Position numbers and translations under genes: made by a program
The notes under the pieces: model-generated
What the model was told of the DNA's origin: nothing
The model's database searches: none
What the model saw: the letters and a program-made list of their open reading frames with translations, nothing else
Assembly (NCBI GenBank): GCA_013306675.1
Contig: JABLUY010000135.1
Span: 36,451 to 100,450, forward strand
DNA length: 64,000 nucleotides
From: Thraustochytrium sp. TN22
Lineage: Eukaryota; Sar; Bigyra; Thraustochytrida; Thraustochytriidae
Direction of reading: 5' to 3'
Shown: piece after piece, positions 1-64,000 of the stretch
How positions within the stretch are numbered: the stretch's first letter is position 1
Layout of the letters: each line of letters opens with the position of its first letter

Positions 1-1
1 G

Positions 2-1211
2 AAGATCGCGGACAACCTGCGCAGTGCCGTGGCCTGGCCCGCCCGTGGGACGGTCAACAAGAACGAGGAGCTGCAGGCCGCGGCCCCGGAGGACGTGCTC
101 ACGACGTCGGGCGGCCAAAACGCTCGGTTGCAGGAGCGCCTGCGTTGTTGCGCGCGTGCGCAATTGTGGAAGCTCATGGTACAGAGCACGCGAGTTGATC
201 TTCAAAGACGCGGATATGACGACACGACTTGGGGCCTTCCGCAGCTTGACGAGGTGTCTAACTTGGGGAGGCCCCCCTCTCAGACCTTCTCGGAGTTTGC
301 CGCCGACGGCATTATCGACGCCAATGATCGGGTGTGCCTGTTGTACGTTGTTCCGAAATCCTCCTTCCGAAATCCTTCCTCAATTGGAGTGGCATGACTG
401 ACCAGACCGCGGGCCGCTACAGAAACGGGAATCGCCAAGTCCCGCTTCACTTAGGCCGTCAGCTTCACGACGGTATGATGTCCAGACTCCGTGCATCGCG
501 CGTTGTCGCGCTTTAGTACGTTTCGTCCAAACGAGTGCCCATATCTGAGCCCAGCCCAACTGACCAGCGCCACCGACGCAGCATCGACGAGACCAATCTC
601 ACCACCAGGTCCTGCGCAAACTTTCTGGGCGAGGTCTTCCAGCTGAAGTCCCTTGTGCATATTGAGTACGTTCGGCGCCACGACGAGCAAGCGCAGTCAA
701 TCTGACATTTGAACTTGCCATGGACAGGATTTACATGTGCACGCTCAGCGATGAGGTCATGAGTGCCATCGCAAAGGCTCTGCCCGCCGGAAACCATCTC
801 AGAACTCTCCGCATCGCCAATTGCAACTGGTCCGGAGGGAGCCATGCCGTGTGGGACAATGTGCTCCAGACGATCGAAACCCGGTGCCTCTTTCTTACGG
901 CACTCGTGTACGTTCACAGTCCGACTTGAAATATCTTCCTGACCACTCACGCCCTGTTTGCGCTTCTCATGATCAGGCTACCCGAATTAGGATCCCGCCG
1001 GGACGAAAATATGTGTAAAGACGTCGTGAAGCGACTGGAGCATCGCCGCGAGGCGCGAGTCAGCAAGGTACAACACGATTCGATCATCGTTTTCAACATG
1101 TATACCTACGAGCTGTTTGCTCGAGGTTACCTCCGCTCGGCGAGGAACTTCGCTAGACTGGCGGCGAGCCAAACGACGGGTAACAGCTCGAACCTCCCGC
1201 ATGACCAGTAA
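2..1211 (+). CDS. 3' part of a five-exon RNI/LRR-like repeat protein (5' end outside window)
   Basis: I assembled this model by hand from exons 2-342, 423-515, 582-665, 728-907 and 977-1211, ending in TAA. Every intron (66-80 nt) begins GTACGT, ends AG and is phase 2, and the joined frame stays open. Internal exons of 93, 84 and 180 nt equal 31, 28 and 60 codons, close to one, one and two ribonuclease-inhibitor-type LRR units. Exon 4 carries an LRTLRIANCNW segment and a later LTALVLPEL segment typical of such repeats. The C-terminus is basic and charged. The gene starts left of the window, so any N-terminal domain is unknown. The intron design matches the LRR gene at 8504. Repeat matches are weak by eye, so the LRR label is tentative, and a decaying gene is possible although no stop interrupts the spliced frame. 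Confidence 0.5.
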
Positions 1212-1409
1212 GGTTCAACACAGTCACCAAAATCACAAGCAGTTGCCGTTTGTCTACATTTGTCTTGACCTCGCGCGCACGGTTAGCGGCAGCCTTCCTT
1301 TCCAGGATGGTGTTTCTGCGCCAGCGCATTTCCTCGGAGAGACGTTGTTATGCATGCGTGGCACGTCGTCCGAGTCTTCAAATAGGCATGGTCATGAGCA
1401 CCGTCTGCA

Positions 1410-2330
1410 TCAGAAGCCACCCATATCATCGTCCTCATCGTCGTCCTCATCGTCACCAGCATCCTGCATGATCTGCTTCTGGGCGTCCATATCAATGGTG
1501 CGCGCGAGGTGCTCGCGCTCTTGACGGGCCTTCTCGCGCGCCTCGTTGCGCTCTCGCTCCTCGCGGTCGCGCGCCTCGTCCTCGGCGCGCTTCCTGCGGG
1601 CCTCGTCCTCCTGTGCCTGCGCGCGGAGCGCCTGGATCTCCCGGGCGCGGTCCTCCTTGATCTTCTTCTCGATCTCCTGCAGCTTGCGCTTGCGCGCGAT
1701 CTGGCCGCGGTGCTGCGCCTGCGCCTCGCCCCACAGGCCCTTGACCTCGCCGGGCGTCATGTGCACGATGCGCGTCAGGCTGCGCGACCGCTGCCGGACC
1801 AGGCCTGCCGGGGGCGACACAGCCCCAAGCCCAGCCCCAGCCCCAGCCCCAGGCGCCGCGTTCGCCGCCGCCGCGTGCAGGCCATCCGCCGCCGCCGCGG
1901 CGCCGGCCCCGTTGGCAGCCAGCGCCGCGTCCGGCGGCGCCTGGTACCTCGCCACGGCCTCCCACGCGCCGTAGTCGCGCACGCGCGTCTTGCCGTCGTC
2001 CGCCTGCGCGCTGGCCTCGGCCTCCTCGGCTTTGCCGGCCCTGTCAGCCTTGGCGTCCTCCTTCTCCCTCTCCTGCCCGGCGTCCTTTTCCTCCTCTTCT
2101 TCCTCGACCGCCGCCGCGGCCTCCTCCTCGCGCGCGCTCCTGTACAGCGGCCGCATGCGCTTCCTCGCGGCGGGCGCCAGCGCCCTGCGCTCGCGCAGCA
2201 GCTTGAGCACCGACAGCGAGCCGCCGCCGCCGCCGCCGCCGCCGCCCTCCGCCGTGCCGCCGCCGCCGCCGCCGCCGCGCGCGGGCGAGGCGCCGCCGCC
2301 CAGCTTCAGCTTCACCTTCAGCTCCGCCAT
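1410..2330 (-). CDS. Charged coiled-coil protein of unknown function
   Basis: 306 aa. The start chosen is ATG at 2330 (MAELKVKLKLGGG); the frame stays open far upstream only because it lies antisense to the neighbouring protease gene. The N-terminus has Gly-rich runs, followed by an acidic run (EEEEEEK), an Ala/Gly-rich linker, and an RSRSLTRIVHMTPGEV segment near the middle. The last third is a long Arg/Glu/Lys/Ala-rich helix (about residues 205-285) with heptad-like spacing, predicted to be a coiled coil. The C-terminus is acidic (DDEDDDEDDD) and ends MGGF. No catalytic motif is visible. Composition suggests a nuclear or RNA/chromatin-associated scaffold, but that is a guess. It is divergent from the protease gene at 2901 across a 570-bp region and convergent with the gene ending at 1211. 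Confidence 0.6.
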   Translation of the reverse strand: MAELKVKLKLGGGASPARGGGGGGGTAEGGGGGGGGGSLSVLKLLRERRALAPAARKRMRPLYRSAREEEAAAAVEEEEEEKDAGQEREKEDAKADRAGKAEEAEASAQADDGKTRVRDYGAWEAVARYQAPPDAALAANGAGAAAAADGLHAAAANAAPGAGAGAGLGAVSPPAGLVRQRSRSLTRIVHMTPGEVKGLWGEAQAQHRGQIARKRKLQEIEKKIKEDRAREIQALRAQAQEDEARRKRAEDEARDREERERNEAREKARQEREHLARTIDMDAQKQIMQDAGDDEDDDEDDDMGGF

Positions 2331-2331
2331 G

Positions 2332-2365
<34 letters not shown>

Positions 2366-2900
2366 GCGCGCCCGCGCCCGCGCCCGCGCGCTCTGCGCTC
2401 GCGCTCTGCTGCGCCGCCGCCGCCGCCGCCGCCGCGCCGCGCCCGCGCGCCCCCGCGGCGGCGGGCGGCGGGTCCCGTATCCGGCGCGCGGCGCCCCCCC
2501 GGCGCCGGGCGCGAGCAGGCGCGGGCGCGGCGGCGGCGCCGGATACGGGACTTGCGCGCGCGGCGCGCCGCCGCGCGCGCGGGCTTGGCGCGCCTGCGGA
2601 TGCGGAGCAGGGCGGCGTGGAGGATCTCAGGATCCCGCGCGGCGTGGTCCCTAGCCAGCCGGAGCGCCGCGGCATCGCCGAGGAGCAGAGCCCGCCACGA
2701 GGGGCCGAGGCGCGCGACGCCCGCGTCGGCGGCGCCGACGTCTCCGAGAGCCCGGGCTTGCGTTCCTTTCTGAGCGCCAGGGCGCCAGGCGGTTGGGCGC
2801 GTTCCGGCGAGGCCGCGGCAGAGCGCGAACGGCGGCGGCGGCGCGGGCGGCGCGGCGCGGCGCGGCGCGGCGCGCGGCAGGCAGGCAGAGGCGAGGCGCG
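2331..2900. promoter_or_regulatory. Divergent promoter region between coiled-coil gene and Nma111-like gene
   Basis: These 570 bp separate two divergent start codons (2330 minus, 2901 plus) and should hold both promoters. The sequence is extremely GC-rich with CGC/GCC runs. Its only clear structure is the 16-bp inverted repeat at 2472-2551. I saw no convincing TATA box. ORFs on both strands run through it without stops, an expected effect of composition. Confidence 0.5.
2472..2551. repeat. Perfect 16-bp inverted repeat, arms 48 bp apart
   Basis: Left arm GTCCCGTATCCGGCGC (2472-2487) is exactly matched by its reverse complement at 2536-2551. The arms flank a 48-bp GC-rich centre and sit roughly midway between two divergent starts. 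The arms include a TAT/ATA core, so they are not just generic GC palindromes. It could be a paired protein-binding site or a hairpin. Confidence 0.75.
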
Positions 2901-5813
2901 ATGGCGGAGGCTGCGCGCGGGCTGCGCGCGGCGAGCGAAGGCGGCGAGTCGACGGCGAGAGGGTCGTTCGCGGAGGCGATTTCGAAAGTGGCGCCCGCGG
3001 TGGTGGTGCTGCGCGTGAACGACGTGCGCGCGTTCGACGGGGAGGGGAGAGGGTGCTCGAGCGCGACCGGGTTCGTGGTGGACCGCGAGAAGGGGCTCAT
3101 CCTCACCAACAGGCACGTGGTCTCGTGCGGCCCCGTGCGCGCCGACGCGACCTTTCTCAGCAAGGAGGAGGTGGAGCTCAAGGCGATCTTCCGAGACCCG
3201 GTGCACGACTACGGCATCTTCCAGTTCGACCCCAAGGAGGTCAAGTTCCAGGAGGTCGTCGAGGTGCCGCTGGCGCCAGAGCGCGCCGAGGTCGGCCTCG
3301 AGGTGCGCCTCCTGGGCAACGACGCCGGCGAGAAGCTGTCCATCCTGTCCGGCACGCTGGCGCGCCTGGACCGCGAGGCGCCTCACTACGGGTCGCGCGA
3401 GTACAATGACCACAACACCTTCTACTACGCGGCGGCCAGCTCCACGTCGGGCGGCTCCAGCGGGTCGCCCGTCATCGACGCCGAGGGCTACGCCGTGGCG
3501 CTCAACGCCGGCGGCAAGGACAAGGCGGCCTCCAGCTTCTACCTGCCGCTGGACCGCGTCACGCGCGCGCTCGCCTACCTGCGCCGCGGCGAGACCGTGC
3601 CGCGCCGCACGCTGCAGACCATCTTCCGCCACCAGGCCTTCACCGAGACGCTGCGCCTCGGCCTCACGCGCGACATGGAGTCGGAGATCCGGGCGGCCTT
3701 CCCCAAGGCCACCGGCCTGCTCGTCGCGGACCAGGTTGTCCCGGGCGGGCCCGGCGCGCGCGCTGGCGTGCTGCCGGGCGACATCCTGCTGCGCCTCAAC
3801 GGCGACCTCATCCACGAGTTCCTCCCGCTCGAGGAGACGCTCGACGACGCCGGCGACCAGACCGTGCAGCTCACGCTGCGCCGCGGCAACGAGGACATCG
3901 TCGTGGACGTCGCCACGGACGACCTCCACGCGCTCACGCCCAGCTCCTACCTCGAGCTCTCCGGCGCCATCATCCACCCGCTTTCCTACACGCAGGCCAT
4001 CAACAACTCGCTGCCGGCGGGCTCCGTCTACATCGCGTCGTCCGGCTTCATGCTGGGCCGCGCCAACGTGCCGTGGAACGCCATCATCCTCGCCGTGGGC
4101 GATGAGCAGACGCCCGACATCGAGACCTTCGAAAGCGTCATTAGCAAGTACCCGGACATGAGCAACGTATCCATCCGCTACGCGCAGGTCACGCACCGCC
4201 ACCACGAGCTCGTGCGCTCCATCTCCGTCGACCGCACCTGGTTCGTCTGGCGCTGCGCGCAGCGCTGCGACCGCGACGGCGTCTGGCACTACCGCGACCT
4301 CCCGCCGCCCTCGCACGGCCCGCGCGCCGACGTGCACAGCGTGCACGTGGCCGACCCGAGCCGCGCCGGCCTCGTCATGGTCTCCTGCGACGTGCCCTAC
4401 CTGGCGGATGGCATTCCCTGCTCCAATATGTACGGGACCGGCACCGTGGTGGACGCGGTCAACGGCCTCGTCATCGCCGACAGGAACACCGTGCCCAACG
4501 CGCTCTGCAACGTCAACATCACGTTTTGCGGCACCGTCGAGATCCCGGCGCGCGTGCTCCTCGTGCACCCAGTGGAGAACTTTAGCATTGTGCAGTACGA
4601 CCCGGCGCTTCTCCAGGTTGACGCACCGGAGGCGGCTTCCGCCACCGCCACCAGCGGCGGCGGCGGCGACGGCGGCGGCGACGGCGAGGCCGCCCCGCCG
4701 CAGCGCCCCTTCGACGCCCAGTTCGAGCTCTCGCCGCACCGCCTCAAGGCGGGCGACGAGACCACCTTCGCCGGCCTCTCGCACCAGATGACCTCGGTCG
4801 GCCAGCAGTGCAAGGTCACCAACGTCGAACGCCTCCTCTTCTCCATGACCAGCCCGCCGCGCTTCACCGCGCCCAACCAGCTCGTCATCCACGTCGACAA
4901 GCTCGTCTCCAACGTCGGCGGCGTCCTGCTCGACTCCGACAACCGCGTCCAGGCCTTTTGGTGGTCCTTTTCCTACCAGTCCTCCACGCACAAGGACAAG
5001 GAGACCTTTGTCGGCGTCGCCGCCGACACCGTCTTCGAGACCGTTGCCCTGCTACAGCGCGACAACTGCCGCGCACCCAGCCTGCTCCCCACGCTCGCGC
5101 TCGACTGCCTTGTCACGCCCATTTCCAAGGCACGCGCCGGCATGGGCCTTTCCAATGAGCGCGTGCGCCAGTTCGCCAGCCGCCCCGAGGCGCGTAACCA
5201 GGTGCTCACCGTGCGTTCCGTGCACGCGCGATCGCGCTCCGCCAAACTCCTCCGCGCCGGCGACATCATCCTCGAGGTCGAAGGCCAGATCATGCCGACC
5301 TTTCGCTCCATCCACAGCGCCGTTGTGACGTGCGCCAACGAGCAGAACCACACCCCGGACCGCCCGGCCAAACTCGACGTCACCATTCTGCGCGACCTGC
5401 ACGAGCACACCGTCAGTGTGCCCGTCTCCGAGCTGTCTTATATCGGGACCTCGCGTCTCATCATCTTCGCCGGCATGTTTTTGCAGGAGCCGCACCCCTC
5501 GGTCGACTTTCGCGGCTTCGTCCCCGGCACTGAGGTCTATTGCAGCCGCTGGTTCTACGGCTCTCCGGCCCACAAGTACGAGCTCAAGGCCACCCACTTC
5601 GTTCTCGGCGTCAACGAGCACGACACGCCCACGCTCGACGCCTTCATTGCCGTCGTGCGCGACCTCAAGGACGGTGACTTCATTCGCATTCGCACCATCT
5701 CCCTCAAGGAAAAGAAGCGCGTCTTCACGCTCAAGCTCGACTACCACTATTGGCCCACGCTCGACCTGACGCGCGACCCAGACACCTGCAAGTGGGCTCT
5801 CCGATCTGACTAA
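2901..5813 (+). CDS. NMA111: Nma111/Deg7-type serine protease with PDZ domains
   Basis: 970 aa, close to yeast Nma111 (997 aa). These are HtrA-family (S1C) proteases with a doubled protease-PDZ plan: nuclear and pro-apoptotic in yeast, Deg7 in plants. The start is the first ATG (2901, MAEAARGL); no ATG lies upstream in frame. The first protease domain (about residues 20-235) has the full triad: His72 in TNRHVV, Asp103 in VHDYGIF and Ser187 in GSSGSP. A PDZ domain follows (about 265-335, PGDILLRLNG). The second protease-like domain (about 495-690) is degenerate: the His position reads ADRNTV and the Asp position VENFSIV, and no GxSxG is seen. Two PDZ-like regions end the protein (about 765-840 and 850-965). 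There is no signal peptide or membrane segment. This matches the known family pattern of one live and one dead protease half. Confidence 0.9.
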   Translation: MAEAARGLRAASEGGESTARGSFAEAISKVAPAVVVLRVNDVRAFDGEGRGCSSATGFVVDREKGLILTNRHVVSCGPVRADATFLSKEEVELKAIFRDPVHDYGIFQFDPKEVKFQEVVEVPLAPERAEVGLEVRLLGNDAGEKLSILSGTLARLDREAPHYGSREYNDHNTFYYAAASSTSGGSSGSPVIDAEGYAVALNAGGKDKAASSFYLPLDRVTRALAYLRRGETVPRRTLQTIFRHQAFTETLRLGLTRDMESEIRAAFPKATGLLVADQVVPGGPGARAGVLPGDILLRLNGDLIHEFLPLEETLDDAGDQTVQLTLRRGNEDIVVDVATDDLHALTPSSYLELSGAIIHPLSYTQAINNSLPAGSVYIASSGFMLGRANVPWNAIILAVGDEQTPDIETFESVISKYPDMSNVSIRYAQVTHRHHELVRSISVDRTWFVWRCAQRCDRDGVWHYRDLPPPSHGPRADVHSVHVADPSRAGLVMVSCDVPYLADGIPCSNMYGTGTVVDAVNGLVIADRNTVPNALCNVNITFCGTVEIPARVLLVHPVENFSIVQYDPALLQVDAPEAASATATSGGGGDGGGDGEAAPPQRPFDAQFELSPHRLKAGDETTFAGLSHQMTSVGQQCKVTNVERLLFSMTSPPRFTAPNQLVIHVDKLVSNVGGVLLDSDNRVQAFWWSFSYQSSTHKDKETFVGVAADTVFETVALLQRDNCRAPSLLPTLALDCLVTPISKARAGMGLSNERVRQFASRPEARNQVLTVRSVHARSRSAKLLRAGDIILEVEGQIMPTFRSIHSAVVTCANEQNHTPDRPAKLDVTILRDLHEHTVSVPVSELSYIGTSRLIIFAGMFLQEPHPSVDFRGFVPGTEVYCSRWFYGSPAHKYELKATHFVLGVNEHDTPTLDAFIAVVRDLKDGDFIRIRTISLKEKKRVFTLKLDYHYWPTLDLTRDPDTCKWALRSD

Positions 5814-6114
5814 ACTGCGCCGCCACACATACACACACACATACACACACCATGCGACATCAGATTGCTCGCGTTTGGCACGCGAGAAGGACTTCGTGTT
5901 TTAGCTAAAGTAGAGGTATCAGCAAAGCCAGCCGGCTGGCTATCTGGCTGAGCCACTCACCTACCCTGAAGCTAGGTCGGTAAGGGTTAGTGGTGGTGGT
6001 AACTAAGGTAAGGTAGAATACACCGTCGTCGTTGCCGCTGCAATGCATCGCATTGGTACACTGCAGCATACTGCACCTGTTCCCGCGTCGGATGGCGCGA
6101 TTGGACACGTCAAA
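5814..6114. other. Convergent intergenic region with CA-rich tract
   Basis: These 301 bp lie between the 3' ends of the Nma111-like gene (+) and the glucosidase II beta-like gene (-). A (CA)n/(ACAC)-type tract lies at 5823-5850. GGTAAGG/GTTAGTGGTGG simple sequence lies near 5975-6015. It probably holds both 3' UTRs. No gene is seen. Confidence 0.5.
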
Positions 6115-7398
6115 TCACAGCAAGCGCTCAAACTCTAGAGCACAGCCAAAGGGGCCGGCCACCCACAGCTCGTACACGCATGTGGAGGGCTCTGCAATGC
6201 GCAACAGCGAGACTTTATCGTCGCACTCAAAGTGAAGTGACGCGCTTCGCTTCTTCATGTTCGGACACAGCTCGCCGGCCCCGAGGAAGAGAGTCCTACT
6301 CGCCGCATTCCAGTGGCCAGTGGCGCCGCCCTTACCCACGCGCACAGAGCGCCCGCGGCGTCCGCCTGCTGGGCGCTGCACGAGCTCGCCGCCCTTGTCT
6401 ACAGAGAGTGCATACGTGGTCCCATCCGAGTCGGTCAGGGTGAGGTCCGTGCGCGGCGACCCGAGCGCGAACGCGAGGTCCTCGTCCGACACCAACCCAG
6501 TCCTGAGCAGTGCTCGCGCCGTCGACCCGCCGGCACGTAGAAAGGCCTGCGCGACGCGCCGGCCCTGCGCCTCGCGCGCGCGCTCATGATCGCGCGCCGC
6601 CACAAGCTGAGCGCAATCGTCCTTGCACTGCCCTCTATTGGGGCCCTCGTCGATACCGTCGCAGCAGTCGCATACGCCGTCTTGGACCCGAGAGCTCGGC
6701 AGCCAGCGGTCGTCCGCCTCGCCGCAGTAAAACAGCGGCTCGTCCGTCGTCTGCCCGGCACATGCCGCCGTCCCTGGCTCGTCGAACCCGCTCCCGGGGC
6801 AATCGCAGTACCCGTCGTTGATATGAAAGTGCCGCAAGGGTGCGTGCCGGTTCGTGGCCGCCGCCAAGGCCGCGTGCAGATGCACGGGCGCCTCGGGCAG
6901 GAGCGCCGGGCTCTGGCCAGCTTCCGGGCACCGGAACGAGCGCCGCTGGCCCACGAGAAAGCGCCGCGGGTCCTCAGGCGTCGTGCCGGCCACGAACGCC
7001 AGCTTGAAGCTCCCTTCAAAGCCCGTCTCGCCGCGCAGCCGCGCTGGCATCACCACCTCGGCCACGACCACGTCGTCGTCCTCGTCTTCCTGCTCCGCCT
7101 CCGCGCTCGGCGCCAGGTCCTCGCGGTCCAGCGCAGCCTGGTCGGCCACGGGTCCGAGCGGAGCGGCGCGCCCCAGGTCTTCCTCGCCGGGCGGGCCCTG
7201 CAGCGCCGCGAGCGACGCGAGCGACGCGAGCAGCAGCAGCAGCGCCGCCGCGGCCTTGGCGCCGCGCCCGCCGCCGCGCACGGCCGCCGCCGCGCGCAGC
7301 GCCAGCCGCCGGCACCGCCGCCGCGCCAGGCTCTTGTCCGCGGCGTCCTCGCCCAGCCCGCGCCACGCGCCGGCCTCGCCGCCGCCGCGCCGCCGCAT
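6115..7398 (-). CDS. PRKCSH: Glucosidase II beta subunit-like protein (PRKCSH family), membrane-anchored form
   Basis: 427 aa, start ATG at 7398. In this family the beta subunit holds glucosidase II in the ER and recognises N-glycan mannose. A basic N-terminus precedes a hydrophobic run (about residues 49-66, AAAALLLLLASLASLAAL), probably a signal anchor. The conserved N-terminal cysteine-rich module follows, with INDGYCDCPGSGFDEPG and VQDGVCDCCDGIDE, two calcium-binding LDLa-like units diagnostic of the family. The C-terminal third resembles an MRH lectin domain (GHWN, a late CDDKVSLL and a cysteine before ELW). It is shorter than animal proteins (about 530 aa), lacks the long acidic middle, and has no HDEL-type tail (it ends LEFERLL). 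ER retention would therefore rely on the anchor or on the alpha subunit. A non-catalytic PRKCSH-like paralogue is the alternative. Confidence 0.8.
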   Translation of the reverse strand: MRRRGGGEAGAWRGLGEDAADKSLARRRCRRLALRAAAAVRGGGRGAKAAAALLLLLASLASLAALQGPPGEEDLGRAAPLGPVADQAALDREDLAPSAEAEQEDEDDDVVVAEVVMPARLRGETGFEGSFKLAFVAGTTPEDPRRFLVGQRRSFRCPEAGQSPALLPEAPVHLHAALAAATNRHAPLRHFHINDGYCDCPGSGFDEPGTAACAGQTTDEPLFYCGEADDRWLPSSRVQDGVCDCCDGIDEGPNRGQCKDDCAQLVAARDHERAREAQGRRVAQAFLRAGGSTARALLRTGLVSDEDLAFALGSPRTDLTLTDSDGTTYALSVDKGGELVQRPAGGRRGRSVRVGKGGATGHWNAASRTLFLGAGELCPNMKKRSASLHFECDDKVSLLRIAEPSTCVYELWVAGPFGCALEFERLL

Positions 7399-8503
7399 CG
7401 CGCCGCGCGCGGCTCTGCTCGGCTCTGCTCCGGCGCGCTCCGGCCTCCAAGTCGGCAGGCGCCCGGCCTAGTAGAGTCTCATCATCCCGGCTCGCGCTCG
7501 CGGAGCCCGCGCTGCGCGTCTGGCAGCGCCGCGGCGGCGCTCCGGGTCGACGTCTCGGTCTCCTCGACTCTGGCTAGCTCTGGCTGATCTGACGGTGGGT
7601 CAAGCCGTGCTTGCAATGCCAGCCTGAGTTTAGTCTAGTCGCGCCGCGGTGCTGCGATCATCTCCGAGGCACTGACTCACTGTGAGGTGCCACAGCTCGC
7701 TGACTGTGAGATCACCGAGTGTCCGCGAGATTGGGAGATTGCCACGGGCGCTGCAGTGCACGGGGTCACCGAGGCAGGTGTGGAGGAGGCCGGCCGCGGC
7801 GTCAGCAACTGGCCGCTGCTGACGACGATCGTTGGGGTTCCGGAGCGGGAAGGACTCGGAGGCGACGCACCGAGTTTCCAGCGCGGCGGCCCGCCCGGCC
7901 CCGGGCCCTGGCTGGTTGCGGCCCTCGCGGTGGCCCACGGATTGGACTTCTGGGCAATCCTCGCGTGCGTGGAAAAGGCAAGCGGCGCGTGATCAGCCTT
8001 GGCGGCTGCTGTGCTTGCTTCCCCTGGGCGGAGCTAGCTACTAGCTAGAGGTCTGTCCCACTGCAGGAGGCGAAGTGGAGCCCATCACTCTTGCAGTGCT
8101 GCAAGCCGAGGGATGTACCACCACGTGCTGACTGACTCATGTGAACGGAATCCCTGGCTCGCAGAGCCACCGTCAGCGGCTGACGGTCACGAAGATGGGC
8201 TCGAGCGAGGGAATCATGTCGACAGGGCAGCCTGGCACAGCAGCGTGCCAGTGGCAGCCAGCGCGTGTGCGTCTACCTGAGCTAGCCTAAATGGCCATGA
8301 GCAGGCTGAAGGGCAGAGCCACTGGTTGTAGGCCTTGCCTCTAGCTAGCTAGCTAGCCAGAGCTCTAAGAGCTAGGCTAGCTACTAGTAGCTCTAGCTAG
8401 CTAGAAAGCTAGGGCACGCCTTTGCAAAAGCTGCAGCGCAGCAGACTCGGAATTCGCGAGGCGAGGCATTGCTCAAGCGGACTGACAAGGCAAGAGAGGC
8501 AAG
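7399..8503. other. 1.1-kb divergent intergenic region with CTAG-rich repeats
   Basis: This lies between divergent starts at 7398 (-) and 8504 (+). I see no ORF with coding character. CTAG/GCTAGCTA repeats occur at 8030-8050 and densely at 8337-8412. Several short CTGACTCA/GACTGACTCA-like words occur near 7675-7710 and 8128. It must contain both promoters. Confidence 0.4.
8337..8412. repeat. (CTAG)n-rich simple repeat
   Basis: Overlapping GCTAGCTAGCTAG and AGCTAGCTA words fill this stretch about 90 bp upstream of the LRR gene start. Smaller copies lie near 8035 and at 38745-38758. The tetranucleotide is self-complementary, so the tract can fold into many short hairpins. Confidence 0.7.
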
Positions 8504-10610
8504 ATGGGCTTCGTGTCGTTCGCGGCAGCTGGCCTCTTGGCGCTGCAAGCAATCATGCTCATGGTGAAGACGAGAGGCCTGTCGTGCAACTGTGCGACCA
8601 TCGCGTGCGACCCAAGCGATTTTTCCAGCCTAACGACATCAGCCTGGGTCACCTGCTCAAGCCTAGCGACCTTCCCGACGACCGTGAGCTTCCTGACCGA
8701 TCTCACTCGCCTGGAAATCACCACGAGCACCTTCTCGGCAGTGGACCCGGTGTCCATCGCCACACTCACCAAGCTCGAGAAGCTGTGAGTGTACCAGAAC
8801 AAAACCATCGTTGCGCCCGCGAATATCACCGCAAGCTCACAGCACGAGTCTCGTGTGACAGGACCGTGTCGAGGTGCAAGAACGTCAAGGAACTTCCCGA
8901 CGAGATCACCACCCTGAGCACCCTCACCAAGCTGTACGTTACAACGGCGGCGACCGAGCAAGGGCATCATGGCCGCTTTTCATTGCCGCCTGACAGCAAC
9001 GTGCGGCCTGCTGTGCCAAAATTTCCACAGATACCTGCAGTCCGATGGCCTGACCAGCCTTCCCTCTGGCCTTGGAAACTTGACCTTACTCACATCACTT
9101 AACGTGGCTGCCAACAAGCTCACGGACATGCCCGCCTCGCTCAGTGCCCTCGGCGCCCTGGAGGTGCTGGAGGCTAGTGACAACGACATCAGCACGATCG
9201 GCTCCGGTCTCTTCCCGGAGCTCGCCAACCTGCGAACGCTGTACGTTCCCGTCAAGCTGCAACACGGACGCGCTGCGCAAGCTGATTCCATTCAAACCCA
9301 GCGAGCTTCATCAAAATGACATTGCGGATCTTCCGGACGACATGGATGGCCTTACCGATCTGAGGGAAATGTGCGTTGGCCTGTTGTTCAGTTCCTGCGT
9401 CTCCCATACATATTCAACGCGCCAGGGGATTGCTCACGCCTCTGCGTTTCCACAGTCGGCTCTCGCGGAACCCGATGACAACACTGCCAGCCTCCCTGTC
9501 TGCCGCCACGCAGCTGCGCACGCTGTACGTTGCTCTTTCCGATTTGGAGGCTGCTTTTCGTGACAACTAAGTTGAACAACCCGAGGGATCTCTATCGCAG
9601 CGTGGCAAGTGAGTGTGGGCTGCAGTCTATCCCAGAGGAAGTTTTTTCCGGCATGACGTGGCTCTCGTCCCTTTCCTTGGGATGGAACGAGCTTACAGAG
9701 CTTCCCACGACTCTTAATGCCCTCACCAGGCTGACCATGCTGTACGTGACCGCTGGCAAGCGCGGAAACCACGAGATGGACTCTATTGGAACTGACCTAG
9801 CAACATGAATGCACAGTGCCTTTCAGAGCAACAGCATTGCAACCATACCAGCTTTGGGCTCGACCACGGACCTAACCGACATGTACGTACGATGGGTAAA
9901 GCTTGCAAGCGCAGCACGGCTGACCTCACCTCGCCTCGGCGTGCTGCAGCCTTGCCAACTCTAACTTTATTCGTACGATACCCTCCTCGATTCGGACCCT
10001 CGCCAAGTATTACGCCCTCACGATGCTCAACCTCGAGGACAACCCGCTATGTGGACCACAGCCCTCAGGGATTTTCGCAGTCTCCACCCTCACTGCGCTC
10101 ACGTCCAGCTCCATCCCCCCTTCTTGTCCATCGACACCAAGCCCGACCAAGGAGCCCACCGCTTTCCCTACTCGTGACCCAACTCCAGACCCCACGCCTG
10201 CTCCGACGGAAACGCCTGCTCCGACGGAAACGCCCACGGTAAGGCCCACGACGGAACCAACGATGGAGCCTACGTTTCTGCCCACGGAGACGCCTACGCT
10301 CTGGCCTACGAAGGAGCCGACGCCAAGGCCCACGGACGTGCCGACAGCGGAGCCCACGGAATCTCCGATCGCTAACGCTTCTATCAACTCGACCGAGGCG
10401 CCGACCACACAGGCAAACACCACGTCCGATTCGACGCAAGCCCCGGCGGGGACGCTTCCTGCGGCCACGGCAAGTCCGACCACCGCCGTAGGTGAAGACC
10501 AGCCCACGCCTTCGAGCCCAGAGCCCACCTCAGGCTCCGGGGCTCGTGCAAGCCCGTTTGAGCTTGCCGTTTCGCTAGGGATTGCAACGCTTGCCGCCAT
10601 TCTCACCTGA
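8504..10610 (+). CDS. Secreted LRR protein with Pro-Thr stalk and predicted GPI anchor, eight exons
   Basis: 522 aa from exons 8504-8784, 8862-8933, 9031-9240, 9302-9370, 9456-9524, 9601-9741, 9817-9882 and 9950-10610. All seven introns (61-97 nt) are phase 2, falling inside a Leu, Met or Ile codon at the end of a repeat; five begin GTACGT. A signal peptide (about residues 1-27, FAAAGLLALQAIMLMV) is followed by a Cys-bearing cap. About nine LRRs come next, with exon sizes of 72, 210, 69, 69, 141 and 66 nt, that is one, three, one, one, two and one repeat (LxxLxxLxLxxNxLxxLP type). An NPLCG-type cap closes the array. A Pro/Thr-rich stalk (PTKEPT, PTPDPTPAPT and similar) then leads to a hydrophobic tail (FELAVSLGIATLAAILT) of GPI-signal type. 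The likely role is cell-surface recognition or adhesion; the ligand is unknown. Confidence 0.85.
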
Positions 10611-10677
10611 TCCTTCCGTGCTACAACAAGGCAAGGATTATGTGGGCCCTCGATCCACTCTCTCATTGCATCCTTCT

Positions 10678-10890
10678 CTCAGAACAGTTCTCAAATTGCT
10701 TTTCATCGTTATGCCCACTCTTGAATCTCGCTCCCTCCTCTCAGAAAAGTTCTCAAATTGATTTTCATCGAATTTCGCTTCCTCCTCTCAGAACAGTCTC
10801 AACTTGCTTTTCATCGTTATGCCCACTCTCAAATTTCGCTTCCTCCTTTCAGAACAATTCTCAAATTGATTTTCATCGTTATGCATCATG
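10678..10890. repeat. Four-unit AT-richer minisatellite between convergent genes
   Basis: Units start at 10678, 10740, 10787 and 10848 (62, 47, 61 and about 40 bp). Each begins CTCAGAA or TTCAGAA, runs through TTCTCAAATTG and TTTTCATCG, and most continue TTATGCCCACTCT. The second unit lacks the middle part. The tract fills the 283-bp gap between the 3' ends of the LRR gene (10610) and the SAM pseudokinase gene (10894), and its composition is markedly unlike its surroundings. Confidence 0.85.
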
Positions 10891-10893
10891 ACG

Positions 10894-13800
10894 TCAGCCG
10901 GCGGCTGCGCTGCCTGAGAGCGCCATCCGCAGCCGCTGTTGGCCTAGGTTGGCCCAGGCACGGGGCCCGGTCCGAGGTCGGGCTCGCCGTGCGGCGAGAG
11001 GCTCTTCCGGGGCCGGGGTGCCTCCGTCCTCGACGCTGCTCGAGTCCCCGTCCTCGCCGTGCGTGGACGAGGCGTCGTCAGCGCTGTCGCCGCCGCGATG
11101 CACCTCACTGCCAGGACCGGCCTGCGCCATCTCGCCATCGCCGGTCTCGACGCTGCCATTTTCCACGACGGGCGCGAGCGAGCGCATCTGCGCGTCGAGC
11201 AGGGCGCGGCGCTCTTTCTTCGCGGCACGTTTCCTGCGCCTGTGCGCGCGATACGCCTTTCGGACCGCTTTGACGATGTCAGCGCGCTGATCCGCGTTGG
11301 AAACGCCAGCCCGCTGCAGCCTATGCTCCTGGAGGTCCCTACAGTCCGCGAGGCTGGTGATGCCGAGTCGCACGAGATTCCGGTACTGCGCCTGGGCGCC
11401 ATGTGCGCTGAAAATATCCGCCAGCGTCTCTCTGCCGTCTTCGCCGACGGAGTCGGAGTCCGAGGCAGGGGTACCCGGCGCGCGCGAGCGGTGCGCGCCC
11501 TGGGGCTCGAAGGACCGGAAGCCCCTAATGATGCGTTCCCTCTCCGCATAGCTGGCCACCCCAACGCCCATCAGGTCGGCGTGAGAGAGTGCCTTGCATC
11601 GACGAACTGTGGCAAACTGGTCAAAGAAAAGACCAACGAGGTCCTCGCGCTTGACCTTGGCGAGGACCTTACGCATGACGGCTTGCTCATCGAGCTCAGT
11701 GAGCGAGAGCCGCGAGCTGGACCGCTTTCCGCGAACCGTGGCACGCAGCGGCTCGTTATGCAGAATACGCAGAAGGCGTTCGCGGCTGGAGTACATGTTG
11801 ACGCCGCATGCGCGCAGGTCACTGTGAGTGGCGCGACGAAGGTGTGCAACGCTCTGAAATTGCTGCGCCATGCCGTTGACATACCTGAGGTAATCTTGCC
11901 CGTATTGGCTGAGGGCGCGCTGCAGCAGGAGCTGCATGTCCTGCACGGAGATGTTCTCCTGGTCATTGGGCTCTACGAGCGCGTCCGTTTCGCTCGTGGT
12001 TTCGAGCGAGGATAGGGAGTCATCCGAGGCCCAGTCGAGGTTGATGCCCGCGCGCTTTGCAGCTTGGCGACGAGCCTCCAGCCTGCTCTCCGCGAAGGGC
12101 TCGGCCGCGTCAAGGACCGCCTGGCGTATCTCGCGCTTGATGCCAGCGTTGTAAAGCTCCTCCTCGGAGCGACGAAGCGCTTGCTCGAGCGAGAAGCCTT
12201 GGCGTCGCACGTTCTCGACGCGGTCGCCCGCGCCCAGGTCTGTGAGCAAGGCTTGCAGAAAGCTATCCCACTCCTCTGGTGAAACGCAGCGCAGGAGGTC
12301 GCGCCCGTGCTTGTGCTTTTCGTGCTTGCGCAGCTTCTTACGCATCTTGCGGTCCTTCTTCTTGCGGTCCTTGGCCTCCTTCTTCATGCGCGCCTGCGTT
12401 GTCTTGGTGATATTCGGGTCAAAGGTGCGGAAGGCCTCCAACAGGCAGGCCCGCTCCGCGGCGTTTTCGATGCCCATGCGCTCCAGCTTCTTGCCCTTGA
12501 GCTTCTTGCACTTGGCCACGCTCCGATATCCTTTGCTCGCCAGGTTCGGGTACAGCCTGAGGAGGTTGACAGCGCGCAGGAGCTCCTTCAGCGTCGCAGT
12601 CTCAGGGTCGTCTGCACCGTCATCCGAGGAGGACACATCTTCGTCTTCCTCCTCGGCACCCGTCGACAGGCTCTCATCCGAGTCCTCCAGGCCTGGCTGC
12701 CGGAACGCGTCCAAGACGAGCGCCCGCGTTGCACTCGCGCCTTCGCCCACAACGCCAAGCTCCTCCAGCGTGTCCGCCGTCAGCTTGCGGCACTTGCGCA
12801 GGGAGTCGCAACCGGAACCCACGAGCAGGTCTGCTATGTAGTTCAGGTCCAGCGCTGCCAGTACCTCGCGCACCTTGGCTGCCCGGGACTCACGGGCCGC
12901 CATGGGGTCCTCCGGGACAGCGCTGGTCGCCACGTCCTTCTCTTCCTCTCCCTCCTCCTCCTCCTCCTCCTCCTCCTCCTCCTCCTCCTCCTCCTCTTGC
13001 GCAACGTCGACCTCGTCATCCACCTCCACCCGCTCCTCGAGGCCCTCCAGGCCAGGCACCTGCGTGATTTGCGTGGTTTGCTGTTGCGCCGAGGCTCGCC
13101 GAAGGCGAAAGGGCCCCAAGACCGGCTCGCCGTCCGCGAGGAGCGTGATGATACGGTCACGGTCCGCAAAGAACGGCACGCCCAAGTCGCGCAGGTCGGC
13201 ATGCGTGAGCGTGCGACAGCGCTTGAGCGAACGAAAGTTGGCGTCCAGAAGCGCGTCCGCGTACTGCTCGAGGCCAGCGTCCAGCAACATCTCGCGAATG
13301 GCCACAGAATCATCGGCTCGGTCCTGCGAGGCGCGCCAGTACACGCGCAGCAGGTTCCGCATGATGCGGGTGGACCGGCGCTCGCGGATGCGCTCCTCGA
13401 GGCTGCGCAAGACGTCGGCGGCGACCGGCCGCGCGGCCGGATCCTGCGCCCAGAGCGCGCGTAGCATGTTGGCGACGCGAGGCTTCCAGGCCGTCTCAGC
13501 GCCGAGCGCCGGCCGTTCGCCGCGGTCCAGCACAGCCTCCTCGATGGCGTCGGGCAGTAGGCCCGCCCACGGCCGCGCACGCTCCTTGAGCTCCCAGCAC
13601 AGCACTCCAAGCGCGTAGATATCCGAAGCCGGTGTCGCATCGGCCTCGGCGCTGGCCAGCAGCTCTGGCGCCAGGTACTCGGGCCGGCGCTGCTGCGGCC
13701 ACACGGCCGGGAGTCCAACGTCGGAGACCCGTACGATGGAGTGCTCCGCGCCCTCCGCCATCATCACGGCATCCGGGTGCAGGTTGCGGTGAACGATGCC

Positions 13801-14745
13801 CTTGCTGTGCAGAAACTCGAGTGCGCGCGTCACGCCCTTGAGAATGGTTTCCTCGTGCTCCATCGAGAGCGTTACGGCGCGATCTGAGAGCACCTCGCGC
13901 AGGCTGCGGTCGAAGCGCTCCACAAGCAGCAGCATACGCACGTCCGGCACGCACAGTCCGAATGCGCGCACCAGGTTGCTGTGCTGCAGGCCCTGCCAGC
14001 GCTCCACGCTGGTCAGCAGCTCCAGGTGCGCGGCGGCCTGCTCGGCGCGCGTCGGTCCTCGCACGCGGCGCACCACCACGGCGCGGCCTTGCCACTGCCC
14101 GCTCACCATGGCGCCCAGGTGGTCGCTGCGCAGCGTCTCCTGCAGCGTTACCTCATCGCTGTGCACGCCGGCCACGCGCAGCTGGCACGCCTGCATGAGC
14201 ATGGGCAGCACGCGCTCCACCTGTAGCTTGAACCTGGAGTCCTCGCGCGACTGAAGGCTCGCCTCCATGTCGCGCCACCCGAGCCGCTCTGCCTCGGCAG
14301 CCAGCGCCTCCAGGTTGTCCTCCTCCAGCTCCGGCACCTCGCGCCGCACGTGCCGCAGCGCCGACACAAAGGCCTGCGCGTCGCGCTCGCCGTCCCGCGC
14401 GTGCTCGTCCTCCGCGTCAGCGGCCGCCTCCGCATCGGGCCCGGCCTCCCCTTCGCGCCGCACCGCCTCGCGCAGCGCCTCCTCCAGGCGCTCCAGCTTG
14501 GCCAGCTGCGTGCGCGCGGCCACGTACTGCACGAGCACGAGCGCCGAGTACGCCCCCGCGCCGCCGCTCTGCGGCGCCGCCAGCGTGCCGGCAACCTGCA
14601 GCAGCGCGCGCAGGTCGTCCTCCTGCTCGGGGCCCGCGCCGCCGTCGCGCGCTGCGCGGGCGAGCGCCGCCAGCCGCGCCGCGCGCAGCCGCAGCGTCGC
14701 GGCGCGCTCCAGCGCGGCCGCCGCCGCGGCCGCCATCTCCGCCAT
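10894..14745 (-). CDS. TKL-like pseudokinase followed by seven SAM-like domains
   Basis: 1283 aa; ATG at 14745 (MAEMAAAA) is chosen because upstream sequence is homopolymeric. An Ala-rich helical N-terminus leads to a kinase fold (about residues 205-460) with IVHRNLHPDAV, VRVSDVG and APELLA landmarks. The catalytic Asp is Asn321 (HRN) and the beta-3 Lys is replaced (VVVRRV), so it is probably inactive. Seven repeats of about 60 aa follow, near 475-538, 620-682, 718-772, 823-885, 933-1000, 1016-1080 and 1103-1163. They share the pattern LLxxxxLxxYxxxLxxxxFxSLxxCxxLTxxDLxxLGV, a SAM signature. A Glu run and Lys-rich linkers separate them. SAM domains often polymerise, so a scaffold role is inferred. 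It is a tandem paralogue of the gene at 15539-21184 and is read from the same strand. Confidence 0.8.
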   Translation of the reverse strand: MAEMAAAAAAALERAATLRLRAARLAALARAARDGGAGPEQEDDLRALLQVAGTLAAPQSGGAGAYSALVLVQYVAARTQLAKLERLEEALREAVRREGEAGPDAEAAADAEDEHARDGERDAQAFVSALRHVRREVPELEEDNLEALAAEAERLGWRDMEASLQSREDSRFKLQVERVLPMLMQACQLRVAGVHSDEVTLQETLRSDHLGAMVSGQWQGRAVVVRRVRGPTRAEQAAAHLELLTSVERWQGLQHSNLVRAFGLCVPDVRMLLLVERFDRSLREVLSDRAVTLSMEHEETILKGVTRALEFLHSKGIVHRNLHPDAVMMAEGAEHSIVRVSDVGLPAVWPQQRRPEYLAPELLASAEADATPASDIYALGVLCWELKERARPWAGLLPDAIEEAVLDRGERPALGAETAWKPRVANMLRALWAQDPAARPVAADVLRSLEERIRERRSTRIMRNLLRVYWRASQDRADDSVAIREMLLDAGLEQYADALLDANFRSLKRCRTLTHADLRDLGVPFFADRDRIITLLADGEPVLGPFRLRRASAQQQTTQITQVPGLEGLEERVEVDDEVDVAQEEEEEEEEEEEEEEEGEEEKDVATSAVPEDPMAARESRAAKVREVLAALDLNYIADLLVGSGCDSLRKCRKLTADTLEELGVVGEGASATRALVLDAFRQPGLEDSDESLSTGAEEEDEDVSSSDDGADDPETATLKELLRAVNLLRLYPNLASKGYRSVAKCKKLKGKKLERMGIENAAERACLLEAFRTFDPNITKTTQARMKKEAKDRKKKDRKMRKKLRKHEKHKHGRDLLRCVSPEEWDSFLQALLTDLGAGDRVENVRRQGFSLEQALRRSEEELYNAGIKREIRQAVLDAAEPFAESRLEARRQAAKRAGINLDWASDDSLSSLETTSETDALVEPNDQENISVQDMQLLLQRALSQYGQDYLRYVNGMAQQFQSVAHLRRATHSDLRACGVNMYSSRERLLRILHNEPLRATVRGKRSSSRLSLTELDEQAVMRKVLAKVKREDLVGLFFDQFATVRRCKALSHADLMGVGVASYAERERIIRGFRSFEPQGAHRSRAPGTPASDSDSVGEDGRETLADIFSAHGAQAQYRNLVRLGITSLADCRDLQEHRLQRAGVSNADQRADIVKAVRKAYRAHRRRKRAAKKERRALLDAQMRSLAPVVENGSVETGDGEMAQAGPGSEVHRGGDSADDASSTHGEDGDSSSVEDGGTPAPEEPLAARRARPRTGPRAWANLGQQRLRMALSGSAAAG

Positions 14746-14817
14746 GCCGCCGCGCGCCGCCGCCGCGCCGTCGCGGGGGGGAGAGGGGGGGGGAGGGGGG
14801 GCGCGACGCGCCGCCGC

Positions 14818-14870
<53 letters not shown>

Positions 14871-15538
14871 CTGCCGAGCGCGCCGCGTTGCGTGGTTGCG
14901 GAGGCGGAGAACGCGACGCGCGCGGCGCGTGCAGCCAGGTAAGGTAGGTGAGGCGGTACGTGCCCGACGAGGGCGCCGGAAGCTCGGGCGACCCGGAGGA
15001 GGACGTCGCCGATGTCTCGGGCCGCTGGTCAGGGCGGCGGCTCGGTGGGCGCCTCGTGCTCGATTTCCTCGCTGACTTACGCTCTCGCTCAGCTGGTCTG
15101 AACGTCACAGATGTCGCCTGGCGCGCCGGAGGTGAAGGTGATGGGGGTCGAGTCGACGCCGCGCGCCAAGCCGTGCACTCACTGTCAGCTCAGCTTGGAC
15201 GGTGCCGCGTGCTGCATTGCTCACTGACGCACGCGCACATGGCTGATCGATGTCAGATGACGGAACGGTGGACTCGGGCGGCGTCATTTATGTGGCGGCC
15301 CGGACGTGGAGCGGACGAGTGGGCCGCTCGCCGCGGCCACGGTCCCGGCGTTGCTGGGCCGGCGGAGCAGAAGCGGATGGACGTGATGCGTAGCCAAGTC
15401 GCTCGCCATCGTATCGCGCCTCGCGCGCTCACGCGCGGCGACGACAAACGGAGACCATTGTTCAATCGAAAGATGAGTGCGTTTGCACAAGCAAAGATAA
15501 GAGCGCCGCGCGAGCCGCTCGCCTGAGAACATGCCGCG
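14746..15538. other. Intergenic region between tandem pseudokinase genes
   Basis: These 793 bp should contain the promoter of the downstream paralogue and the 3' UTR of the upstream one. Next to the start are G-rich runs (14776-14802) and a (GCC)n run (about 14826-14868). The rest has no recognisable gene. Confidence 0.4.
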
Positions 15539-17613
15539 TCAGCTGTAGGAGCTGTCAGTCGAGATGCTGCGCGAGCGGCGTCGGCGTCGGCGGCGAGGAC
15601 GGTTGCGGCGAGGGGCGCTTCCGTCGCTGCTACTAGAATCTGGAGGCGCCGGCCGGAGGTCAACATTGCGGACGAAGAGGCGGTCGCCGGCGCTCGTCTC
15701 AACCTCGAAGCAGTTGCGCGGGAGGAGGGCACGCACAAAGAAGATCGCGTTCGGAGTCGAGCCCGATGGTGGGACGCGCATCTGCACGCGGTCGTTCAAA
15801 GCAAACTTGTGCGCCTTGCCGAGGCTCGCGAGCGGGCGCAACTTGGCACCCAGATGCGCCAGCGGGAGTGGGCGACGCTCAGGCTCTTCGAGGATGCGGC
15901 CCAGCACCGCCTGCGCCTGGTCTGACGGGACGCCGCACGACTGGAGGGCTCTCTCATTGGCGTTGCGGAGGCTCTCAACCGTGATGAAACCGGCATCGTA
16001 AAGGCGGTCAAAGTGTTGCTGCATGCTGATGGACCTGAGCACGTTCTTTAGTCGCTTCGCTTGCGGCGACTCCTTGCCCGAGGGCTTGTGGCTTGACAAT
16101 CCCAGTCGACGGCGAATGCGCGCGGACAGCCCCGGCGCGCTGTCACTATCGGAGCTGCTGCCGGAGCTGCTGCTTCTGGCGCTGCTGCCAGAGCTGCTGC
16201 TGGCGCTGCTGCCAGAGCTGCTGCCAGAGCTGCTGCCAGAGCTGCTGCCAGAGCTGCTGCCGGACCTGTTTTCGCTCCCGTCAGCCCCGTTGCCCCCATC
16301 ACTGTCGCTGTCGCTCGCCGCAGAAGCGTGTGAGCCGACACTGCGGCTGCTTGGGCGGCCGTGGGCGTTGCTGGCAGAAGCAGCGAGGCCACCATTCTGC
16401 TGAGCAGCATCATCTGGTCCGCTCCTGGTCTGTGCAGCTCCCACCGGGCCTTCTGAAACTGCGGCCGTGCCGAGCTCGACGTCGGGCGTCTCGGCGCCCC
16501 CCTCAGCATTGTCCGGCACAGCCTGGCCGTTCGCGACCTCCGGGTGATTCCCGTCGTCCTCGCCAAGCACGCTCCCTGGAGCGCCCGCCTCACCAACAGC
16601 CACGCCAGCAGCCGCGCTCGACCGGCGATGACCGGCGACGCGCTTGCGCGCCGCGGCCAGGGCCGCAGTGGCCCGTTGGCGGAGCGACTGGGTTGGTGGT
16701 TCTTCTCGAATGCGGTCCATGATGAGAACACGCTGGTCCTCGGAAAAGATGCCGCAGCGCCGCATGTCCGAAGTTGTAAGACCTTGGCACGCCCGCACGG
16801 AGCCGACCCCGATGTCACAGAGCGCCTCGTGGTAGCGCTCCATGTTGATGCTTTCGAGAATCCGCCGCAGGCGTCGCGCGTCCCTGGTGGAGGCCAGGGC
16901 GCGCAGCTCCCTCGCCGCGAATGTGGAGGATCTGAGGGAGTCATGCGTGGTGTCAGAGTCACTGTTCGTCGCGCTGCTATCTGAGGATGAGCCAGGAGCA
17001 CGAGAGCGCCGAGGCGAGCGCACACGCGCACGCCGGGCCTGCAAGCGTAACGCGAAGCACGTGGCGCCCTCCATAATCGCTTCGGCATCATGGAGGATGG
17101 GGAGGATTGCATCGGAATGGTTTCTGGCGTCGCCGGACAGCTGTGACGCCAATGCACGCTCGCATTTTTCAAGGCTGTCGAATTTGTTTGCGAGGTCCCT
17201 CACCATACGAGGGGTGAGGTCAGTGACGGAAGCTGTCAGCTCCTGTATCAGGGCGCGCCGGACCTCGGGGGTGAAACGGGACCGACGGTGCAATCGTTCG
17301 GCGACCAGACCATGATTCGCATTCACCTGTGCGGCGTCGAGGCTCGCAAACGCGCGAAGGATGGCGGCGCGATCCGTGAAGAGTACACCGGCCCTTTGGA
17401 GGTCTTCATCCGTCGCCGTCTTGCATACCTCCACCGTGCGAAAGTACGCCGCCAGCGGGGCCGCCCAGCGCTCAAGACCTGCGCCCGAGAGGGCCTCACG
17501 CAGACTCTCCGCGAGCAGAACGGCTGGATCGGAGGCATGGTTGTCCTTGTCTGCCGACTTTCGACTCGAGCGGCGGCCGCCACCGCGAGCCCCGTCGCTA
17601 CCGCTACCGCTAC

Positions 17614-17647
<34 letters not shown>

Positions 17648-20600
17648 GCCGTCGCCGCCGCCGCGGCTCCTAAAAGTCCTCGAAGGGCCGTCTCGTCGCA
17701 TCCTCGAAGGGCCGCCTCGTCGCATCCCCGTCAACTTCTTGGAGGTCTTTTCGACGCCCGCCTCCTTACGAAAGGCAGCGATGTGCCTCCTCCGCACCCG
17801 CTCATCGCGCAATGCACGACAAGCCTTGAGGATTTTAAATCGCGCCGCACGAGGAACGCTAGCTGCTTGGAGCTCGACGTGAGAGGAGTTCAGGGCCTTT
17901 GCTAGCGTGAAGCCCGCTCTCAGCGCGGGCTGGAGGCGGTCTTGCTCTCCGCAGTCTGCGAAGATAGCCCGCAGGGCTCGCTCCTCGCGCGGGGAGACCA
18001 GATTAGAGCCGGCGGCCCTGCGCGTACGCCCCGGCGAGCCTGACGAGCCCGAGGAATGCGAGGAGGAAGTGCTCGAAAACCTTCGTGGTCGGCGTCGGCC
18101 CTGCCCCCCTCGCCTTCTTGGCGCATCGCTCCCACTGCTACCGCTCCCGCCGCGGCTCCTGCTCCTGCTGCCCTCGCCGCTTGCGTCGCCCTCGCCACTG
18201 CCCCGCCGCCGAGACGGACGCTCTGCCATGAGTCGTCTTGCACCCTCGTGGGACCCCGCGAGTAGAATGAGCTGCCTTGCGCCCGTGGACACGCCGATTT
18301 GGGTCAGGAGCCTCGCCTGCTCAGCTGGGGTGTTCTCCAAGGAGAAGCCCACCTGCAGAGCCTCTGGCAGCTTCTGAGCAACGCCTGCGAAAGCAAAGAC
18401 AGCTTCAAGAACGCTCTCCTGCGGCGTCGGTGCGACGCTTGTGGGCTGGGCCGTGGTCCGTGGCCCAGATGAGTTCGACGCCGTCCGGCTTGGGCGCTGC
18501 CGGCGGGTCCCGCCAGACAACGAGGCGTCCGAAGAGGAGGACGAAGATGACGAGGACGAGGAGGACGGCTCGTCCGTCAAGCTCCCGTCAAACTTGTTGC
18601 ACTCCGTGAGGATGCCGAAGCGCTGGCTCAGAGGTACCATGGCCTTTCTCAGCTCGACGTGCGAGTTCTGCTTGCCGAGCGCAATCGTGAAGCCTGCCTT
18701 CATCGCTGGCTGCAGAAACTCCGTGGCGCGGGCCTTGTTGAAGATCCTCCTGAGTACTTCTTGTTCCTTTTGGCCAGGGACCTTGCGCGTCTTTTTCGGA
18801 TGCAAAGCTTTCGCCTTGGCGCTGGCGCTGGAGCGCGCTGATGTTCTACCTGTACGAGAGCGAGAGCGAGAGCGAGAGCGAGAGCGAGAGCGATGCGGGT
18901 TCCTCCTGTCGACGTGCTCCTGTCCTGCGTCTGTCCGCTTCGCGTCTGCGTCTGAAGACGTTTCGGAGCCGGCCACCTCATCGTCAGACTCTGCAGCATG
19001 GTCGTCAGAACCAGCGGCATCATCGTCAGATTCTGTGTCGTCGTCGACAGAATCGGCGGCATCATCGTCGTAACCAGCGACTTCTTCATCGTCACTGCTC
19101 GGCATGTCACCGTCGCCGCTGGTCCAGGCCTGACAGGCCCTGAGAATTTGGAAGCGGCGTGCCGCGGAGATGCCGGCGTTGCGCAGCTCATCCATCGAGC
19201 CTGACCTGCCCGCTTCAAGGCTGAAGCCGCAGTGCAATGCATCCTCCAACTTGTCCTGCACGCCAGCGCCTGCGAAGATGGCGACCAGAGCCACATTTGC
19301 TTGCGCGTGGAGGCTGCCCGCCATGGTCGCGCCTTCTTGTACCTCCTCCGCATCATCGCTCTCGTCCTCTGCCGCCGTCCGCATTTCTCCAACCTCATCT
19401 TCCACTTGCTCCTCCTCGCCCGCCTCTGATTCTTCCTCTTTTTCTCCGTCCCCGTCTCCATCGTGATCGTCGTCGTCGTCGTCGTCGTCGTCGTTTGGGT
19501 CATCATTTTTCGGTAGCAGGTCATCCTCACCCTCGTCCTTCTCCTCTGCTGTTGGCGCAGACGAGACCTGGGCTTTGACCGCTTTTCCTCTTGGTGCAGC
19601 GGCGTTGTCTAAATCATCATCAGAACCGTGACGAAGATCGTCGACGTCGTTGACAGCGGGCGCGGCTCGTGGGTGCGAGCGCCGCAGCATGAGGAGCGTC
19701 TTCATGACCCGCGTGGAGCGGCGGTCACGAACGCGCGTGCTGATGGCGGCCAGCAGCTTGGAGGCCGTCGGGCGGATGCTCGCATCAGCCGCCCAGGCAT
19801 CCTGCACGAGCTTGCGCAGCTTGGTGTCCCATACGCGCACATCCGACGTCATGGGCGGGCGGCCGCCGGCCAGCACGCGCGACACAATGTCGGGGCCCGC
19901 CAGATCGCTGGACCAGGGCGCGCGTCGTTCCTTGACGGCAAAGCAGAGGATGGCAAAAGCGAAAACGTCGGAGGCGCGCGACCATAGCGGCGGGCCCTCG
20001 GGCCCCAGGAGCTCCGGCGCCGCGTAGGAGGCGGCCTCGGTGCTTTCGTGCAGCGAGGCCGGCGGCGCGCCGAGGTCCGTGAGCTTGACGTTGGAGCGCA
20101 AGTGGCGCGCCAGGAGAACGCTGGCAGGGCTCAGGTTGCGGTGCACAATCCCGAGGGTGTGGAGATGGGCGAGCGCGCGCAGGACGCCCTTGAGAATGGT
20201 GGCCTCCTCGTCAGCAGTGAGCGCCGGAGCCTCGGGGTCCAGGACATCGCTCAGGCTGAGCTCGCAGAGCTCCACGACGAGCTGCACCCGCGTGTCCAGC
20301 GCAACGGAGAGGCCAAGCACCCGGACCACGTTGCGGTGGCGCACGAGGTCCCACTCGCGAATGCAGCGCAGGACGGTGCGGCCGTCGGCCGCGTCCACGT
20401 CGCGGATCACGGCGACGGCCTGGCCGCGCCATTCAGCCGCCACGGCGACGCCAAAGCGGCCGCTATAGAGAGTTTCCTCGCCGACCACAAGGTCGCAGGG
20501 CGGTATGGAGGCGAGAGAGCGCTGTGCGTCCGCGCCGGCGCGCGTCGCCATGGTGCGGAGGATCGCTGCGGCGGCCGTGCCCTTGCGGCCCTCGGCCGTG

Positions 20601-21184
20601 GCACTCTCGTCGGTGAGCGCCGCGCAAATTTGCGCGGCGGTCGCTGCCTCGAGCGCACTCTGCAGAGCCTCGAGCTCCTCATCGGCCGACCGGGCGCCAG
20701 GATGCGCCAGCCGGGCGCGGACTATTTCGCGCAAGTCGCCCAGGTCATCTTCAAGGTCGGTGTCCTCGTCCTCGTCCTCATCCTCATCCGCGTCCTGGTC
20801 CTGGTCCTGGTCCTGGTCCTGGTCCTGGTCGGCCTCGTCCTCGTCCTCGGCCTCGGACGCGGCGCCCGCCAGCCAGTTGAGCGCGGCCGTGACGCTGCGC
20901 AGTGCGTCTGCCTCCTCGCAGGCTGCCACGAAGCGCGCGACGCAGATCTCCTCGTCGCCGGCCTCTCCCTGGCGCAGCTCGTCGAGACGTCGCACGACGT
21001 CGAGCGCCGCGCGCGCGCGCTGCTCCACCGCCGTGCGGGTCGACGCGGCCACTTGTCGCGCGCGCAGCTTGCTGGCAGCCGCCTCTGCAGCCTTGGCCAG
21101 CGCGGCGCGCCGCCGCGGCAGCACCTGCAGCGCGGCGGCCTCGTCGCCGAGCGTCTCCAGCAGCGCGTCCACGGTGCCGTCCAT
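15539..21184 (-). CDS. Large TKL-like pseudokinase with eight SAM-like domains and RS-rich segments
   Basis: 1881 aa, start ATG at 21184 (MDGTVDALLE). The kinase fold (about residues 238-511) again has HRN (Asn350) instead of HRD, VAVI instead of VAxK, and TDLG. The next 1300 residues alternate SAM-like units with Ser, Asp/Glu or RS low complexity. Four units of a diverged subtype (about 625-685, 805-862, 918-980, 1063-1128) share an IFxxxGxxxxLxxALxxGF core. Four more typical SAM units lie near 1220-1283, 1308-1368, 1435-1498 and 1711-1766. A small beta-rich domain (about 1791-1848, NDRVQMRV...CFEVETSAGDRLFVRNVDLRP) resembles Tudor/SH3-like folds. The tail is Arg/Ser-rich and ends TDSSYS. 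RS repeats near 765-782 and at the tail suggest nuclear or condensate localisation (inference). Function is unknown. Confidence 0.8.
16178..16262. repeat. In-frame 12-nt repeat coding Ser-Ser-Gly-Ser
   Basis: Repeats of the word GAGCTGCTGCCA (and GAGCTGCTGCTG variants) inside the larger pseudokinase gene encode an SSGS linker on the minus strand, between the seventh and eighth SAM-like units. The near-perfect nucleotide repetition indicates recent slippage. Confidence 0.8.
18855..18893. repeat. In-frame hexanucleotide repeat coding Arg-Ser dipeptides
   Basis: (GAGAGC)n-type repeat inside the larger pseudokinase gene. On the minus strand it reads alternating Arg and Ser codons, giving an RS-dipeptide run. 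Confidence 0.85.
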
Positions 21185-21762
21185 GGCGGCGGCCGCGGCG
21201 GCGTCCTCGCCGCTCGCCGCCGCGCGAGGGGGGGGGGGCGGGGGGGGGGGGCCGGCGGGGGGGGGGGGTTGGTGCGTGAGCAAGGCAGCGGGGCGCGGGG
21301 CCGCGCCTCGCCGCCTCGCCGCCTCGCCGCCTCGCCTCGCGCGAACGGGCCGGCGGGCGAATGGGATCTGCTAATGTCTGGTCGTACGTGCGGCGAGCGC
21401 GTGTGGCACGTGCTGCCCGTGCACGCGCTCGCACAAAGCTTGCTCGCTTGCTTGCTCGCTTGCTTGCTCGCTCGCTCGCTTGTCGATCGCTTGCTCGTGC
21501 AGAGCTCTCCGGCAAAGGTTCTTCGACGGTGAGCAGTAGGAGCAAGCTGGCCGGGAGCAAAGCATCGTGGTTCTCCAAGAGCGACATGCACACGAGAAGC
21601 CAAGGCGGGCTGGGACTCGGACAACGGCAAGAGAAAGGAAAGATTGCATAATCATAAGGAGTCGCCCCTGGCACTCTCAAGAAGAAAAAGTCATGTGGTC
21701 AGCGAGAAGGGCCAGGAAAGAGAGAAGAAGAAAGGGAGGACCTGCGCGATCAACTCGCTCGC
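21185..21762. other. Intergenic region with poly-G runs and (GCTT/GCTC)n tract
   Basis: These 578 bp lie upstream of the larger pseudokinase gene and downstream of the 419-aa gene. G homopolymer runs lie at about 21229-21268. CGCCTCGCCGCCTCGC repeats are near 21305-21340, and a GCTTGCTTGCTCGCT tetranucleotide tract is at 21437-21497. No gene is recognised. Confidence 0.4.
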
Positions 21763-23022
21763 TCAGAGAGGGACGTCAGACTCGGCAAGCTCGACGATGC
21801 GCTCAGGCAAGGGGAACTCGTCGCCGGTCTCAGTCGAGACGCGCGTGATCTGGCGCGTGACGGTGGGGCGGTTGAAGGGCCAGGTGAGCGTGTCGGTGAG
21901 GGAGAGGCGCTGCCAGCGGCGCGGGTTGCCGGCGAGGCGCCAGGAGTGCCAGTGGCGGTCGCCCTTCTGCGCCTCGTCCTCGGGCTCGCGAAAGCCGAAG
22001 ATGGAGCCCTCGGCCTTGGCCTTGATGCGGGTGAGGCGCTCCTGGACGCGGTCCCCGGCGCCCTCATCAGCGCCCTCGCCGTCCTCGAGGTCATGGTCGT
22101 GCTCCTGGTCGGGCTCCTGCGAGGCGAGCGAGGGCGCGGGCGTTGGCGCGGCGGACGCGGGCGCGGGCTCAGGCACGCTGAAGGACGGCATGGAGGTCAT
22201 GGAGACGAAGGTGGCGCGGCCGCTGGCCGCGGCGCCGGCGAAGTCGTCCTCGCCCTCATGCTGCGCCGCCCAGGCGTCGTTGACCACGGCGATGAGCTTG
22301 GCCGGGACCTCCTCCATGACGACATCGCCGTCAGCGTCGCCGACGGCGGTGAGGAGCTCGCGCACCCGGCCCAGCGCGCTGGCGGTCTCGGCGTGCACCA
22401 CGTCGGCGCGAGCGTCCGGAACGCGCAGGTCCTTGGGCAGCTTGCGGCGCACGGCGTCAAAGTCGTCGCTGGAGTCGCCGAGCGCCACGACGGCCAGCAG
22501 CAGCGCGAGCTGGCGGCGCTGGCCGGCGTCCTCACTGGAGGCGCCGAAGATGACGTCATCCATGAGCGCGGCGACGGCAGCGAGCTTGCGCTCGCTAAAT
22601 TCGAGCTCGCGCACCTTCTTGCGGTTCACCTGCAGGTTCTTGAAGGGCGCGCCGTAGCGCCACGTCTGCAGCATCTGCGCCGTCTCGCCACCGGCCAGCA
22701 GGTTGAGCACCTGGACGCTCTCAAAGGCCTCCGGCTCGTCCATGTAGCACGCGAAGGTGCGCTGCACGCCGAAGCGCTCGATGCATGCGTTCAGCCGGCC
22801 CAGCTCGCGCCGGTAGGCGTCCTTGGCCGCCGTGAAGGTCACCAGCGAGCCAACCCCGGCCGACCCTCCCGCCTCCGCCTGCCGCGCGAGCGCTGTGCGA
22901 GCGTCCGGATGCGCCCCGGACGCGCAGCCCTCGCACCGCACCGACTTGGTCACGTGGTGCTGCAGGCTCGACCTGAAGGCGTCCCGCTCCACCGCGCCCA
23001 GCTGCCGCAGCACGTCCTGCAT
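21763..23022 (-). CDS. Conserved-looking protein of unknown function, 419 aa
   Basis: ATG at 23022 (MQDVLRQLGAVERDAF) is the first in frame. The N-terminal helix precedes a CEGCASGAH segment, two cysteines and a histidine that could bind metal but are too few for a standard zinc finger. Residues about 60-260 are mixed helical and hydrophobic (LVTFTAAKDAYRREL, RRQLALLLAVVALGDSSDDF), and carry an NRKKVRELEFSERKL segment. An acidic, Pro/Ala-rich linker (about 290-335) follows. The end is aromatic and looks domain-like (WHSWRLAGNPRRW, TLTWPFNRPTV). There is no signal peptide or membrane span, and I do not recognise the family. An upstream exon is possible: the frame is open for about 23 codons above the ATG, back to a TGA. 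Confidence 0.65.
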   Translation of the reverse strand: MQDVLRQLGAVERDAFRSSLQHHVTKSVRCEGCASGAHPDARTALARQAEAGGSAGVGSLVTFTAAKDAYRRELGRLNACIERFGVQRTFACYMDEPEAFESVQVLNLLAGGETAQMLQTWRYGAPFKNLQVNRKKVRELEFSERKLAAVAALMDDVIFGASSEDAGQRRQLALLLAVVALGDSSDDFDAVRRKLPKDLRVPDARADVVHAETASALGRVRELLTAVGDADGDVVMEEVPAKLIAVVNDAWAAQHEGEDDFAGAAASGRATFVSMTSMPSFSVPEPAPASAAPTPAPSLASQEPDQEHDHDLEDGEGADEGAGDRVQERLTRIKAKAEGSIFGFREPEDEAQKGDRHWHSWRLAGNPRRWQRLSLTDTLTWPFNRPTVTRQITRVSTETGDEFPLPERIVELAESDVPL

Positions 23023-24978
23023 CTTGGCGACCTCCGACTCCTGCAGTGGGCCGCTCTGCCCGTGCGGGTCGTGCCGGCTGGCGAAGCGAGCTCACGAGGC
23101 CTGTGGCGGAAGCCGAGGCCGCCTGCGCCGCGCGGGCGGCCGCCGGCGGAGAGAAAGAAAGAAAGAAAGGAAAGGACCACGACCCGGAGCCGCGCGCGCC
23201 GCGACGGCAGGACCTGAGGGCGCGGGGCGCGCGGGGCGCGGGGCTGGGGGCGGGCAGCCGCTCGCCGGCGGGCTGCGAGGCAGCTCCTGAAGCTGCTTCG
23301 CAGGCCTTTGCGGTTTGCTTCCCGCGTCGTCGCCCGTCGCGCGACTCACGCCTCGAGTCACTGTTTGTTTCTTTCTCCTCCCCCCTCCACCATGACCACG
23401 CCCACCGTGTGCGCGCCAAGGAAGAAGCACTGAGCACTCAGCACTGGCAGTGATGGCCGCACCAGCCCAGCCCGGCACGCGCCGTGGGCTCGCCGATGCC
23501 GAGATCGCGCGCGCGTGCGCCGCGGCCGCGCGGCCGCCCCGCCGCCGCGGCCGCCGCGGCCGCCGCGGCCGCCCGCCAGCGCCGCCGCGCGCGGCCGCGC
23601 CGGCCGGCGCCCTCGCCTTTTCGAATTTGAACGCGCGGCTGGCCAGCCGAGGTTTGTCGTGGTCGCCGCCTCGCCGCCGCTCTCCGGGTCCGAGGCGGAG
23701 GCGGCGCGCTCGGAGCGGGCGCGCGGCCAGACCGAGCCGGGGCGGGGCGCGCGGCGCAGGGCTGGCTGGGCTGGCCGAGCGGGGGCAGACCAATCTCCGG
23801 CCGCCAGCGCGCCAGCGAGGGAGGGAAGGACTCGAGGCGAGGAGAAAGCGCCAAGCGCGCCAACCTGAAGCGCCGAGCGCGCCAAGCTGAGAGCGCCGAG
23901 CGCCCTGACTCGTCGCAGGAGGAGAGGAGCGGCAGGCCCGCCCCCCCCCCCTAGGCTGCCGTGCGGCGTGGCCGGCCGAGGCCGCCTTCGCGCGTCGCTC
24001 GCTGCCGGTGCAGGAGCCTGCCGAAGGCCGCACTTCTACGCCGAGCCGCAAACGAACCGCCGTGACCGCACCTCGTGGGCGCTCTCAGCTCGCTCGCCAG
24101 GGGCGCAGCGCAGTGGCGCAGTCTGCGCAGCAGCCCGGCCCTGAGCTCGAGGAAGAAGGCCCTGCCTGCCAGTGGCTGCCGCGACCGCACGCCCGCCCGC
24201 CGCGTCGCGCAGCCGCGGCGAGCCCGAGGGTGCGGAGTCCCAGCCCCACGAGCACCGGCGCTACGAGCCCAGCTACTACTCCTTACTAAGCAGTAAGTTA
24301 GTACCGCTGCACGGGCAGCGCCCCGTGCAGGGGCCGCGCCCCGTGCAGGGGCCGCGCCCCGTGCAGGGGCCGCGCGGGGCGCGAGGGGCCGCGACCCGTG
24401 CGGGGGCCGCGACCCGTGCGGGGGCCGCGGCCCGCGCGCGGAGGCGGAGCGGGACCGGGACGGCGGCGCGGAGAGGGAGGAGAGCGAGCGGCGGAGCGCG
24501 AGCAGCGGAGCGGGACGGGGAGGGAGGGCGGCGATATGGGTATGGGCAGGGAGCGCGCGAGGAGGGGGAGAGGAGGGGGAGGGAGGGAGAGGGCGGGAAT
24601 GGTGAGCTGTGGAGCGGAGAGGGAGGGAAGCGATGTGGAAGGGAGGAGGACGCGAAGGGAGCCCGGATGCAGGCCGATCAGCCGCCGATGGTTTTCCCGC
24701 GGCCATGATCGACGTTTTGTAGATCAATGCTGCTTAGCGGAGAGGGAGGGAGGGAGAGGAGGGGAACGCGGAAGCGATGTGGACGGGAGGAGGAGGCGAA
24801 GGGAGCCCGGATGCAGGCCGATCAGCCGCCGATGGTTTTCCCGCGGCCATGATCGACGTTTTGTAGATCAATGCTGCTTAGCACCTGTGGAAAAGCCGCC
24901 GATGGACACGGGCTTGGCTCGCGGGCGAGAAGCAGAGAAGCAGCGATCGGCGACCGCGAGCGTGAGTGACACGGTGCG
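23023..24978. other. 2-kb low-complexity intergenic region
   Basis: No ORF here looks coding. The stretch holds an AGAAAGAAAGAAAGG tract (23148-23175), (GCC/GGC)n runs (23510-23600), a GTGCAGGGGCCGCGCC tandem motif (24317-24440), a purine-rich GGGAGG stretch (24460-24660) and the 144-bp-spaced duplication at 24630-24882. The word ACTAAGCAGTAAGTTAGTACC occurs near 24286. The 3' end of the coiled-coil gene (24979) and the promoter of the 419-aa gene (23022) abut it. Confidence 0.45.
24630..24882. repeat. Direct duplication of about 109 bp, spaced 144 bp
   Basis: Copies lie at 24630-24738 and 24774-24882. From GCGAAGGGAGCCCGG through ATCAATGCTGCTTAGC (24652-24738 and 24796-24882, 87 bp) they are identical by eye; only two mismatches lie in the 5' part. 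The copies include TTTTGTAGATCAATGCTGCTTAG. They lie about 100 bp beyond the stop of the minus-strand gene ending at 24979. Confidence 0.85.
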
Positions 24979-26082
24979 TCAGGGGGGGAGGAGCAGGCGA
25001 GGACTGAGAGGCGTGGGAGGCTTGCGGAGGCCGAGGCCTGAGGAGACAAAGTGGGAGCCGCGAGGGAGGTGCGCGGAGAGGGGACGCACGCGGTCGGAGG
25101 CCGAGTGGGGACGGTGGCGACCCGTGGAGGCAGAAGGTGTGACGCGCGTGGACGGGCCGGAGCGCGGGCGGGAGAGACGCTTCTTGCGGAGGATGTGCTC
25201 GCGGAAGGGCTTGGTCAAGTCCACGGGTTGCGCGTGCATCTCGACGCGAGCGTCGTGGTGTTCTTCGGGGCGTCCACGACGGCGAGAAGGCGCGGTGCTT
25301 GGTCGCGCGGTGCGCGGTGCCGCCCGCAGGCCCGGCCCGCCCCTAGGAGCCGCCCAGCCGCTCGCCGGCACGCCGCCGCGCGTCTGCGTGGCGACGGAGG
25401 CGGTGATGGCGGCCTGGCGGCGGCAGTCGCGCAAAAAGGTCTGGTTGGATGCGGCTTTCCAGGCGGCGGCGTCGAGGCGCAGCTGCGCGAGCTCGGCGGC
25501 CTGGTCGGCGATGACGCGCTGAGCGTCGAGGTCGCGGCGCGCGTAGGCGTCCAGCGCGGCTTTCGCTCGCGTGCGCTCCTGGGCAAGCTCGCGCTGCAGG
25601 TCCTCGCGCAGGTCGCGCTCGGCGGACTTGGCGCGCTCACTGATGGCGGCACTGCGCACGAGGTCGGCGCGCTCCTGCTGCGCGTGCTCGAGGCGGTGCA
25701 AGAAGACGCCGGACTGCTCGAGGTCCTCGCGCAGGCGCTTGTTCTCGGCCTCCAGCGCGAGGACGCGGTTCTGCGCGGCCGTGAGGCCGCTGCGCATGCG
25801 TATGTGCACGACTTCGAGAGCGCGGCGCTTGGTCTTGAAGCTGTACTTTTCCTTCTCCACGGCCGCGCAGGCCTGCTCGAGGGCCGTGGCTAGCGCTTGC
25901 AGCCCGCCGGCCGCGAGGAAGTCCTCGCGGTAGCTCTCCGGCGCGCGCGCGTCGCGCTGCGCGCGCACAATTTGCGCCTTGCGCTCGAGCGGCGCGCGCG
26001 CGTCGCCCAGGACCTCTGCGTCGGCGCGTGCGTCCAGGCCCAGTACCTCGCGCAGCTCCGCGCTGCACGACGGCCGCAGCAT
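24979..26082 (-). CDS. Coiled-coil protein with basic Arg/Pro/Ser tail, possible axonemal or microtubule protein
   Basis: 367 aa, ATG at 26082 (MLRPSCSAELREVLGL). A helical N-terminus leads into a continuous coiled coil (about residues 70-235, rich in L, E, R, A and Q with heptads, e.g. AENKRLREDLEQSGVFLHRLEH). The last third is disordered and basic, with RPSTAPSRRRGRP, HRPHSASD and RVRPLSAHLP. Repeated R-P-x-S-A words of this kind are common in ciliary and microtubule-associated proteins. No catalytic motif is seen. It shares a 269-bp divergent promoter with the CCDC17-like gene, suggesting co-expression. The ciliary role is inferred from context and composition only. Confidence 0.65.
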   Translation of the reverse strand: MLRPSCSAELREVLGLDARADAEVLGDARAPLERKAQIVRAQRDARAPESYREDFLAAGGLQALATALEQACAAVEKEKYSFKTKRRALEVVHIRMRSGLTAAQNRVLALEAENKRLREDLEQSGVFLHRLEHAQQERADLVRSAAISERAKSAERDLREDLQRELAQERTRAKAALDAYARRDLDAQRVIADQAAELAQLRLDAAAWKAASNQTFLRDCRRQAAITASVATQTRGGVPASGWAAPRGGPGLRAAPRTARPSTAPSRRRGRPEEHHDARVEMHAQPVDLTKPFREHILRKKRLSRPRSGPSTRVTPSASTGRHRPHSASDRVRPLSAHLPRGSHFVSSGLGLRKPPTPLSPRLLLPP

Positions 26083-26351
26083 CGTGCGTGTAGTGTAGAC
26101 TCTACTCGATTCTACGAACGACTTGACTCGGACATGTTACTACTTCTTTTCTTCTCCATCATGATGGACCGCCACAGATCAGACCGGCCACAACACGCGG
26201 CACTCGCATCTCTGGCCAACGGCTTCACTGCTCTCCAGCGGACTCGGGCCTTGGCGACTGGGGAGAGAAGAAAGAAAGCAAGGCCACGCGCGCTTGCGCG
26301 CTTGGGCCGAGCAGAACGGGCGCCATCAATCAAGGCCCGGCCGGCGATGGG
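26083..26351. promoter_or_regulatory. Bidirectional promoter of the coiled-coil/CCDC17-like pair
   Basis: These 269 bp lie between divergent start codons at 26082 (-) and 26352 (+) and are less GC-rich than their flanks. They include TAGTGTAGACTCTACTCGA near 26090 and CATCATGATGG near 26157. Both genes must be driven from here. Confidence 0.6.
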
Positions 26352-29300
26352 ATGCAGCGCGACGGCGTGTCGTTCGCTGCGCTGCGCGAGCATGTGCGCG
26401 AGCGGACGTCCGGCGGCGGCGAGGCCGCCGGGCCAGATGTTGTGGGCGGCCTAAATCTGGCGCAGCTGCGCGAACAAATGGCGGCCGCGGCGAGCGAGAA
26501 GCGCGAGGGGACCGAGTCGCTGCTGGAGCTCGTGAGGCACAAGCGCGAGGGCGAGCGCGTGGAAGAGCTGCGGCAAGTCAAGATCAAGCACCAACAGCTG
26601 CGCGCGCGCCGCCGCCAGGAGTCCATCGAACTGTCCAAGGTGATGATGGAGCTCGAGAAGCGCAAACAGCAGGAGCTCGAGCTGCGCCTGCAAAAGGAGC
26701 GCATCCAGCAAGGCCTCGGGCGCGTCGATCGCACGCACCTCGGCCAGATGGAGGACAAGAAGCGTCGCGAGCTCGCCAAGGTCAGCGAGGAGCGCCAGGC
26801 GCTTCAGGACAAGGAGCAAGCCCTTTTGGAACAGGTCGACGAGCTGGAGCGCAAGATCCTCGAGCAGGAGGAGGTCCATGCCAAGCGCAAGCAGGAGATC
26901 GAGGACGCCCTCGTGCGCAAGGGCGGCTCGCGCCTCGAGCACAAGAACGCCGAACTCCTGGTGCTCGCCAAGGCTCACGGCCAGCGCACCTCGACCCTTT
27001 TGCAGGAGCGCGACAAGCTTGAGCAGGAGCGCCAGCGTCTCGAAGATCAACTCCACGGTCTTCGCGGAGGATCGCTCAGCGCTGACGGAAAGGGCGCTGG
27101 TGTTGGCAGCGGCAGCGGCGGGACTGCAGCAGCTGAAACCCTCGAGGACTTTGTCAACACCGTTCAGAGCCGCTTCACGGAGCAGCAGGAGCACGTTGCG
27201 CTTCTCAAGCTCCAACACGAGCAGGCGCAGCGGGACTGGGCCATGAGTAAGATCACCGACGACAGCGAGACCAAGATGCTCCGCCCTGCAGGCATCGACA
27301 ACTCGCTGCCCTTCACCACCGAGGCAGAGTCCTTCTTGAACGAGTGGCTCAACGAGGACCCGAGTCGCAAGGCCGCACTCGGAGACGCCGCCCGGGCGCT
27401 GGACGACGCCGTGGCCGGTCCTGAGGCCGAGCCGCGGGGCTCCGCGACGGGTGCGGAGAGCCCCTCGCACGTGCACTTCGCCACGAGTCGCGGCAGCCCG
27501 CATCGGCACGGCTCGCCGCACCGGCACGGCTCGCCGCACCGGCAGGCCACCTTTCGCGGCGGCAACAACAATAATAACAGCAAGAATGCCGGTCGGCCGC
27601 GTGCCAAGAGCCCGACGGAGGCGCTCAGTGAGGAGGCACGTCGCCAGCTCGAAGAGGAGGTTGACGCGCTCAAGGCCGAGTACATGGGCATGAACGTGGA
27701 CAACCCGGGGCTCTGGGCTGACATCCAAGCGCTCGAGCGCCAGCTCGGCTACCGGCCGTCGCCGCGCCCGCACATGCGCGCGACCGCGCGCATGCTCACA
27801 CCGCAGGGAACCTGGGCCAGCGGGCTGGCGTCGGCGATGGGCTCGCCGGCCGGCCCCGTGGTTATGGCGCCCTCCGGCGTCCTCGCGCCCGCCGCCAGCC
27901 CCATGGTCGAGTACCAGATGGAGAAGCAACAGCGCATGCTCGAAAAGCAGGCCAAGTCACTGCGGCACCTGGAACTCAAGCAAAAGGAGGCCATCATGAA
28001 GGCCAAGCTGGAGCGCCGAGCTGCCACCGTGAAGGCGGCAGCTGTGACCTCGCGCGGCCGGAGGCGGCGCGCGAGGCGGCGCCGAGGAAAGCTGCGCGGC
28101 TTCGCTGATGATGACGATGGCGATGATGATGGCGGCCGCCACGACCTTGAGGACTCGCTTTCGGATTCCGAAAAGAGCTCGCGATCGTCCTCGTCTTCGT
28201 CTTCGACTTCCTCCCCTTCCTCTACGTCGTCGTCCTCGGCGACATCGTGCTCATCATCCACCTATTCGCGCAGGCGGCGCGGGCGACGACGACGGTACCG
28301 ACGCGGCGGCCGCCGCGGCGACCGGCGCCACAGGGCCAACCCTGCCTCGTTCGAGGCTAGCACGCTCTTCGGCGCGGGCGCGGGCACGGGCGAGCCTGAG
28401 ATGAACCCTGCTTCGCAAAACCAGCAGGCACGTCTCGAGCAGCACCTTGCGCAGCAGCAGCGTACGTTCTCGCGCACGATGGACGCGCTGACCCGCAAGC
28501 TGCAGCTCCTCAGTGGCGGCGGCCACAGCGGCGACGCGTCAACCGGCGGCGAGGCCGGCGGCCTCGGTGCGGGCTCGAACGCGGAGAAGAACCAGTTTAT
28601 GGAGGAGCTCTCGACGCTGGAAATGATCCCGCGCGAGTCGGAGCTGTACGATATCCAAGTGGAGCACCTGAAGATGATGACGCGCATGCGGCTGGAGCTC
28701 GAGCAGCTCCAGCAGCAGGAGCGCGTGAGCACGATGAAGCAGGAGCTCGAGCGGCGGCAGCGCGAGCAGGAAAAGCGCACCGCATTCGAGGAGCTCAAGG
28801 TGGACCAGGAGCGGCAGCTGGAGCTGGCCAAGCTGCGACGCGCGCTGGCGCGGGAGGGCGGGGACACGAGCTGGAACGGCCGCGGGGAAAGCGGCAGCGG
28901 CAGCAGCGCGCCGGCTCGCCCGTATGACCCGCAGGCAGGCTTCTCGGTGTACTTTGACTACGCAACGGGGATCCCGAAGCGCTTTGGCATGGTGCGTCTC
29001 GTGTACTGCATTTACGAGGATGAGGCCGTCAAATCGGCCGTCAAGGGGCTGCCAACCTGCGAGACAGAAACGGACTCCGCGACGCGGTGCATGGCGTCCT
29101 TCGTGGCGCGCAAGAAGTTCCAGCGCATCCCGGCGCGCGCCAACCTGCGCCTCGTGCTGGAGCTGCAGTGCGTGGTGGACGGGCCACAGGGCCGCGCCTT
29201 CCAGAGCATCGGATGGACCGTGCTGGACCTCTTCCAGGCGAGCAGTGCCGCGCTGCATGAGGGCGCGCACGCTCTGACGCTGCACAAGCCGCCCTTCAAG

Positions 29301-32234
29301 GTGTCGGCACTGCTGGCGGCGGCGACGCGCGCCGCCGACACGGACACGGACGATCACTCCGCCGAGGCCATGGGCCTGTACCTGCGCATCGTGCACGCGG
29401 AGAACGTAGACGCGGCGGCTGACTTTGTGGTGGACCCCTGCGTCACACAGCACCTGTACAAGCGGTGGCCGCGGCGCGCCGAGAAGAAGGCGTCCACGCG
29501 CAAGTCCAAAGAGCGAGACGCGGACAAGCGGCGCAGCAAAAAGTCCAGCAGCAAGAAGAAGTCCGGCAAGCACGTGGACGACGGCGCCTCGGAGCTGGGC
29601 TCCGTCGCGGAGGAGTCCGTCGTGTCGGGCGGGTCGACGAATGGCGCGCGCTCCGTGGTGAGCGCTGCGTCCAACACCACACACCGCGCCGCGCGCAAGG
29701 CGCACTGTGCGCTCGGGCTGCAGCTGGAGAGCGTTGCCTTCACGCAAGAGAGCCCAGCGCACCCGGTGTTTGTGCGTGCGACGCTGCTGCCGACGTCGGC
29801 GAGCGTGAAGGAGTGCACGGCGCGCGAGGAGGACGCGCTGCGGGTCCTGGCGCAGACGACCGGTCCAGTCGATTACCACAATCTCGCAAACGAGGTGCAC
29901 GTGTGGGACTCGGAGCCGCGTGACGTGCGTGTGAGCACGGGCCAGGCTTCGTGGTCACGGGCGGAGACCGGCGCGGGCTTCTTCGACACCGCGGACCTCG
30001 ATGGCCAGGGCGTCCTGCTGCTCAAGGTGTACGAGCGCGCGGCGGGAGCCGACTTCGCTGCGAGGGGCAGCCGGAGCGGGAGCCGGCGGAGCAGCACAGC
30101 GTCGGGGCGGCGCAGCAGCCTGGGTTCCGAGGCCTCGCTAGAGGAGGCAGGGAGCGAGAGCGTCTCCGAGAACTCGGGCGGGTCGGCGGACAAGCTCGTG
30201 GGCTGGGCGTGCGTGCCGCTGGCGGACGATGACAATCCGGACGCTCTGGGGCTCAAGCCGGACACCTACTCGGCAGAGCTCCTGCAGCCTCCAGTGGCGC
30301 TGCCGGTGGACGAGAAGCGACATGAGTATCTCGAGGCGCGTCTCTCCTTCGTGATCGTCAAGGCGAAGCAGGCCGCACGGGACGGGGCCAGTAGCCGAGC
30401 GTCAAGCGTATCGCGCACACGACGAAGGCGCGGGCGCGGTGCCGGGAGCGCTGCGCGAAGCATCGCGTCCATCGCGGAGGAAGACGATGAGGATCTGCTG
30501 AGCAGCAGCGAGGCGGGCGAGGACGACGATGAGGATGCGCGCTCGAGTCGGCAGAACAGCAACGAGGACAAAGACGACGAGGGCACGCCCTGGGTGGACT
30601 GCGAGGCGCCCTTGAGCGCCAAGGACCGCGCCAAGCGGTTCGAGCGCGGCGAGGACGGCTTCGACGTGTACGTGGACGGCGCGCGCTTCTTGCCCGAGTA
30701 CACGACCATCTCGGCGGTGCAGGTGAAGCTCTTGTCACCCTCCTTTGAGCAGATCGGCGAGGACTTTCACGCGCTCCCGCGCACGAGCGACAGCGCGTAC
30801 AACCCGAAGTTCCGGATGCGGGCCGAGTTCCGTGGCGAAGCGGTGGCGAACCCGGCGAGCACGCTGCTCTTCCGTGTGGACACCGTGGATAGATTCTCCA
30901 AGGAGACGCGCGCGGTCGGGTACACGGTGCTAAACCCGTTCTGCGCGAGCGGCAGTGGCACGGAGGCGCTCAAGCCAACCACGCAGGAGTACGCGCTGCA
31001 CCGCGGCGGCTTCCAGCTGCCGCTCTTCCAGAGCCGGCCCGACACTACGCGTACGCTGGATGCAAACCACTTTGCCGAGTCGACCCGTGTACCGTGCGCT
31101 ACCCTGCTGGTGCGGATCGTGCCGGCTAAGAAGAGCAAGGACAAGGTGCACATCTTGAAGCTGGAGGAGTTCCCCAAAGCGGAATGGGAGAAGCGCGGCC
31201 TCGTGGTACCGGCGCCGACGTACGGCAAGAAGGCCAAGTATGACTCGACGCGGTGCCGGCCTCTGCCTAGCGAGGAACGTCTGTACAGCGTGCTAGCGGA
31301 CCGCGAGGAAGTGCTGGTGGGCGAGATGGCGCCATTGGCGCGGCGGCCGGGCGTGGCCGAGGACAAGCACGTGGACGTCATGGAGGATGAGGAGGTGCAG
31401 GCATGGATTGCGAAGCGGCTGGCGCAGCCCCAGGGCATGATGGGCATCGACTACGCGGCGCAGTTTCAGCCCGAGACGGGCTTCGGCGCCTGCGTCGATC
31501 TCTTGCTCGGGCTGCGGTCCGCAGACGTCGGCAAAAACAAGCTGCTCAAGGCGATATTCTCGCTCAACCCGCCCGGCGCCTACTACGGCGAGCCGCGGCT
31601 AGCGGACGACGTCGCCTTCACGACCTCGCACGACTTCGCCGCCCCGCTCGCGACGCCGCGCTTCCTGGACGACATGCACGTCTTCCGCGACGTCCCGTAC
31701 GACCCCAAGCTCGTTTTGGTCGTTGACGTGCGGCTCGTACGCACTGACAAGATGCAACAGGATGACTTCGCGTGGACCATGGTCCCCATCTTTAGTCCGT
31801 ATGGGCCGTACGTGCGCAACGGCCGCGCACTGGCGCCGCTTTTCGCCGGACCTGTTGACGTCTCGGTCCTGGCGGACCTCCAGGCATCGGACCGCGACCC
31901 GGAGACCTTTGTGCTGGAGGAGATGGCCAAGGGCAAGGCTTCGCGCCTCAAGACGCCCAAGTCGCAGGCCGCTGTCCTCGTGCGCCTCGTCGACAACCTC
32001 GTGGTGGACTGCATGCGCTTCGACGCCGCGCCGCGCGAGGTGGCGCTACCACCCAAGACCCAGCCCAAGCTCGTTGCTCAGTTGGCCGCGGCCACCGATT
32101 CCACCGCCACCAAAAAGGGCAGCACTCTCCTCAGTACGCTGCCGAAGAACCAGCGTGACAAGCCCGACGCCTTTGAGCGAATCGTGAACGAGACCTTTGC
32201 CAAGCTTACCGGCATCTCCAACTACACGTTTTAG
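26352..32234 (+). CDS. CCDC17: CCDC17-like giant coiled-coil protein
   Basis: 1960 aa, ATG at 26352, no intron seen. The N-terminal 245 residues form a long coiled coil rich in E, K, R and Q. A disordered part with HRHGSPHRHGSPHR and poly-Asn follows, then a second coiled coil near residues 500-560. A basic RRRRARRRRGK stretch precedes a Ser run, with more helices near 680-850. The C-terminal 1100 residues hold beta-rich segments. Those near 857-985 (GFSVYFDYATGIP) and 1433-1550 (GFDVYVDGARFLPEYT, then DSAYNPKFRMRAEF, VLNPF) carry the YDY and YVDGARFLP signatures I associate with CCDC17. Further copies lie near 1113-1315 and 1717-1880. Human CCDC17 is about 620 aa, so this version is expanded. 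CCDC17 occurs in ciliated lineages with a poorly known role. The family call is from memory of its motifs; orthology is moderately sure. Confidence 0.65.
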   Translation: MQRDGVSFAALREHVRERTSGGGEAAGPDVVGGLNLAQLREQMAAAASEKREGTESLLELVRHKREGERVEELRQVKIKHQQLRARRRQESIELSKVMMELEKRKQQELELRLQKERIQQGLGRVDRTHLGQMEDKKRRELAKVSEERQALQDKEQALLEQVDELERKILEQEEVHAKRKQEIEDALVRKGGSRLEHKNAELLVLAKAHGQRTSTLLQERDKLEQERQRLEDQLHGLRGGSLSADGKGAGVGSGSGGTAAAETLEDFVNTVQSRFTEQQEHVALLKLQHEQAQRDWAMSKITDDSETKMLRPAGIDNSLPFTTEAESFLNEWLNEDPSRKAALGDAARALDDAVAGPEAEPRGSATGAESPSHVHFATSRGSPHRHGSPHRHGSPHRQATFRGGNNNNNSKNAGRPRAKSPTEALSEEARRQLEEEVDALKAEYMGMNVDNPGLWADIQALERQLGYRPSPRPHMRATARMLTPQGTWASGLASAMGSPAGPVVMAPSGVLAPAASPMVEYQMEKQQRMLEKQAKSLRHLELKQKEAIMKAKLERRAATVKAAAVTSRGRRRRARRRRGKLRGFADDDDGDDDGGRHDLEDSLSDSEKSSRSSSSSSSTSSPSSTSSSSATSCSSSTYSRRRRGRRRRYRRGGRRGDRRHRANPASFEASTLFGAGAGTGEPEMNPASQNQQARLEQHLAQQQRTFSRTMDALTRKLQLLSGGGHSGDASTGGEAGGLGAGSNAEKNQFMEELSTLEMIPRESELYDIQVEHLKMMTRMRLELEQLQQQERVSTMKQELERRQREQEKRTAFEELKVDQERQLELAKLRRALAREGGDTSWNGRGESGSGSSAPARPYDPQAGFSVYFDYATGIPKRFGMVRLVYCIYEDEAVKSAVKGLPTCETETDSATRCMASFVARKKFQRIPARANLRLVLELQCVVDGPQGRAFQSIGWTVLDLFQASSAALHEGAHALTLHKPPFKVSALLAAATRAADTDTDDHSAEAMGLYLRIVHAENVDAAADFVVDPCVTQHLYKRWPRRAEKKASTRKSKERDADKRRSKKSSSKKKSGKHVDDGASELGSVAEESVVSGGSTNGARSVVSAASNTTHRAARKAHCALGLQLESVAFTQESPAHPVFVRATLLPTSASVKECTAREEDALRVLAQTTGPVDYHNLANEVHVWDSEPRDVRVSTGQASWSRAETGAGFFDTADLDGQGVLLLKVYERAAGADFAARGSRSGSRRSSTASGRRSSLGSEASLEEAGSESVSENSGGSADKLVGWACVPLADDDNPDALGLKPDTYSAELLQPPVALPVDEKRHEYLEARLSFVIVKAKQAARDGASSRASSVSRTRRRRGRGAGSAARSIASIAEEDDEDLLSSSEAGEDDDEDARSSRQNSNEDKDDEGTPWVDCEAPLSAKDRAKRFERGEDGFDVYVDGARFLPEYTTISAVQVKLLSPSFEQIGEDFHALPRTSDSAYNPKFRMRAEFRGEAVANPASTLLFRVDTVDRFSKETRAVGYTVLNPFCASGSGTEALKPTTQEYALHRGGFQLPLFQSRPDTTRTLDANHFAESTRVPCATLLVRIVPAKKSKDKVHILKLEEFPKAEWEKRGLVVPAPTYGKKAKYDSTRCRPLPSEERLYSVLADREEVLVGEMAPLARRPGVAEDKHVDVMEDEEVQAWIAKRLAQPQGMMGIDYAAQFQPETGFGACVDLLLGLRSADVGKNKLLKAIFSLNPPGAYYGEPRLADDVAFTTSHDFAAPLATPRFLDDMHVFRDVPYDPKLVLVVDVRLVRTDKMQQDDFAWTMVPIFSPYGPYVRNGRALAPLFAGPVDVSVLADLQASDRDPETFVLEEMAKGKASRLKTPKSQAAVLVRLVDNLVVDCMRFDAAPREVALPPKTQPKLVAQLAAATDSTATKKGSTLLSTLPKNQRDKPDAFERIVNETFAKLTGISNYTF

Positions 32235-32544
32235 AAAACATCAAAAACTGAAAGGGTATTGGGTCGCGCACTCGCGGTGCTTGGCGTCGAGCACTCGCGA
32301 TGCTTTGCGTCGCGGACTCATCACAGTGTTATTGCGTCACCTCAGGCTGTCCTGACCCTGCCAAGCTCCGAAGCGATACACGTTTCAGCCCTTTACGTAC
32401 ACAAAGTTCACCATCACTCAAAGGAGTCACGCCGCGCCGACAAGGTGGGGCGTACACAGACAGACGGGCAGACCGACAGCACCAGCATTGCCATCGGCCA
32501 CGCAGGGCATTGGCAGCAGCAAGTCGTCAACCAGTGCCCGACTC
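32235..32544. other. Convergent 3' region between CCDC17-like gene and RIO1
   Basis: These 310 bp join two 3' ends. An imperfect direct repeat with GCACTCGCGGTGCTTGGCG (about 32268) and GCACTCGCGATGCTTTGCG (about 32290) lies just after the CCDC17-like stop. It is probably 3' UTR sequence. No gene is seen. Confidence 0.45.
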
Positions 32545-34191
32545 TCAGGCCTTGTTCTTCTTGAAGCGCTTCTTGACATGCTTGGGCACCTTGGTCTTGC
32601 GGCGCTCCTGGCGGTCCTGCTTGACCTGCTTCTTGTGCGCCTTGCGCGCGTCCTTGTCTGCCGTCTTGAGCGTAAAGGCGGCATCCGCAGGCTCACCGTC
32701 CTCGTCACTGCCTTCGCCATCCTCGCCGTCAGTGCCCTCGTCCTCGTCCTCGTCCTCGTCTTCGTCCCCATCCTCCTCGTCGTTGTCCTCGCCCTCCGGC
32801 TCGACCTGTGCGGACGCCGTCGTCGCACCAGCGTCCGAGGCGGCAAGATCCACCACAGTGCCCGCCTGGTTCGTCTTGTCGGTGGCCTCCTCGTTGCTGT
32901 CGCCCTCGAGGCCAGTCATGATGTGCATGAGGACGCGGTCCGTGTCGGAGCCGGCGTTGACGAGCTCGTATTCGCGCTCAATGTCGTGGATCTGCGTAAG
33001 GCTGGTGGGAATGAAGCTGTTGAGAAAGACGCGCTGCGAGACCTCGACCTCGGCGGACTGCTCCTCGGACAGCGTGGCGCCCATGGCCTCCTGGATCTTA
33101 TCGAGCGCGGCGTCCATTTGCTCCTCGCTGCAGTCAAAGCTGCGGTCAACGACAAACTGGAAAGCGTGGATGAGATGCATGGTCTGCAGACCCTTCTTGG
33201 TGAAAAAGGCGTTGGTGTTCTCAATGTCGAGGCGCAGAAACTCGAGCGCGCGAGGGTGGTCCATCTCGACGGACTGCGAGACGTCAATAACGTAGATGGT
33301 ACGGTTCAGGTAGAGCAGGTTGTACTCGCTGTAGTCGCCGTGCACGAGCTTGGCGAGCTGGAAGAGGCGACGCAAGATCTTGAGGCACTGTACGTAGGCG
33401 CTCTGGACGCGGCGCTCGCTGAGCTGGGCGTCCTTGAGACGCGGCGCGGGCCAGCCGTCCACGCCGATGAACTCCATGAGCAGCACGTGCGAGCGCAGCA
33501 TGATGGGTTCCGGGCACGGGATGCCGGCCGAGTGGAGGCGCTTGAGGTTGCGGAGCTCCTTCTCGGCCCAGAGCTTGACCATCTTGCGCGGGTTGCTCTT
33601 GCCGTAGCCGCCGCGAAAGCGGTACTCGCCCGAGACGTACTTGTCGCGGTCCTTGAAGACCAGAATGGACGTCTTGAACACCTTGACGGCCAGGTCCTTG
33701 GCGTCCTTGGTCCGCGCGTGGTACACGTTGGCCTCCTTGCCGGTGCTGATGCACCCGTTGATCTCCTCGAAGGTGCCGCGGCTGAGCATCTTGAAGAGGA
33801 TGAGCCGCGTGCGCGGGTCCATGACCTGCTCCGTCGTGCTGCGGTCGTCGCGGCCCTGGTGCCTGTTCTGGCCCATTTGCTTGCGCTCGCCGCGCCGTAC
33901 GTCGTTGGTCGCCGCCTGCGACATGTTCACCCTATCCAGGTTCATGCGCCTGTCGAGCGCCGCCATCTTGTGCTCCTTGGGCTGCAGCGCCGTCGCCGCG
34001 CCGCCCTGGAAGTCCTTGGCCACCTGGAACTGCTCGTAGTCCTCCACCTCGCCGCCGTCCTCGTCATCCTCATCCTCGTCGTACGCGTACGCGCCCGCGC
34101 TGCCGCCGCGCGACGGCGCAAACAGCGCGGCCTGCAGCTCCTGCGCCAGCAGCCGCTTCGCCGCGTTCTCCCCGCCCGCCGCGCCCGCCAT
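32545..34191 (-). CDS. RIOK1: RIO1-type atypical serine kinase/ATPase
   Basis: 548 aa, ATG at 34191 (MAGAAGGENAAKR); the upstream open frame has no ATG. RIO1 acts late in 40S ribosome maturation, releasing factors from pre-40S particles in the cytoplasm. The RIO1 signature loop STGKEANVY lies near residues 144-152, followed by LAVKVFKTSILVFKDRDKYVSGEYRF. Asp286 is in the catalytic VHGDYSEYNLLY loop and Asp303 in the metal-binding YVIDVSQSVE motif. The N-terminus holds an acidic EDEDDED patch. The C-terminus is a long acidic stretch (EDEDEDEDEDEGTD) followed by a Lys/Arg-rich tail ending KKRFKKNKA, the arrangement of RIO1 rather than RIO2 or RIO3. It is divergent from the first F-box-like gene. 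Confidence 0.95.
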   Translation of the reverse strand: MAGAAGGENAAKRLLAQELQAALFAPSRGGSAGAYAYDEDEDDEDGGEVEDYEQFQVAKDFQGGAATALQPKEHKMAALDRRMNLDRVNMSQAATNDVRRGERKQMGQNRHQGRDDRSTTEQVMDPRTRLILFKMLSRGTFEEINGCISTGKEANVYHARTKDAKDLAVKVFKTSILVFKDRDKYVSGEYRFRGGYGKSNPRKMVKLWAEKELRNLKRLHSAGIPCPEPIMLRSHVLLMEFIGVDGWPAPRLKDAQLSERRVQSAYVQCLKILRRLFQLAKLVHGDYSEYNLLYLNRTIYVIDVSQSVEMDHPRALEFLRLDIENTNAFFTKKGLQTMHLIHAFQFVVDRSFDCSEEQMDAALDKIQEAMGATLSEEQSAEVEVSQRVFLNSFIPTSLTQIHDIEREYELVNAGSDTDRVLMHIMTGLEGDSNEEATDKTNQAGTVVDLAASDAGATTASAQVEPEGEDNDEEDGDEDEDEDEDEGTDGEDGEGSDEDGEPADAAFTLKTADKDARKAHKKQVKQDRQERRKTKVPKHVKKRFKKNKA

Positions 34192-34830
34192 CGCGCCCCG
34201 CCTCGCGCGCCGCCGCCGCCACCACCGACTCCGACTCGGGTCTGCCAGTGCGCCACTCCCCGCCACGGGTTCCGTAACCGCCCGCCGCCGCGCCGCGCCG
34301 CGTAACCGTGCCCAACCGCCGCCGCCGCCTCGGCGCTCCGAGTCCCCCTGTTCCCGGTTGCGGCGCCTCGGGTGGGAAAATTCTGCCCGGCCGCGGCTGA
34401 AGGTGAGGGCCTGTGGCCTCGAGAGCGGCGGGCGCCAAGGGGGGAACTTGGACGGGGGGGTTGCTCTCGATGCGTAGCCGCGGCCGCGCCTGTGAGAGCA
34501 GAGTCGAGGCCTAGCACTGGCAGAGGCTGGTACTGCTACCAGAACGACTCGGAGAGAATGGGTTCCTGACCTGGCGGCCGCTGCAGACCGCGGCGCGTTG
34601 CCGTAGTACTGGCCTGGCGGAGATTAGAAGCATCGGATCGCGGCCCGGGTCGGGTTGTGGTGCCGGCAACGCGAGCAAGACCGACGCGCGTGCGCCGCGG
34701 CGGAGCGCGTGGGGTTGCGGTGGCGGCAGTGCAATCATGTGAAGCCGCGCGCCCGGGCGCGGCTCGTCGCTGCCGCGCATGACTGGCAGTGGCAAGGCAG
34801 GGCAGCAGACCTGCAACCCAAAGGCTCAAG
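34192..34830. promoter_or_regulatory. Divergent promoter region RIO1 / F-box-like 1
   Basis: These 639 bp lie between the starts at 34191 (-) and 34831 (+). Sequence near RIO1 is CCGCC-rich; near 34590-34740 it carries GTAGTACTGG and GGTTGCGGTGGCGGCAGTG. I see no other gene. Confidence 0.45.
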
Positions 34831-36276
34831 ATGACGCAGAGCATCACGCACATCGGGCGCGTTCGCATCACGCCGAGGCGCTTCAAGCAAGTAGCGGCGG
34901 CGCCGAGCGATGGCGTTGTGGCTATGCTGCCCGACGCGACGCTGCAGCTGATCGTGAGATTCCTGGCGGAGTGCCCGCAAGCGCTGGCCCCGCTGTACGC
35001 GACGTGCCGGCACCTCCACGCGTTGGTCGTCAAGGAGCAAGCGGATGTCCTGCCGATGCTGGACGAGCCAACCAAGCATCTCCTGGAGAGCATCTGCGAG
35101 CATCGTGATACCAACCAAATGATCGACCCGGACAACGAGTTCGCAGACGTGGAGACTCGTGCGAACGACCTCATGGATGTGTACAAGGCCAAGAACCCGG
35201 GGCAGCGCTGCGACGATTTTCAGAGTGGGGGCGACTGGGACAAGACAGGGAAAGCGAATCAGATCAAGGTGGACTGGACGCTTGTTGAGCGTGCAGCGCG
35301 CACGCTGCCCCGCGCCCCGCAGCCCCCGTCTTGGGCGCGAGAGGAACTCGACGAGAGGGAGCGCAATGACCGGACGCTTTACGAGTACACGGCACGCCCG
35401 GTATGCAGCTTTAACTCGCCCGTGCAGCTGGATCTGGACCCGGCCGATCAGAGCGGCTTCTTTCGCGTTCGCTACCCGAACGACAGCAACCCGGAGGAGG
35501 GTCCCAGCTGGGGCAAGCTGTTTGGCGCGGAGTTCTGGTTTCACTACCTCTGCCTGCGCGTGCTGGAGCCGCGTGGCTACCTCGCCAATGGCCATGTCTT
35601 CTGGGTCGGCGAGTACAGCAACGTCGGGCTTATTCAGGTCACGGACAACATGGTAGAGTTCTTCCCCATTGGGGAGACCGACGACCAGTACTACGGCTGG
35701 CCTCGAGGCGTGCTGCGCTACGCGTGTGAGCACCGGCTCCTGCCTCTCTGTGTTCGCCACAACGTCCGTCTCTGTGCCAGGGGCGATTGCGGATCCCGCT
35801 TCGGTCCCGCCGGCGCGCGTCTCCCTGTGCACCTGCAATTCGTTCTCCCCCGCGTGGAGAAGGGCCACCTCGAGCGCCTCATCACCGACTGGGCTCGCAG
35901 CGATTGGGCTGCGGATGCCGTGCGGAATGTGTCGCGTTTCCGCGCGCACCCGGAGTACCTGAAGATTGAGGAAGACGGCAGCACCATGACCATCGCCACG
36001 ACGTTATCCATGGGAGACTTCACCTGGACCATCGATCTGGACGCACTTGCCAAGTATCTCAAGAAAGTCGAGGACCCCAAGAAAGCGGCCGAGGACGTCA
36101 AGACAGCCGAGGGCGCCGAGAATGCCGAGGGTGCCAAGCACGCTAGCTCGCAGGACAGGGAGGATGGCCAAGGCGAGCCGAGGTCTGATCAGCAGCAGGA
36201 CCACGACCACGACATGAAGGACCTGCCCAAGTCGCCCGCGAGCAACTGTACGCCGGGGAACAATGAGACCCACTAA
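34831..36276 (+). CDS. F-box-like protein, paralogue 1
   Basis: 481 aa; ATG at 34831 begins MTQSITHIGRVRITPRRF and matches the start of both paralogues. Residues about 32-70 (MLPDATLQLIVRFLAECPQ, then LYATCRHLHALV) fit the F-box pattern of a helical LPxxxLxxIxxFL core and a late C-R-x-x-H segment, so Skp1/cullin binding is plausible. The central part (about 195-330) is shared by all three paralogues: QLDLDPADQSGF, FWFHYLCLRVLEPRGYLANGH, VGEYSNVGLIQVTDN, DDQYYGWPRGVLRYACEHRLLPL. It reads like a beta-rich binding domain I cannot name. The tail is acidic/Lys/Ala-rich and ends near DHDMKDLPKSPAS. No membrane segment is seen. The F-box call is by pattern only. Confidence 0.65.
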   Translation: MTQSITHIGRVRITPRRFKQVAAAPSDGVVAMLPDATLQLIVRFLAECPQALAPLYATCRHLHALVVKEQADVLPMLDEPTKHLLESICEHRDTNQMIDPDNEFADVETRANDLMDVYKAKNPGQRCDDFQSGGDWDKTGKANQIKVDWTLVERAARTLPRAPQPPSWAREELDERERNDRTLYEYTARPVCSFNSPVQLDLDPADQSGFFRVRYPNDSNPEEGPSWGKLFGAEFWFHYLCLRVLEPRGYLANGHVFWVGEYSNVGLIQVTDNMVEFFPIGETDDQYYGWPRGVLRYACEHRLLPLCVRHNVRLCARGDCGSRFGPAGARLPVHLQFVLPRVEKGHLERLITDWARSDWAADAVRNVSRFRAHPEYLKIEEDGSTMTIATTLSMGDFTWTIDLDALAKYLKKVEDPKKAAEDVKTAEGAENAEGAKHASSQDREDGQGEPRSDQQQDHDHDMKDLPKSPASNCTPGNNETH

Positions 36277-36977
36277 GCCAGGCCAGGCCAAGGCCTACCA
36301 AAGGCAAGATCGCTGCGGCCCTTTTGCCGCGAACAATTTACGATCGTGCATTCAGCGGCGCCGCTCAGTTGCGCTCATGCGCTGGTGCTCATCATCGTCG
36401 AGGCCTTTCCTACTATGGTACTACCATGGTACGATGCAAGATTCAAAATGTTCACGTTGCTTTTACTACTAACTTAGTACAGTGCGCGTGCTGGCGCTTG
36501 CCGACTCTTGACGACTCTTGACCACCACAAGGATCAGCACTGCACTGAGGCTCGAGAGTGCAGTGTGCAAGGGTTGGAGAGCGGCCGCAGCAGGCCGCCG
36601 CCGGCTTCCGTGAAGCCGGCGGGTTGGAGAGCGGCCGCAGCAGGCCGCCGCCGGCTTCCGTGAAGCCGGCGGCGGCGAACCAGCACTGCACGGCGCGCGC
36701 ATCGAGACTCGGATGGTTGTGCAGGATGTGGCGTGTACGCCTCACAGGCCGCGCGCTCTCCCTCCGTTTCTGGTTGCGGCGTCGTACCGGGGTGGTACAC
36801 TGGTACGAGTACGATGGTGTCATTATTTGGTACCATACATACCTGTTCCTGGTACCACCCGGGGGCGGTGTGAATCGCGGCTTGCGAGAGCGAGCGCTTT
36901 GCGTTCCGGTGGTGGCACTGTGACTGCAGGACAAACAAAGCCCACGGCCTGGCAAAAACGCAACTCCAAGGCTTGAA
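36277..36977. promoter_or_regulatory. Region upstream of F-box-like 2 with GGTAC words and hairpin duplication
   Basis: These 701 bp hold GGTAC-rich clusters at 36415-36435 and 36790-36865, including a roughly 9-bp inverted GGGTGGTAC...GTACCACCC pair. They also hold an ACTAACTTAGTAC word near 36469 and the 50-bp tandem duplication at 36571-36670. No gene is seen. Confidence 0.5.
36571..36670. repeat. Perfect 50-bp tandem duplication, each unit with a hairpin
   Basis: 36571-36620 and 36621-36670 are identical by eye. Each starts GGGTTGGAGAGCGGCCGC and contains GCCGGCTTCCGTGAAGCCGGC, an inverted repeat with a tiny loop. The identity implies very recent duplication or active homogenisation. Confidence 0.9.
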
Positions 36978-38366
36978 ATGACGCAGCTCATCAAGTACGT
37001 CGGGCGCGTTCGCATCAAGCCGAGGCGCTTCACGCAAGTGGCGGCGGCGCCGAGCGATGGGAAGGTGGCCATGCTGCCCGACGCGGTGCTGCAGCTGGTC
37101 GTGAGATTCCTGTCGGAGTGCCCGCAAGCGCTGGCGCCGCTGTACGCAACGTGCCGGCACCTCCACGCGTTGGTGGTGAAGATGCAGGAGAACGTCCTGC
37201 CGATGCTGGACGAGCCGACCAAGCACCTCCTGGAGAGTGTCTGCGAGCACCGCACGTCCTACAAGTACATCGACCCGAAAGACGAGTTTGCAGACGTGGA
37301 GACTCGTGCGATCGCGCTGGTTGAGCAACTCAAAAGCCGGAACCCGGGGCGGTTCATCGACGGGCTGCCGCCGAGGGGGATGGGCCGGTTCAAGGCGAAC
37401 CGGATCAAGTTGGATTGGGCGCTTGCTCAGCGCGCAGCGCGCACGCTGCCGTCTCCCCCGCTGCCTCCCGAGTGGGCAAGAGACGAACTCGCCGAGGCAG
37501 AGCGCAAGGAATCCTCGCCGACGATTTACGAGCACACGGCACGGCCGGTGTGCACATACAGCTCGCCCGTGCAGCTGGACCTGGACCCGACGGATCAAAG
37601 CGGCTTCCTTCGCGTCCGCCACCCGTACAGCAGGATCGGCGATGATGATAAAAGCTCGGCCACGATCTATTGCCCGGAGTTCTGGTTCCACTACCTCTGC
37701 CTGCGCGTGCTGGAGCCGCGCGGCTACCTCGCCAACGGCCATGTTGTCTGGGTCGGCGAGTACGGGAATGCCGGTCTCATCGAGGTCACGAACAACAAGG
37801 TTGAGTTCTTCCAGATCGGCGAGACCAACGACCAGTACTATGGCTTGCCCCGGGGCGTCTTACGCTACGCGTGTGAGCACCGGCTCCTGCCTCTCAGCGT
37901 TTACTACGACGTCCGCCAATGTGCTTTCGACGATCAAATCAGGTATGGCACCGCCGGTTCGCAGTTGCCTCGGCACCTGGAAGTGGTTCTCCCAAAGATG
38001 GAGAAGGACCAGCTCCAGCACCTCATCACCGAATGGGCGGATGGAGACTGGAGTGAGGATGCTGTGCGGAATGTCTCGCGTTTCCGCGCATACCCAAAGT
38101 ACTTTAAGTTCGAGGAAGACGCCAGCACAATGAAGATTCGCGTGCCTGGTTTTTGCTGGACCATCGATCTGGCTGAGGAGGCCAAGAAGAATGCCGAGGA
38201 CAAGAAAAATGCCGAGGACGACAAGAATGCCGAGGACGACAAGCACGACGGAGAGCACGACCAGGTGCAGCAGGACAGCAACGAGGCGAACATGGACCAA
38301 CAGCAGGGTCAAGACCACGACAAAAAGGACCAGCCCAAATCACCCGCGAAAAAGGAGACACAGTAG
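36978..38366 (+). CDS. F-box-like protein, paralogue 2
   Basis: 462 aa, ATG at 36978 (MTQLIKYVGRVRIKPRRF). It is the closest relative of the gene at 34831: the F-box-like segment (MLPDAVLQLVVRFLSECPQ, LYATCRHLHALV), the LDEPTKHLLES stretch and the central domain (QLDLDPTDQSGF, FWFHYLCLRVLEPRGYLANGH, DQYYGLPRGVLRYACEHRLLPL) are almost the same. Differences cluster in loops near residues 115-140 and 220-235. The C-terminus is a short repeated KNAED-type tract (NAEDKKNAEDDKNAEDDK) ending with DHDKKDQPKSPA, mirroring paralogue 1. The gene pair looks like a recent tandem duplication about 2.1 kb apart. Confidence 0.7.
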   Translation: MTQLIKYVGRVRIKPRRFTQVAAAPSDGKVAMLPDAVLQLVVRFLSECPQALAPLYATCRHLHALVVKMQENVLPMLDEPTKHLLESVCEHRTSYKYIDPKDEFADVETRAIALVEQLKSRNPGRFIDGLPPRGMGRFKANRIKLDWALAQRAARTLPSPPLPPEWARDELAEAERKESSPTIYEHTARPVCTYSSPVQLDLDPTDQSGFLRVRHPYSRIGDDDKSSATIYCPEFWFHYLCLRVLEPRGYLANGHVVWVGEYGNAGLIEVTNNKVEFFQIGETNDQYYGLPRGVLRYACEHRLLPLSVYYDVRQCAFDDQIRYGTAGSQLPRHLEVVLPKMEKDQLQHLITEWADGDWSEDAVRNVSRFRAYPKYFKFEEDASTMKIRVPGFCWTIDLAEEAKKNAEDKKNAEDDKNAEDDKHDGEHDQVQQDSNEANMDQQQGQDHDKKDQPKSPAKKETQ

Positions 38367-39793
38367 ACCTGCTGTGCGTGGCGCGCTCCATCCCAACGAA
38401 GAGGCTGCTGACCACGCGCCAGTCAACGCGCGCGCTCTCTCTCTCTCTACCTCTTCGCTACCGTCGCCAGAGCGCTAAATCATAGCCTACACAGACGAGA
38501 TTTGCGCCTTGTTTCTGGCGGTCGACCGACCAGCAGAACGCACACCGAGAGAGAAGGCCGCGTGAGGGCGCCCCGGCCGTCGAGCTCAGCTCGCACCAGT
38601 CGTGCATCGCCCAGCCGTTGGCGCCCCGGCGCGGCGGAGTCCGACTTGGAGCCGTGAGCACCTGCATCGACCCGATTCGACCGTGACGAGCCAAAGATTC
38701 TGGTCTCGCAACAGCCATTCATCCGTCTCGTCTCCACCCTAGCATCTAGCTAGCTAGCCCCGTGGCTGGCAAGCCCGGCACGCACACAAAGCTATCGCCA
38801 AAGCCGAATTGCTGCCACCTTCTCGCGGCGGCCACGCCGCCACGCGCCCGGCGCCCCGTCCCGGCCCGTCCCGCCCACCGCCGACGGTGACGGCGTCCTC
38901 CTCCAACCCGAGCGAGCCGCCTCCTCGTTGTTCCTCGGGCGCCTCCCAGGTCGCAGCCCTCGCAGCCTGCGAGCCCCAACCTGCGGCAGCCTGCGGCAGC
39001 CTGCGAGCCTCCTCGGTGCTTGCAGCCAACCCAACCCACCTGCCAGCGCTGCCGGCGACCACGGCGGCCGCGGCTCGCTGCCTCGCATCAGCTCACCGTC
39101 AACTCAACTCGAAGGAGGCTCGCGGCGTCGGAACATCGGAGGCGGCTCGGCCTGGCTCGGCCTGCTGCGCCTGCTCGGCCTCCGGCTCGTCCAGCTCGGG
39201 CTGCTCCCTTGGTGGCGGATCACAGACAGCAGCAGCCAGGCGCCTGGCGCGTGGCACACCCCACCCCGTCCGTGCCCTCGCAGAGGCTCGCAGAGGCAGT
39301 GCTACTCGTGCTCACCACTGCCAGAGCCTGACTGCCAGCGAGCGCTCTTCAAGTTCTGCCAGAGGGAGTCAGAGGCCTGCTGTCGGTGCCTGCCGGTGCC
39401 TACCGGTGCCTGCCGGTGCCACGCCCGATCGTGGTCGGCGTGCCGCGTCATCCCGCTCATCTCATCCCATCTGCGTGCCGTGCCAGGCCTGCCCAGGCTG
39501 CGTGCGCTACCTGGTAGCCCAGGCCGAGGCCGGCGACATACATACATTCGCAGTCAACGAACTCCGATCGCTCGATCACTCCGTCGATCAATCCGTCAAC
39601 CAGCTGCTCGCTCGCTCGCTCGCTCGCTCGCCCGGCCGCCAGCCCGGCAGGCGAGCGCTCGCTGCGGCCTGCTCGCGCGCGGCGGCGGCGGCGCTGCGGT
39701 GGCGCGTGGGCGCTCGCTCGCTTGCGCGATTCGCGGCGCGTGGCGGGCGCGTGGCGGCGGACCGCGGCGGCGGACCGCGGCGGCGCAAGAGCG
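38367..39793. other. 1.4-kb intergenic region with simple repeats
   Basis: This lies upstream of the TIR-like/TPR gene. Open frames are long on the plus strand but have no domain character. Simple tracts: (CT)n at about 38440-38452, CTAGCTAGCTAG at 38745-38757, GTGCCTGCCGGTGCC repeats near 39386-39420, and (GCTC)n at 39606-39632. An unrecognised short gene cannot be excluded. Confidence 0.4.
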
Positions 39794-41647
39794 ATGCTGG
39801 CGCGCGCGCGCAAGAGCCTGCGGCGGAGCAGGCGCGAGGAGGCGTGCGTGGTGGACTTCAGGAGCGTGAGCATCGGGTTCCTGGAGGAGGTCTCGCGCGA
39901 CGTGCTGGACGGCGCGCTGGCGCCCGGCGTGCGGCTCTTCGTGGCCACGCGCGACCTGGGCGACGGCGTGGAGGAGGGCAGCACGCTGGAGCTGGTGGCC
40001 GAGGAGGACGACGACGGCTGCCTGACGGGCCGCGCGAGGTGCCCGCCGCGCGAGGTGCGCTTCCGCGAGGGCGAGGACGCCGTGGAGAAGGCGCGCGAGG
40101 ACTGGACCACCGAGGACGTGGCCGCCCACGTGGTGCTGGCGCGCACGCGCGAGAAGCAGCACGGCGACGTGTACGTGAACGCGGTGGCGGACCCGTCGCA
40201 CGTGGGCGACGAGTACCAGGGCTCCTTCGTGAGCCACGCGCGGCGGTGCAACTTCCACGGGCTCGTCGCGGCGGCAGCGGACTTCCTCGCGAACGAGCCG
40301 CCCGAGCTGCGCTACGTCTGGGTTGACGTCTTTTGCGCGAACCAGCCGCTGCTGACGTGCCAGGACCAGCCGGACGCCAAGACGCGCAAGCAGCGCGAGA
40401 GCCTGCTCACCGACGGCCTGCACGAGGCCATTCAGCGCTTCTCCAGCGTGCTCCTCTTCGTGGACCGCTGGGACGCGCCCGCGCCCATGGAGCGCGCGTG
40501 GTGCGTCTGGGAGATGTACGGCGCCGTGCGCAGCGGCCGCCCGCTGCACGTCATCTACGCGCCCGGCGAGGAGGACCGCTTCATGCAGACGCTGCTGGAC
40601 GACGCGGACGAGATCGCCGCCCGCATGTCAGCCAAGATGGACGTACGCGCCGCCGCCTGCTTGAAACCCGAGGACAAGGTCATGATCGACTGCGCCATCA
40701 ACGAGAAGCTCGAGGGCGGCTACGCGGCGCTCAACACCGAGGTGGAGTCTCGCCAGCGCGACTGGCTCACTGCCATCGCGCGCGACAAGATCAACGCCGC
40801 GCGTTGGCAGGACGGCGATGTCCTCGAGATGGCGCACGTGCTTGCCCGGGTCGGCTACCTGCTCAAGACGCAGGGCTGCTACGACGAGGCGCTGCAGGAC
40901 TTCACCGAGGCGCTGGAGATCTACCACGAGCATCTCGGCACGGACCACCTCGACACCGCCGCTATGCTCAACAACATCGGCGGTGTCTGCAAGGCCCTGG
41001 GCCGCCACGACGAGGCCATGCGCCACTTCCACGACGCGCTCGCCATTTACAAGCAGGCCCACGGCGCCAGCCACCCCAGCGTGGCCATCACCATCAACCT
41101 CATCGCCGGCGTGCACATGGCCCAGAGCCGCCACGAGGAGGCCCTCGAAAAGTACGAGGAGGCCCTTGAAATTTACCGCAGCGTGCTCGGCCCGCGCGAC
41201 CAGGCCGTCGCTCTCTCGCTCTGCAGCATCGCCGAGGCCTACGAGGCCCAGGGCTTCTCCCAGGCCGCTCTTGAGTTCTACGATGAGGCGCTTGCTGTCT
41301 CGCGGGACGTCTGCGGCCCCACTGACCCTTGTGTCGGCGTCACGCTCAACAACATCGGCCAGATCCACAAGGACCAGGGCCGCCTCGACGCGGCGCTCGC
41401 CAGCTTCAACGAGGCCCTCGCCTTTTTCGAGCACGCTCTCGGTCCTGGCCACCCGCTCGTCGCCACCACGCTCAGCAACATCGCCATGGCCCACGTCAAG
41501 GGCGAGGACCTGCTCACCGCCCTGCCCTTTTTGGAGCGCGCCCTCGCCATTCGCCTCGACGTCCTTGGCCCCGCCCACCCCGACACCCAGGACACCCAGG
41601 ACCTCGTCCGCGCCTGCCAGGACTTTCTCGCCACCGCTTCAGGTTGA
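39794..41647 (+). CDS. TIR-like / TPR (kinesin-light-chain type) repeat protein
   Basis: 617 aa, ATG at 39794 (MLARARKSLRRSRREE). The N-terminal 140 residues are unassigned. Residues about 140-280 carry SHARRCNFHGLV, YVWVDVFCANQP, LTDGLHEAIQRFSSVLLFVDRWDAP and RAWCVWEMYGAV. This W-x-D-x-F-C-x-N-Q ... R-x-W-C-x-W-E pattern belongs to a TIR-like domain found in front of TPR arrays in many algae and protists. Residues about 345-610 are TPRs of the 42-aa kinesin-light-chain type (GYLLKTQGCYDEALQDFTEAL, ALEIYHEHLGTDHLDTAAMLNNIG, and so on), at least five full units and one weaker. It is probably cytosolic. It resembles intracellular receptor or adaptor layouts, but no nucleotide-binding domain lies between the two parts. 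Enzyme activity is unproven: the NADase Glu of TIR cannot be assigned by eye. Confidence 0.8.
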   Translation: MLARARKSLRRSRREEACVVDFRSVSIGFLEEVSRDVLDGALAPGVRLFVATRDLGDGVEEGSTLELVAEEDDDGCLTGRARCPPREVRFREGEDAVEKAREDWTTEDVAAHVVLARTREKQHGDVYVNAVADPSHVGDEYQGSFVSHARRCNFHGLVAAAADFLANEPPELRYVWVDVFCANQPLLTCQDQPDAKTRKQRESLLTDGLHEAIQRFSSVLLFVDRWDAPAPMERAWCVWEMYGAVRSGRPLHVIYAPGEEDRFMQTLLDDADEIAARMSAKMDVRAAACLKPEDKVMIDCAINEKLEGGYAALNTEVESRQRDWLTAIARDKINAARWQDGDVLEMAHVLARVGYLLKTQGCYDEALQDFTEALEIYHEHLGTDHLDTAAMLNNIGGVCKALGRHDEAMRHFHDALAIYKQAHGASHPSVAITINLIAGVHMAQSRHEEALEKYEEALEIYRSVLGPRDQAVALSLCSIAEAYEAQGFSQAALEFYDEALAVSRDVCGPTDPCVGVTLNNIGQIHKDQGRLDAALASFNEALAFFEHALGPGHPLVATTLSNIAMAHVKGEDLLTALPFLERALAIRLDVLGPAHPDTQDTQDLVRACQDFLATASG

Positions 41648-42210
41648 AGAACCCGTCTTGAACCCGGACTCGTATCGAGTCGAGTAGCCCATGTAATCTG
41701 TTACCACCAAATGTATTCTGGTATCATGTCATACGTTCGCAGTGCTGACAGACAACTAACTTAGTCAAGCCCTCTTGTCAAGAGCCTGGGCCGGGCCGGC
41801 GAGCTGAGGCGGCTCGGGCGTGCTTCGGCGCGCATCGACTTGCCAAACGCGGTTCCCCGCCGCTCGCGAGCCAACCTACCGCGAAGAACGCCACGCCACG
41901 CCCTTTCTGTCCGGCAGCTCCTCGTCCTGCCTGCGCAACGCGGGGACCGGCCGCAGGATCTTGCCGACAACTTCAAGGCGCCAGCTCGAACAGTAAGTTA
42001 AGTATGTGAGATGCCCAGGCCTTGCGACGCGGCGCATTCCCCGTTGCGCAGCCAAGACCTGCCGAGGCGCGCGGTTCCGCCAGCCGCCACTGATACGCGC
42101 CCGCTTGCCACCAAACCCAAGCCCTGCGCCCAGTGCGCCCAGTGCGCCGTGGCGGCAACGTTAGCAAGAGAGAAACAAACCTCGAACCGCATGACATGGA
42201 AACAGCCAAC
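41648..42210. other. Intergenic region between TIR/TPR gene and F-box-like 3
   Basis: 563 bp. It contains ACAACTAACTTAGTC at about 41754, an imperfect CTCTTGTCAAGAG inverted repeat at 41771-41783, and AACAGTAAGTTAAGTATG near 41989. It should hold the promoter of the third F-box-like gene. Confidence 0.4.
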
Positions 42211-43476
42211 ATGACGCAGCTCATTGCGTACCAGGGCTCCGTGCGCATCGCGCCGCGCAGGTTTCGCAAGATCACCGCGGAGTCGCGCGCGCAAGCTCGC
42301 AGCAAGAAGCTGCCGGAGGCCGCCTGGCGCCTCGTGCTCGCCTTTTTGGCCGATTCCCCGCGCAGGGTGGCGAGCCTCTACGCAACGAGCAGCGCGCTGC
42401 ACGAGATTGTGGTGGACGCACAGGACGAAGTGCTGCCGAGACTGGACGCTGCCACGCTGCATCTGCTCGAGTCCGTGTTGGAGTGGCGCGCGCGCCCGGG
42501 CGTCATGGACCCGGCCGACGAGTTTGCGGACGTGGACGCGCGGTGCGACAAGCTCATGGACTCTTACGAACGCATGTGCGAGGTTCGCGGCTTCGACTAC
42601 AGGCCACGTGAGACGAGCCACACGCGGGTGCTCGTCGTAGACAAGTACAACGGGCTGGAGGTGAGCCGGGATCTGGTCGACGCCTGCGCTGACGAACTGC
42701 CCGACGGACCCGCACCACCGGCCTGGGCACTGCACGAGCTGCCGGCTGGCGCATGTTACGCGGCGCGGCCGCGTGGCACGGGCACCGCGCCCGTCCAGCT
42801 GCACGTGGACCCTGCCGATGGCGCTGGCGTCCTCAGTGTGCGCTACGCGCACATGGCGCCAGGGTTCGTTCCGTGGGGCGTCAAGCTCTATTGCCCGGAG
42901 TGGTGGCTGCACTACCTGGCGCTCCGGGTGCTCGCGCCGCGCGGCTATGCGGCCAATGGGCACTTTACCTGGATCGGCGAGTATGACAACGCTGGCCTCG
43001 TTGAGGTGCGCGAAAACGTAGTCGAGGTCTTTCCCCTCGGCGAGAAGGACGACCAGTTCTATGGCCTACCGCGCGGCCTCCTGCGCTACGCCAGCGAGCA
43101 CAGAGTACTCCCGCTCTTCGTCAAACAGGACCCGGTCGGCTGGGTCGCGCAGGCGGACCAGTACCGCATGGATTTTGTCTGCGATGTCGCCGTCCACCTC
43201 CACGTCGTCCTGCCGGGGCTCTCCAAGCAAGAGACTCTCGATTTGGCTGCCAAGTACCGCCGTGCCGAGGCCAACAACTTCGTACGCGACATTTTGCCGC
43301 GTCTCTTGCGCTTCCCCGACGAGTTCCGCGTGGAGAGCGACCGCCTCATTACCACCGTCGGCTCGTGGTCCTGCACGACGCACATTGAGCGCACTGGGAG
43401 CGATGCGGAGGGCCTCGACCAGAGTCACCAGGGTGCTCTTGGTGAGCCCGCGCCAGAGCAAGCACCTTTGTCTTGA
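42211..43476 (+). CDS. F-box-like protein, paralogue 3 (divergent)
   Basis: 421 aa. ATG at 42211 (MTQLIAYQGSVRIAPRRF) is chosen because it aligns with the starts of both paralogues, although another ATG lies 15 nt upstream in frame. The F-box-like region (KLPEAAWRLVLAFLADSPR, LYATSSALHEIVV) and the central domain (QLHVDPADGAGV, WWLHYLALRVLAPRGYAANGH, DDQFYGLPRGLLRYASEHRVLPL) are recognisable but clearly diverged, and the acidic tail is much shorter. The last 40 residues differ completely. The TIR/TPR gene separates it from the closer pair, so the three copies mark one older and one newer duplication. Confidence 0.65.
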   Translation: MTQLIAYQGSVRIAPRRFRKITAESRAQARSKKLPEAAWRLVLAFLADSPRRVASLYATSSALHEIVVDAQDEVLPRLDAATLHLLESVLEWRARPGVMDPADEFADVDARCDKLMDSYERMCEVRGFDYRPRETSHTRVLVVDKYNGLEVSRDLVDACADELPDGPAPPAWALHELPAGACYAARPRGTGTAPVQLHVDPADGAGVLSVRYAHMAPGFVPWGVKLYCPEWWLHYLALRVLAPRGYAANGHFTWIGEYDNAGLVEVRENVVEVFPLGEKDDQFYGLPRGLLRYASEHRVLPLFVKQDPVGWVAQADQYRMDFVCDVAVHLHVVLPGLSKQETLDLAAKYRRAEANNFVRDILPRLLRFPDEFRVESDRLITTVGSWSCTTHIERTGSDAEGLDQSHQGALGEPAPEQAPLS

Positions 43477-43713
43477 AAGGGAGCAAAGTACCACGCATGT
43501 CTTGAAAGGATGATGATAAATGTTGAACGTTCGTTCTGCTACAGTCACTCAACGAGAGCGCGCTTCCGCATTGGTGGTCGGCGTCCGTGCGGAGATGGCG
43601 CGCTCTGATATCACGCGGATCCTGACCGAGCTCGCGTTGAGAGGCACTCACTGTACATGTCTTTCTGAGTTCGGTATGACATCTCGGATATGGTTGAAGC
43701 TATGGCTACTAAG

Positions 43714-46700
43714 TTAGGTCCGCGCCAAGATAGCAGCATCGTCGTGAGCGCTGTTTTCGTCATCGTCGCCAACCTGACTTTCGATGAATGAGGTCTCGCC
43801 AAGTCCTCCGCGCGTGGAGTTGTTGGGCGTCTTGCCTCCACCTAGGCCTGCCGGAGCAGCCTTGGCTTGGGGGAACGCAGTGCGGTAGTCGTCGGAGGTG
43901 GGCTCCACGAAGAGGATCTCCGAGACGTCCTGGACGTCTCGTGATGCCGTCTCCTCAGCTTTTCGGGTATCAGGCGCCTGTCCCTCCTCCGTGTCGCGGG
44001 CGCCCTCCGTGGAGCGAGCTGCCCGGGGGTGGAACAAGATGCAGGCGAGCATGACACAGAGAATCTCCAATGCGAGGACAAAGCCGGCCAAGCCAATGGC
44101 AGAGTCCTGGCCGAGGGCACCGGACGTGTTGGCCTGCGCAATGAAGCTGAGGACGGTGAGGAGGCCCATCGAAATGACCGCCACGCTCTGGTCACTGGGG
44201 TCCGCGTAGGGCTGTACCAGAATCATAAAAGCCATGAAGCCCACACAGCACGCAGAGAAGAAGATGATGCCGCCAGCCTCGCTATTCTGAAAGGCGAGAA
44301 GGAAGAGCGAGGAGAGCGTGAAGCGGCGGACAAGGTCGAAGCTCGCGAACCACGAGTAGTCCTGCCCAAAGGGCTCCCGCAGGAAGCGCGTCGCATCGGC
44401 GACTGCGGCTGCGTAGTCCCAGAGGCAGTTCGACTCACGGCCAAAGTAGTATCCGCCGGCCAAAAAGAGGATGGCCGTGCCAAGCGGGTAGAGCGCCATC
44501 ATGACCCCAGCGTAGATGCGCGCTGCGCGGGCCTCGGGAGTGTCGAAGTCGACCGTGTAGTCGGCGCGCAAAGCGCGGAAGGGCTCCGGGTCGTCCGGGT
44601 AGCGCGGCATTTTCTGATACAGAAAGGTCTCCATGAGGGTGCTGGCGATGCCAATGTAGCAGAAGCTGAGCAGGTGGAAGGCAAACTTGGTGGCAAAGCG
44701 CAGCGCGGCAAGCGTAGACAGGGCGCGGGGGCGCATGATCATGGCGACCACTACGAGTGCGGCTGTGGGCGCGATGGCCGCGAGCGGCAGCAGTGTGACC
44801 AGCAGGAGCTCCTGCATGTGCCCGGGGAGCCAAGCGCAGCCAATGTGCAGCGGCGCCGCAAAGGCCGCAACATTGGCCTCGAGCAGGGCCGTCAGCACGG
44901 ACCCATTCGACGGGCGGAGCAGACTGGTTGTCGAGAGGAAAAGTGAAGCCAGCTGGGCGAAGGCAACGAGGATGCGGACCTTGTCGCCCAGTCTCGCCTT
45001 CCCCGTCTCCAGACGAGACACCGCGCGCGTCAGATGCAGCCTTTCCGCCAGCGGACGGCGCGGTGCGGACGGCGACGCCTCCGAGGAAGACTTGCCGCGG
45101 CGCGCGGCGCAACGCGAAGAGGCAAACGCGCCTTCCTCGCGGAGAAAGATAGCCAGCGTAGCCACTGCAGGGGCCGCGAGCAAGAGGACGAGGAGCGCCA
45201 GGAGCCCACCGGCCACGCTGCGGTCTTGTTGCGTGCGCGCCTCGCTGCAGAGCTCGCACGTGCCGGCCCCGCGGTCGCTGTAGCCGTCCTCGCACTGCAC
45301 GCAGAGTACGCCGAGGCGATGCGCCGCGCAGTAGTCCGGGTACGCGCCCCCCTTGCAGAATGCGGTCTCGCAGCTGAGGAAGTCCGTACTGCGATTGGAG
45401 ATTCGCCAGTAGCCCTCTCGCAGCGGCGCGGTCTCCAGCGTGAGCCCTGCCTCGCTGCAGTTCTGCGCGGCCTGGCAGAACTCCGTGACGCCATCGATCT
45501 CGAGCGAGCCGGCAGCCGCGACGCAGCCCTCGACGCTTGTCGTGCCTGCCGCGAGGGTCTCTGGGGCGTCTTCCGGGCAAGCGCTGCAGATGCTGTCGTC
45601 CTCCGGGTGCGTGTAAAAGCCCTTGGCGCACGCGCAGATGTCGCCCACCGGCTCCCGGTCGCTGGAGCATGCGCACTCATCCGCGCTCTGAGCGCCGACG
45701 TGCTGCGTCAGCGCGCCGCCGGGATCGCATTCCGTGCAGGCGGTTGCCTCGTCCAGGCTCGCGCTGTAGGTCCCGAGCGGACAGCTCGAGCACCGTGATG
45801 CGTCCGCGTCAAGGAAAGTGCCCGCCGGGCAGCGGCAGGCGACGGCGCCGTCAGCTGCCACGACCCGCACGAAGCCCTCGTCACAGATGCAGTCGTCCAG
45901 CGTGAGCGCGATGGGAAAGGCGGGCCGCGAGGCGGTGTGCGAGTACAGCGGGCAGGACCGGTCGCACTGCAGGCCGTAGACGTCGTCTCGTGCGCAGCGC
46001 TCGCAGGAGACGCCAGTAAATGCCGAAGCATTGTTGCAGGCGCAGGTACCAATCAGAGACCAGTCAACGTCATCATTCAAGAGGCCCTGTTGGAGGCTGA
46101 GGCCCATGAGCAGGCGGTCCGCGTCCGTGAGGGATCCTGCCAAGGCCAAGTCGGGCTCGATGCAGGAGCCTCGGAAGGAGCACATCGCCATGCAGTCACG
46201 CGCGGTGTTCTGGGCCAGCGCGAGGCTGGTTTCACCGGTCTGGAAGGCGGCCGACGTTCCGAGCGCGTCAACGTCACCATCGCCGTCCACGTCCATCAAC
46301 GCGAGGGTGCTTCCCAAACCTGTCTCGAAGGTGAAGTCCTGCAGCCTGAACACCGGCGTCGATCCGTCGCCGTTCTCGCGGAGAAGACATGCCACGACGC
46401 CCTGGCTCCCGTCCCAGATGAGGACATCCTCGCGGCCGTCAAAGTCCGCGTCGAAGAACTCGAGGCCTGCGCGCTGCGAGAAGAAGCTACCGAGGTCCGA
46501 CGTGATGTTGGCCATGGGCATCAGGATGCTCGTCGAAGGGTAGTAGGCGGAGGTCAGGTTGCCTTGATTTTTCGCAAAGAGCACGCCGTCCTGCCCGAGA
46601 GCGAGAAGGTCGACCAGGCCGTCGCCGTCCAGGTCCGCGAAGATCAGGTCAACCACACCCCGCATGTCGGTGAGCGTTCGGAATGGGTTGGCGTCATCGA

Positions 46701-48312
46701 TGCTGTCGAATGGAGAGAACTCCATGCTGCTGGCCGTGCTGCCCGTGCTGGCCGTGCTGCCCGTGCGCGCGCGATGGGCGATCGTGACCGGATCGACCTC
46801 GGACCGCCAGTCGTAGGACGTGGAAGTGACCACGTACACGAGGTCGAGGTAGCCCGCGGCATCATCATCACTTGCATCCCGGCTCAGCCGCGGGAGGTCG
46901 AGAAACTGCAGATTTCCCCACGTGGATTCGATGAAATCAAAGCTCTCTCCGGTGCTCTGGGCGACAGGGATGGCCTGCGATACGTTCAGACGATACATGG
47001 TGATGGTGTGCCGGTTGTCATCTTGGAGCTGCCTGCGAGCCGCCAACACCGAGGTGTCCTCGTACCAAAGGAAAAAGTCGGGTCCGCCCTGAAGCAAGGA
47101 GATGCCCCAAACCGCCTTGCCGTAGGCCACCTCCGCGGTCGCGGAGTTCAGGTTGGAAACGGTGCCGTGCTGCTCACCCGCAAAATCCTTTTGGGCGCGG
47201 GCATGCGTAGCCTCGACAGCGTCTGGCACACGGAGGATGACATCGATCCCGCTCGTCTGGCCGCTCAGACTCCCGATGGCCACCGGAATGATGGGCTTGG
47301 TGATGTCGAAAGCGGAAAGAAAGGCGAGGGGACTCGCTGCCAGGTCGACCGCGACGTAAATTGCGGCCGATACGTCGCCGACATTCTCTAGATACTGCAA
47401 GCCGTGTGTGGCGGAGGTTTCGAGGATCACGTCTTGGTCGCCGTCCCCATCAAAGTCCACGAAGTGCGAGAGAACGGTGCTCGCGGGGTCTTTGAACCCC
47501 GCCAGCGGATTCTCTGCACGAGGGACATAGCTTCCGTACTCCCAGGCATCCAGCTCATAGAACTCCAGGTCTTGATTCACGAAAACCACGTGGCCATCGC
47601 CGTAGACATCGGCCAAGGTACCATCGTAGGAGTTCAGGTACTCGAGCCCGAGCACCGCGCGGCCTTGGCTGTCGGTGTCTTGAATGCCCGTGTTGCGAAA
47701 GGCGAAGGACAAATGCCCGCTCACCGTGTTGCCGACCAAGCGGTCTCTCACAATCAGGTCCAGCAGGCCGTCGCCGTCCAGGTCCACTGCGTTCACCAGC
47801 ACGTCGGTGGATGGGTCGTAATCTGAGTCGAAGCGGAGCACCGTCAGCGTCGTCACATTTGCCACGGTATCGGGGCCCAAGTTTTCTTGCACGTAGCACG
47901 TTCCAGGCTTGGTGCTGCACTGCGGAGCACACGTTATGGTCCCCGCTTCGCAGAAGACAAGGTCATCAAGGCTGTCAGCGCCGCCGACCAGGTTTGCGGC
48001 GCCCACGATCTGCGGCTCCGTCACATTGAGGCCCTCCAGGTCGACCAGCTGCGCGACCAGCGCGTCCACGTCCAGCCGCCCCGCGTCGCCCTCCTGCAGC
48101 TCCCGCAGCACGACCCGCTCCGGGCTCGCCACGTGCCTGCAGTACCCGTCATCGCTCGGCGCGAAGAATCCCTGCACGCAGGCGCCGCACTGTGACGAGC
48201 CGTCCTCTGCCGCCGTCCTCTGCAGGTCCGCACAGCTCGCCTGCGTCGCCCGCGCGCTGTAGACCGCCGCCGCTGCCGCCGCCAACCGCAGTCCCAGGAC
48301 CACGCCCGCCAT
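43714..48312 (-). CDS. FG-GAP/VCBS and GCC2-type extracellular multi-pass membrane protein
   Basis: 1532 aa, ATG at 48312 (MAGVVLGLRLAAAAAAVYSARA), giving a clean signal peptide of about 25 residues. The ectodomain has at least five FG-GAP/VCBS-like calcium-binding loops (DLDGDGLLDL, DFDGDGDQDV, DLDGDGLVDL, DFDGREDV, DVDGDGDVDA), suggesting a beta-propeller. A Cys-rich section follows: an EGF-like CACNNASAFTGVSCERC, then CRCPAGTFLDADASRCSSCPLGTYSA, the GCC2/GCC3 ephrin-receptor-like module. About eight hydrophobic spans follow (e.g. GLLALLVLLLAAPAVATLAIFL, LLTVLSFIAQ, GFVLALEILCVMLACILF). The cytosolic tail (about 110 aa) is charged, with no kinase domain. It is likely a surface receptor or channel-like protein; membrane layouts of this kind occur in protist GCC2 proteins, but substrate and ligand are unknown. 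Confidence 0.85.
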   Translation of the reverse strand: MAGVVLGLRLAAAAAAVYSARATQASCADLQRTAAEDGSSQCGACVQGFFAPSDDGYCRHVASPERVVLRELQEGDAGRLDVDALVAQLVDLEGLNVTEPQIVGAANLVGGADSLDDLVFCEAGTITCAPQCSTKPGTCYVQENLGPDTVANVTTLTVLRFDSDYDPSTDVLVNAVDLDGDGLLDLIVRDRLVGNTVSGHLSFAFRNTGIQDTDSQGRAVLGLEYLNSYDGTLADVYGDGHVVFVNQDLEFYELDAWEYGSYVPRAENPLAGFKDPASTVLSHFVDFDGDGDQDVILETSATHGLQYLENVGDVSAAIYVAVDLAASPLAFLSAFDITKPIIPVAIGSLSGQTSGIDVILRVPDAVEATHARAQKDFAGEQHGTVSNLNSATAEVAYGKAVWGISLLQGGPDFFLWYEDTSVLAARRQLQDDNRHTITMYRLNVSQAIPVAQSTGESFDFIESTWGNLQFLDLPRLSRDASDDDAAGYLDLVYVVTSTSYDWRSEVDPVTIAHRARTGSTASTGSTASSMEFSPFDSIDDANPFRTLTDMRGVVDLIFADLDGDGLVDLLALGQDGVLFAKNQGNLTSAYYPSTSILMPMANITSDLGSFFSQRAGLEFFDADFDGREDVLIWDGSQGVVACLLRENGDGSTPVFRLQDFTFETGLGSTLALMDVDGDGDVDALGTSAAFQTGETSLALAQNTARDCMAMCSFRGSCIEPDLALAGSLTDADRLLMGLSLQQGLLNDDVDWSLIGTCACNNASAFTGVSCERCARDDVYGLQCDRSCPLYSHTASRPAFPIALTLDDCICDEGFVRVVAADGAVACRCPAGTFLDADASRCSSCPLGTYSASLDEATACTECDPGGALTQHVGAQSADECACSSDREPVGDICACAKGFYTHPEDDSICSACPEDAPETLAAGTTSVEGCVAAAGSLEIDGVTEFCQAAQNCSEAGLTLETAPLREGYWRISNRSTDFLSCETAFCKGGAYPDYCAAHRLGVLCVQCEDGYSDRGAGTCELCSEARTQQDRSVAGGLLALLVLLLAAPAVATLAIFLREEGAFASSRCAARRGKSSSEASPSAPRRPLAERLHLTRAVSRLETGKARLGDKVRILVAFAQLASLFLSTTSLLRPSNGSVLTALLEANVAAFAAPLHIGCAWLPGHMQELLLVTLLPLAAIAPTAALVVVAMIMRPRALSTLAALRFATKFAFHLLSFCYIGIASTLMETFLYQKMPRYPDDPEPFRALRADYTVDFDTPEARAARIYAGVMMALYPLGTAILFLAGGYYFGRESNCLWDYAAAVADATRFLREPFGQDYSWFASFDLVRRFTLSSLFLLAFQNSEAGGIIFFSACCVGFMAFMILVQPYADPSDQSVAVISMGLLTVLSFIAQANTSGALGQDSAIGLAGFVLALEILCVMLACILFHPRAARSTEGARDTEEGQAPDTRKAEETASRDVQDVSEILFVEPTSDDYRTAFPQAKAAPAGLGGGKTPNNSTRGGLGETSFIESQVGDDDENSAHDDAAILART

Positions 48313-49826
48313 CCTCCAAGGGCCCCGGCCGGTGCCGGCCGGCCTGCGGCGTCGCGCGGCGAGAGGCACTGGAGGCGCGCGTGGCGGCTGCCGCGCGGCG
48401 CGCGCGCGGCGAGCTGCAGGCGCTGCAGGCCGCGGCAGGCCGCGGCAGGCCGCGGCAGGCCGCGCGCCCCGGGCCCCGATTTGATTTGAATTTGCCCACT
48501 GTCCGGCAACCAGGCTTGTGCGGGGGACTACGCCGCAGCACAGGCTGCCGGCACTGCAGGCGTCCTCGGGCTGACTCGGACTCGGACGGTTGCTGCCAGG
48601 GGTCGGAGAGGACGAGCAAGACCGAGGACCCGGCCGTGCGGGGAATCAACTTGATCACAAGGGGCCAAGGGCCACTGCCTGCACGAGCCTGTTTGCGCAG
48701 TGCTGACTGCACGGTCATCACGGTCATCAACTCAGGGTTGTCCGAGTCTTCAAGTTGTCCTGACGGCCGGGGCGGTTGCCTTGCCTTTGGACGTTTTTTT
48801 TGAGCGCGCAAAGCCGACACAACGACCGAACCCGAAGAAGCGACAAACTGGAACGACGAGGTCACGAGGTGACTTTGTGGTTGCGGGGCGCCGGAGCATG
48901 TTCCTTCGCTCTCGAGCGCTCTCGGGCTCAGATCAGTGAGTCATTCCGCAGGCCACGCGCCGCCGGCGGAGGCCTCCAAGTTGGTCGCGCAAGCGGCCCA
49001 ACAACCAAGTGCCGACCCCTGCTCTGCAAGACAGCGCAAGTCTGCCTGCAAGACAGCGCGCGGTCCCGTTCTCCCCCTCGACGCACGTGGATGTCCCTCC
49101 GCGGCGTCCGTCCCTTAGTCCCCCAACCCAAGCCAGCCGCGCTCTCCTCGCGCGTCTCTCCCCCTTCATCCTCTCCTCCGCGCTCCCTCGCCTCGCCTCC
49201 TCGCGGCTCGCCTGCCTCGCTCGCCTCCTCGCCCGCCTCCGCTCTCCGCGCGCCTGGTAGCTCCCTCCGCGCTCCTGTCATCCAGCCCTCCTCCTAGCTA
49301 GGCAGGCGGCAGGCCGCCATCCCTGTCCTCGGCGCCCAGGCAGGCAGGCAGGCAGGCAGGCGTCAGGCAGGCAGGCAGGCGTCAGGCCGGCGGCGCCCTC
49401 CTCGCGCCGCCGCCGCGCGCGCCGCCGCCGCGCGCGCCGCCGCCGCGCGCCGCGCGGCGCCGCGCGGCGTCCGGGCTGCCGCGGCCAGCGCAGGGCGCTC
49501 GCGCGCGTGGCCGCGCGTGCTCCTACATTCATCGCGTGCACACGCCGCGCTGGCCGCGCTCGCTCGCTCGCTCGCGCCCGCGCGCGCTCGCCTCGCCTCG
49601 CCTCGCCTCGCGCGCCGCTCGCTCGCCTCGGGCGCGCGCCGCGCGGCGCCTCGCGGGCGCGGCGCGCAGGCAGGCAGGCGGCGCGGCGCGGCGCGGCGCG
49701 TGCAGGCAACCTCGACGTCGGGCGGGCTGAGGCCGGCACGCGCTGGCTGCGCTACGCTACGGACAGGAGTGGATACGTACGATACGAGGGGGGAGGGAGG
49801 GTCGGGGGCGGCGCGCGCGCGCGGCA
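48313..49826. other. 1.5-kb divergent intergenic region
   Basis: This lies between divergent starts at 48312 (-) and 49827 (+). Tracts: GGCAGGCCGCGGCAGGCCGC near 48428-48466, (GGCA)n at 49340-49385, (GCC)n near 49400-49455 and (GCTC)n/(CGCCT)n near 49555-49625. No convincing gene. Confidence 0.4.
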
Positions 49827-51572
49827 ATGACGACGCCGGAGGAGTTCGCGCGGCGGCAGCGCGAGGCGCGGGAGCGGGAGGGCGCGGCGCGGCGGGAGTC
49901 GCGCGCGTGGAAGAGCAGCTTCTCGCCGGCGCTGCGGCGCAGCTACCTGCAGCGCAAGGAGAGCGCCGAGCGCGAGCGCGCCGCGCGCGAGGACGCGCAG
50001 CGCGCGCTGCAGGCGCCGCTGTACAGCCAGATGCCGTGCATGCCGACCCGCGCGGGCGGCAAGAAGCAGCAGCAGCAGCAGCCGCGGGAGGGCATCTTCC
50101 GCCGCCTGTCCGCGCGCCTGCGCGGCCGCTCGCTGGCGCAGGACCAGCTGCAGCGCCAGCTCGCGCCGCGCGCGGCGCTGGCCGAGGGCGAGTATGAGGT
50201 CATCTTGGTGGGCGGCGGCGTCTCGTCCACGTACACGGCGTACCAGCTGCGCAAGCAGCACCCGGACCTCAAGGTGGTCATCCTCGAGGCCGACGTCTCG
50301 CTTGGCGGCCGCCTCTTCAGCGACGACAACGACGACAACCCGTACAACATGGACGAGCTCGGCGGCATGCGCGTCTTCCCCTCCGTGCAGCCGGACGTGG
50401 CCAAGACCATCCGCGAGGTCGGCTGCGAGCTCGTGCCGGTGCGCCTGGACGACGCCAGCAACGTCTTCTTCTTCGAGGGCCAGCAGCACCGCAAGGCCGA
50501 CTTCCGCCTCACGGACTCCGGCCTGGCGCCCGCCGCGCTCATCGCGCAGTGCCTGGCGGCCTACCGCGCCGCCATGCCGCAGGACGCCGCGCTGCCGCCC
50601 TACGAGAGCCCCGAGCTGCGCTCGCTCAGCCTGCCGGCCTTTCTAGAAAAGTACGGCGCCTCGCGCGGCGACGTCCACGAGTGGCTCGCCTTCAGCGGCT
50701 ACGACATCTTCTCCGACGAGAACGTCGCCGCCTCGGTCTTCGTCGCCGAGGGCCTGCTCTACGGCCCGGACCTCGACTCCGACCAGCACTACGTGCGCGA
50801 GGGCTTCGAGGAGGTCGTGCGCCGCCTCGGCGCGCAGAGCGGCGCTGAGATCCGCCTCGGCGCGCGCGTCACCGCCGTCGACGAGCCCGCCGCCGACGGC
50901 TTCTGCACCGTCACCTTCCGCGAGGGCGGCCGCTCCCAGACGCTGCGCGCGCGCCACGTCGTCATCGGCCTCCCACAGGACGCCGCCGCCAAGCTCGCGC
51001 GCCGCATGCCCTTTCTCGCGCCCGAGCGCCGCGAACTCATCGACAACGCCGTCAAGCTCATCCCGCTCTTCAAGGTCTTCCTCGAGTTCTCCCTGCCCAA
51101 GGACAGCGACGTATGGTGGCGCGAGGCCGGCCTGCTCTACGGCAAGTCGACCACCGATCTCGAGGTGCGCCAGATTCACTACTACGATCGCGAGGACCTC
51201 CTCGTCTACTGCTCCGGCCGCTATGCCGAGTACTGGGACCGCGAGTTCCGCTGCGACTGGCGCCGCGCTGTGCGCGAGGTCTGGCGCCAGGTCGTCCTTA
51301 TGCACGGCGACATCGCCGCCAAGGCCCCGGCCCCCAACTTTGACGCCGCCATCTTTCGCTACTGGAACAACGGCAGCCACAAGTGGCGCCGTGGCGTTGA
51401 CGTCATCCCGGCCATGCACACCATTTGCCACGGCGCCGCCGACGCCAACACCTCGGCCTCGCCGGTCTATTTCGTCGGCGACGCCTTCTCCACGCAGCAG
51501 GGCTGGGTTGCTGGCGCCATCGAGACGTCCAAGATGGCCCTCGTGCATCTCGAGGCCGCCTTGAAGAACTAA
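49827..51572 (+). CDS. FAD-dependent amine oxidase-like flavoprotein
   Basis: 581 aa, ATG at 49827 (MTTPEEFARRQREARE). Residues 1-115 are basic, Arg/Glu/Ala-rich and disordered, with a Gln run. The flavin domain starts near residue 124 with EVILVGGGVSSTYTAYQL (Gly129-131) and KVVILEADVSLGGRL, the dinucleotide-binding fold of the MAO/phytoene desaturase superfamily, then NMDELGGMRVF. The C-terminal YFVGDAFSTQQGWVAGAIETS supplies the second FAD contact (GD motif). A usual GxGxxG is loosely kept. The reaction is probably oxidation of an amine or related substrate with FAD, but the substrate is not predictable. It has no signal peptide or membrane anchor, so it is probably cytosolic or targeted by the basic N-terminus. 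A possible AATAAA-like signal (TAATAAACCC) lies just after the stop near 51585. Confidence 0.8.
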   Translation: MTTPEEFARRQREAREREGAARRESRAWKSSFSPALRRSYLQRKESAERERAAREDAQRALQAPLYSQMPCMPTRAGGKKQQQQQPREGIFRRLSARLRGRSLAQDQLQRQLAPRAALAEGEYEVILVGGGVSSTYTAYQLRKQHPDLKVVILEADVSLGGRLFSDDNDDNPYNMDELGGMRVFPSVQPDVAKTIREVGCELVPVRLDDASNVFFFEGQQHRKADFRLTDSGLAPAALIAQCLAAYRAAMPQDAALPPYESPELRSLSLPAFLEKYGASRGDVHEWLAFSGYDIFSDENVAASVFVAEGLLYGPDLDSDQHYVREGFEEVVRRLGAQSGAEIRLGARVTAVDEPAADGFCTVTFREGGRSQTLRARHVVIGLPQDAAAKLARRMPFLAPERRELIDNAVKLIPLFKVFLEFSLPKDSDVWWREAGLLYGKSTTDLEVRQIHYYDREDLLVYCSGRYAEYWDREFRCDWRRAVREVWRQVVLMHGDIAAKAPAPNFDAAIFRYWNNGSHKWRRGVDVIPAMHTICHGAADANTSASPVYFVGDAFSTQQGWVAGAIETSKMALVHLEAALKN

Positions 51573-51962
51573 ATCTAAGATAAGTAATAAACCCAAGCGG
51601 GTTTTTTCTCATGTGCTCCCAGTCCGAACGCAAAGGTCACGCGCATGGTGTAACAAATGCCGATGCGCGCGTCAAAACCTGGCAATCCAGCCGCAAGCAA
51701 GCCATTCCCGTGTCAGCTTGAACCGAGCAAGGCACGCACTGGCACTGAAACTTGCGACCGAGCGGCCAAGGCCTGGCCGTGCCGGTGCTGAGGTTTTGTC
51801 ACCTGTGAGGAGAAACCAGGCCTAACTTCGGCCTAACGGCGGTGGTTAGGCCGGGCCTAGTAAGCAGGCTGCGGCCACGAGCCTCGTTTCGGACGCGGAG
51901 CCCATGGACGCGATCAAAGCCAAGCCAAGCCAAGCCAGCCCGCGGCGGCGCGGCGGCCCCGG
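51573..51962. other. Intergenic region upstream of STK36-like gene
   Basis: These 390 bp carry the 3' end of the oxidase transcript and the STK36 promoter. An inverted repeat GGCCTAAC...GTTAGGCC lies at about 51830-51851, with extra CTAACTTCGGCC copies beside it. AGCCAAGCCAAGCCAAGCC lies just upstream of the start. Confidence 0.45.
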
Positions 51963-53379
51963 ATGGCGGCGGGCGGCGGCGGCGCGGCGCGCGGCGGCAG
52001 TGGCAGCGCCAGCGGCGCTGCGCGGCGGCGGCCGGCGGGACTGGCGGTGGCGACCGGCGCGGGCGGGCCGCGGGACAACTATGTGGTGCTGGACCTCATC
52101 GGCGAGGGCTCTTTCGGCAAGGTGCACAAGGGCCGCCGCAGGTACACGGGCCACATCTTGGCGCTCAAGTTCATCAGCAAGCATGGCAAGACCGAGGCGG
52201 AGCTCGCCAAGCTGCGTCGCGAGATTGAGATCCTGCGCACGCTCGACCACTCCAATATCGTGCTGCTGCTCGACGCCTTCGAGACGCGCCGCGAGTTCTG
52301 CGTGGTCACCGAGTACGCACAGGGCGACCTCTTCCAGCTGCTCGAAGACGACCACCGTGTCACCGAGCCGCAGGTGCAGAACATCGCCAAACAGCTCGTT
52401 CAGGCGCTCTACTACTTGCACTCGCACCGCATCATCCACCGCGACATGAAGCCCCAGAACATCCTCATTTGTGGCGACGGCCGCGTCAAGCTATGCGACT
52501 TTGGCTTCGCCCGCGCGCTCTCCGCCAAGACCATTATGGTCACCTCCATCAAGGGCACGCCGCTCTATATGGCTCCCGAGCTCGTGCGGGAGCAGCCCTA
52601 CAATTACACGGCCGACCTTTGGTCGCTGGGCGTCATTCTCTACGAGCTTTTCGTGGGCAAGCCGCCTTTCTTCACCAACAACATATACACGTACGTTCAA
52701 TCCGCAACACCGACCGCGCCTTGTGAAATATCCGGAGACACGCTAACACTCTGCTCGCGCGCGCACGAGCACTGCCGCACGCAGTCTCATCAATCTCATC
52801 GTGAAAAACGAGGTGCACTACCCGCCAGAAATGTCGCAGCTCTTCCGCAGCTTCTTGCAGGGTCTGCTCACCAAGGACAGCCGCCTCCGCCTGCAGTGGC
52901 CCAAGCTCTTTGACCATCCCTTCGTGCGGGAGACGCCCGAGGAGGCGCAGGCCCGGGAGCTCCAGGAGGCCAACTACCTCAACAACCCGCGCTACCGCCT
53001 CGAACAGTTCCTTGGCGTGCGGCACCCGGCTGTTCCGCCCACGCCCACACTGGCGTCGCCCGTGAGGATGAGCGAGCCGCGTAGCCCGCGCTGGCCCGCC
53101 AGCGCCGCCGATCGCGAGGCGGCGCACCAGCGCGCGCGAGCTGCGCGTCGTGCCAAGCAGAGCCAGGAGCTGCTCTCCGTGGCATCCTCGCCAGAACGCC
53201 AGGCGCCATCACCGCGCATGCGCCGTCGCAACTCCATCGCAAACGTGGACCAGGACTCGCGCAGGGCACCGGAACGCGCCCCGGTCGATGGCGAGCTCAT
53301 TCCATACGAAAGGGGCGCCTCAAAGCTCCCCACGTCTGCTGTTTCAGCTGTGGCTGCAGGAGGAGACGCAGACGTAGAA

Positions 53380-53423
<44 letters not shown>

Positions 53424-56400
53424 TGACGGTGACGCAATTGCAGTTGCAGTTGATGCCGATGCACCTGACAAAGACGAGGACAAAGACGAGGACAAAGACG
53501 ACGCCGACAACGCCACCAGTGCGGGCTCCGGAAAGGGCGCTGCCGCGCCGACGGACGGAGACCTCTTGGGGTCTCCCTCGTCAGCGCCGCCCCCGCCGCA
53601 GAGTCCGCGTGCAAGCGCGGCAGAAGCGACGCCACCCCCGGCGCTAGCGTCGTCCTCGGCGCCCACGCCAGCCAGCGCCGGCCCGGGCGCCGGCAGCGTG
53701 GCGACGGAGGCGACCGCGCTAGTCCTGGCTGGGAGCCAAAGGACTGCCGCGGACAGCGAAAGCGGAGATCCTTTCGTCATCTCGGACGGCGACGGCCTGC
53801 GCGGGGGCGCGCGGGACGTTGCCGCATGGGAGGAGGAGGAGGAGGAGGAGGAGACGCACGACCTGGAGAAGAGGCTGCGTAGGCTGGCCGCGGCTGCAGC
53901 TGGAACCGACGAGGCGGCCCTTGCACTGCGGCGCGAACCGCGCGTACTGGCGATCCTATCCGACGCGCTAGACGACCCGCATGCTAGCGTTGCGGTGGCA
54001 CGGATGGCGCTCAAGGCCGTCGTCCTGCTGACCGGCAAGGCCGTCGCGGCAGGTCACGCCGATGTTCTGCTGGATGACGGGCTCTTTGAACTGATCGTGC
54101 GCGTGTGCCGACGCGAGCTGCGCGCGCGACGCGCGCGACGCGCGGCCGGGCCCGCAGCCGCGCAGTCCGCGCCGCTGCTCGCCGAAGCGCTGCACGCGCT
54201 GCGCTGCCTGCTGCGCGAGCACATGCGCGAGCAGGAGCCGCTACGCGTGGACCAGAGCATTGGCAATCTCTGCCTGCGCGCCCTCTCGCCGGCCGTGGAG
54301 GCCTTCGAGTCGGTGCAGGGCGCGCAGGGCGAGGCCATCAAGTGCGTGCTGCTGGTGTGTAGCTTCTGCACGGCCTTTTCGCCGCGTCTGTGGATCCGCG
54401 TGCTGCAGGAGGTGTCCACGGACGACTTTTGCAATGCGCTCGCCGTCGTGCTTCAGCACAGCAACGTCAAGCGCCGCCGCTCCGTGGACCAGCGCAGCCG
54501 CGAGGCGCGCCTCGCGCTGCGCGCCATGGCGCATTTAGTGCACCCTACGGCCGCCGGCGCGCCGCCCAGTGGCGAGCCGGCGCTCGAGCAGTTTCCACTG
54601 TCCGCGCCCTTCGACGAGCGCGACGAGTTCGAGCTGGACCCGTCCGACTGGTACGGTGGCCTCTTCCAGACCGACCGCCCCGCGAAGCTCGAGGACCGCG
54701 CGCGCGAGGCCGATGCCATCGTGGCTGCCGGCGAGGCGGTGCGCCAGCGCGTCGTGGTCGCCATCGAGTCGGCCGGCGCGGTCTTTGATACCCTGGTGGC
54801 GGCCGCCGTTGCGTACGATGGCAGCGCGCCCGCCGCAGACAAGGACGCCGCCGTTGCCGGCGCGCTGCACGCCAAGGACGCGCTGCGCGTTCTGCTGCAC
54901 GCATGCTCCACCTCGGTCGATCTCGCTTACCGTCTGGCCAAGGACGAGGCGGCGCTCCAGAGCATCCTCGAGCTTGCGCGCGTTGCCAAGGAAGAGGGCC
55001 AGCTCGCCTGCGTGCTGCTTTCCGTGCTCAGCCGCCGCCGCCTGCTCTCCGTGCCGCTCAGCTCCGCCAGCATCGAGCTCTGCGTGCGCGTACTCTCGGA
55101 CGCCGCCGCCCCGCCCGAGGCGCTGCCGGCCAAGGCCTCGCTTCTGGCTGCGGTGCTCAATCGCTTTTCGCTCGAGTTCAAGGCCTTCGACGCGCCGTCC
55201 TCGCGCCGCGCGCGCGAGGCCAGCCTCGCCAAGCTGCAGCACGTCACCGCCAAGCTGCTCGAACACCTCGTGCGCTCGCAGGACCTGCGCCGCGGCATCC
55301 ACGCGCTCATGGCCGCCTGCGAGGGCACGCGCGTGGCGCGCGTCGCGCACCCCATGCAGGCCGTCGGCTTCGTCTTTCAGGAGTTTAGCGCGCATGACCT
55401 CCCGGCCACGCTGCTGCTCGCTTTCCTGAAGCTCGCGCGCCGCTCCGCGCTGCGCGACTATGCGGCACGCCTCGCGCAAGCCGTCCTCGAGTCTGGCCTC
55501 TGGCACCACCTCATGGAGATCGTCGTGCCGCCGTCCAGCATCGCGGACCGTGAATTCGGCACGCCCAAGGAGGTGAGCCCAGCCGCCCGCCTCTCCACGC
55601 GAGGCGTGCTCACCGTGCTGCAGCTCACCACCGAGCTCGTCTCCGCCGACCCGCAGGCCAACGTCAACATCCTCTTTGGCAGCGACGGTGTGCTCTACTG
55701 GGTCGTCGACCTCCTTCACTCCTCGCACCTGCAGCGGCTGCTCGTCTGGCCCGCCAAGCTCGGCGGCGGCGCGCTTGGCATTGTCGCCGTCCTCGACCAC
55801 GTCTTCGACGTGCTCGCGCTTGTCTTCGCCTGCGAGCTCCGCGCCGCCGAGCAGCGCCAGCTTCACATGGTGCTCTACAACTGTGGCTTCATCCGCAAGT
55901 CCATGCGCGCCATCGCGCTCGTGGAGCGTCTCGGGCTGGCCGCCGACCGCCCGGACTTTGCGCTCGCGCCGCTCAAGCTGCACGCCATTCTTGTCTCCGA
56001 GTCGGAGCTCTTTGCGCGCCAGTTCGTCGAGTTCGGCGGCCTGCACCAGGTCCGCGAGCTTCGCCTGCTCGACCTCGAACCCTTCGTGCGCGCGGCTAAG
56101 GCTGCGGCTGATGCCAGGGCCGCCAGCGAGGCCGCTGGCGGTCTTGATGCTGACTTCAAGGGGGACTTCACCGGAGATGGCGGCGCGCCTGCGCCCGACG
56201 CAGCGGGGGCCGCCGCCGCGTCCTCCGAAGTCAAGGCTGGTGACGCGACGGCGGCGGATCTCGCTGCCGACGCCGACGCCGCCGAGGCCTTGCTCCAGGT
56301 GCGCATGGACATGGCCATTCACGGCCTCCTTCTCCTCAACCAGCTCGCCAGCCAGGGCGACGCCTACCACAAGTCCATTCTCGCCGCCCAACTCGGTCCG

Positions 56401-57162
56401 CACCTGCACTACCTGCTCACCTTTCCAAACGCCATCCTGCGCTCCGAGACCTGCCGGCTCCTCGGCAAGCTTTGCAAGAACTCTGCGATCTTTTATCCTG
56501 CGCTCATCGAGCCCATGGCCGCCACCGCCACCACCACCGATCAGCAGGTGTTGGCGGCTGAGACAACAAGTGTAAAAGAAGTAGCCGCTGGCCAAAGCGA
56601 GAGCAGCAACGGCAGTAGCAACGGCAGCAGCAACGACACGCTGCTCGCGCGCCTTACGGCCTGCTGCGAGGATGAGGATCCGGAGACGCGCAAGCTGGCC
56701 TGCTTCGCGGTAGGCAACGCGGCGTACCACTCCGACATGCTCTACGCGAGCTTGGCGCCGGCCGTGCCCCTTCTCGTTGCCCTGCTCAGCGACCGCGAGA
56801 AAAAGACGCGCGCCAACGCCGCTGGCGCGCTCGGCAACCTGGTGCGCAACTCCAGCGCGCTCTGCACCTCGCTCCTGGACGCCTTGGCGCACCGCCACCT
56901 GCTGCGCCTCGCCTCGAGCGACCCGGCGCTCCCGCCGCAGCGCATGGCACTTTTCAGCCTCGGCAACCTGCTGGCTTATCAGCGCTCTCGCGACGCCCTC
57001 CTCGACGCATGGACCGACGACGACCAGACCTTTTCCGACTGGCTCGCCCGCCTCGAGGCCTCCGCCGCGGACGGCGTGCTGCGGTCCTACGCCGGGAGGG
57101 CTTTGGCAAAGCTGCGCTCCGCACCGCGCGCCGACCAGCGCGCCTTCGGCTCCAGCAGCTGA
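51963..57162 (+). CDS. STK36: STK36/Fused-type kinase with long ARM/HEAT-like C-terminus, two exons
   Basis: 1701 aa from exons 51963-52690 and 52785-57162. The 94-nt intron begins GTACGT, ends CAG and is phase 2; splicing joins NNIYT to [16 protein letters not shown], restoring the Fused kinase C-lobe. The kinase (about residues 36-292) looks active: GEGSFGKV, Lys69 in LALKF, Asp161 in [10 protein letters not shown], Asp179 in CDFGFA. Low-complexity and acidic segments follow (Ala/Asp and Glu runs, about 350-640). The C-terminal half is helical repeat-like, with ARM/HEAT character in the last 300 residues ([30 protein letters not shown]). STK36 is needed for central-pair axoneme assembly and acts in Hedgehog signalling in animals; here a flagellar role is more likely. 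Human STK36 is 1315 aa. Confidence 0.9.
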
Positions 57163-57500
57163 GCTGACTGGCCGCCGACCCGTGACACATGTAGCACTAT
57201 CGTAAGTCAGCGATCGATCATCCTGCACGAACATTCCTCGCACGAGCGTCCTTGCCAGCATACTTGCGCACGTCACGTTGTTGATCGTGCGCCCCCCGGG
57301 CCCTCGCGCGCGAAAAGCGAGCCACGATCGTAGGCGGATCGTTCCCAGCACCGGATGAGGAGACATGGAAGACCACCGCGCAGCGCATCAAACACGCAAC
57401 GCGGCAGCGGACAGGCAGACTGGGCGAGCGCGGACGGGAAGGAGGCAGCAAGCCAGACGCGAGCGACGTCTCCGTTCGTGCAGAGAGAGCGAGAGAGAAC
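57163..57500. other. Intergenic region between STK36-like and EEP genes
   Basis: 338 bp with no recognisable gene. It holds the 3' end of the STK36-like transcript and the promoter of the next gene, including AGAGAGCGAGAGAG just before the ATG at 57501. Confidence 0.4.
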
Positions 57501-58754
57501 ATGTGTACCACTACGGAAACTACGGCAACGAGCGGGGCGGGGCGCGAGATGAGGCGCTTCAACAGAGCGCAGCTGGTGCAGCACCTGGAGGCGCTACGCA
57601 CGGACATGCAGGGCGAGCAGGTGATCGCGGTGACCTCATGGAACATCTTGGCGGAGTCCATGGTGCAGACCAAGCACGCGCAGGCGCTGTACGCGGAGTG
57701 CGCGCCGGAGGCCATGTCCTGGGCTTGGCGCCTGCCAGCCATCTTGGAGGCTCTCGAGGAGGCGGCGAACGGGTCCGACGTCATCATGCTGCAGGAGGTG
57801 GAGCCGGAGATCTTCCGGGACAGCTTGGAGCCCGCATTTGCGGCCTGGGGCTTCGCAGGGGTCTATGAGGAGCGAAACAAGACGGTGCGCGGCGAGGTGG
57901 TCGAGCGCATCCCGGCGTGCGCGACCTTTTATCGCACCGCGCGCTTCGAGCTCGCGTGGGCCGACACGCCGTACCGCGGGCTTGTGCTGGGTCTTACCCT
58001 GCGCGAGGGCAAGCACGCAGGCTGCGTGGTTGGTGTCGCAAACAGCCATCTTGAGGGGCATCCGGAGCGCACGCGCGAGCGTGCCACGCAGATCGAGTCT
58101 GTGTGGCGCCGCCTCGACCGGCGCGAGCCGGAGTTTGCGATTCTCGGCGGTGACTACAACGACGGCGCCTTGAGCGAGCTGTGTCGCTCGCACATGCGCG
58201 ACTTTTCCAACTCCTACGATGCCTCCGAGGCGCGCGATGCCACCTGCATCCTGGGCGTGAACCCCCATGCGCACCGTGACATCACGCGCGTGGACCATCT
58301 CTTCTACCAACCAGCGTGCACGTCACTGCTGGCGCTGCAAAACGTCATGGAGTCCACCTGGGAGCGCGAAGCGGTCCTCTTCGCTGGCCTGCCAAGCCTC
58401 GTGTGCCCGTCCGATCACCTGAGCATCGCAGCTGTCTTCCACCTGCGCAGCCCACAAGGCCCGCCTCCGCCTCCGCCTACGGCGGAGGAGATGCTCGCGG
58501 CAACGCCGTTGACCTCCGAGCAGATGGCGGCCTGGCAGGCGCTTCGCGATGCCGAGGCAGCGTCCAAAAGCGACCTCGCCAAGCTTTCGCCGGAAGAGAA
58601 GCGGGCTCAGATGAAGGCGCTCGGCATGCAGCGTCAGGCCGAGCGCCGCGCGTTTCTCGAGTCCTTGAACTCCGAGGAGGACCGCGCGTGGGTCAAGGCC
58701 TTTGAGACACGTCTCAAGCAAGAGCAGAAGAAGGCGAGCCGCGCCAACGCGTAA
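57501..58754 (+). CDS. EEP-family (endonuclease/exonuclease/phosphatase) protein, CCR4/nocturnin-like
   Basis: 417 aa, ATG at 57501 (MCTTTETTATSGAG). The EEP fold occupies about residues 35-315: TSWNILAES (metal-site Asn), LQEVEPE with Glu99, NSHLEGHPERTRER, GGDYNDGALS and PSDHLSIAA with His306. This catalytic set is that of Mg-dependent CCR4-type deadenylases, nocturnin and related phosphodiesterases. No LRR or leader precedes it, so it may not bind the CCR4-NOT complex as Ccr4 does. The last 90 residues are Pro-rich and then a charged helix ending KKASRANA. The substrate (mRNA tail, NADP(H) or phosphoinositide) cannot be settled by eye. It is convergent with the ankyrin gene across 157 bp. 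Confidence 0.8.
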   Translation: MCTTTETTATSGAGREMRRFNRAQLVQHLEALRTDMQGEQVIAVTSWNILAESMVQTKHAQALYAECAPEAMSWAWRLPAILEALEEAANGSDVIMLQEVEPEIFRDSLEPAFAAWGFAGVYEERNKTVRGEVVERIPACATFYRTARFELAWADTPYRGLVLGLTLREGKHAGCVVGVANSHLEGHPERTRERATQIESVWRRLDRREPEFAILGGDYNDGALSELCRSHMRDFSNSYDASEARDATCILGVNPHAHRDITRVDHLFYQPACTSLLALQNVMESTWEREAVLFAGLPSLVCPSDHLSIAAVFHLRSPQGPPPPPPTAEEMLAATPLTSEQMAAWQALRDAEAASKSDLAKLSPEEKRAQMKALGMQRQAERRAFLESLNSEEDRAWVKAFETRLKQEQKKASRANA

Positions 58755-58911
58755 GAAGAAAAGAAGCAAGAAGAAGAAGATACAGAAGAAGAGTACATCG
58801 GCGATCGCCCAGCGGCACGCTGACTATCGTGCGAGAGTAAGCTGCAGCTCATGGTTGAGGCCATGCGTCCTGTTGAGCTTTTGTTCGCCTGCGCAATTGT
58901 AGAGTATAACC

Positions 58912-59796
58912 TCACGCGTCCCGCTGCGTCTGCACTAGGGTGCGCTGCAGCTCGAGGTTGAGATCATACTGTTTGCTGAGCTTGGACTCATAACGATCGC
59001 GTTCCTGCTGCCAAGCTCGTTTATCGTCCTTGCGCCGGACGCGCTCGGCGTCCATGGCCCGCTTGAGCGAGGCGTTCTCGCGGTCGAGTTGCTGGCGCCG
59101 CGCCTCTGCTGCGCGGTACTCCACGTCCTGGCGGGCGTACACGTCAAGACGCTGTGAAGCGCTCACCAGACTGCGTTGCAGGCGCTCGACCTCGTCTGTG
59201 AGCCGTAAAACATCATCCTCGCGCTGCTGCAGGCTGGCGAGGGCGCTGTTGAGCGCCGCCTCGTTGCTGGCGCTGCGGCGGCGCTCCATTCGGCAACGCT
59301 GCTCCAGCTCACGCACCTCGTGCAGGTTGGCCTCGTCAGCCGTCCGCGCGGTGCTTTGGTTGTCCTCCTCGGGCTCGAGCAGGTTGGCGACCAGCACATG
59401 GCCGCGCGCCCGTGCGCTGCTCGCATCCGAGTCGGCCAGCACCTGTATGGTGAGCGCGTCGCGGCTCTTGCGGGCCAGGTCGATGGGGCGCAGGCCACGC
59501 TTGGACACACGATCGCGGTCTGCGCCCACGGTAAGCAGCATCTGCGCGACGCGCGCGAGACCTTTCGCTGCCGCCTTGTGCAGGGCCGTCTCGCCCAGGA
59601 CCCGGTCCGCCACGTTCGGATCAGCGCCCTTTCGCAGCAGCAGGCCAATGATGTCTTCATGGCACTGCGTACATGCAAGGTGCAGCGCCGTCTGGCCCGT
59701 GACCTCATTGACTGCGTTCACCTCGTGCAGCTCCAGCCGCAGCAGCTCCTGGAGCCGCGTTGCGTCACCTCGCAGCACCGCCGTCCACGCGTTCAT
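58912..59796 (-). CDS. Ankyrin-repeat and coiled-coil protein
   Basis: 294 aa, ATG at 59796 (MNAWTAVLRGDATRLQELL). Four ankyrin repeats fill residues 1-125: GQTALHLACTQCHEDIIGLLLRKGADPN and GETALHKAAAKGLARVAQMLLTVGAD are canonical, flanked by weaker first and last units. The second half is a coiled coil (about 160-285, e.g. REDDVLRLTDEVERLQRSL, YESKLSKQYDLNLELQRTL). No enzymatic motif. Ankyrin plus coiled-coil proteins are usually adaptors or cytoskeletal linkers; a ciliary link is possible but unproven. An LDVYARQDVEYRAAEA segment is similar to LDAYARRDLDAQR in the coiled-coil gene at 24979. Confidence 0.8.
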   Translation of the reverse strand: MNAWTAVLRGDATRLQELLRLELHEVNAVNEVTGQTALHLACTQCHEDIIGLLLRKGADPNVADRVLGETALHKAAAKGLARVAQMLLTVGADRDRVSKRGLRPIDLARKSRDALTIQVLADSDASSARARGHVLVANLLEPEEDNQSTARTADEANLHEVRELEQRCRMERRRSASNEAALNSALASLQQREDDVLRLTDEVERLQRSLVSASQRLDVYARQDVEYRAAEARRQQLDRENASLKRAMDAERVRRKDDKRAWQQERDRYESKLSKQYDLNLELQRTLVQTQRDA

Positions 59797-60281
59797 GGCT
59801 GGCTGGCAAGCTAGCGGGCCGACTGGCGGCAGCGAAGCCGCTCTGCGTTGCCAGAGGATGGACGCGATGAACTTGAATCAGCGTTAGATCGCCGAGCGAT
59901 GATCATAATTCTCCAGGCGCGCACACCGGTGTGTTCTCAGAACCAAGTGACCTTCGCTGTGAGGCACGGCACGCTGCAAATGTCCATGCCCTCCCATTGC
60001 CCTGCTGCAGCCTGCGTAGTTGTGACGTACGTTACTGTCTAACCCTGACAGGGCACTGCGCAGCTCCTTGACATGTGATGGAAGGCCGGCGCCTTGCCGG
60101 GCCTCGTGGCTCGTAACATTCTTGGAACGTGGCGCGACCGCCACCGGCGACGACTTCGCCGCCCACGACCTCTCCACGGCGTAAGCCAGCATTAGCTTGA
60201 CATCATCCAAAAGGCGGGCTGCAGTGCAGTGCCGCGGGAGGCACGCGCGGGGACCCGGTTCTCTTCAACCATACCATTAGC
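59797..60281. promoter_or_regulatory. Divergent promoter region, ankyrin gene / phosphatase gene
   Basis: 485 bp between divergent starts at 59796 (-) and 60282 (+), less GC-rich than nearby exons. It includes GTGACGTACGTTACTG near 60020-60035, a palindrome-like ACGTACGT core. No ORF of note. Confidence 0.45.
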
Positions 60282-61136
60282 ATGCCCAAGCGGCGCAGCG
60301 GCGGCGGCCGCATGTCGCTCGTGGAGCCCGGGCTGTGGGTCGGCAACCGAGACGCGGCGGGGGACCGCGACGCGCTGGATTCGGCCGGCGTGCGCGGCGT
60401 GGTGAGCGTGGGCGGCGGGCCGGCACAGCAGGCGGACCTGGGCTTCTTCAAGCTCGGTTTCAAGGACAACCGGGCAGACCCGAGGCTGCCGCAGGCGATG
60501 CGCGAGGCCGCGGCGCGCATCGCAGCAATGCAGAGGGACGGCGCCGTCCTGGTGCACTGCATGGCGGGCATGTCACGGTCCCCGGCCTTTGTGGCGGCCT
60601 TTTTCATGGTGGAGCGCGGCAAGACGCTGGAAGAGGCGCTGCGCATTGTGTCCGTCGCTCGACGCGTGCGTATCCAGGCACCACTGCTCGAGGCCCTGCG
60701 CACGCTTGAGGTGGACCTCAGAGGGGACATGGCGCAGGATGGTGCCATGTCCCACGAAGACGCAGCTTGCATTCACCCGATGCCAAGATCGCCTGTTGTA
60801 CAGGACACTTCAGCAGACGCTGCTGCTGCCGCCGCCAGTGCGAGCGCCATGGCAAGCGTAGCGCAGGACGGCGCCACGTCGCGCGAAAACGCAGCTCGCA
60901 TTGACCCGACACCAAGAGCGTCCGTTGTACAAGACACTTCAGCAGGCGCTGCTCCTGCTGCTGCCGCCGCCAGTGCGAGCGCCATGGCAAGCGAAGCGCA
61001 GGACGGCGCCACGTCGCGCGAAAACGCAGCTTGCATTGACCCGACACCAAGAACACCCGTTGTACAGGACACTTCAGCAGGCGCTGCTGCCGCCGCCAGT
61101 GCGAGCGCCATGTCAAGCGTACCCGACCTCTCATAA
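60282..61136 (+). CDS. Dual-specificity protein phosphatase with repeated C-terminal tail
   Basis: 284 aa, ATG at 60282 (MPKRRSGGGRMSLVEPGLWVGNRDAAG). The DSP catalytic domain spans about residues 12-145, with the active site HCMAGMSRSP (Cys93, Arg99 of CX5R) and an upstream FKDNRAD segment that may hold the general acid. The family dephosphorylates phospho-Tyr and phospho-Ser/Thr; no MAP-kinase docking domain is seen, so it resembles small atypical DSPs. Residues 151-280 are three imperfect repeats of 42-45 aa (AQDGATSRENAAxIDPTPR...VVQDTSAG), Ala/Ser-rich and probably disordered. It is convergent with the UXS gene. Confidence 0.85.
   Translation: MPKRRSGGGRMSLVEPGLWVGNRDAAGDRDALDSAGVRGVVSVGGGPAQQADLGFFKLGFKDNRADPRLPQAMREAAARIAAMQRDGAVLVHCMAGMSRSPAFVAAFFMVERGKTLEEALRIVSVARRVRIQAPLLEALRTLEVDLRGDMAQDGAMSHEDAACIHPMPRSPVVQDTSADAAAAAASASAMASVAQDGATSRENAARIDPTPRASVVQDTSAGAAPAAAAASASAMASEAQDGATSRENAACIDPTPRTPVVQDTSAGAAAAASASAMSSVPDLS
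60732..61121 (+). repeat. Three in-frame tandem repeats of about 126-135 nt in the phosphatase tail
   Basis: Units start at AQDGAM, AQDGAT and AQDGAT codons; the second and third are nearly identical in DNA (GCGCAGGACGGCGCCACG, then GACCCGACACCAAGA, GACACTTCAGCAGGCGCT). Length differences come from GCT/GCC alanine runs. Confidence 0.85.
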
Positions 61137-61283
61137 GAATGTCAGCAGCTGGGCTCTTGGCGCTCTTGTGCCCCTCCCTGGCAAAGCCAGCGCAAAGCAA
61201 GCTGGCCCTTGAACGGTTTGAAAGCGCATGCGCGCAAAGGAGATGAGAGTTGCATGTCAAGAGAAGAAGCCAGACACAGAGAG

Positions 61284-61304
61284 AGAGAGAGAGAGAGAGA
61301 GAGG
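61284..61304. repeat. (GA)n microsatellite
   Basis: A run of GA dinucleotides within the 273-bp convergent gap between the phosphatase and UXS genes. The rest of the gap (61137-61409) shows no gene and probably holds both 3' UTRs. Confidence 0.9.
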
Positions 61305-61409
61305 ATGGAGGGAGCACGGGGCGCTGGCTGGACGAGACGTGTTGACACGAAACACCGAGCGGCGCCGGTAAAAACGCACCGTGCTTGTGCGATAGTGGCG
61401 GCCATGAGC

Positions 61410-62774
61410 TCAGGGCCGCACCTTCTTCTTGGTGACAGCGGGAGCGGACTTGGCTGGCAAGGCGTTGGAGGAGAGGAGCTCGGCTGGCTTGATGGGCGTG
61501 AAATTGCCGGTCTTGCGCAACTCCTTGCGAAAGTAGTCGATTGTGCGTTTGAGACCGGTCTTGACATGGACGACGGGCTCCCAGCCGAGAACCTTCTTGG
61601 CGAGGGAGATGTCGGGCTTGCGGCGCGAGGGGTCGTCCTGGGTCTTGGGAAGGTGAATGATCTTGCTCTTGGAGCCGACCATCTCGATGATCATCTCAGC
61701 GAACTCCCGAATGGTGTACTCGTCCGGGTTGCCGAGGTTGACGGGGCCACTGTAGTCTGAATTCATGAGCTTCTCGAGGCCGTTGACGAGGTCCTCGACG
61801 TACTGGAAGGAACGCGTTTGCTCGCCGGAGCCGTAGATGGTGATGTCCTTGTTCTGGAGCGCCTGGATGATGAAGTTGGAGACGACACGGCCGTCGTCTG
61901 GGTGCATGGCCTCGCCAAAGGTGTTGAAGATGCGCGCGACGCGTACCTGGACGCCGTCCTGCTTTTCGTATGCGTACATCATGGTCTCGGCGACGCGCTT
62001 GCCCTCATCGTAGCAGGCGCGCGGGCCGGTGATGCTGACGCGGCCGTGGTACTCCTCGCTCTGCGGGTGCACCTCAGGATCGCCATAGACCTCGCTGGTG
62101 GAGGTGAGGAGCACGCGCGCCCTGGTGCGCTTGGCCAGGCCGAGCATGTTGAGCGTGCCCTCGACCGAGGTCTTGATGGTTTTGACCGGGTTGTACTGGT
62201 AGTGTGGAGGTGAGGCCGGGCAGGCGAGGTTGTAGATCTGGTCGACCTCGATCATGAACGGGTTGACAACGTCGTGATGGATGAGTTCAAAGTTCGCGTG
62301 GCCGATCCAGGTCTCCACGTTCTCCTTGCGACCCGTGAAGAAGTTGTCCAGCGCATACACGATGTGGCCCTGGCGCATGAGCTTGTCCACCAGGTGCGAG
62401 CCGACGAAGCCGGCGCCGCCCGTGACGAGGATGCGCTTTTGCTGCGTGGTCAGCAGCTCCTCCACGGGCGGGAACTGCTTGACCACGCCAGGCTGGCTGT
62501 TGAGATGCGCCACGACGCGCTTCACCTCGTGGTCCACCAACGACCGCACATGCTGCTCCAGCGCCGTGTTGCTCGCCAGCTCCGCGGCGACCTGCTGCGC
62601 CGCGCTCGGCAGCTCGCGCGCGCGCTCGCCCTCCGGCCCGACGAACAGCAGCAACGCCAGCACGCCGAGCACCGCCAGCGACGCCTGGGCCCAGCGCGGC
62701 ACCGACTGCATCCTCGACGCCGCCGCCGACCCCAGCCGCACACGCCCCACGCGGCCCTGCACCGGCAGCACCAT
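61410..62774 (-). CDS. UXS1: UDP-glucuronate decarboxylase (UDP-xylose synthase), membrane-anchored
   Basis: 454 aa, ATG at 62774 ([15 protein letters not shown]); the open frame extends upstream without another ATG. It converts UDP-glucuronate to UDP-xylose with NAD+, feeding xylosylation of glycans in the Golgi/ER. It has a type II anchor near residues 28-43 ([16 protein letters not shown]), a short stem, then the extended SDR domain: [16 protein letters not shown] nucleotide-binding loop, STSEVYGDP, catalytic Tyr255 and Lys259 in YDEGK, and [22 protein letters not shown] and [10 protein letters not shown], all near-identical to animal and plant UXS. The tail is Lys-rich (VTKKKVRP). Length and anchor match the membrane-bound isoforms. 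Confidence 0.95.
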
Positions 62775-62901
62775 TGACGCCGCGTGCTCTGCCGCGTTCT
62801 GCTGCGCCGCGCCGCCGCGCGAGGCGACCCGACCCGAGCCGACGAGGCGCCTCGAAGTGGAGTGGCCACTGCCAAGTCGAGCCAAGGCAACGTCAACCTC
62901 A

Positions 62902-62942
<41 letters not shown>

Positions 62943-63642
62943 GACAACGAAGACGACAACGGCAACTGCAACGACGACGACGCGGACAACGACGATGACG
63001 ACGACGACGACGACGACGGAGGCGGTCGTTATCGAGCGCTCCCTCAGGCTGTGCGGAGCATCTCGCTGTCGCAGCTCTCACGATCCCGTCTGCATTGGTC
63101 GGTCGAGTCGGCGGCGCTGCACTAGGCCTGATGACAGTGAACAGAACCAGTGCGGGAGTCTTGCCCGGGCTCGAGGGTTCTGCGTGCGTGGCTCAGCGCA
63201 TGATTGCGCTGTGAGCTAACAAGAGAGCCACGCCGAGTTGGGTCGAGTTAAGTGGAGCACGGTCGAACTTCAAGCCGAGTCGATTCGAGTCAAGCGGGAT
63301 CATGATTGACGGAGCACCGCAGTCGTGGTCGAGCATTGTGCGAGCCTTCGCATGGCTCAAATTTGCACGTTCATCTCTCTGACTTGCATGGCTCGAGATC
63401 AACTTGGGTCGCGACCTGCAGGTCTATCAAGTGCCAAGGAGGGTGGCTGCGGCTCGGCGACGGCGGCAAGCCTGCGAGCTGCCTCGAATTAAATCGTAAT
63501 TTGGGCCAAAATAGGCATGCAACCAGCATGACGAGGATGCTGCCGAGAAGGTGCACGAGAACCTCGAAGTGGCGGCGCCCGTCGCGTCTTCGATGGTAGG
63601 GGCTGCGGTGGGAGCGGGAGTGGGCCCCGACCTGGAAGTGAA
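62775..63642. other. Region right of UXS1 with (ACG)n tract
   Basis: 868 bp upstream of UXS1 and before the right-edge ORF. (ACG)n trinucleotide tracts occupy about 62903-62940 and 62996-63020; they encode poly-Asp, poly-Thr or poly-Arg in different frames, so ORFs here are composition artefacts. AGTCGATTCGAGTCAAG and GTCGAGTTAAG words lie near 63240-63295. No gene is recognised. Confidence 0.45.
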
Positions 63643-64000
63643 GATGGCCGCGTGGATATCCACGCCCACGCCTCCTGGCGGGAGCAGCCTGACGAGACCG
63701 ATGAGGCCTCCTCCACCCAGGTGTTGCCCATTATGCACGCGTTGCTGGACTGCCGCCGTGACGCACTCTTCGCGCTATCCGGAGGCTTTTGCGAGGAGGT
63801 GTTCCGCATGCTCACGCTCGCGTCTGGGCTTGAGGTCATGCGTGAGGAAGACTCCAGCGGGCGCTCGGTGCGATCGCTCGTGCTCGCTCGCCCGGACACG
63901 CAGGTTTGGGGAAGGAAGTATGGTACCTTTCTGGACCGCTACGCGATTGCGGAGGGCCCGCCCGTGCACGAGTCCCTTACGTGCGCAGTTCACTTCGCGA
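63643..64000 (+). CDS. Partial ORF running off the right edge, function unknown
   Basis: From about 63643 the plus strand reads DGRVDIHAHASWREQPDETDEA ... MHALLDCRRDALFALSGGF ... RSLVLARPDTQVWGRKYGTF and stays open to the last base. Amino-acid composition is balanced, unlike the surrounding low-complexity frames, so I think it is coding. The frame is open back to a TGA at 63529 but has no ATG before about 63732; either translation starts there or an upstream exon is joined by splicing. I do not recognise the family. Confidence 0.4.

Follow-up and report, generated by a model that had tools for sequence, protein, structure and literature searches.

Tandem Thraustochytrium genes encode putative TKL-type pseudokinases followed by trains of seven and eight SAM-like repeats

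Two adjacent genes in a 64,000-nucleotide stretch of DNA from Thraustochytrium sp. TN22 (the window) encode long proteins in which a putative pseudokinase is followed by a train of SAM-like repeats. Gene A (10894–14745, minus strand) encodes 1283 aa, comprising an Ala/Leu-rich N-terminal region, the pseudokinase and seven repeats; gene B (15539–21184, minus strand) encodes 1881 aa, comprising an N-terminal Ala/Leu-rich region with an acidic D/Q/E run, the pseudokinase, eight repeats and a basic C-terminal tail. On balance we lean towards regarding A and B as paralogous scaffolds that are multivalent through their SAMs and headed by a pseudokinase. The head, which might also have a regulatory part, would be a non-catalytic site to which an active kinase of the TKL or MAP3K type, or another client, would bind, and the trains would offer seven or eight docking sites per chain for SAM–SAM contacts, which might form inside one chain, link A to B, and engage further SAM proteins in the cell. 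Clients would thereby be concentrated in large assemblies.

The genes lie head to tail on the minus strand, and both frames are open over the full lengths given in an earlier sequence-only reading, from in-frame Met codons at 14745 (A) and 21184 (B); frames open through 1283 and 1881 codons argue against pseudogenes. Since long frames are expected by chance at the GC content of the window (66.8%), homology and codon bias were used as gene evidence. Long ORFs at 52801–57162 (plus strand) and 54535–57366 (minus strand) overlap on opposite strands, showing how cheap such frames are at this composition; Pfam matches, to HEAT repeats close to the end, occur in the plus-strand member only. With codon usage scored in 60-codon blocks, the frame from the Met was the best of the three on its strand in 21/21 blocks of A and 27/31 of B. 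Against all six frames it was best in 16/21 and 17/31 blocks, respectively, and in the low-complexity blocks of B the coding frame was frequently beaten. Codon scores were poor upstream of both Met codons, which fits the start codons chosen earlier. Directly downstream of gene A, a minus-strand ORF at 10010–10666 is rich in VG-type low-complexity repeats and may be no gene.

The layout common to both genes, a kinase and then seven or eight SAM-like repeats, is supported by Pfam matches and repeat scoring. The kinase domain of A spans 13402–14148 (minus strand; PK_Tyr_Ser-Thr, E = 1.3e-25) and that of B 19748–20479 (minus strand), a span defined by PK_Tyr_Ser-Thr (1.2e-18), with Pkinase giving the best kinase E-value for B (4.3e-20). 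BLASTP aligns the two domains with 38% identity across 294 residues (E = 4e-45). The closest solved relatives by sequence are MLK4, CTR1 and RIPK1 for A, and TAK1, then TAO3, RIPK1 and B-RAF for B. With a joint profile of both domains, RIPK1, CTR1, TAK1, B-RAF, MLK4 and KSR2 rank above the first STE kinase, TAO3, which ranks as high as 8th for B alone. The matched kinases are mostly what we take to be TKL members (the group names TKL and STE are our own attribution), and by the ranking of best matches both domains are assigned to the TKL type.

Alignment of A and B shows HRN in place of HRD in both proteins, at 13783–13791 in A and 20135–20143 in B (both minus strand), as the sequence-only reading had noticed; the HER3 pseudokinase likewise carries HRN. 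In place of HRDLKPEN, A has HRNLHPDA and B has HRNLSPAS, with loss of the catalytic-loop Lys (His in A, Ser in B) and Asn (Ala in A, Ser in B). The beta-3 Lys, also reported missing, is indeed absent: the N-lobe stretch from the Gly-rich loop to beta-4 contains no Lys in either protein, whatever alignment is used, and by eye the VAIK position is occupied by R in A and I in B. A possible loss of the alphaC Glu was also weighed by eye, but the N-lobe alignment is too loose for a claim. The activation segment is short, with a DxG-to-APE distance of 14 residues in A and 16 in B; another kinase of the window, which is intact and, in contrast to A and B, retains ALK, HRD and DFG, has 22. The motifs APE, SD, RP and RRSTR are common to both copies despite the 38% identity. 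We conclude that, as judged by sequence, the kinase domains of A and B are pseudokinases. Nucleotide binding is still conceivable because the DFG Asp is kept (DVG in A, DLG in B). The intact kinase itself, an ordinary protein kinase, lies at 51963–52913 (plus strand); its Pkinase match stops at profile position 203 of 263, and the gene may run on in another frame or past an intron.

These kinase relatives bear on an alternative that we consider possible, though well short of probable, in which the pseudokinase would pair with and activate a TKL kinase, as KSR pairs with RAF and switches it on, and the SAM train would mainly position the complex via other SAM proteins, with no need for self-assembly. 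The presence of RIPK1, CTR1, TAK1, B-RAF and KSR among the best solved relatives is consistent with such a role, as is the alignment of A to one EphA2 chain in a single stretch spanning the kinase and the first SAM. KSR, however, is not the closest relative, being outranked by RIPK1 and CTR1 in the joint profile, and the retention of so many SAMs would be left unexplained. HER3, through its HRN, and KSR1 and KSR2, through their place among the sequence matches, resemble A and B in the kinase domain; we know of no SAM train in the HER3 or KSR pseudokinases.

The docking sites of the favoured multivalent scaffold would be the 15 repeats behind the kinases (7 in A and 8 in B), which were delimited by eye; the shuffle scoring tests their coherence, not their discovery. 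Over the whole proteins, Pfam SAM_1 reached 5.1e-21 in A and 5.8e-8 in B. Scored with a model of the other 14 repeats, each of the 15 beat all 200 of its own shuffles, at 9.8 to 58.8 bits; the lowest was B6 (9.8 bits versus 4.4 for its best shuffle). Profile searches recovered the kinase and SAM_1 in both genes, although for repeats run singly the outcome was mixed: 9/15 matched SAM_1 at E ≤ 1, whereas B1, B2 and B3 matched no Pfam family and B6 no SAM model. A 15-repeat model found 15 significant stretches among 968 six-frame pieces of the window, all of them in ORFs A and B, an in-sample result, and nothing up to an E-value of 1 in the pieces outside the two ORFs. The same profile matched 22 PDB sequences at E ≤ 0.01, headed by a SHIP2/EphA2 chain (2.1e-8), ARAP2 and SAMD5. 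SAM cores are kept in A and B. The earlier count of seven and eight SAM-like repeats is borne out by the leave-one-out scoring, by the SAM_1 matches and by a profile link to the most divergent members.

The repeats comprise nine canonical members, of which A has six and B has three, together with five divergent ones (A4 and B1–B4) and one degenerate member (B6), all encoded on the minus strand. Right behind the kinase of A lies the canonical SAM A1 (13123–13314; SAM_1 8.2e-7 singly), followed by canonical A2 (12694–12891; SAM_1 0.0044 singly) and by A3 (12421–12606), placed in the canonical class by repeat models and strongly basic by its charge (pI 10.0). After the divergent A4 (12094–12279; SAM_2 0.031 singly) come canonical A5 (11749–11949; SAM_1 0.024 singly), A6 (11509–11691; canonical class by repeat models) and A7 (11254–11439), canonical by repeat models and weakly similar to the divergent class in the tree. 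The train of B opens with B1 (19124–19306), B2 (18590–18769) and B3 (18245–18424), assigned to the divergent class by repeat models and class identity, and divergent B4 (17810–17989), modelled as a five-helix bundle. B5 (17336–17518) is of the canonical class by repeat models, and the degenerate B6 (17078–17272) is the weakest repeat. The strongest SAM_1 stretch in B (ORF residues 1469–1525) lies in canonical B7 (16697–16888), and its strongest SAM_EPH stretch (ORF residues 1740–1794) in canonical B8 (15881–16063).

The divergent class was the most doubtful as to fold. A4 and B1–B3 are each 32–45% identical to B4. By sequence, the class profile had seven PDB matches (best E = 0.002) with no SAM among them, their names suggesting designed repeat or helical proteins. 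Profile–profile comparison with the nine canonical repeats gave 95.5% probability (E = 1.3e-8), and structure prediction from the five divergent repeats alone yielded five helices at a pLDDT of 95.3. In a Foldseek search with this model, 49 of the best 50 of 82 PDB matches have titles that name SAM, among them Tankyrase, Tric1, BICC1, Shank2, ANKS3 and Caskin, and the other is an EphA2/SHIP2 complex, also matched as SAM by the 15-repeat profile. None of the PDB matches is significant at an E-value of 0.001 (best 0.49), and the TM-scores by query length range from 0.54 to 0.69. In a viral library, 4 of 16 weak matches were named SAM proteins of giant viruses. The divergent repeats A4 and B1–B4 are accordingly described here as a predicted five-helix SAM bundle; a non-SAM fold, which would have counted against the repeats, did not emerge.

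That catalytic loss preceded the duplication, as the sequence-only reading proposed, finds partial agreement. HRN, the missing N-lobe Lys and the short activation segment are common to both copies, whereas the replacements of the Lys, the Asn and the VAIK residue differ, and HRD to HRN is the only catalytic-site replacement identical in A and B. Where the replacements differ, either the sites drifted later or the losses were in part independent. Collinearity is lacking between the trains: B opens with four divergent repeats and A has one, in fourth place. With both class and order differing, the two trains are not simple duplicates of a single one. In a tree built from the 15 short repeats, A4 falls together with B1–B4 (89/85), joined by A7 (82/83), and 0/12 of the inner branches are starred; a position-by-position pairing of the trains was dropped on these grounds. 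The pattern suggests that each train expanded internally, either later than the duplication or at about the same time.

Upstream of the kinase, BLASTP gives no alignment of A with B. The N-termini are weakly homologous, the whole-region score being reached by 4/500 shuffles, that of the first 115 and 110 residues by 13/500, and that of the later part by 438/500. Their composition, Ala/Leu-rich and proline-poor, would fit the helical N-terminus proposed earlier, although the structure model is too low in confidence for use: predicted for A from an alignment of two rows, the N-terminus plus kinase (mean pLDDT 39.5) consisted of helices only, kinase included, and the model was discarded. No third copy was found among the 968 six-frame pieces of the window with the kinase model or with a longer two-row model. 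Apart from A and B themselves, only the ordinary kinase (51864–52910) is matched by the kinase model; the longer model also picks up, through its acidic N-terminal part, a weak match at 62778–63122 (E = 0.09). A search of viral contigs found no relatives of A or B. In bacterial and archaeal genomes at least 7 distant matches turned up, with identities between 25 and 32% and confined to the kinase, and we take them for ordinary bacterial kinases.

The linkers of A and B are low in complexity and segregated in charge. Net linker charges are, in order, +2, -23, -14, +14, -6, +4 and -2 in A, with a tail of +2, and -37, -10, +1, +15, +14, +3, +5 and -3 in B, with a tail of +15. The cumulative charge range behind the kinase is 44 in A versus a shuffle mean of 26.8 (reached by 8/2000 shuffles) and 73 in B versus 25.5 (0/2000), and net charge goes from -22 in the first half of this region to +5 in the second in A, and from -11 to +19 in B. 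Acidic stretches are the poly-Glu linker A1–A2 (12892–13122, minus strand; net -23 over 77 aa) and the linker between the kinase and B1 (19307–19690, minus strand; net -37 over 128 aa). The A3–A4 linker (12280–12420, minus strand) is basic, with 43% Lys/Arg, and the B1–B2 linker contains six consecutive RS dipeptides (18857–18892, minus strand). Behind B8, a segment at 15647–15805 (minus strand) ending in LRP is, by eye, a putative small beta domain, which we take to resemble an SH3/Tudor-type small barrel. The 113-aa tail of B is Arg/Ser-rich and has no Pfam match.

Polymer-forming SAMs present acidic mid-loop and basic end-helix surfaces. A crude charge count finds this combination in just 2/15 repeats (B1 and A6), which may speak against simple homopolymers, and the repeat pI, which varies between 4.5 and 10.3, points more to heterotypic pairing than to a uniform homopolymer. 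The scaffold or condensate function proposed in the sequence-only reading thus stays plausible, with self-assembly through the SAMs something we infer, but its version as a classic SAM polymer was not supported by the count.

The basic elements could instead point to a nuclear or RNA-linked scaffold, a reading that we regard as unlikely, in which RNA or SR-type partners would be bound by the basic SAMs (A3, B2 and B4) and by three further elements, namely the linker rich in Lys, the run of RS dipeptides and the Arg/Ser tail. The mid-loop part of A3, with a charge of +9, would suit this role, as would the Lys/Arg content of the A3–A4 linker and, in B, the RS dipeptides and Arg-rich tail. Basic low-complexity stretches are, however, common and not diagnostic, and no RNA-binding SAM of the Smaug or VTS1 type occurs among the 22 PDB matches of the repeat profile.

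A more specific form of the multivalent scaffold, to which we likewise give little credence, is a two-gene lattice, in which A and B, with their acidic and basic SAMs and their linkers of blocked charge, would together form a hetero-SAM filament or condensate whose assembly the dead kinase heads would gate, one chain corresponding to about one helical turn of SAMs. In the available portions of published accounts, Tankyrase SAM crystals repeat every six SAMs and Caskin1 polymers have eight SAMs per turn.

That A and B are relaxed, decaying paralogues, with dead kinase domains and repeats expanding without a dedicated role, is very improbable: the long low-complexity runs, the degenerate B6 and the six-frame codon scores of the low-complexity blocks of B would fit decay, yet both frames are intact, and the kinase core motifs and the SAM cores are kept.

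Eph receptors combine an ectodomain with one SAM. Like A and B, they place the kinase before the SAM, and EphB6 is also a pseudokinase (PMC8347583, available text). A and B differ from them in the long SAM train and in the absence of an ephrin-receptor ectodomain match (Pfam, E ≤ 10). Plasmodium pTKL (PF3D7_1106800), according to the available text of PMC6544628, is a TKL pseudokinase that contains one SAM and has been proposed to act as a scaffold. Like A and B, it has a TKL-group kinase domain without catalytic residues, a SAM in the same chain and low-complexity inter-domain stretches; its single SAM, unlike their seven and eight C-terminal repeats, is N-terminal to the kinase, and it carries MORN and RVxF motifs (PMC6544628), whereas neither A nor B has a MORN match (Pfam, E ≤ 10). 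In the available text of a review of multi-SAM proteins (PMC10252437), the liprins, Caskins, SARM1, ANKS1 and SASH1 have several SAMs per chain and scaffold roles, with two or three SAMs each and the liprins as the sole group with three. A and B differ from these in having seven and eight SAM-like repeats and a kinase domain, and a search of that text found no mention of 'kinase domain' or 'pseudokinase' (PMC10252437). The Phytophthora infestans kinome was reported to include two kinases that carry a SAM, an STE and a TKL member, as well as 19 TKLs predicted to be inactive (PMC3019232, available text).

The combination had been called unfamiliar, and in part this holds. No chain with five or more SAMs is described in the available text of the open-licence literature searched, although unannotated proteomes may contain such chains, and phrases of the type 'six SAM domains', where checked, refer in that text to crystal repeats, polymers or multi-protein complexes, not to a single chain; a TKL pseudokinase with one SAM, however, was known (PMC6544628). 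If scaffolds, A and B are an extreme form of a known design, pseudokinases with one SAM and proteins with two or three SAMs being already known. Chains with seven and eight SAMs would offer a test of how intra-chain valence governs SAM assemblies in their length, specificity and phase behaviour, and in A and B nature would have attached a dead TKL-type kinase permanently to a module for multivalent assembly.

By Pfam, the gene content of the window includes SAM, TPR and glucosidase II beta. A TPR protein with five TPR_12 stretches, presumably of the kinesin-light-chain type, is encoded at 39722–41647 (plus strand), and a large ORF at 43714–48369 (minus strand) contains FG-GAP repeats and an Ephrin_rec_like motif (3.8e-8).
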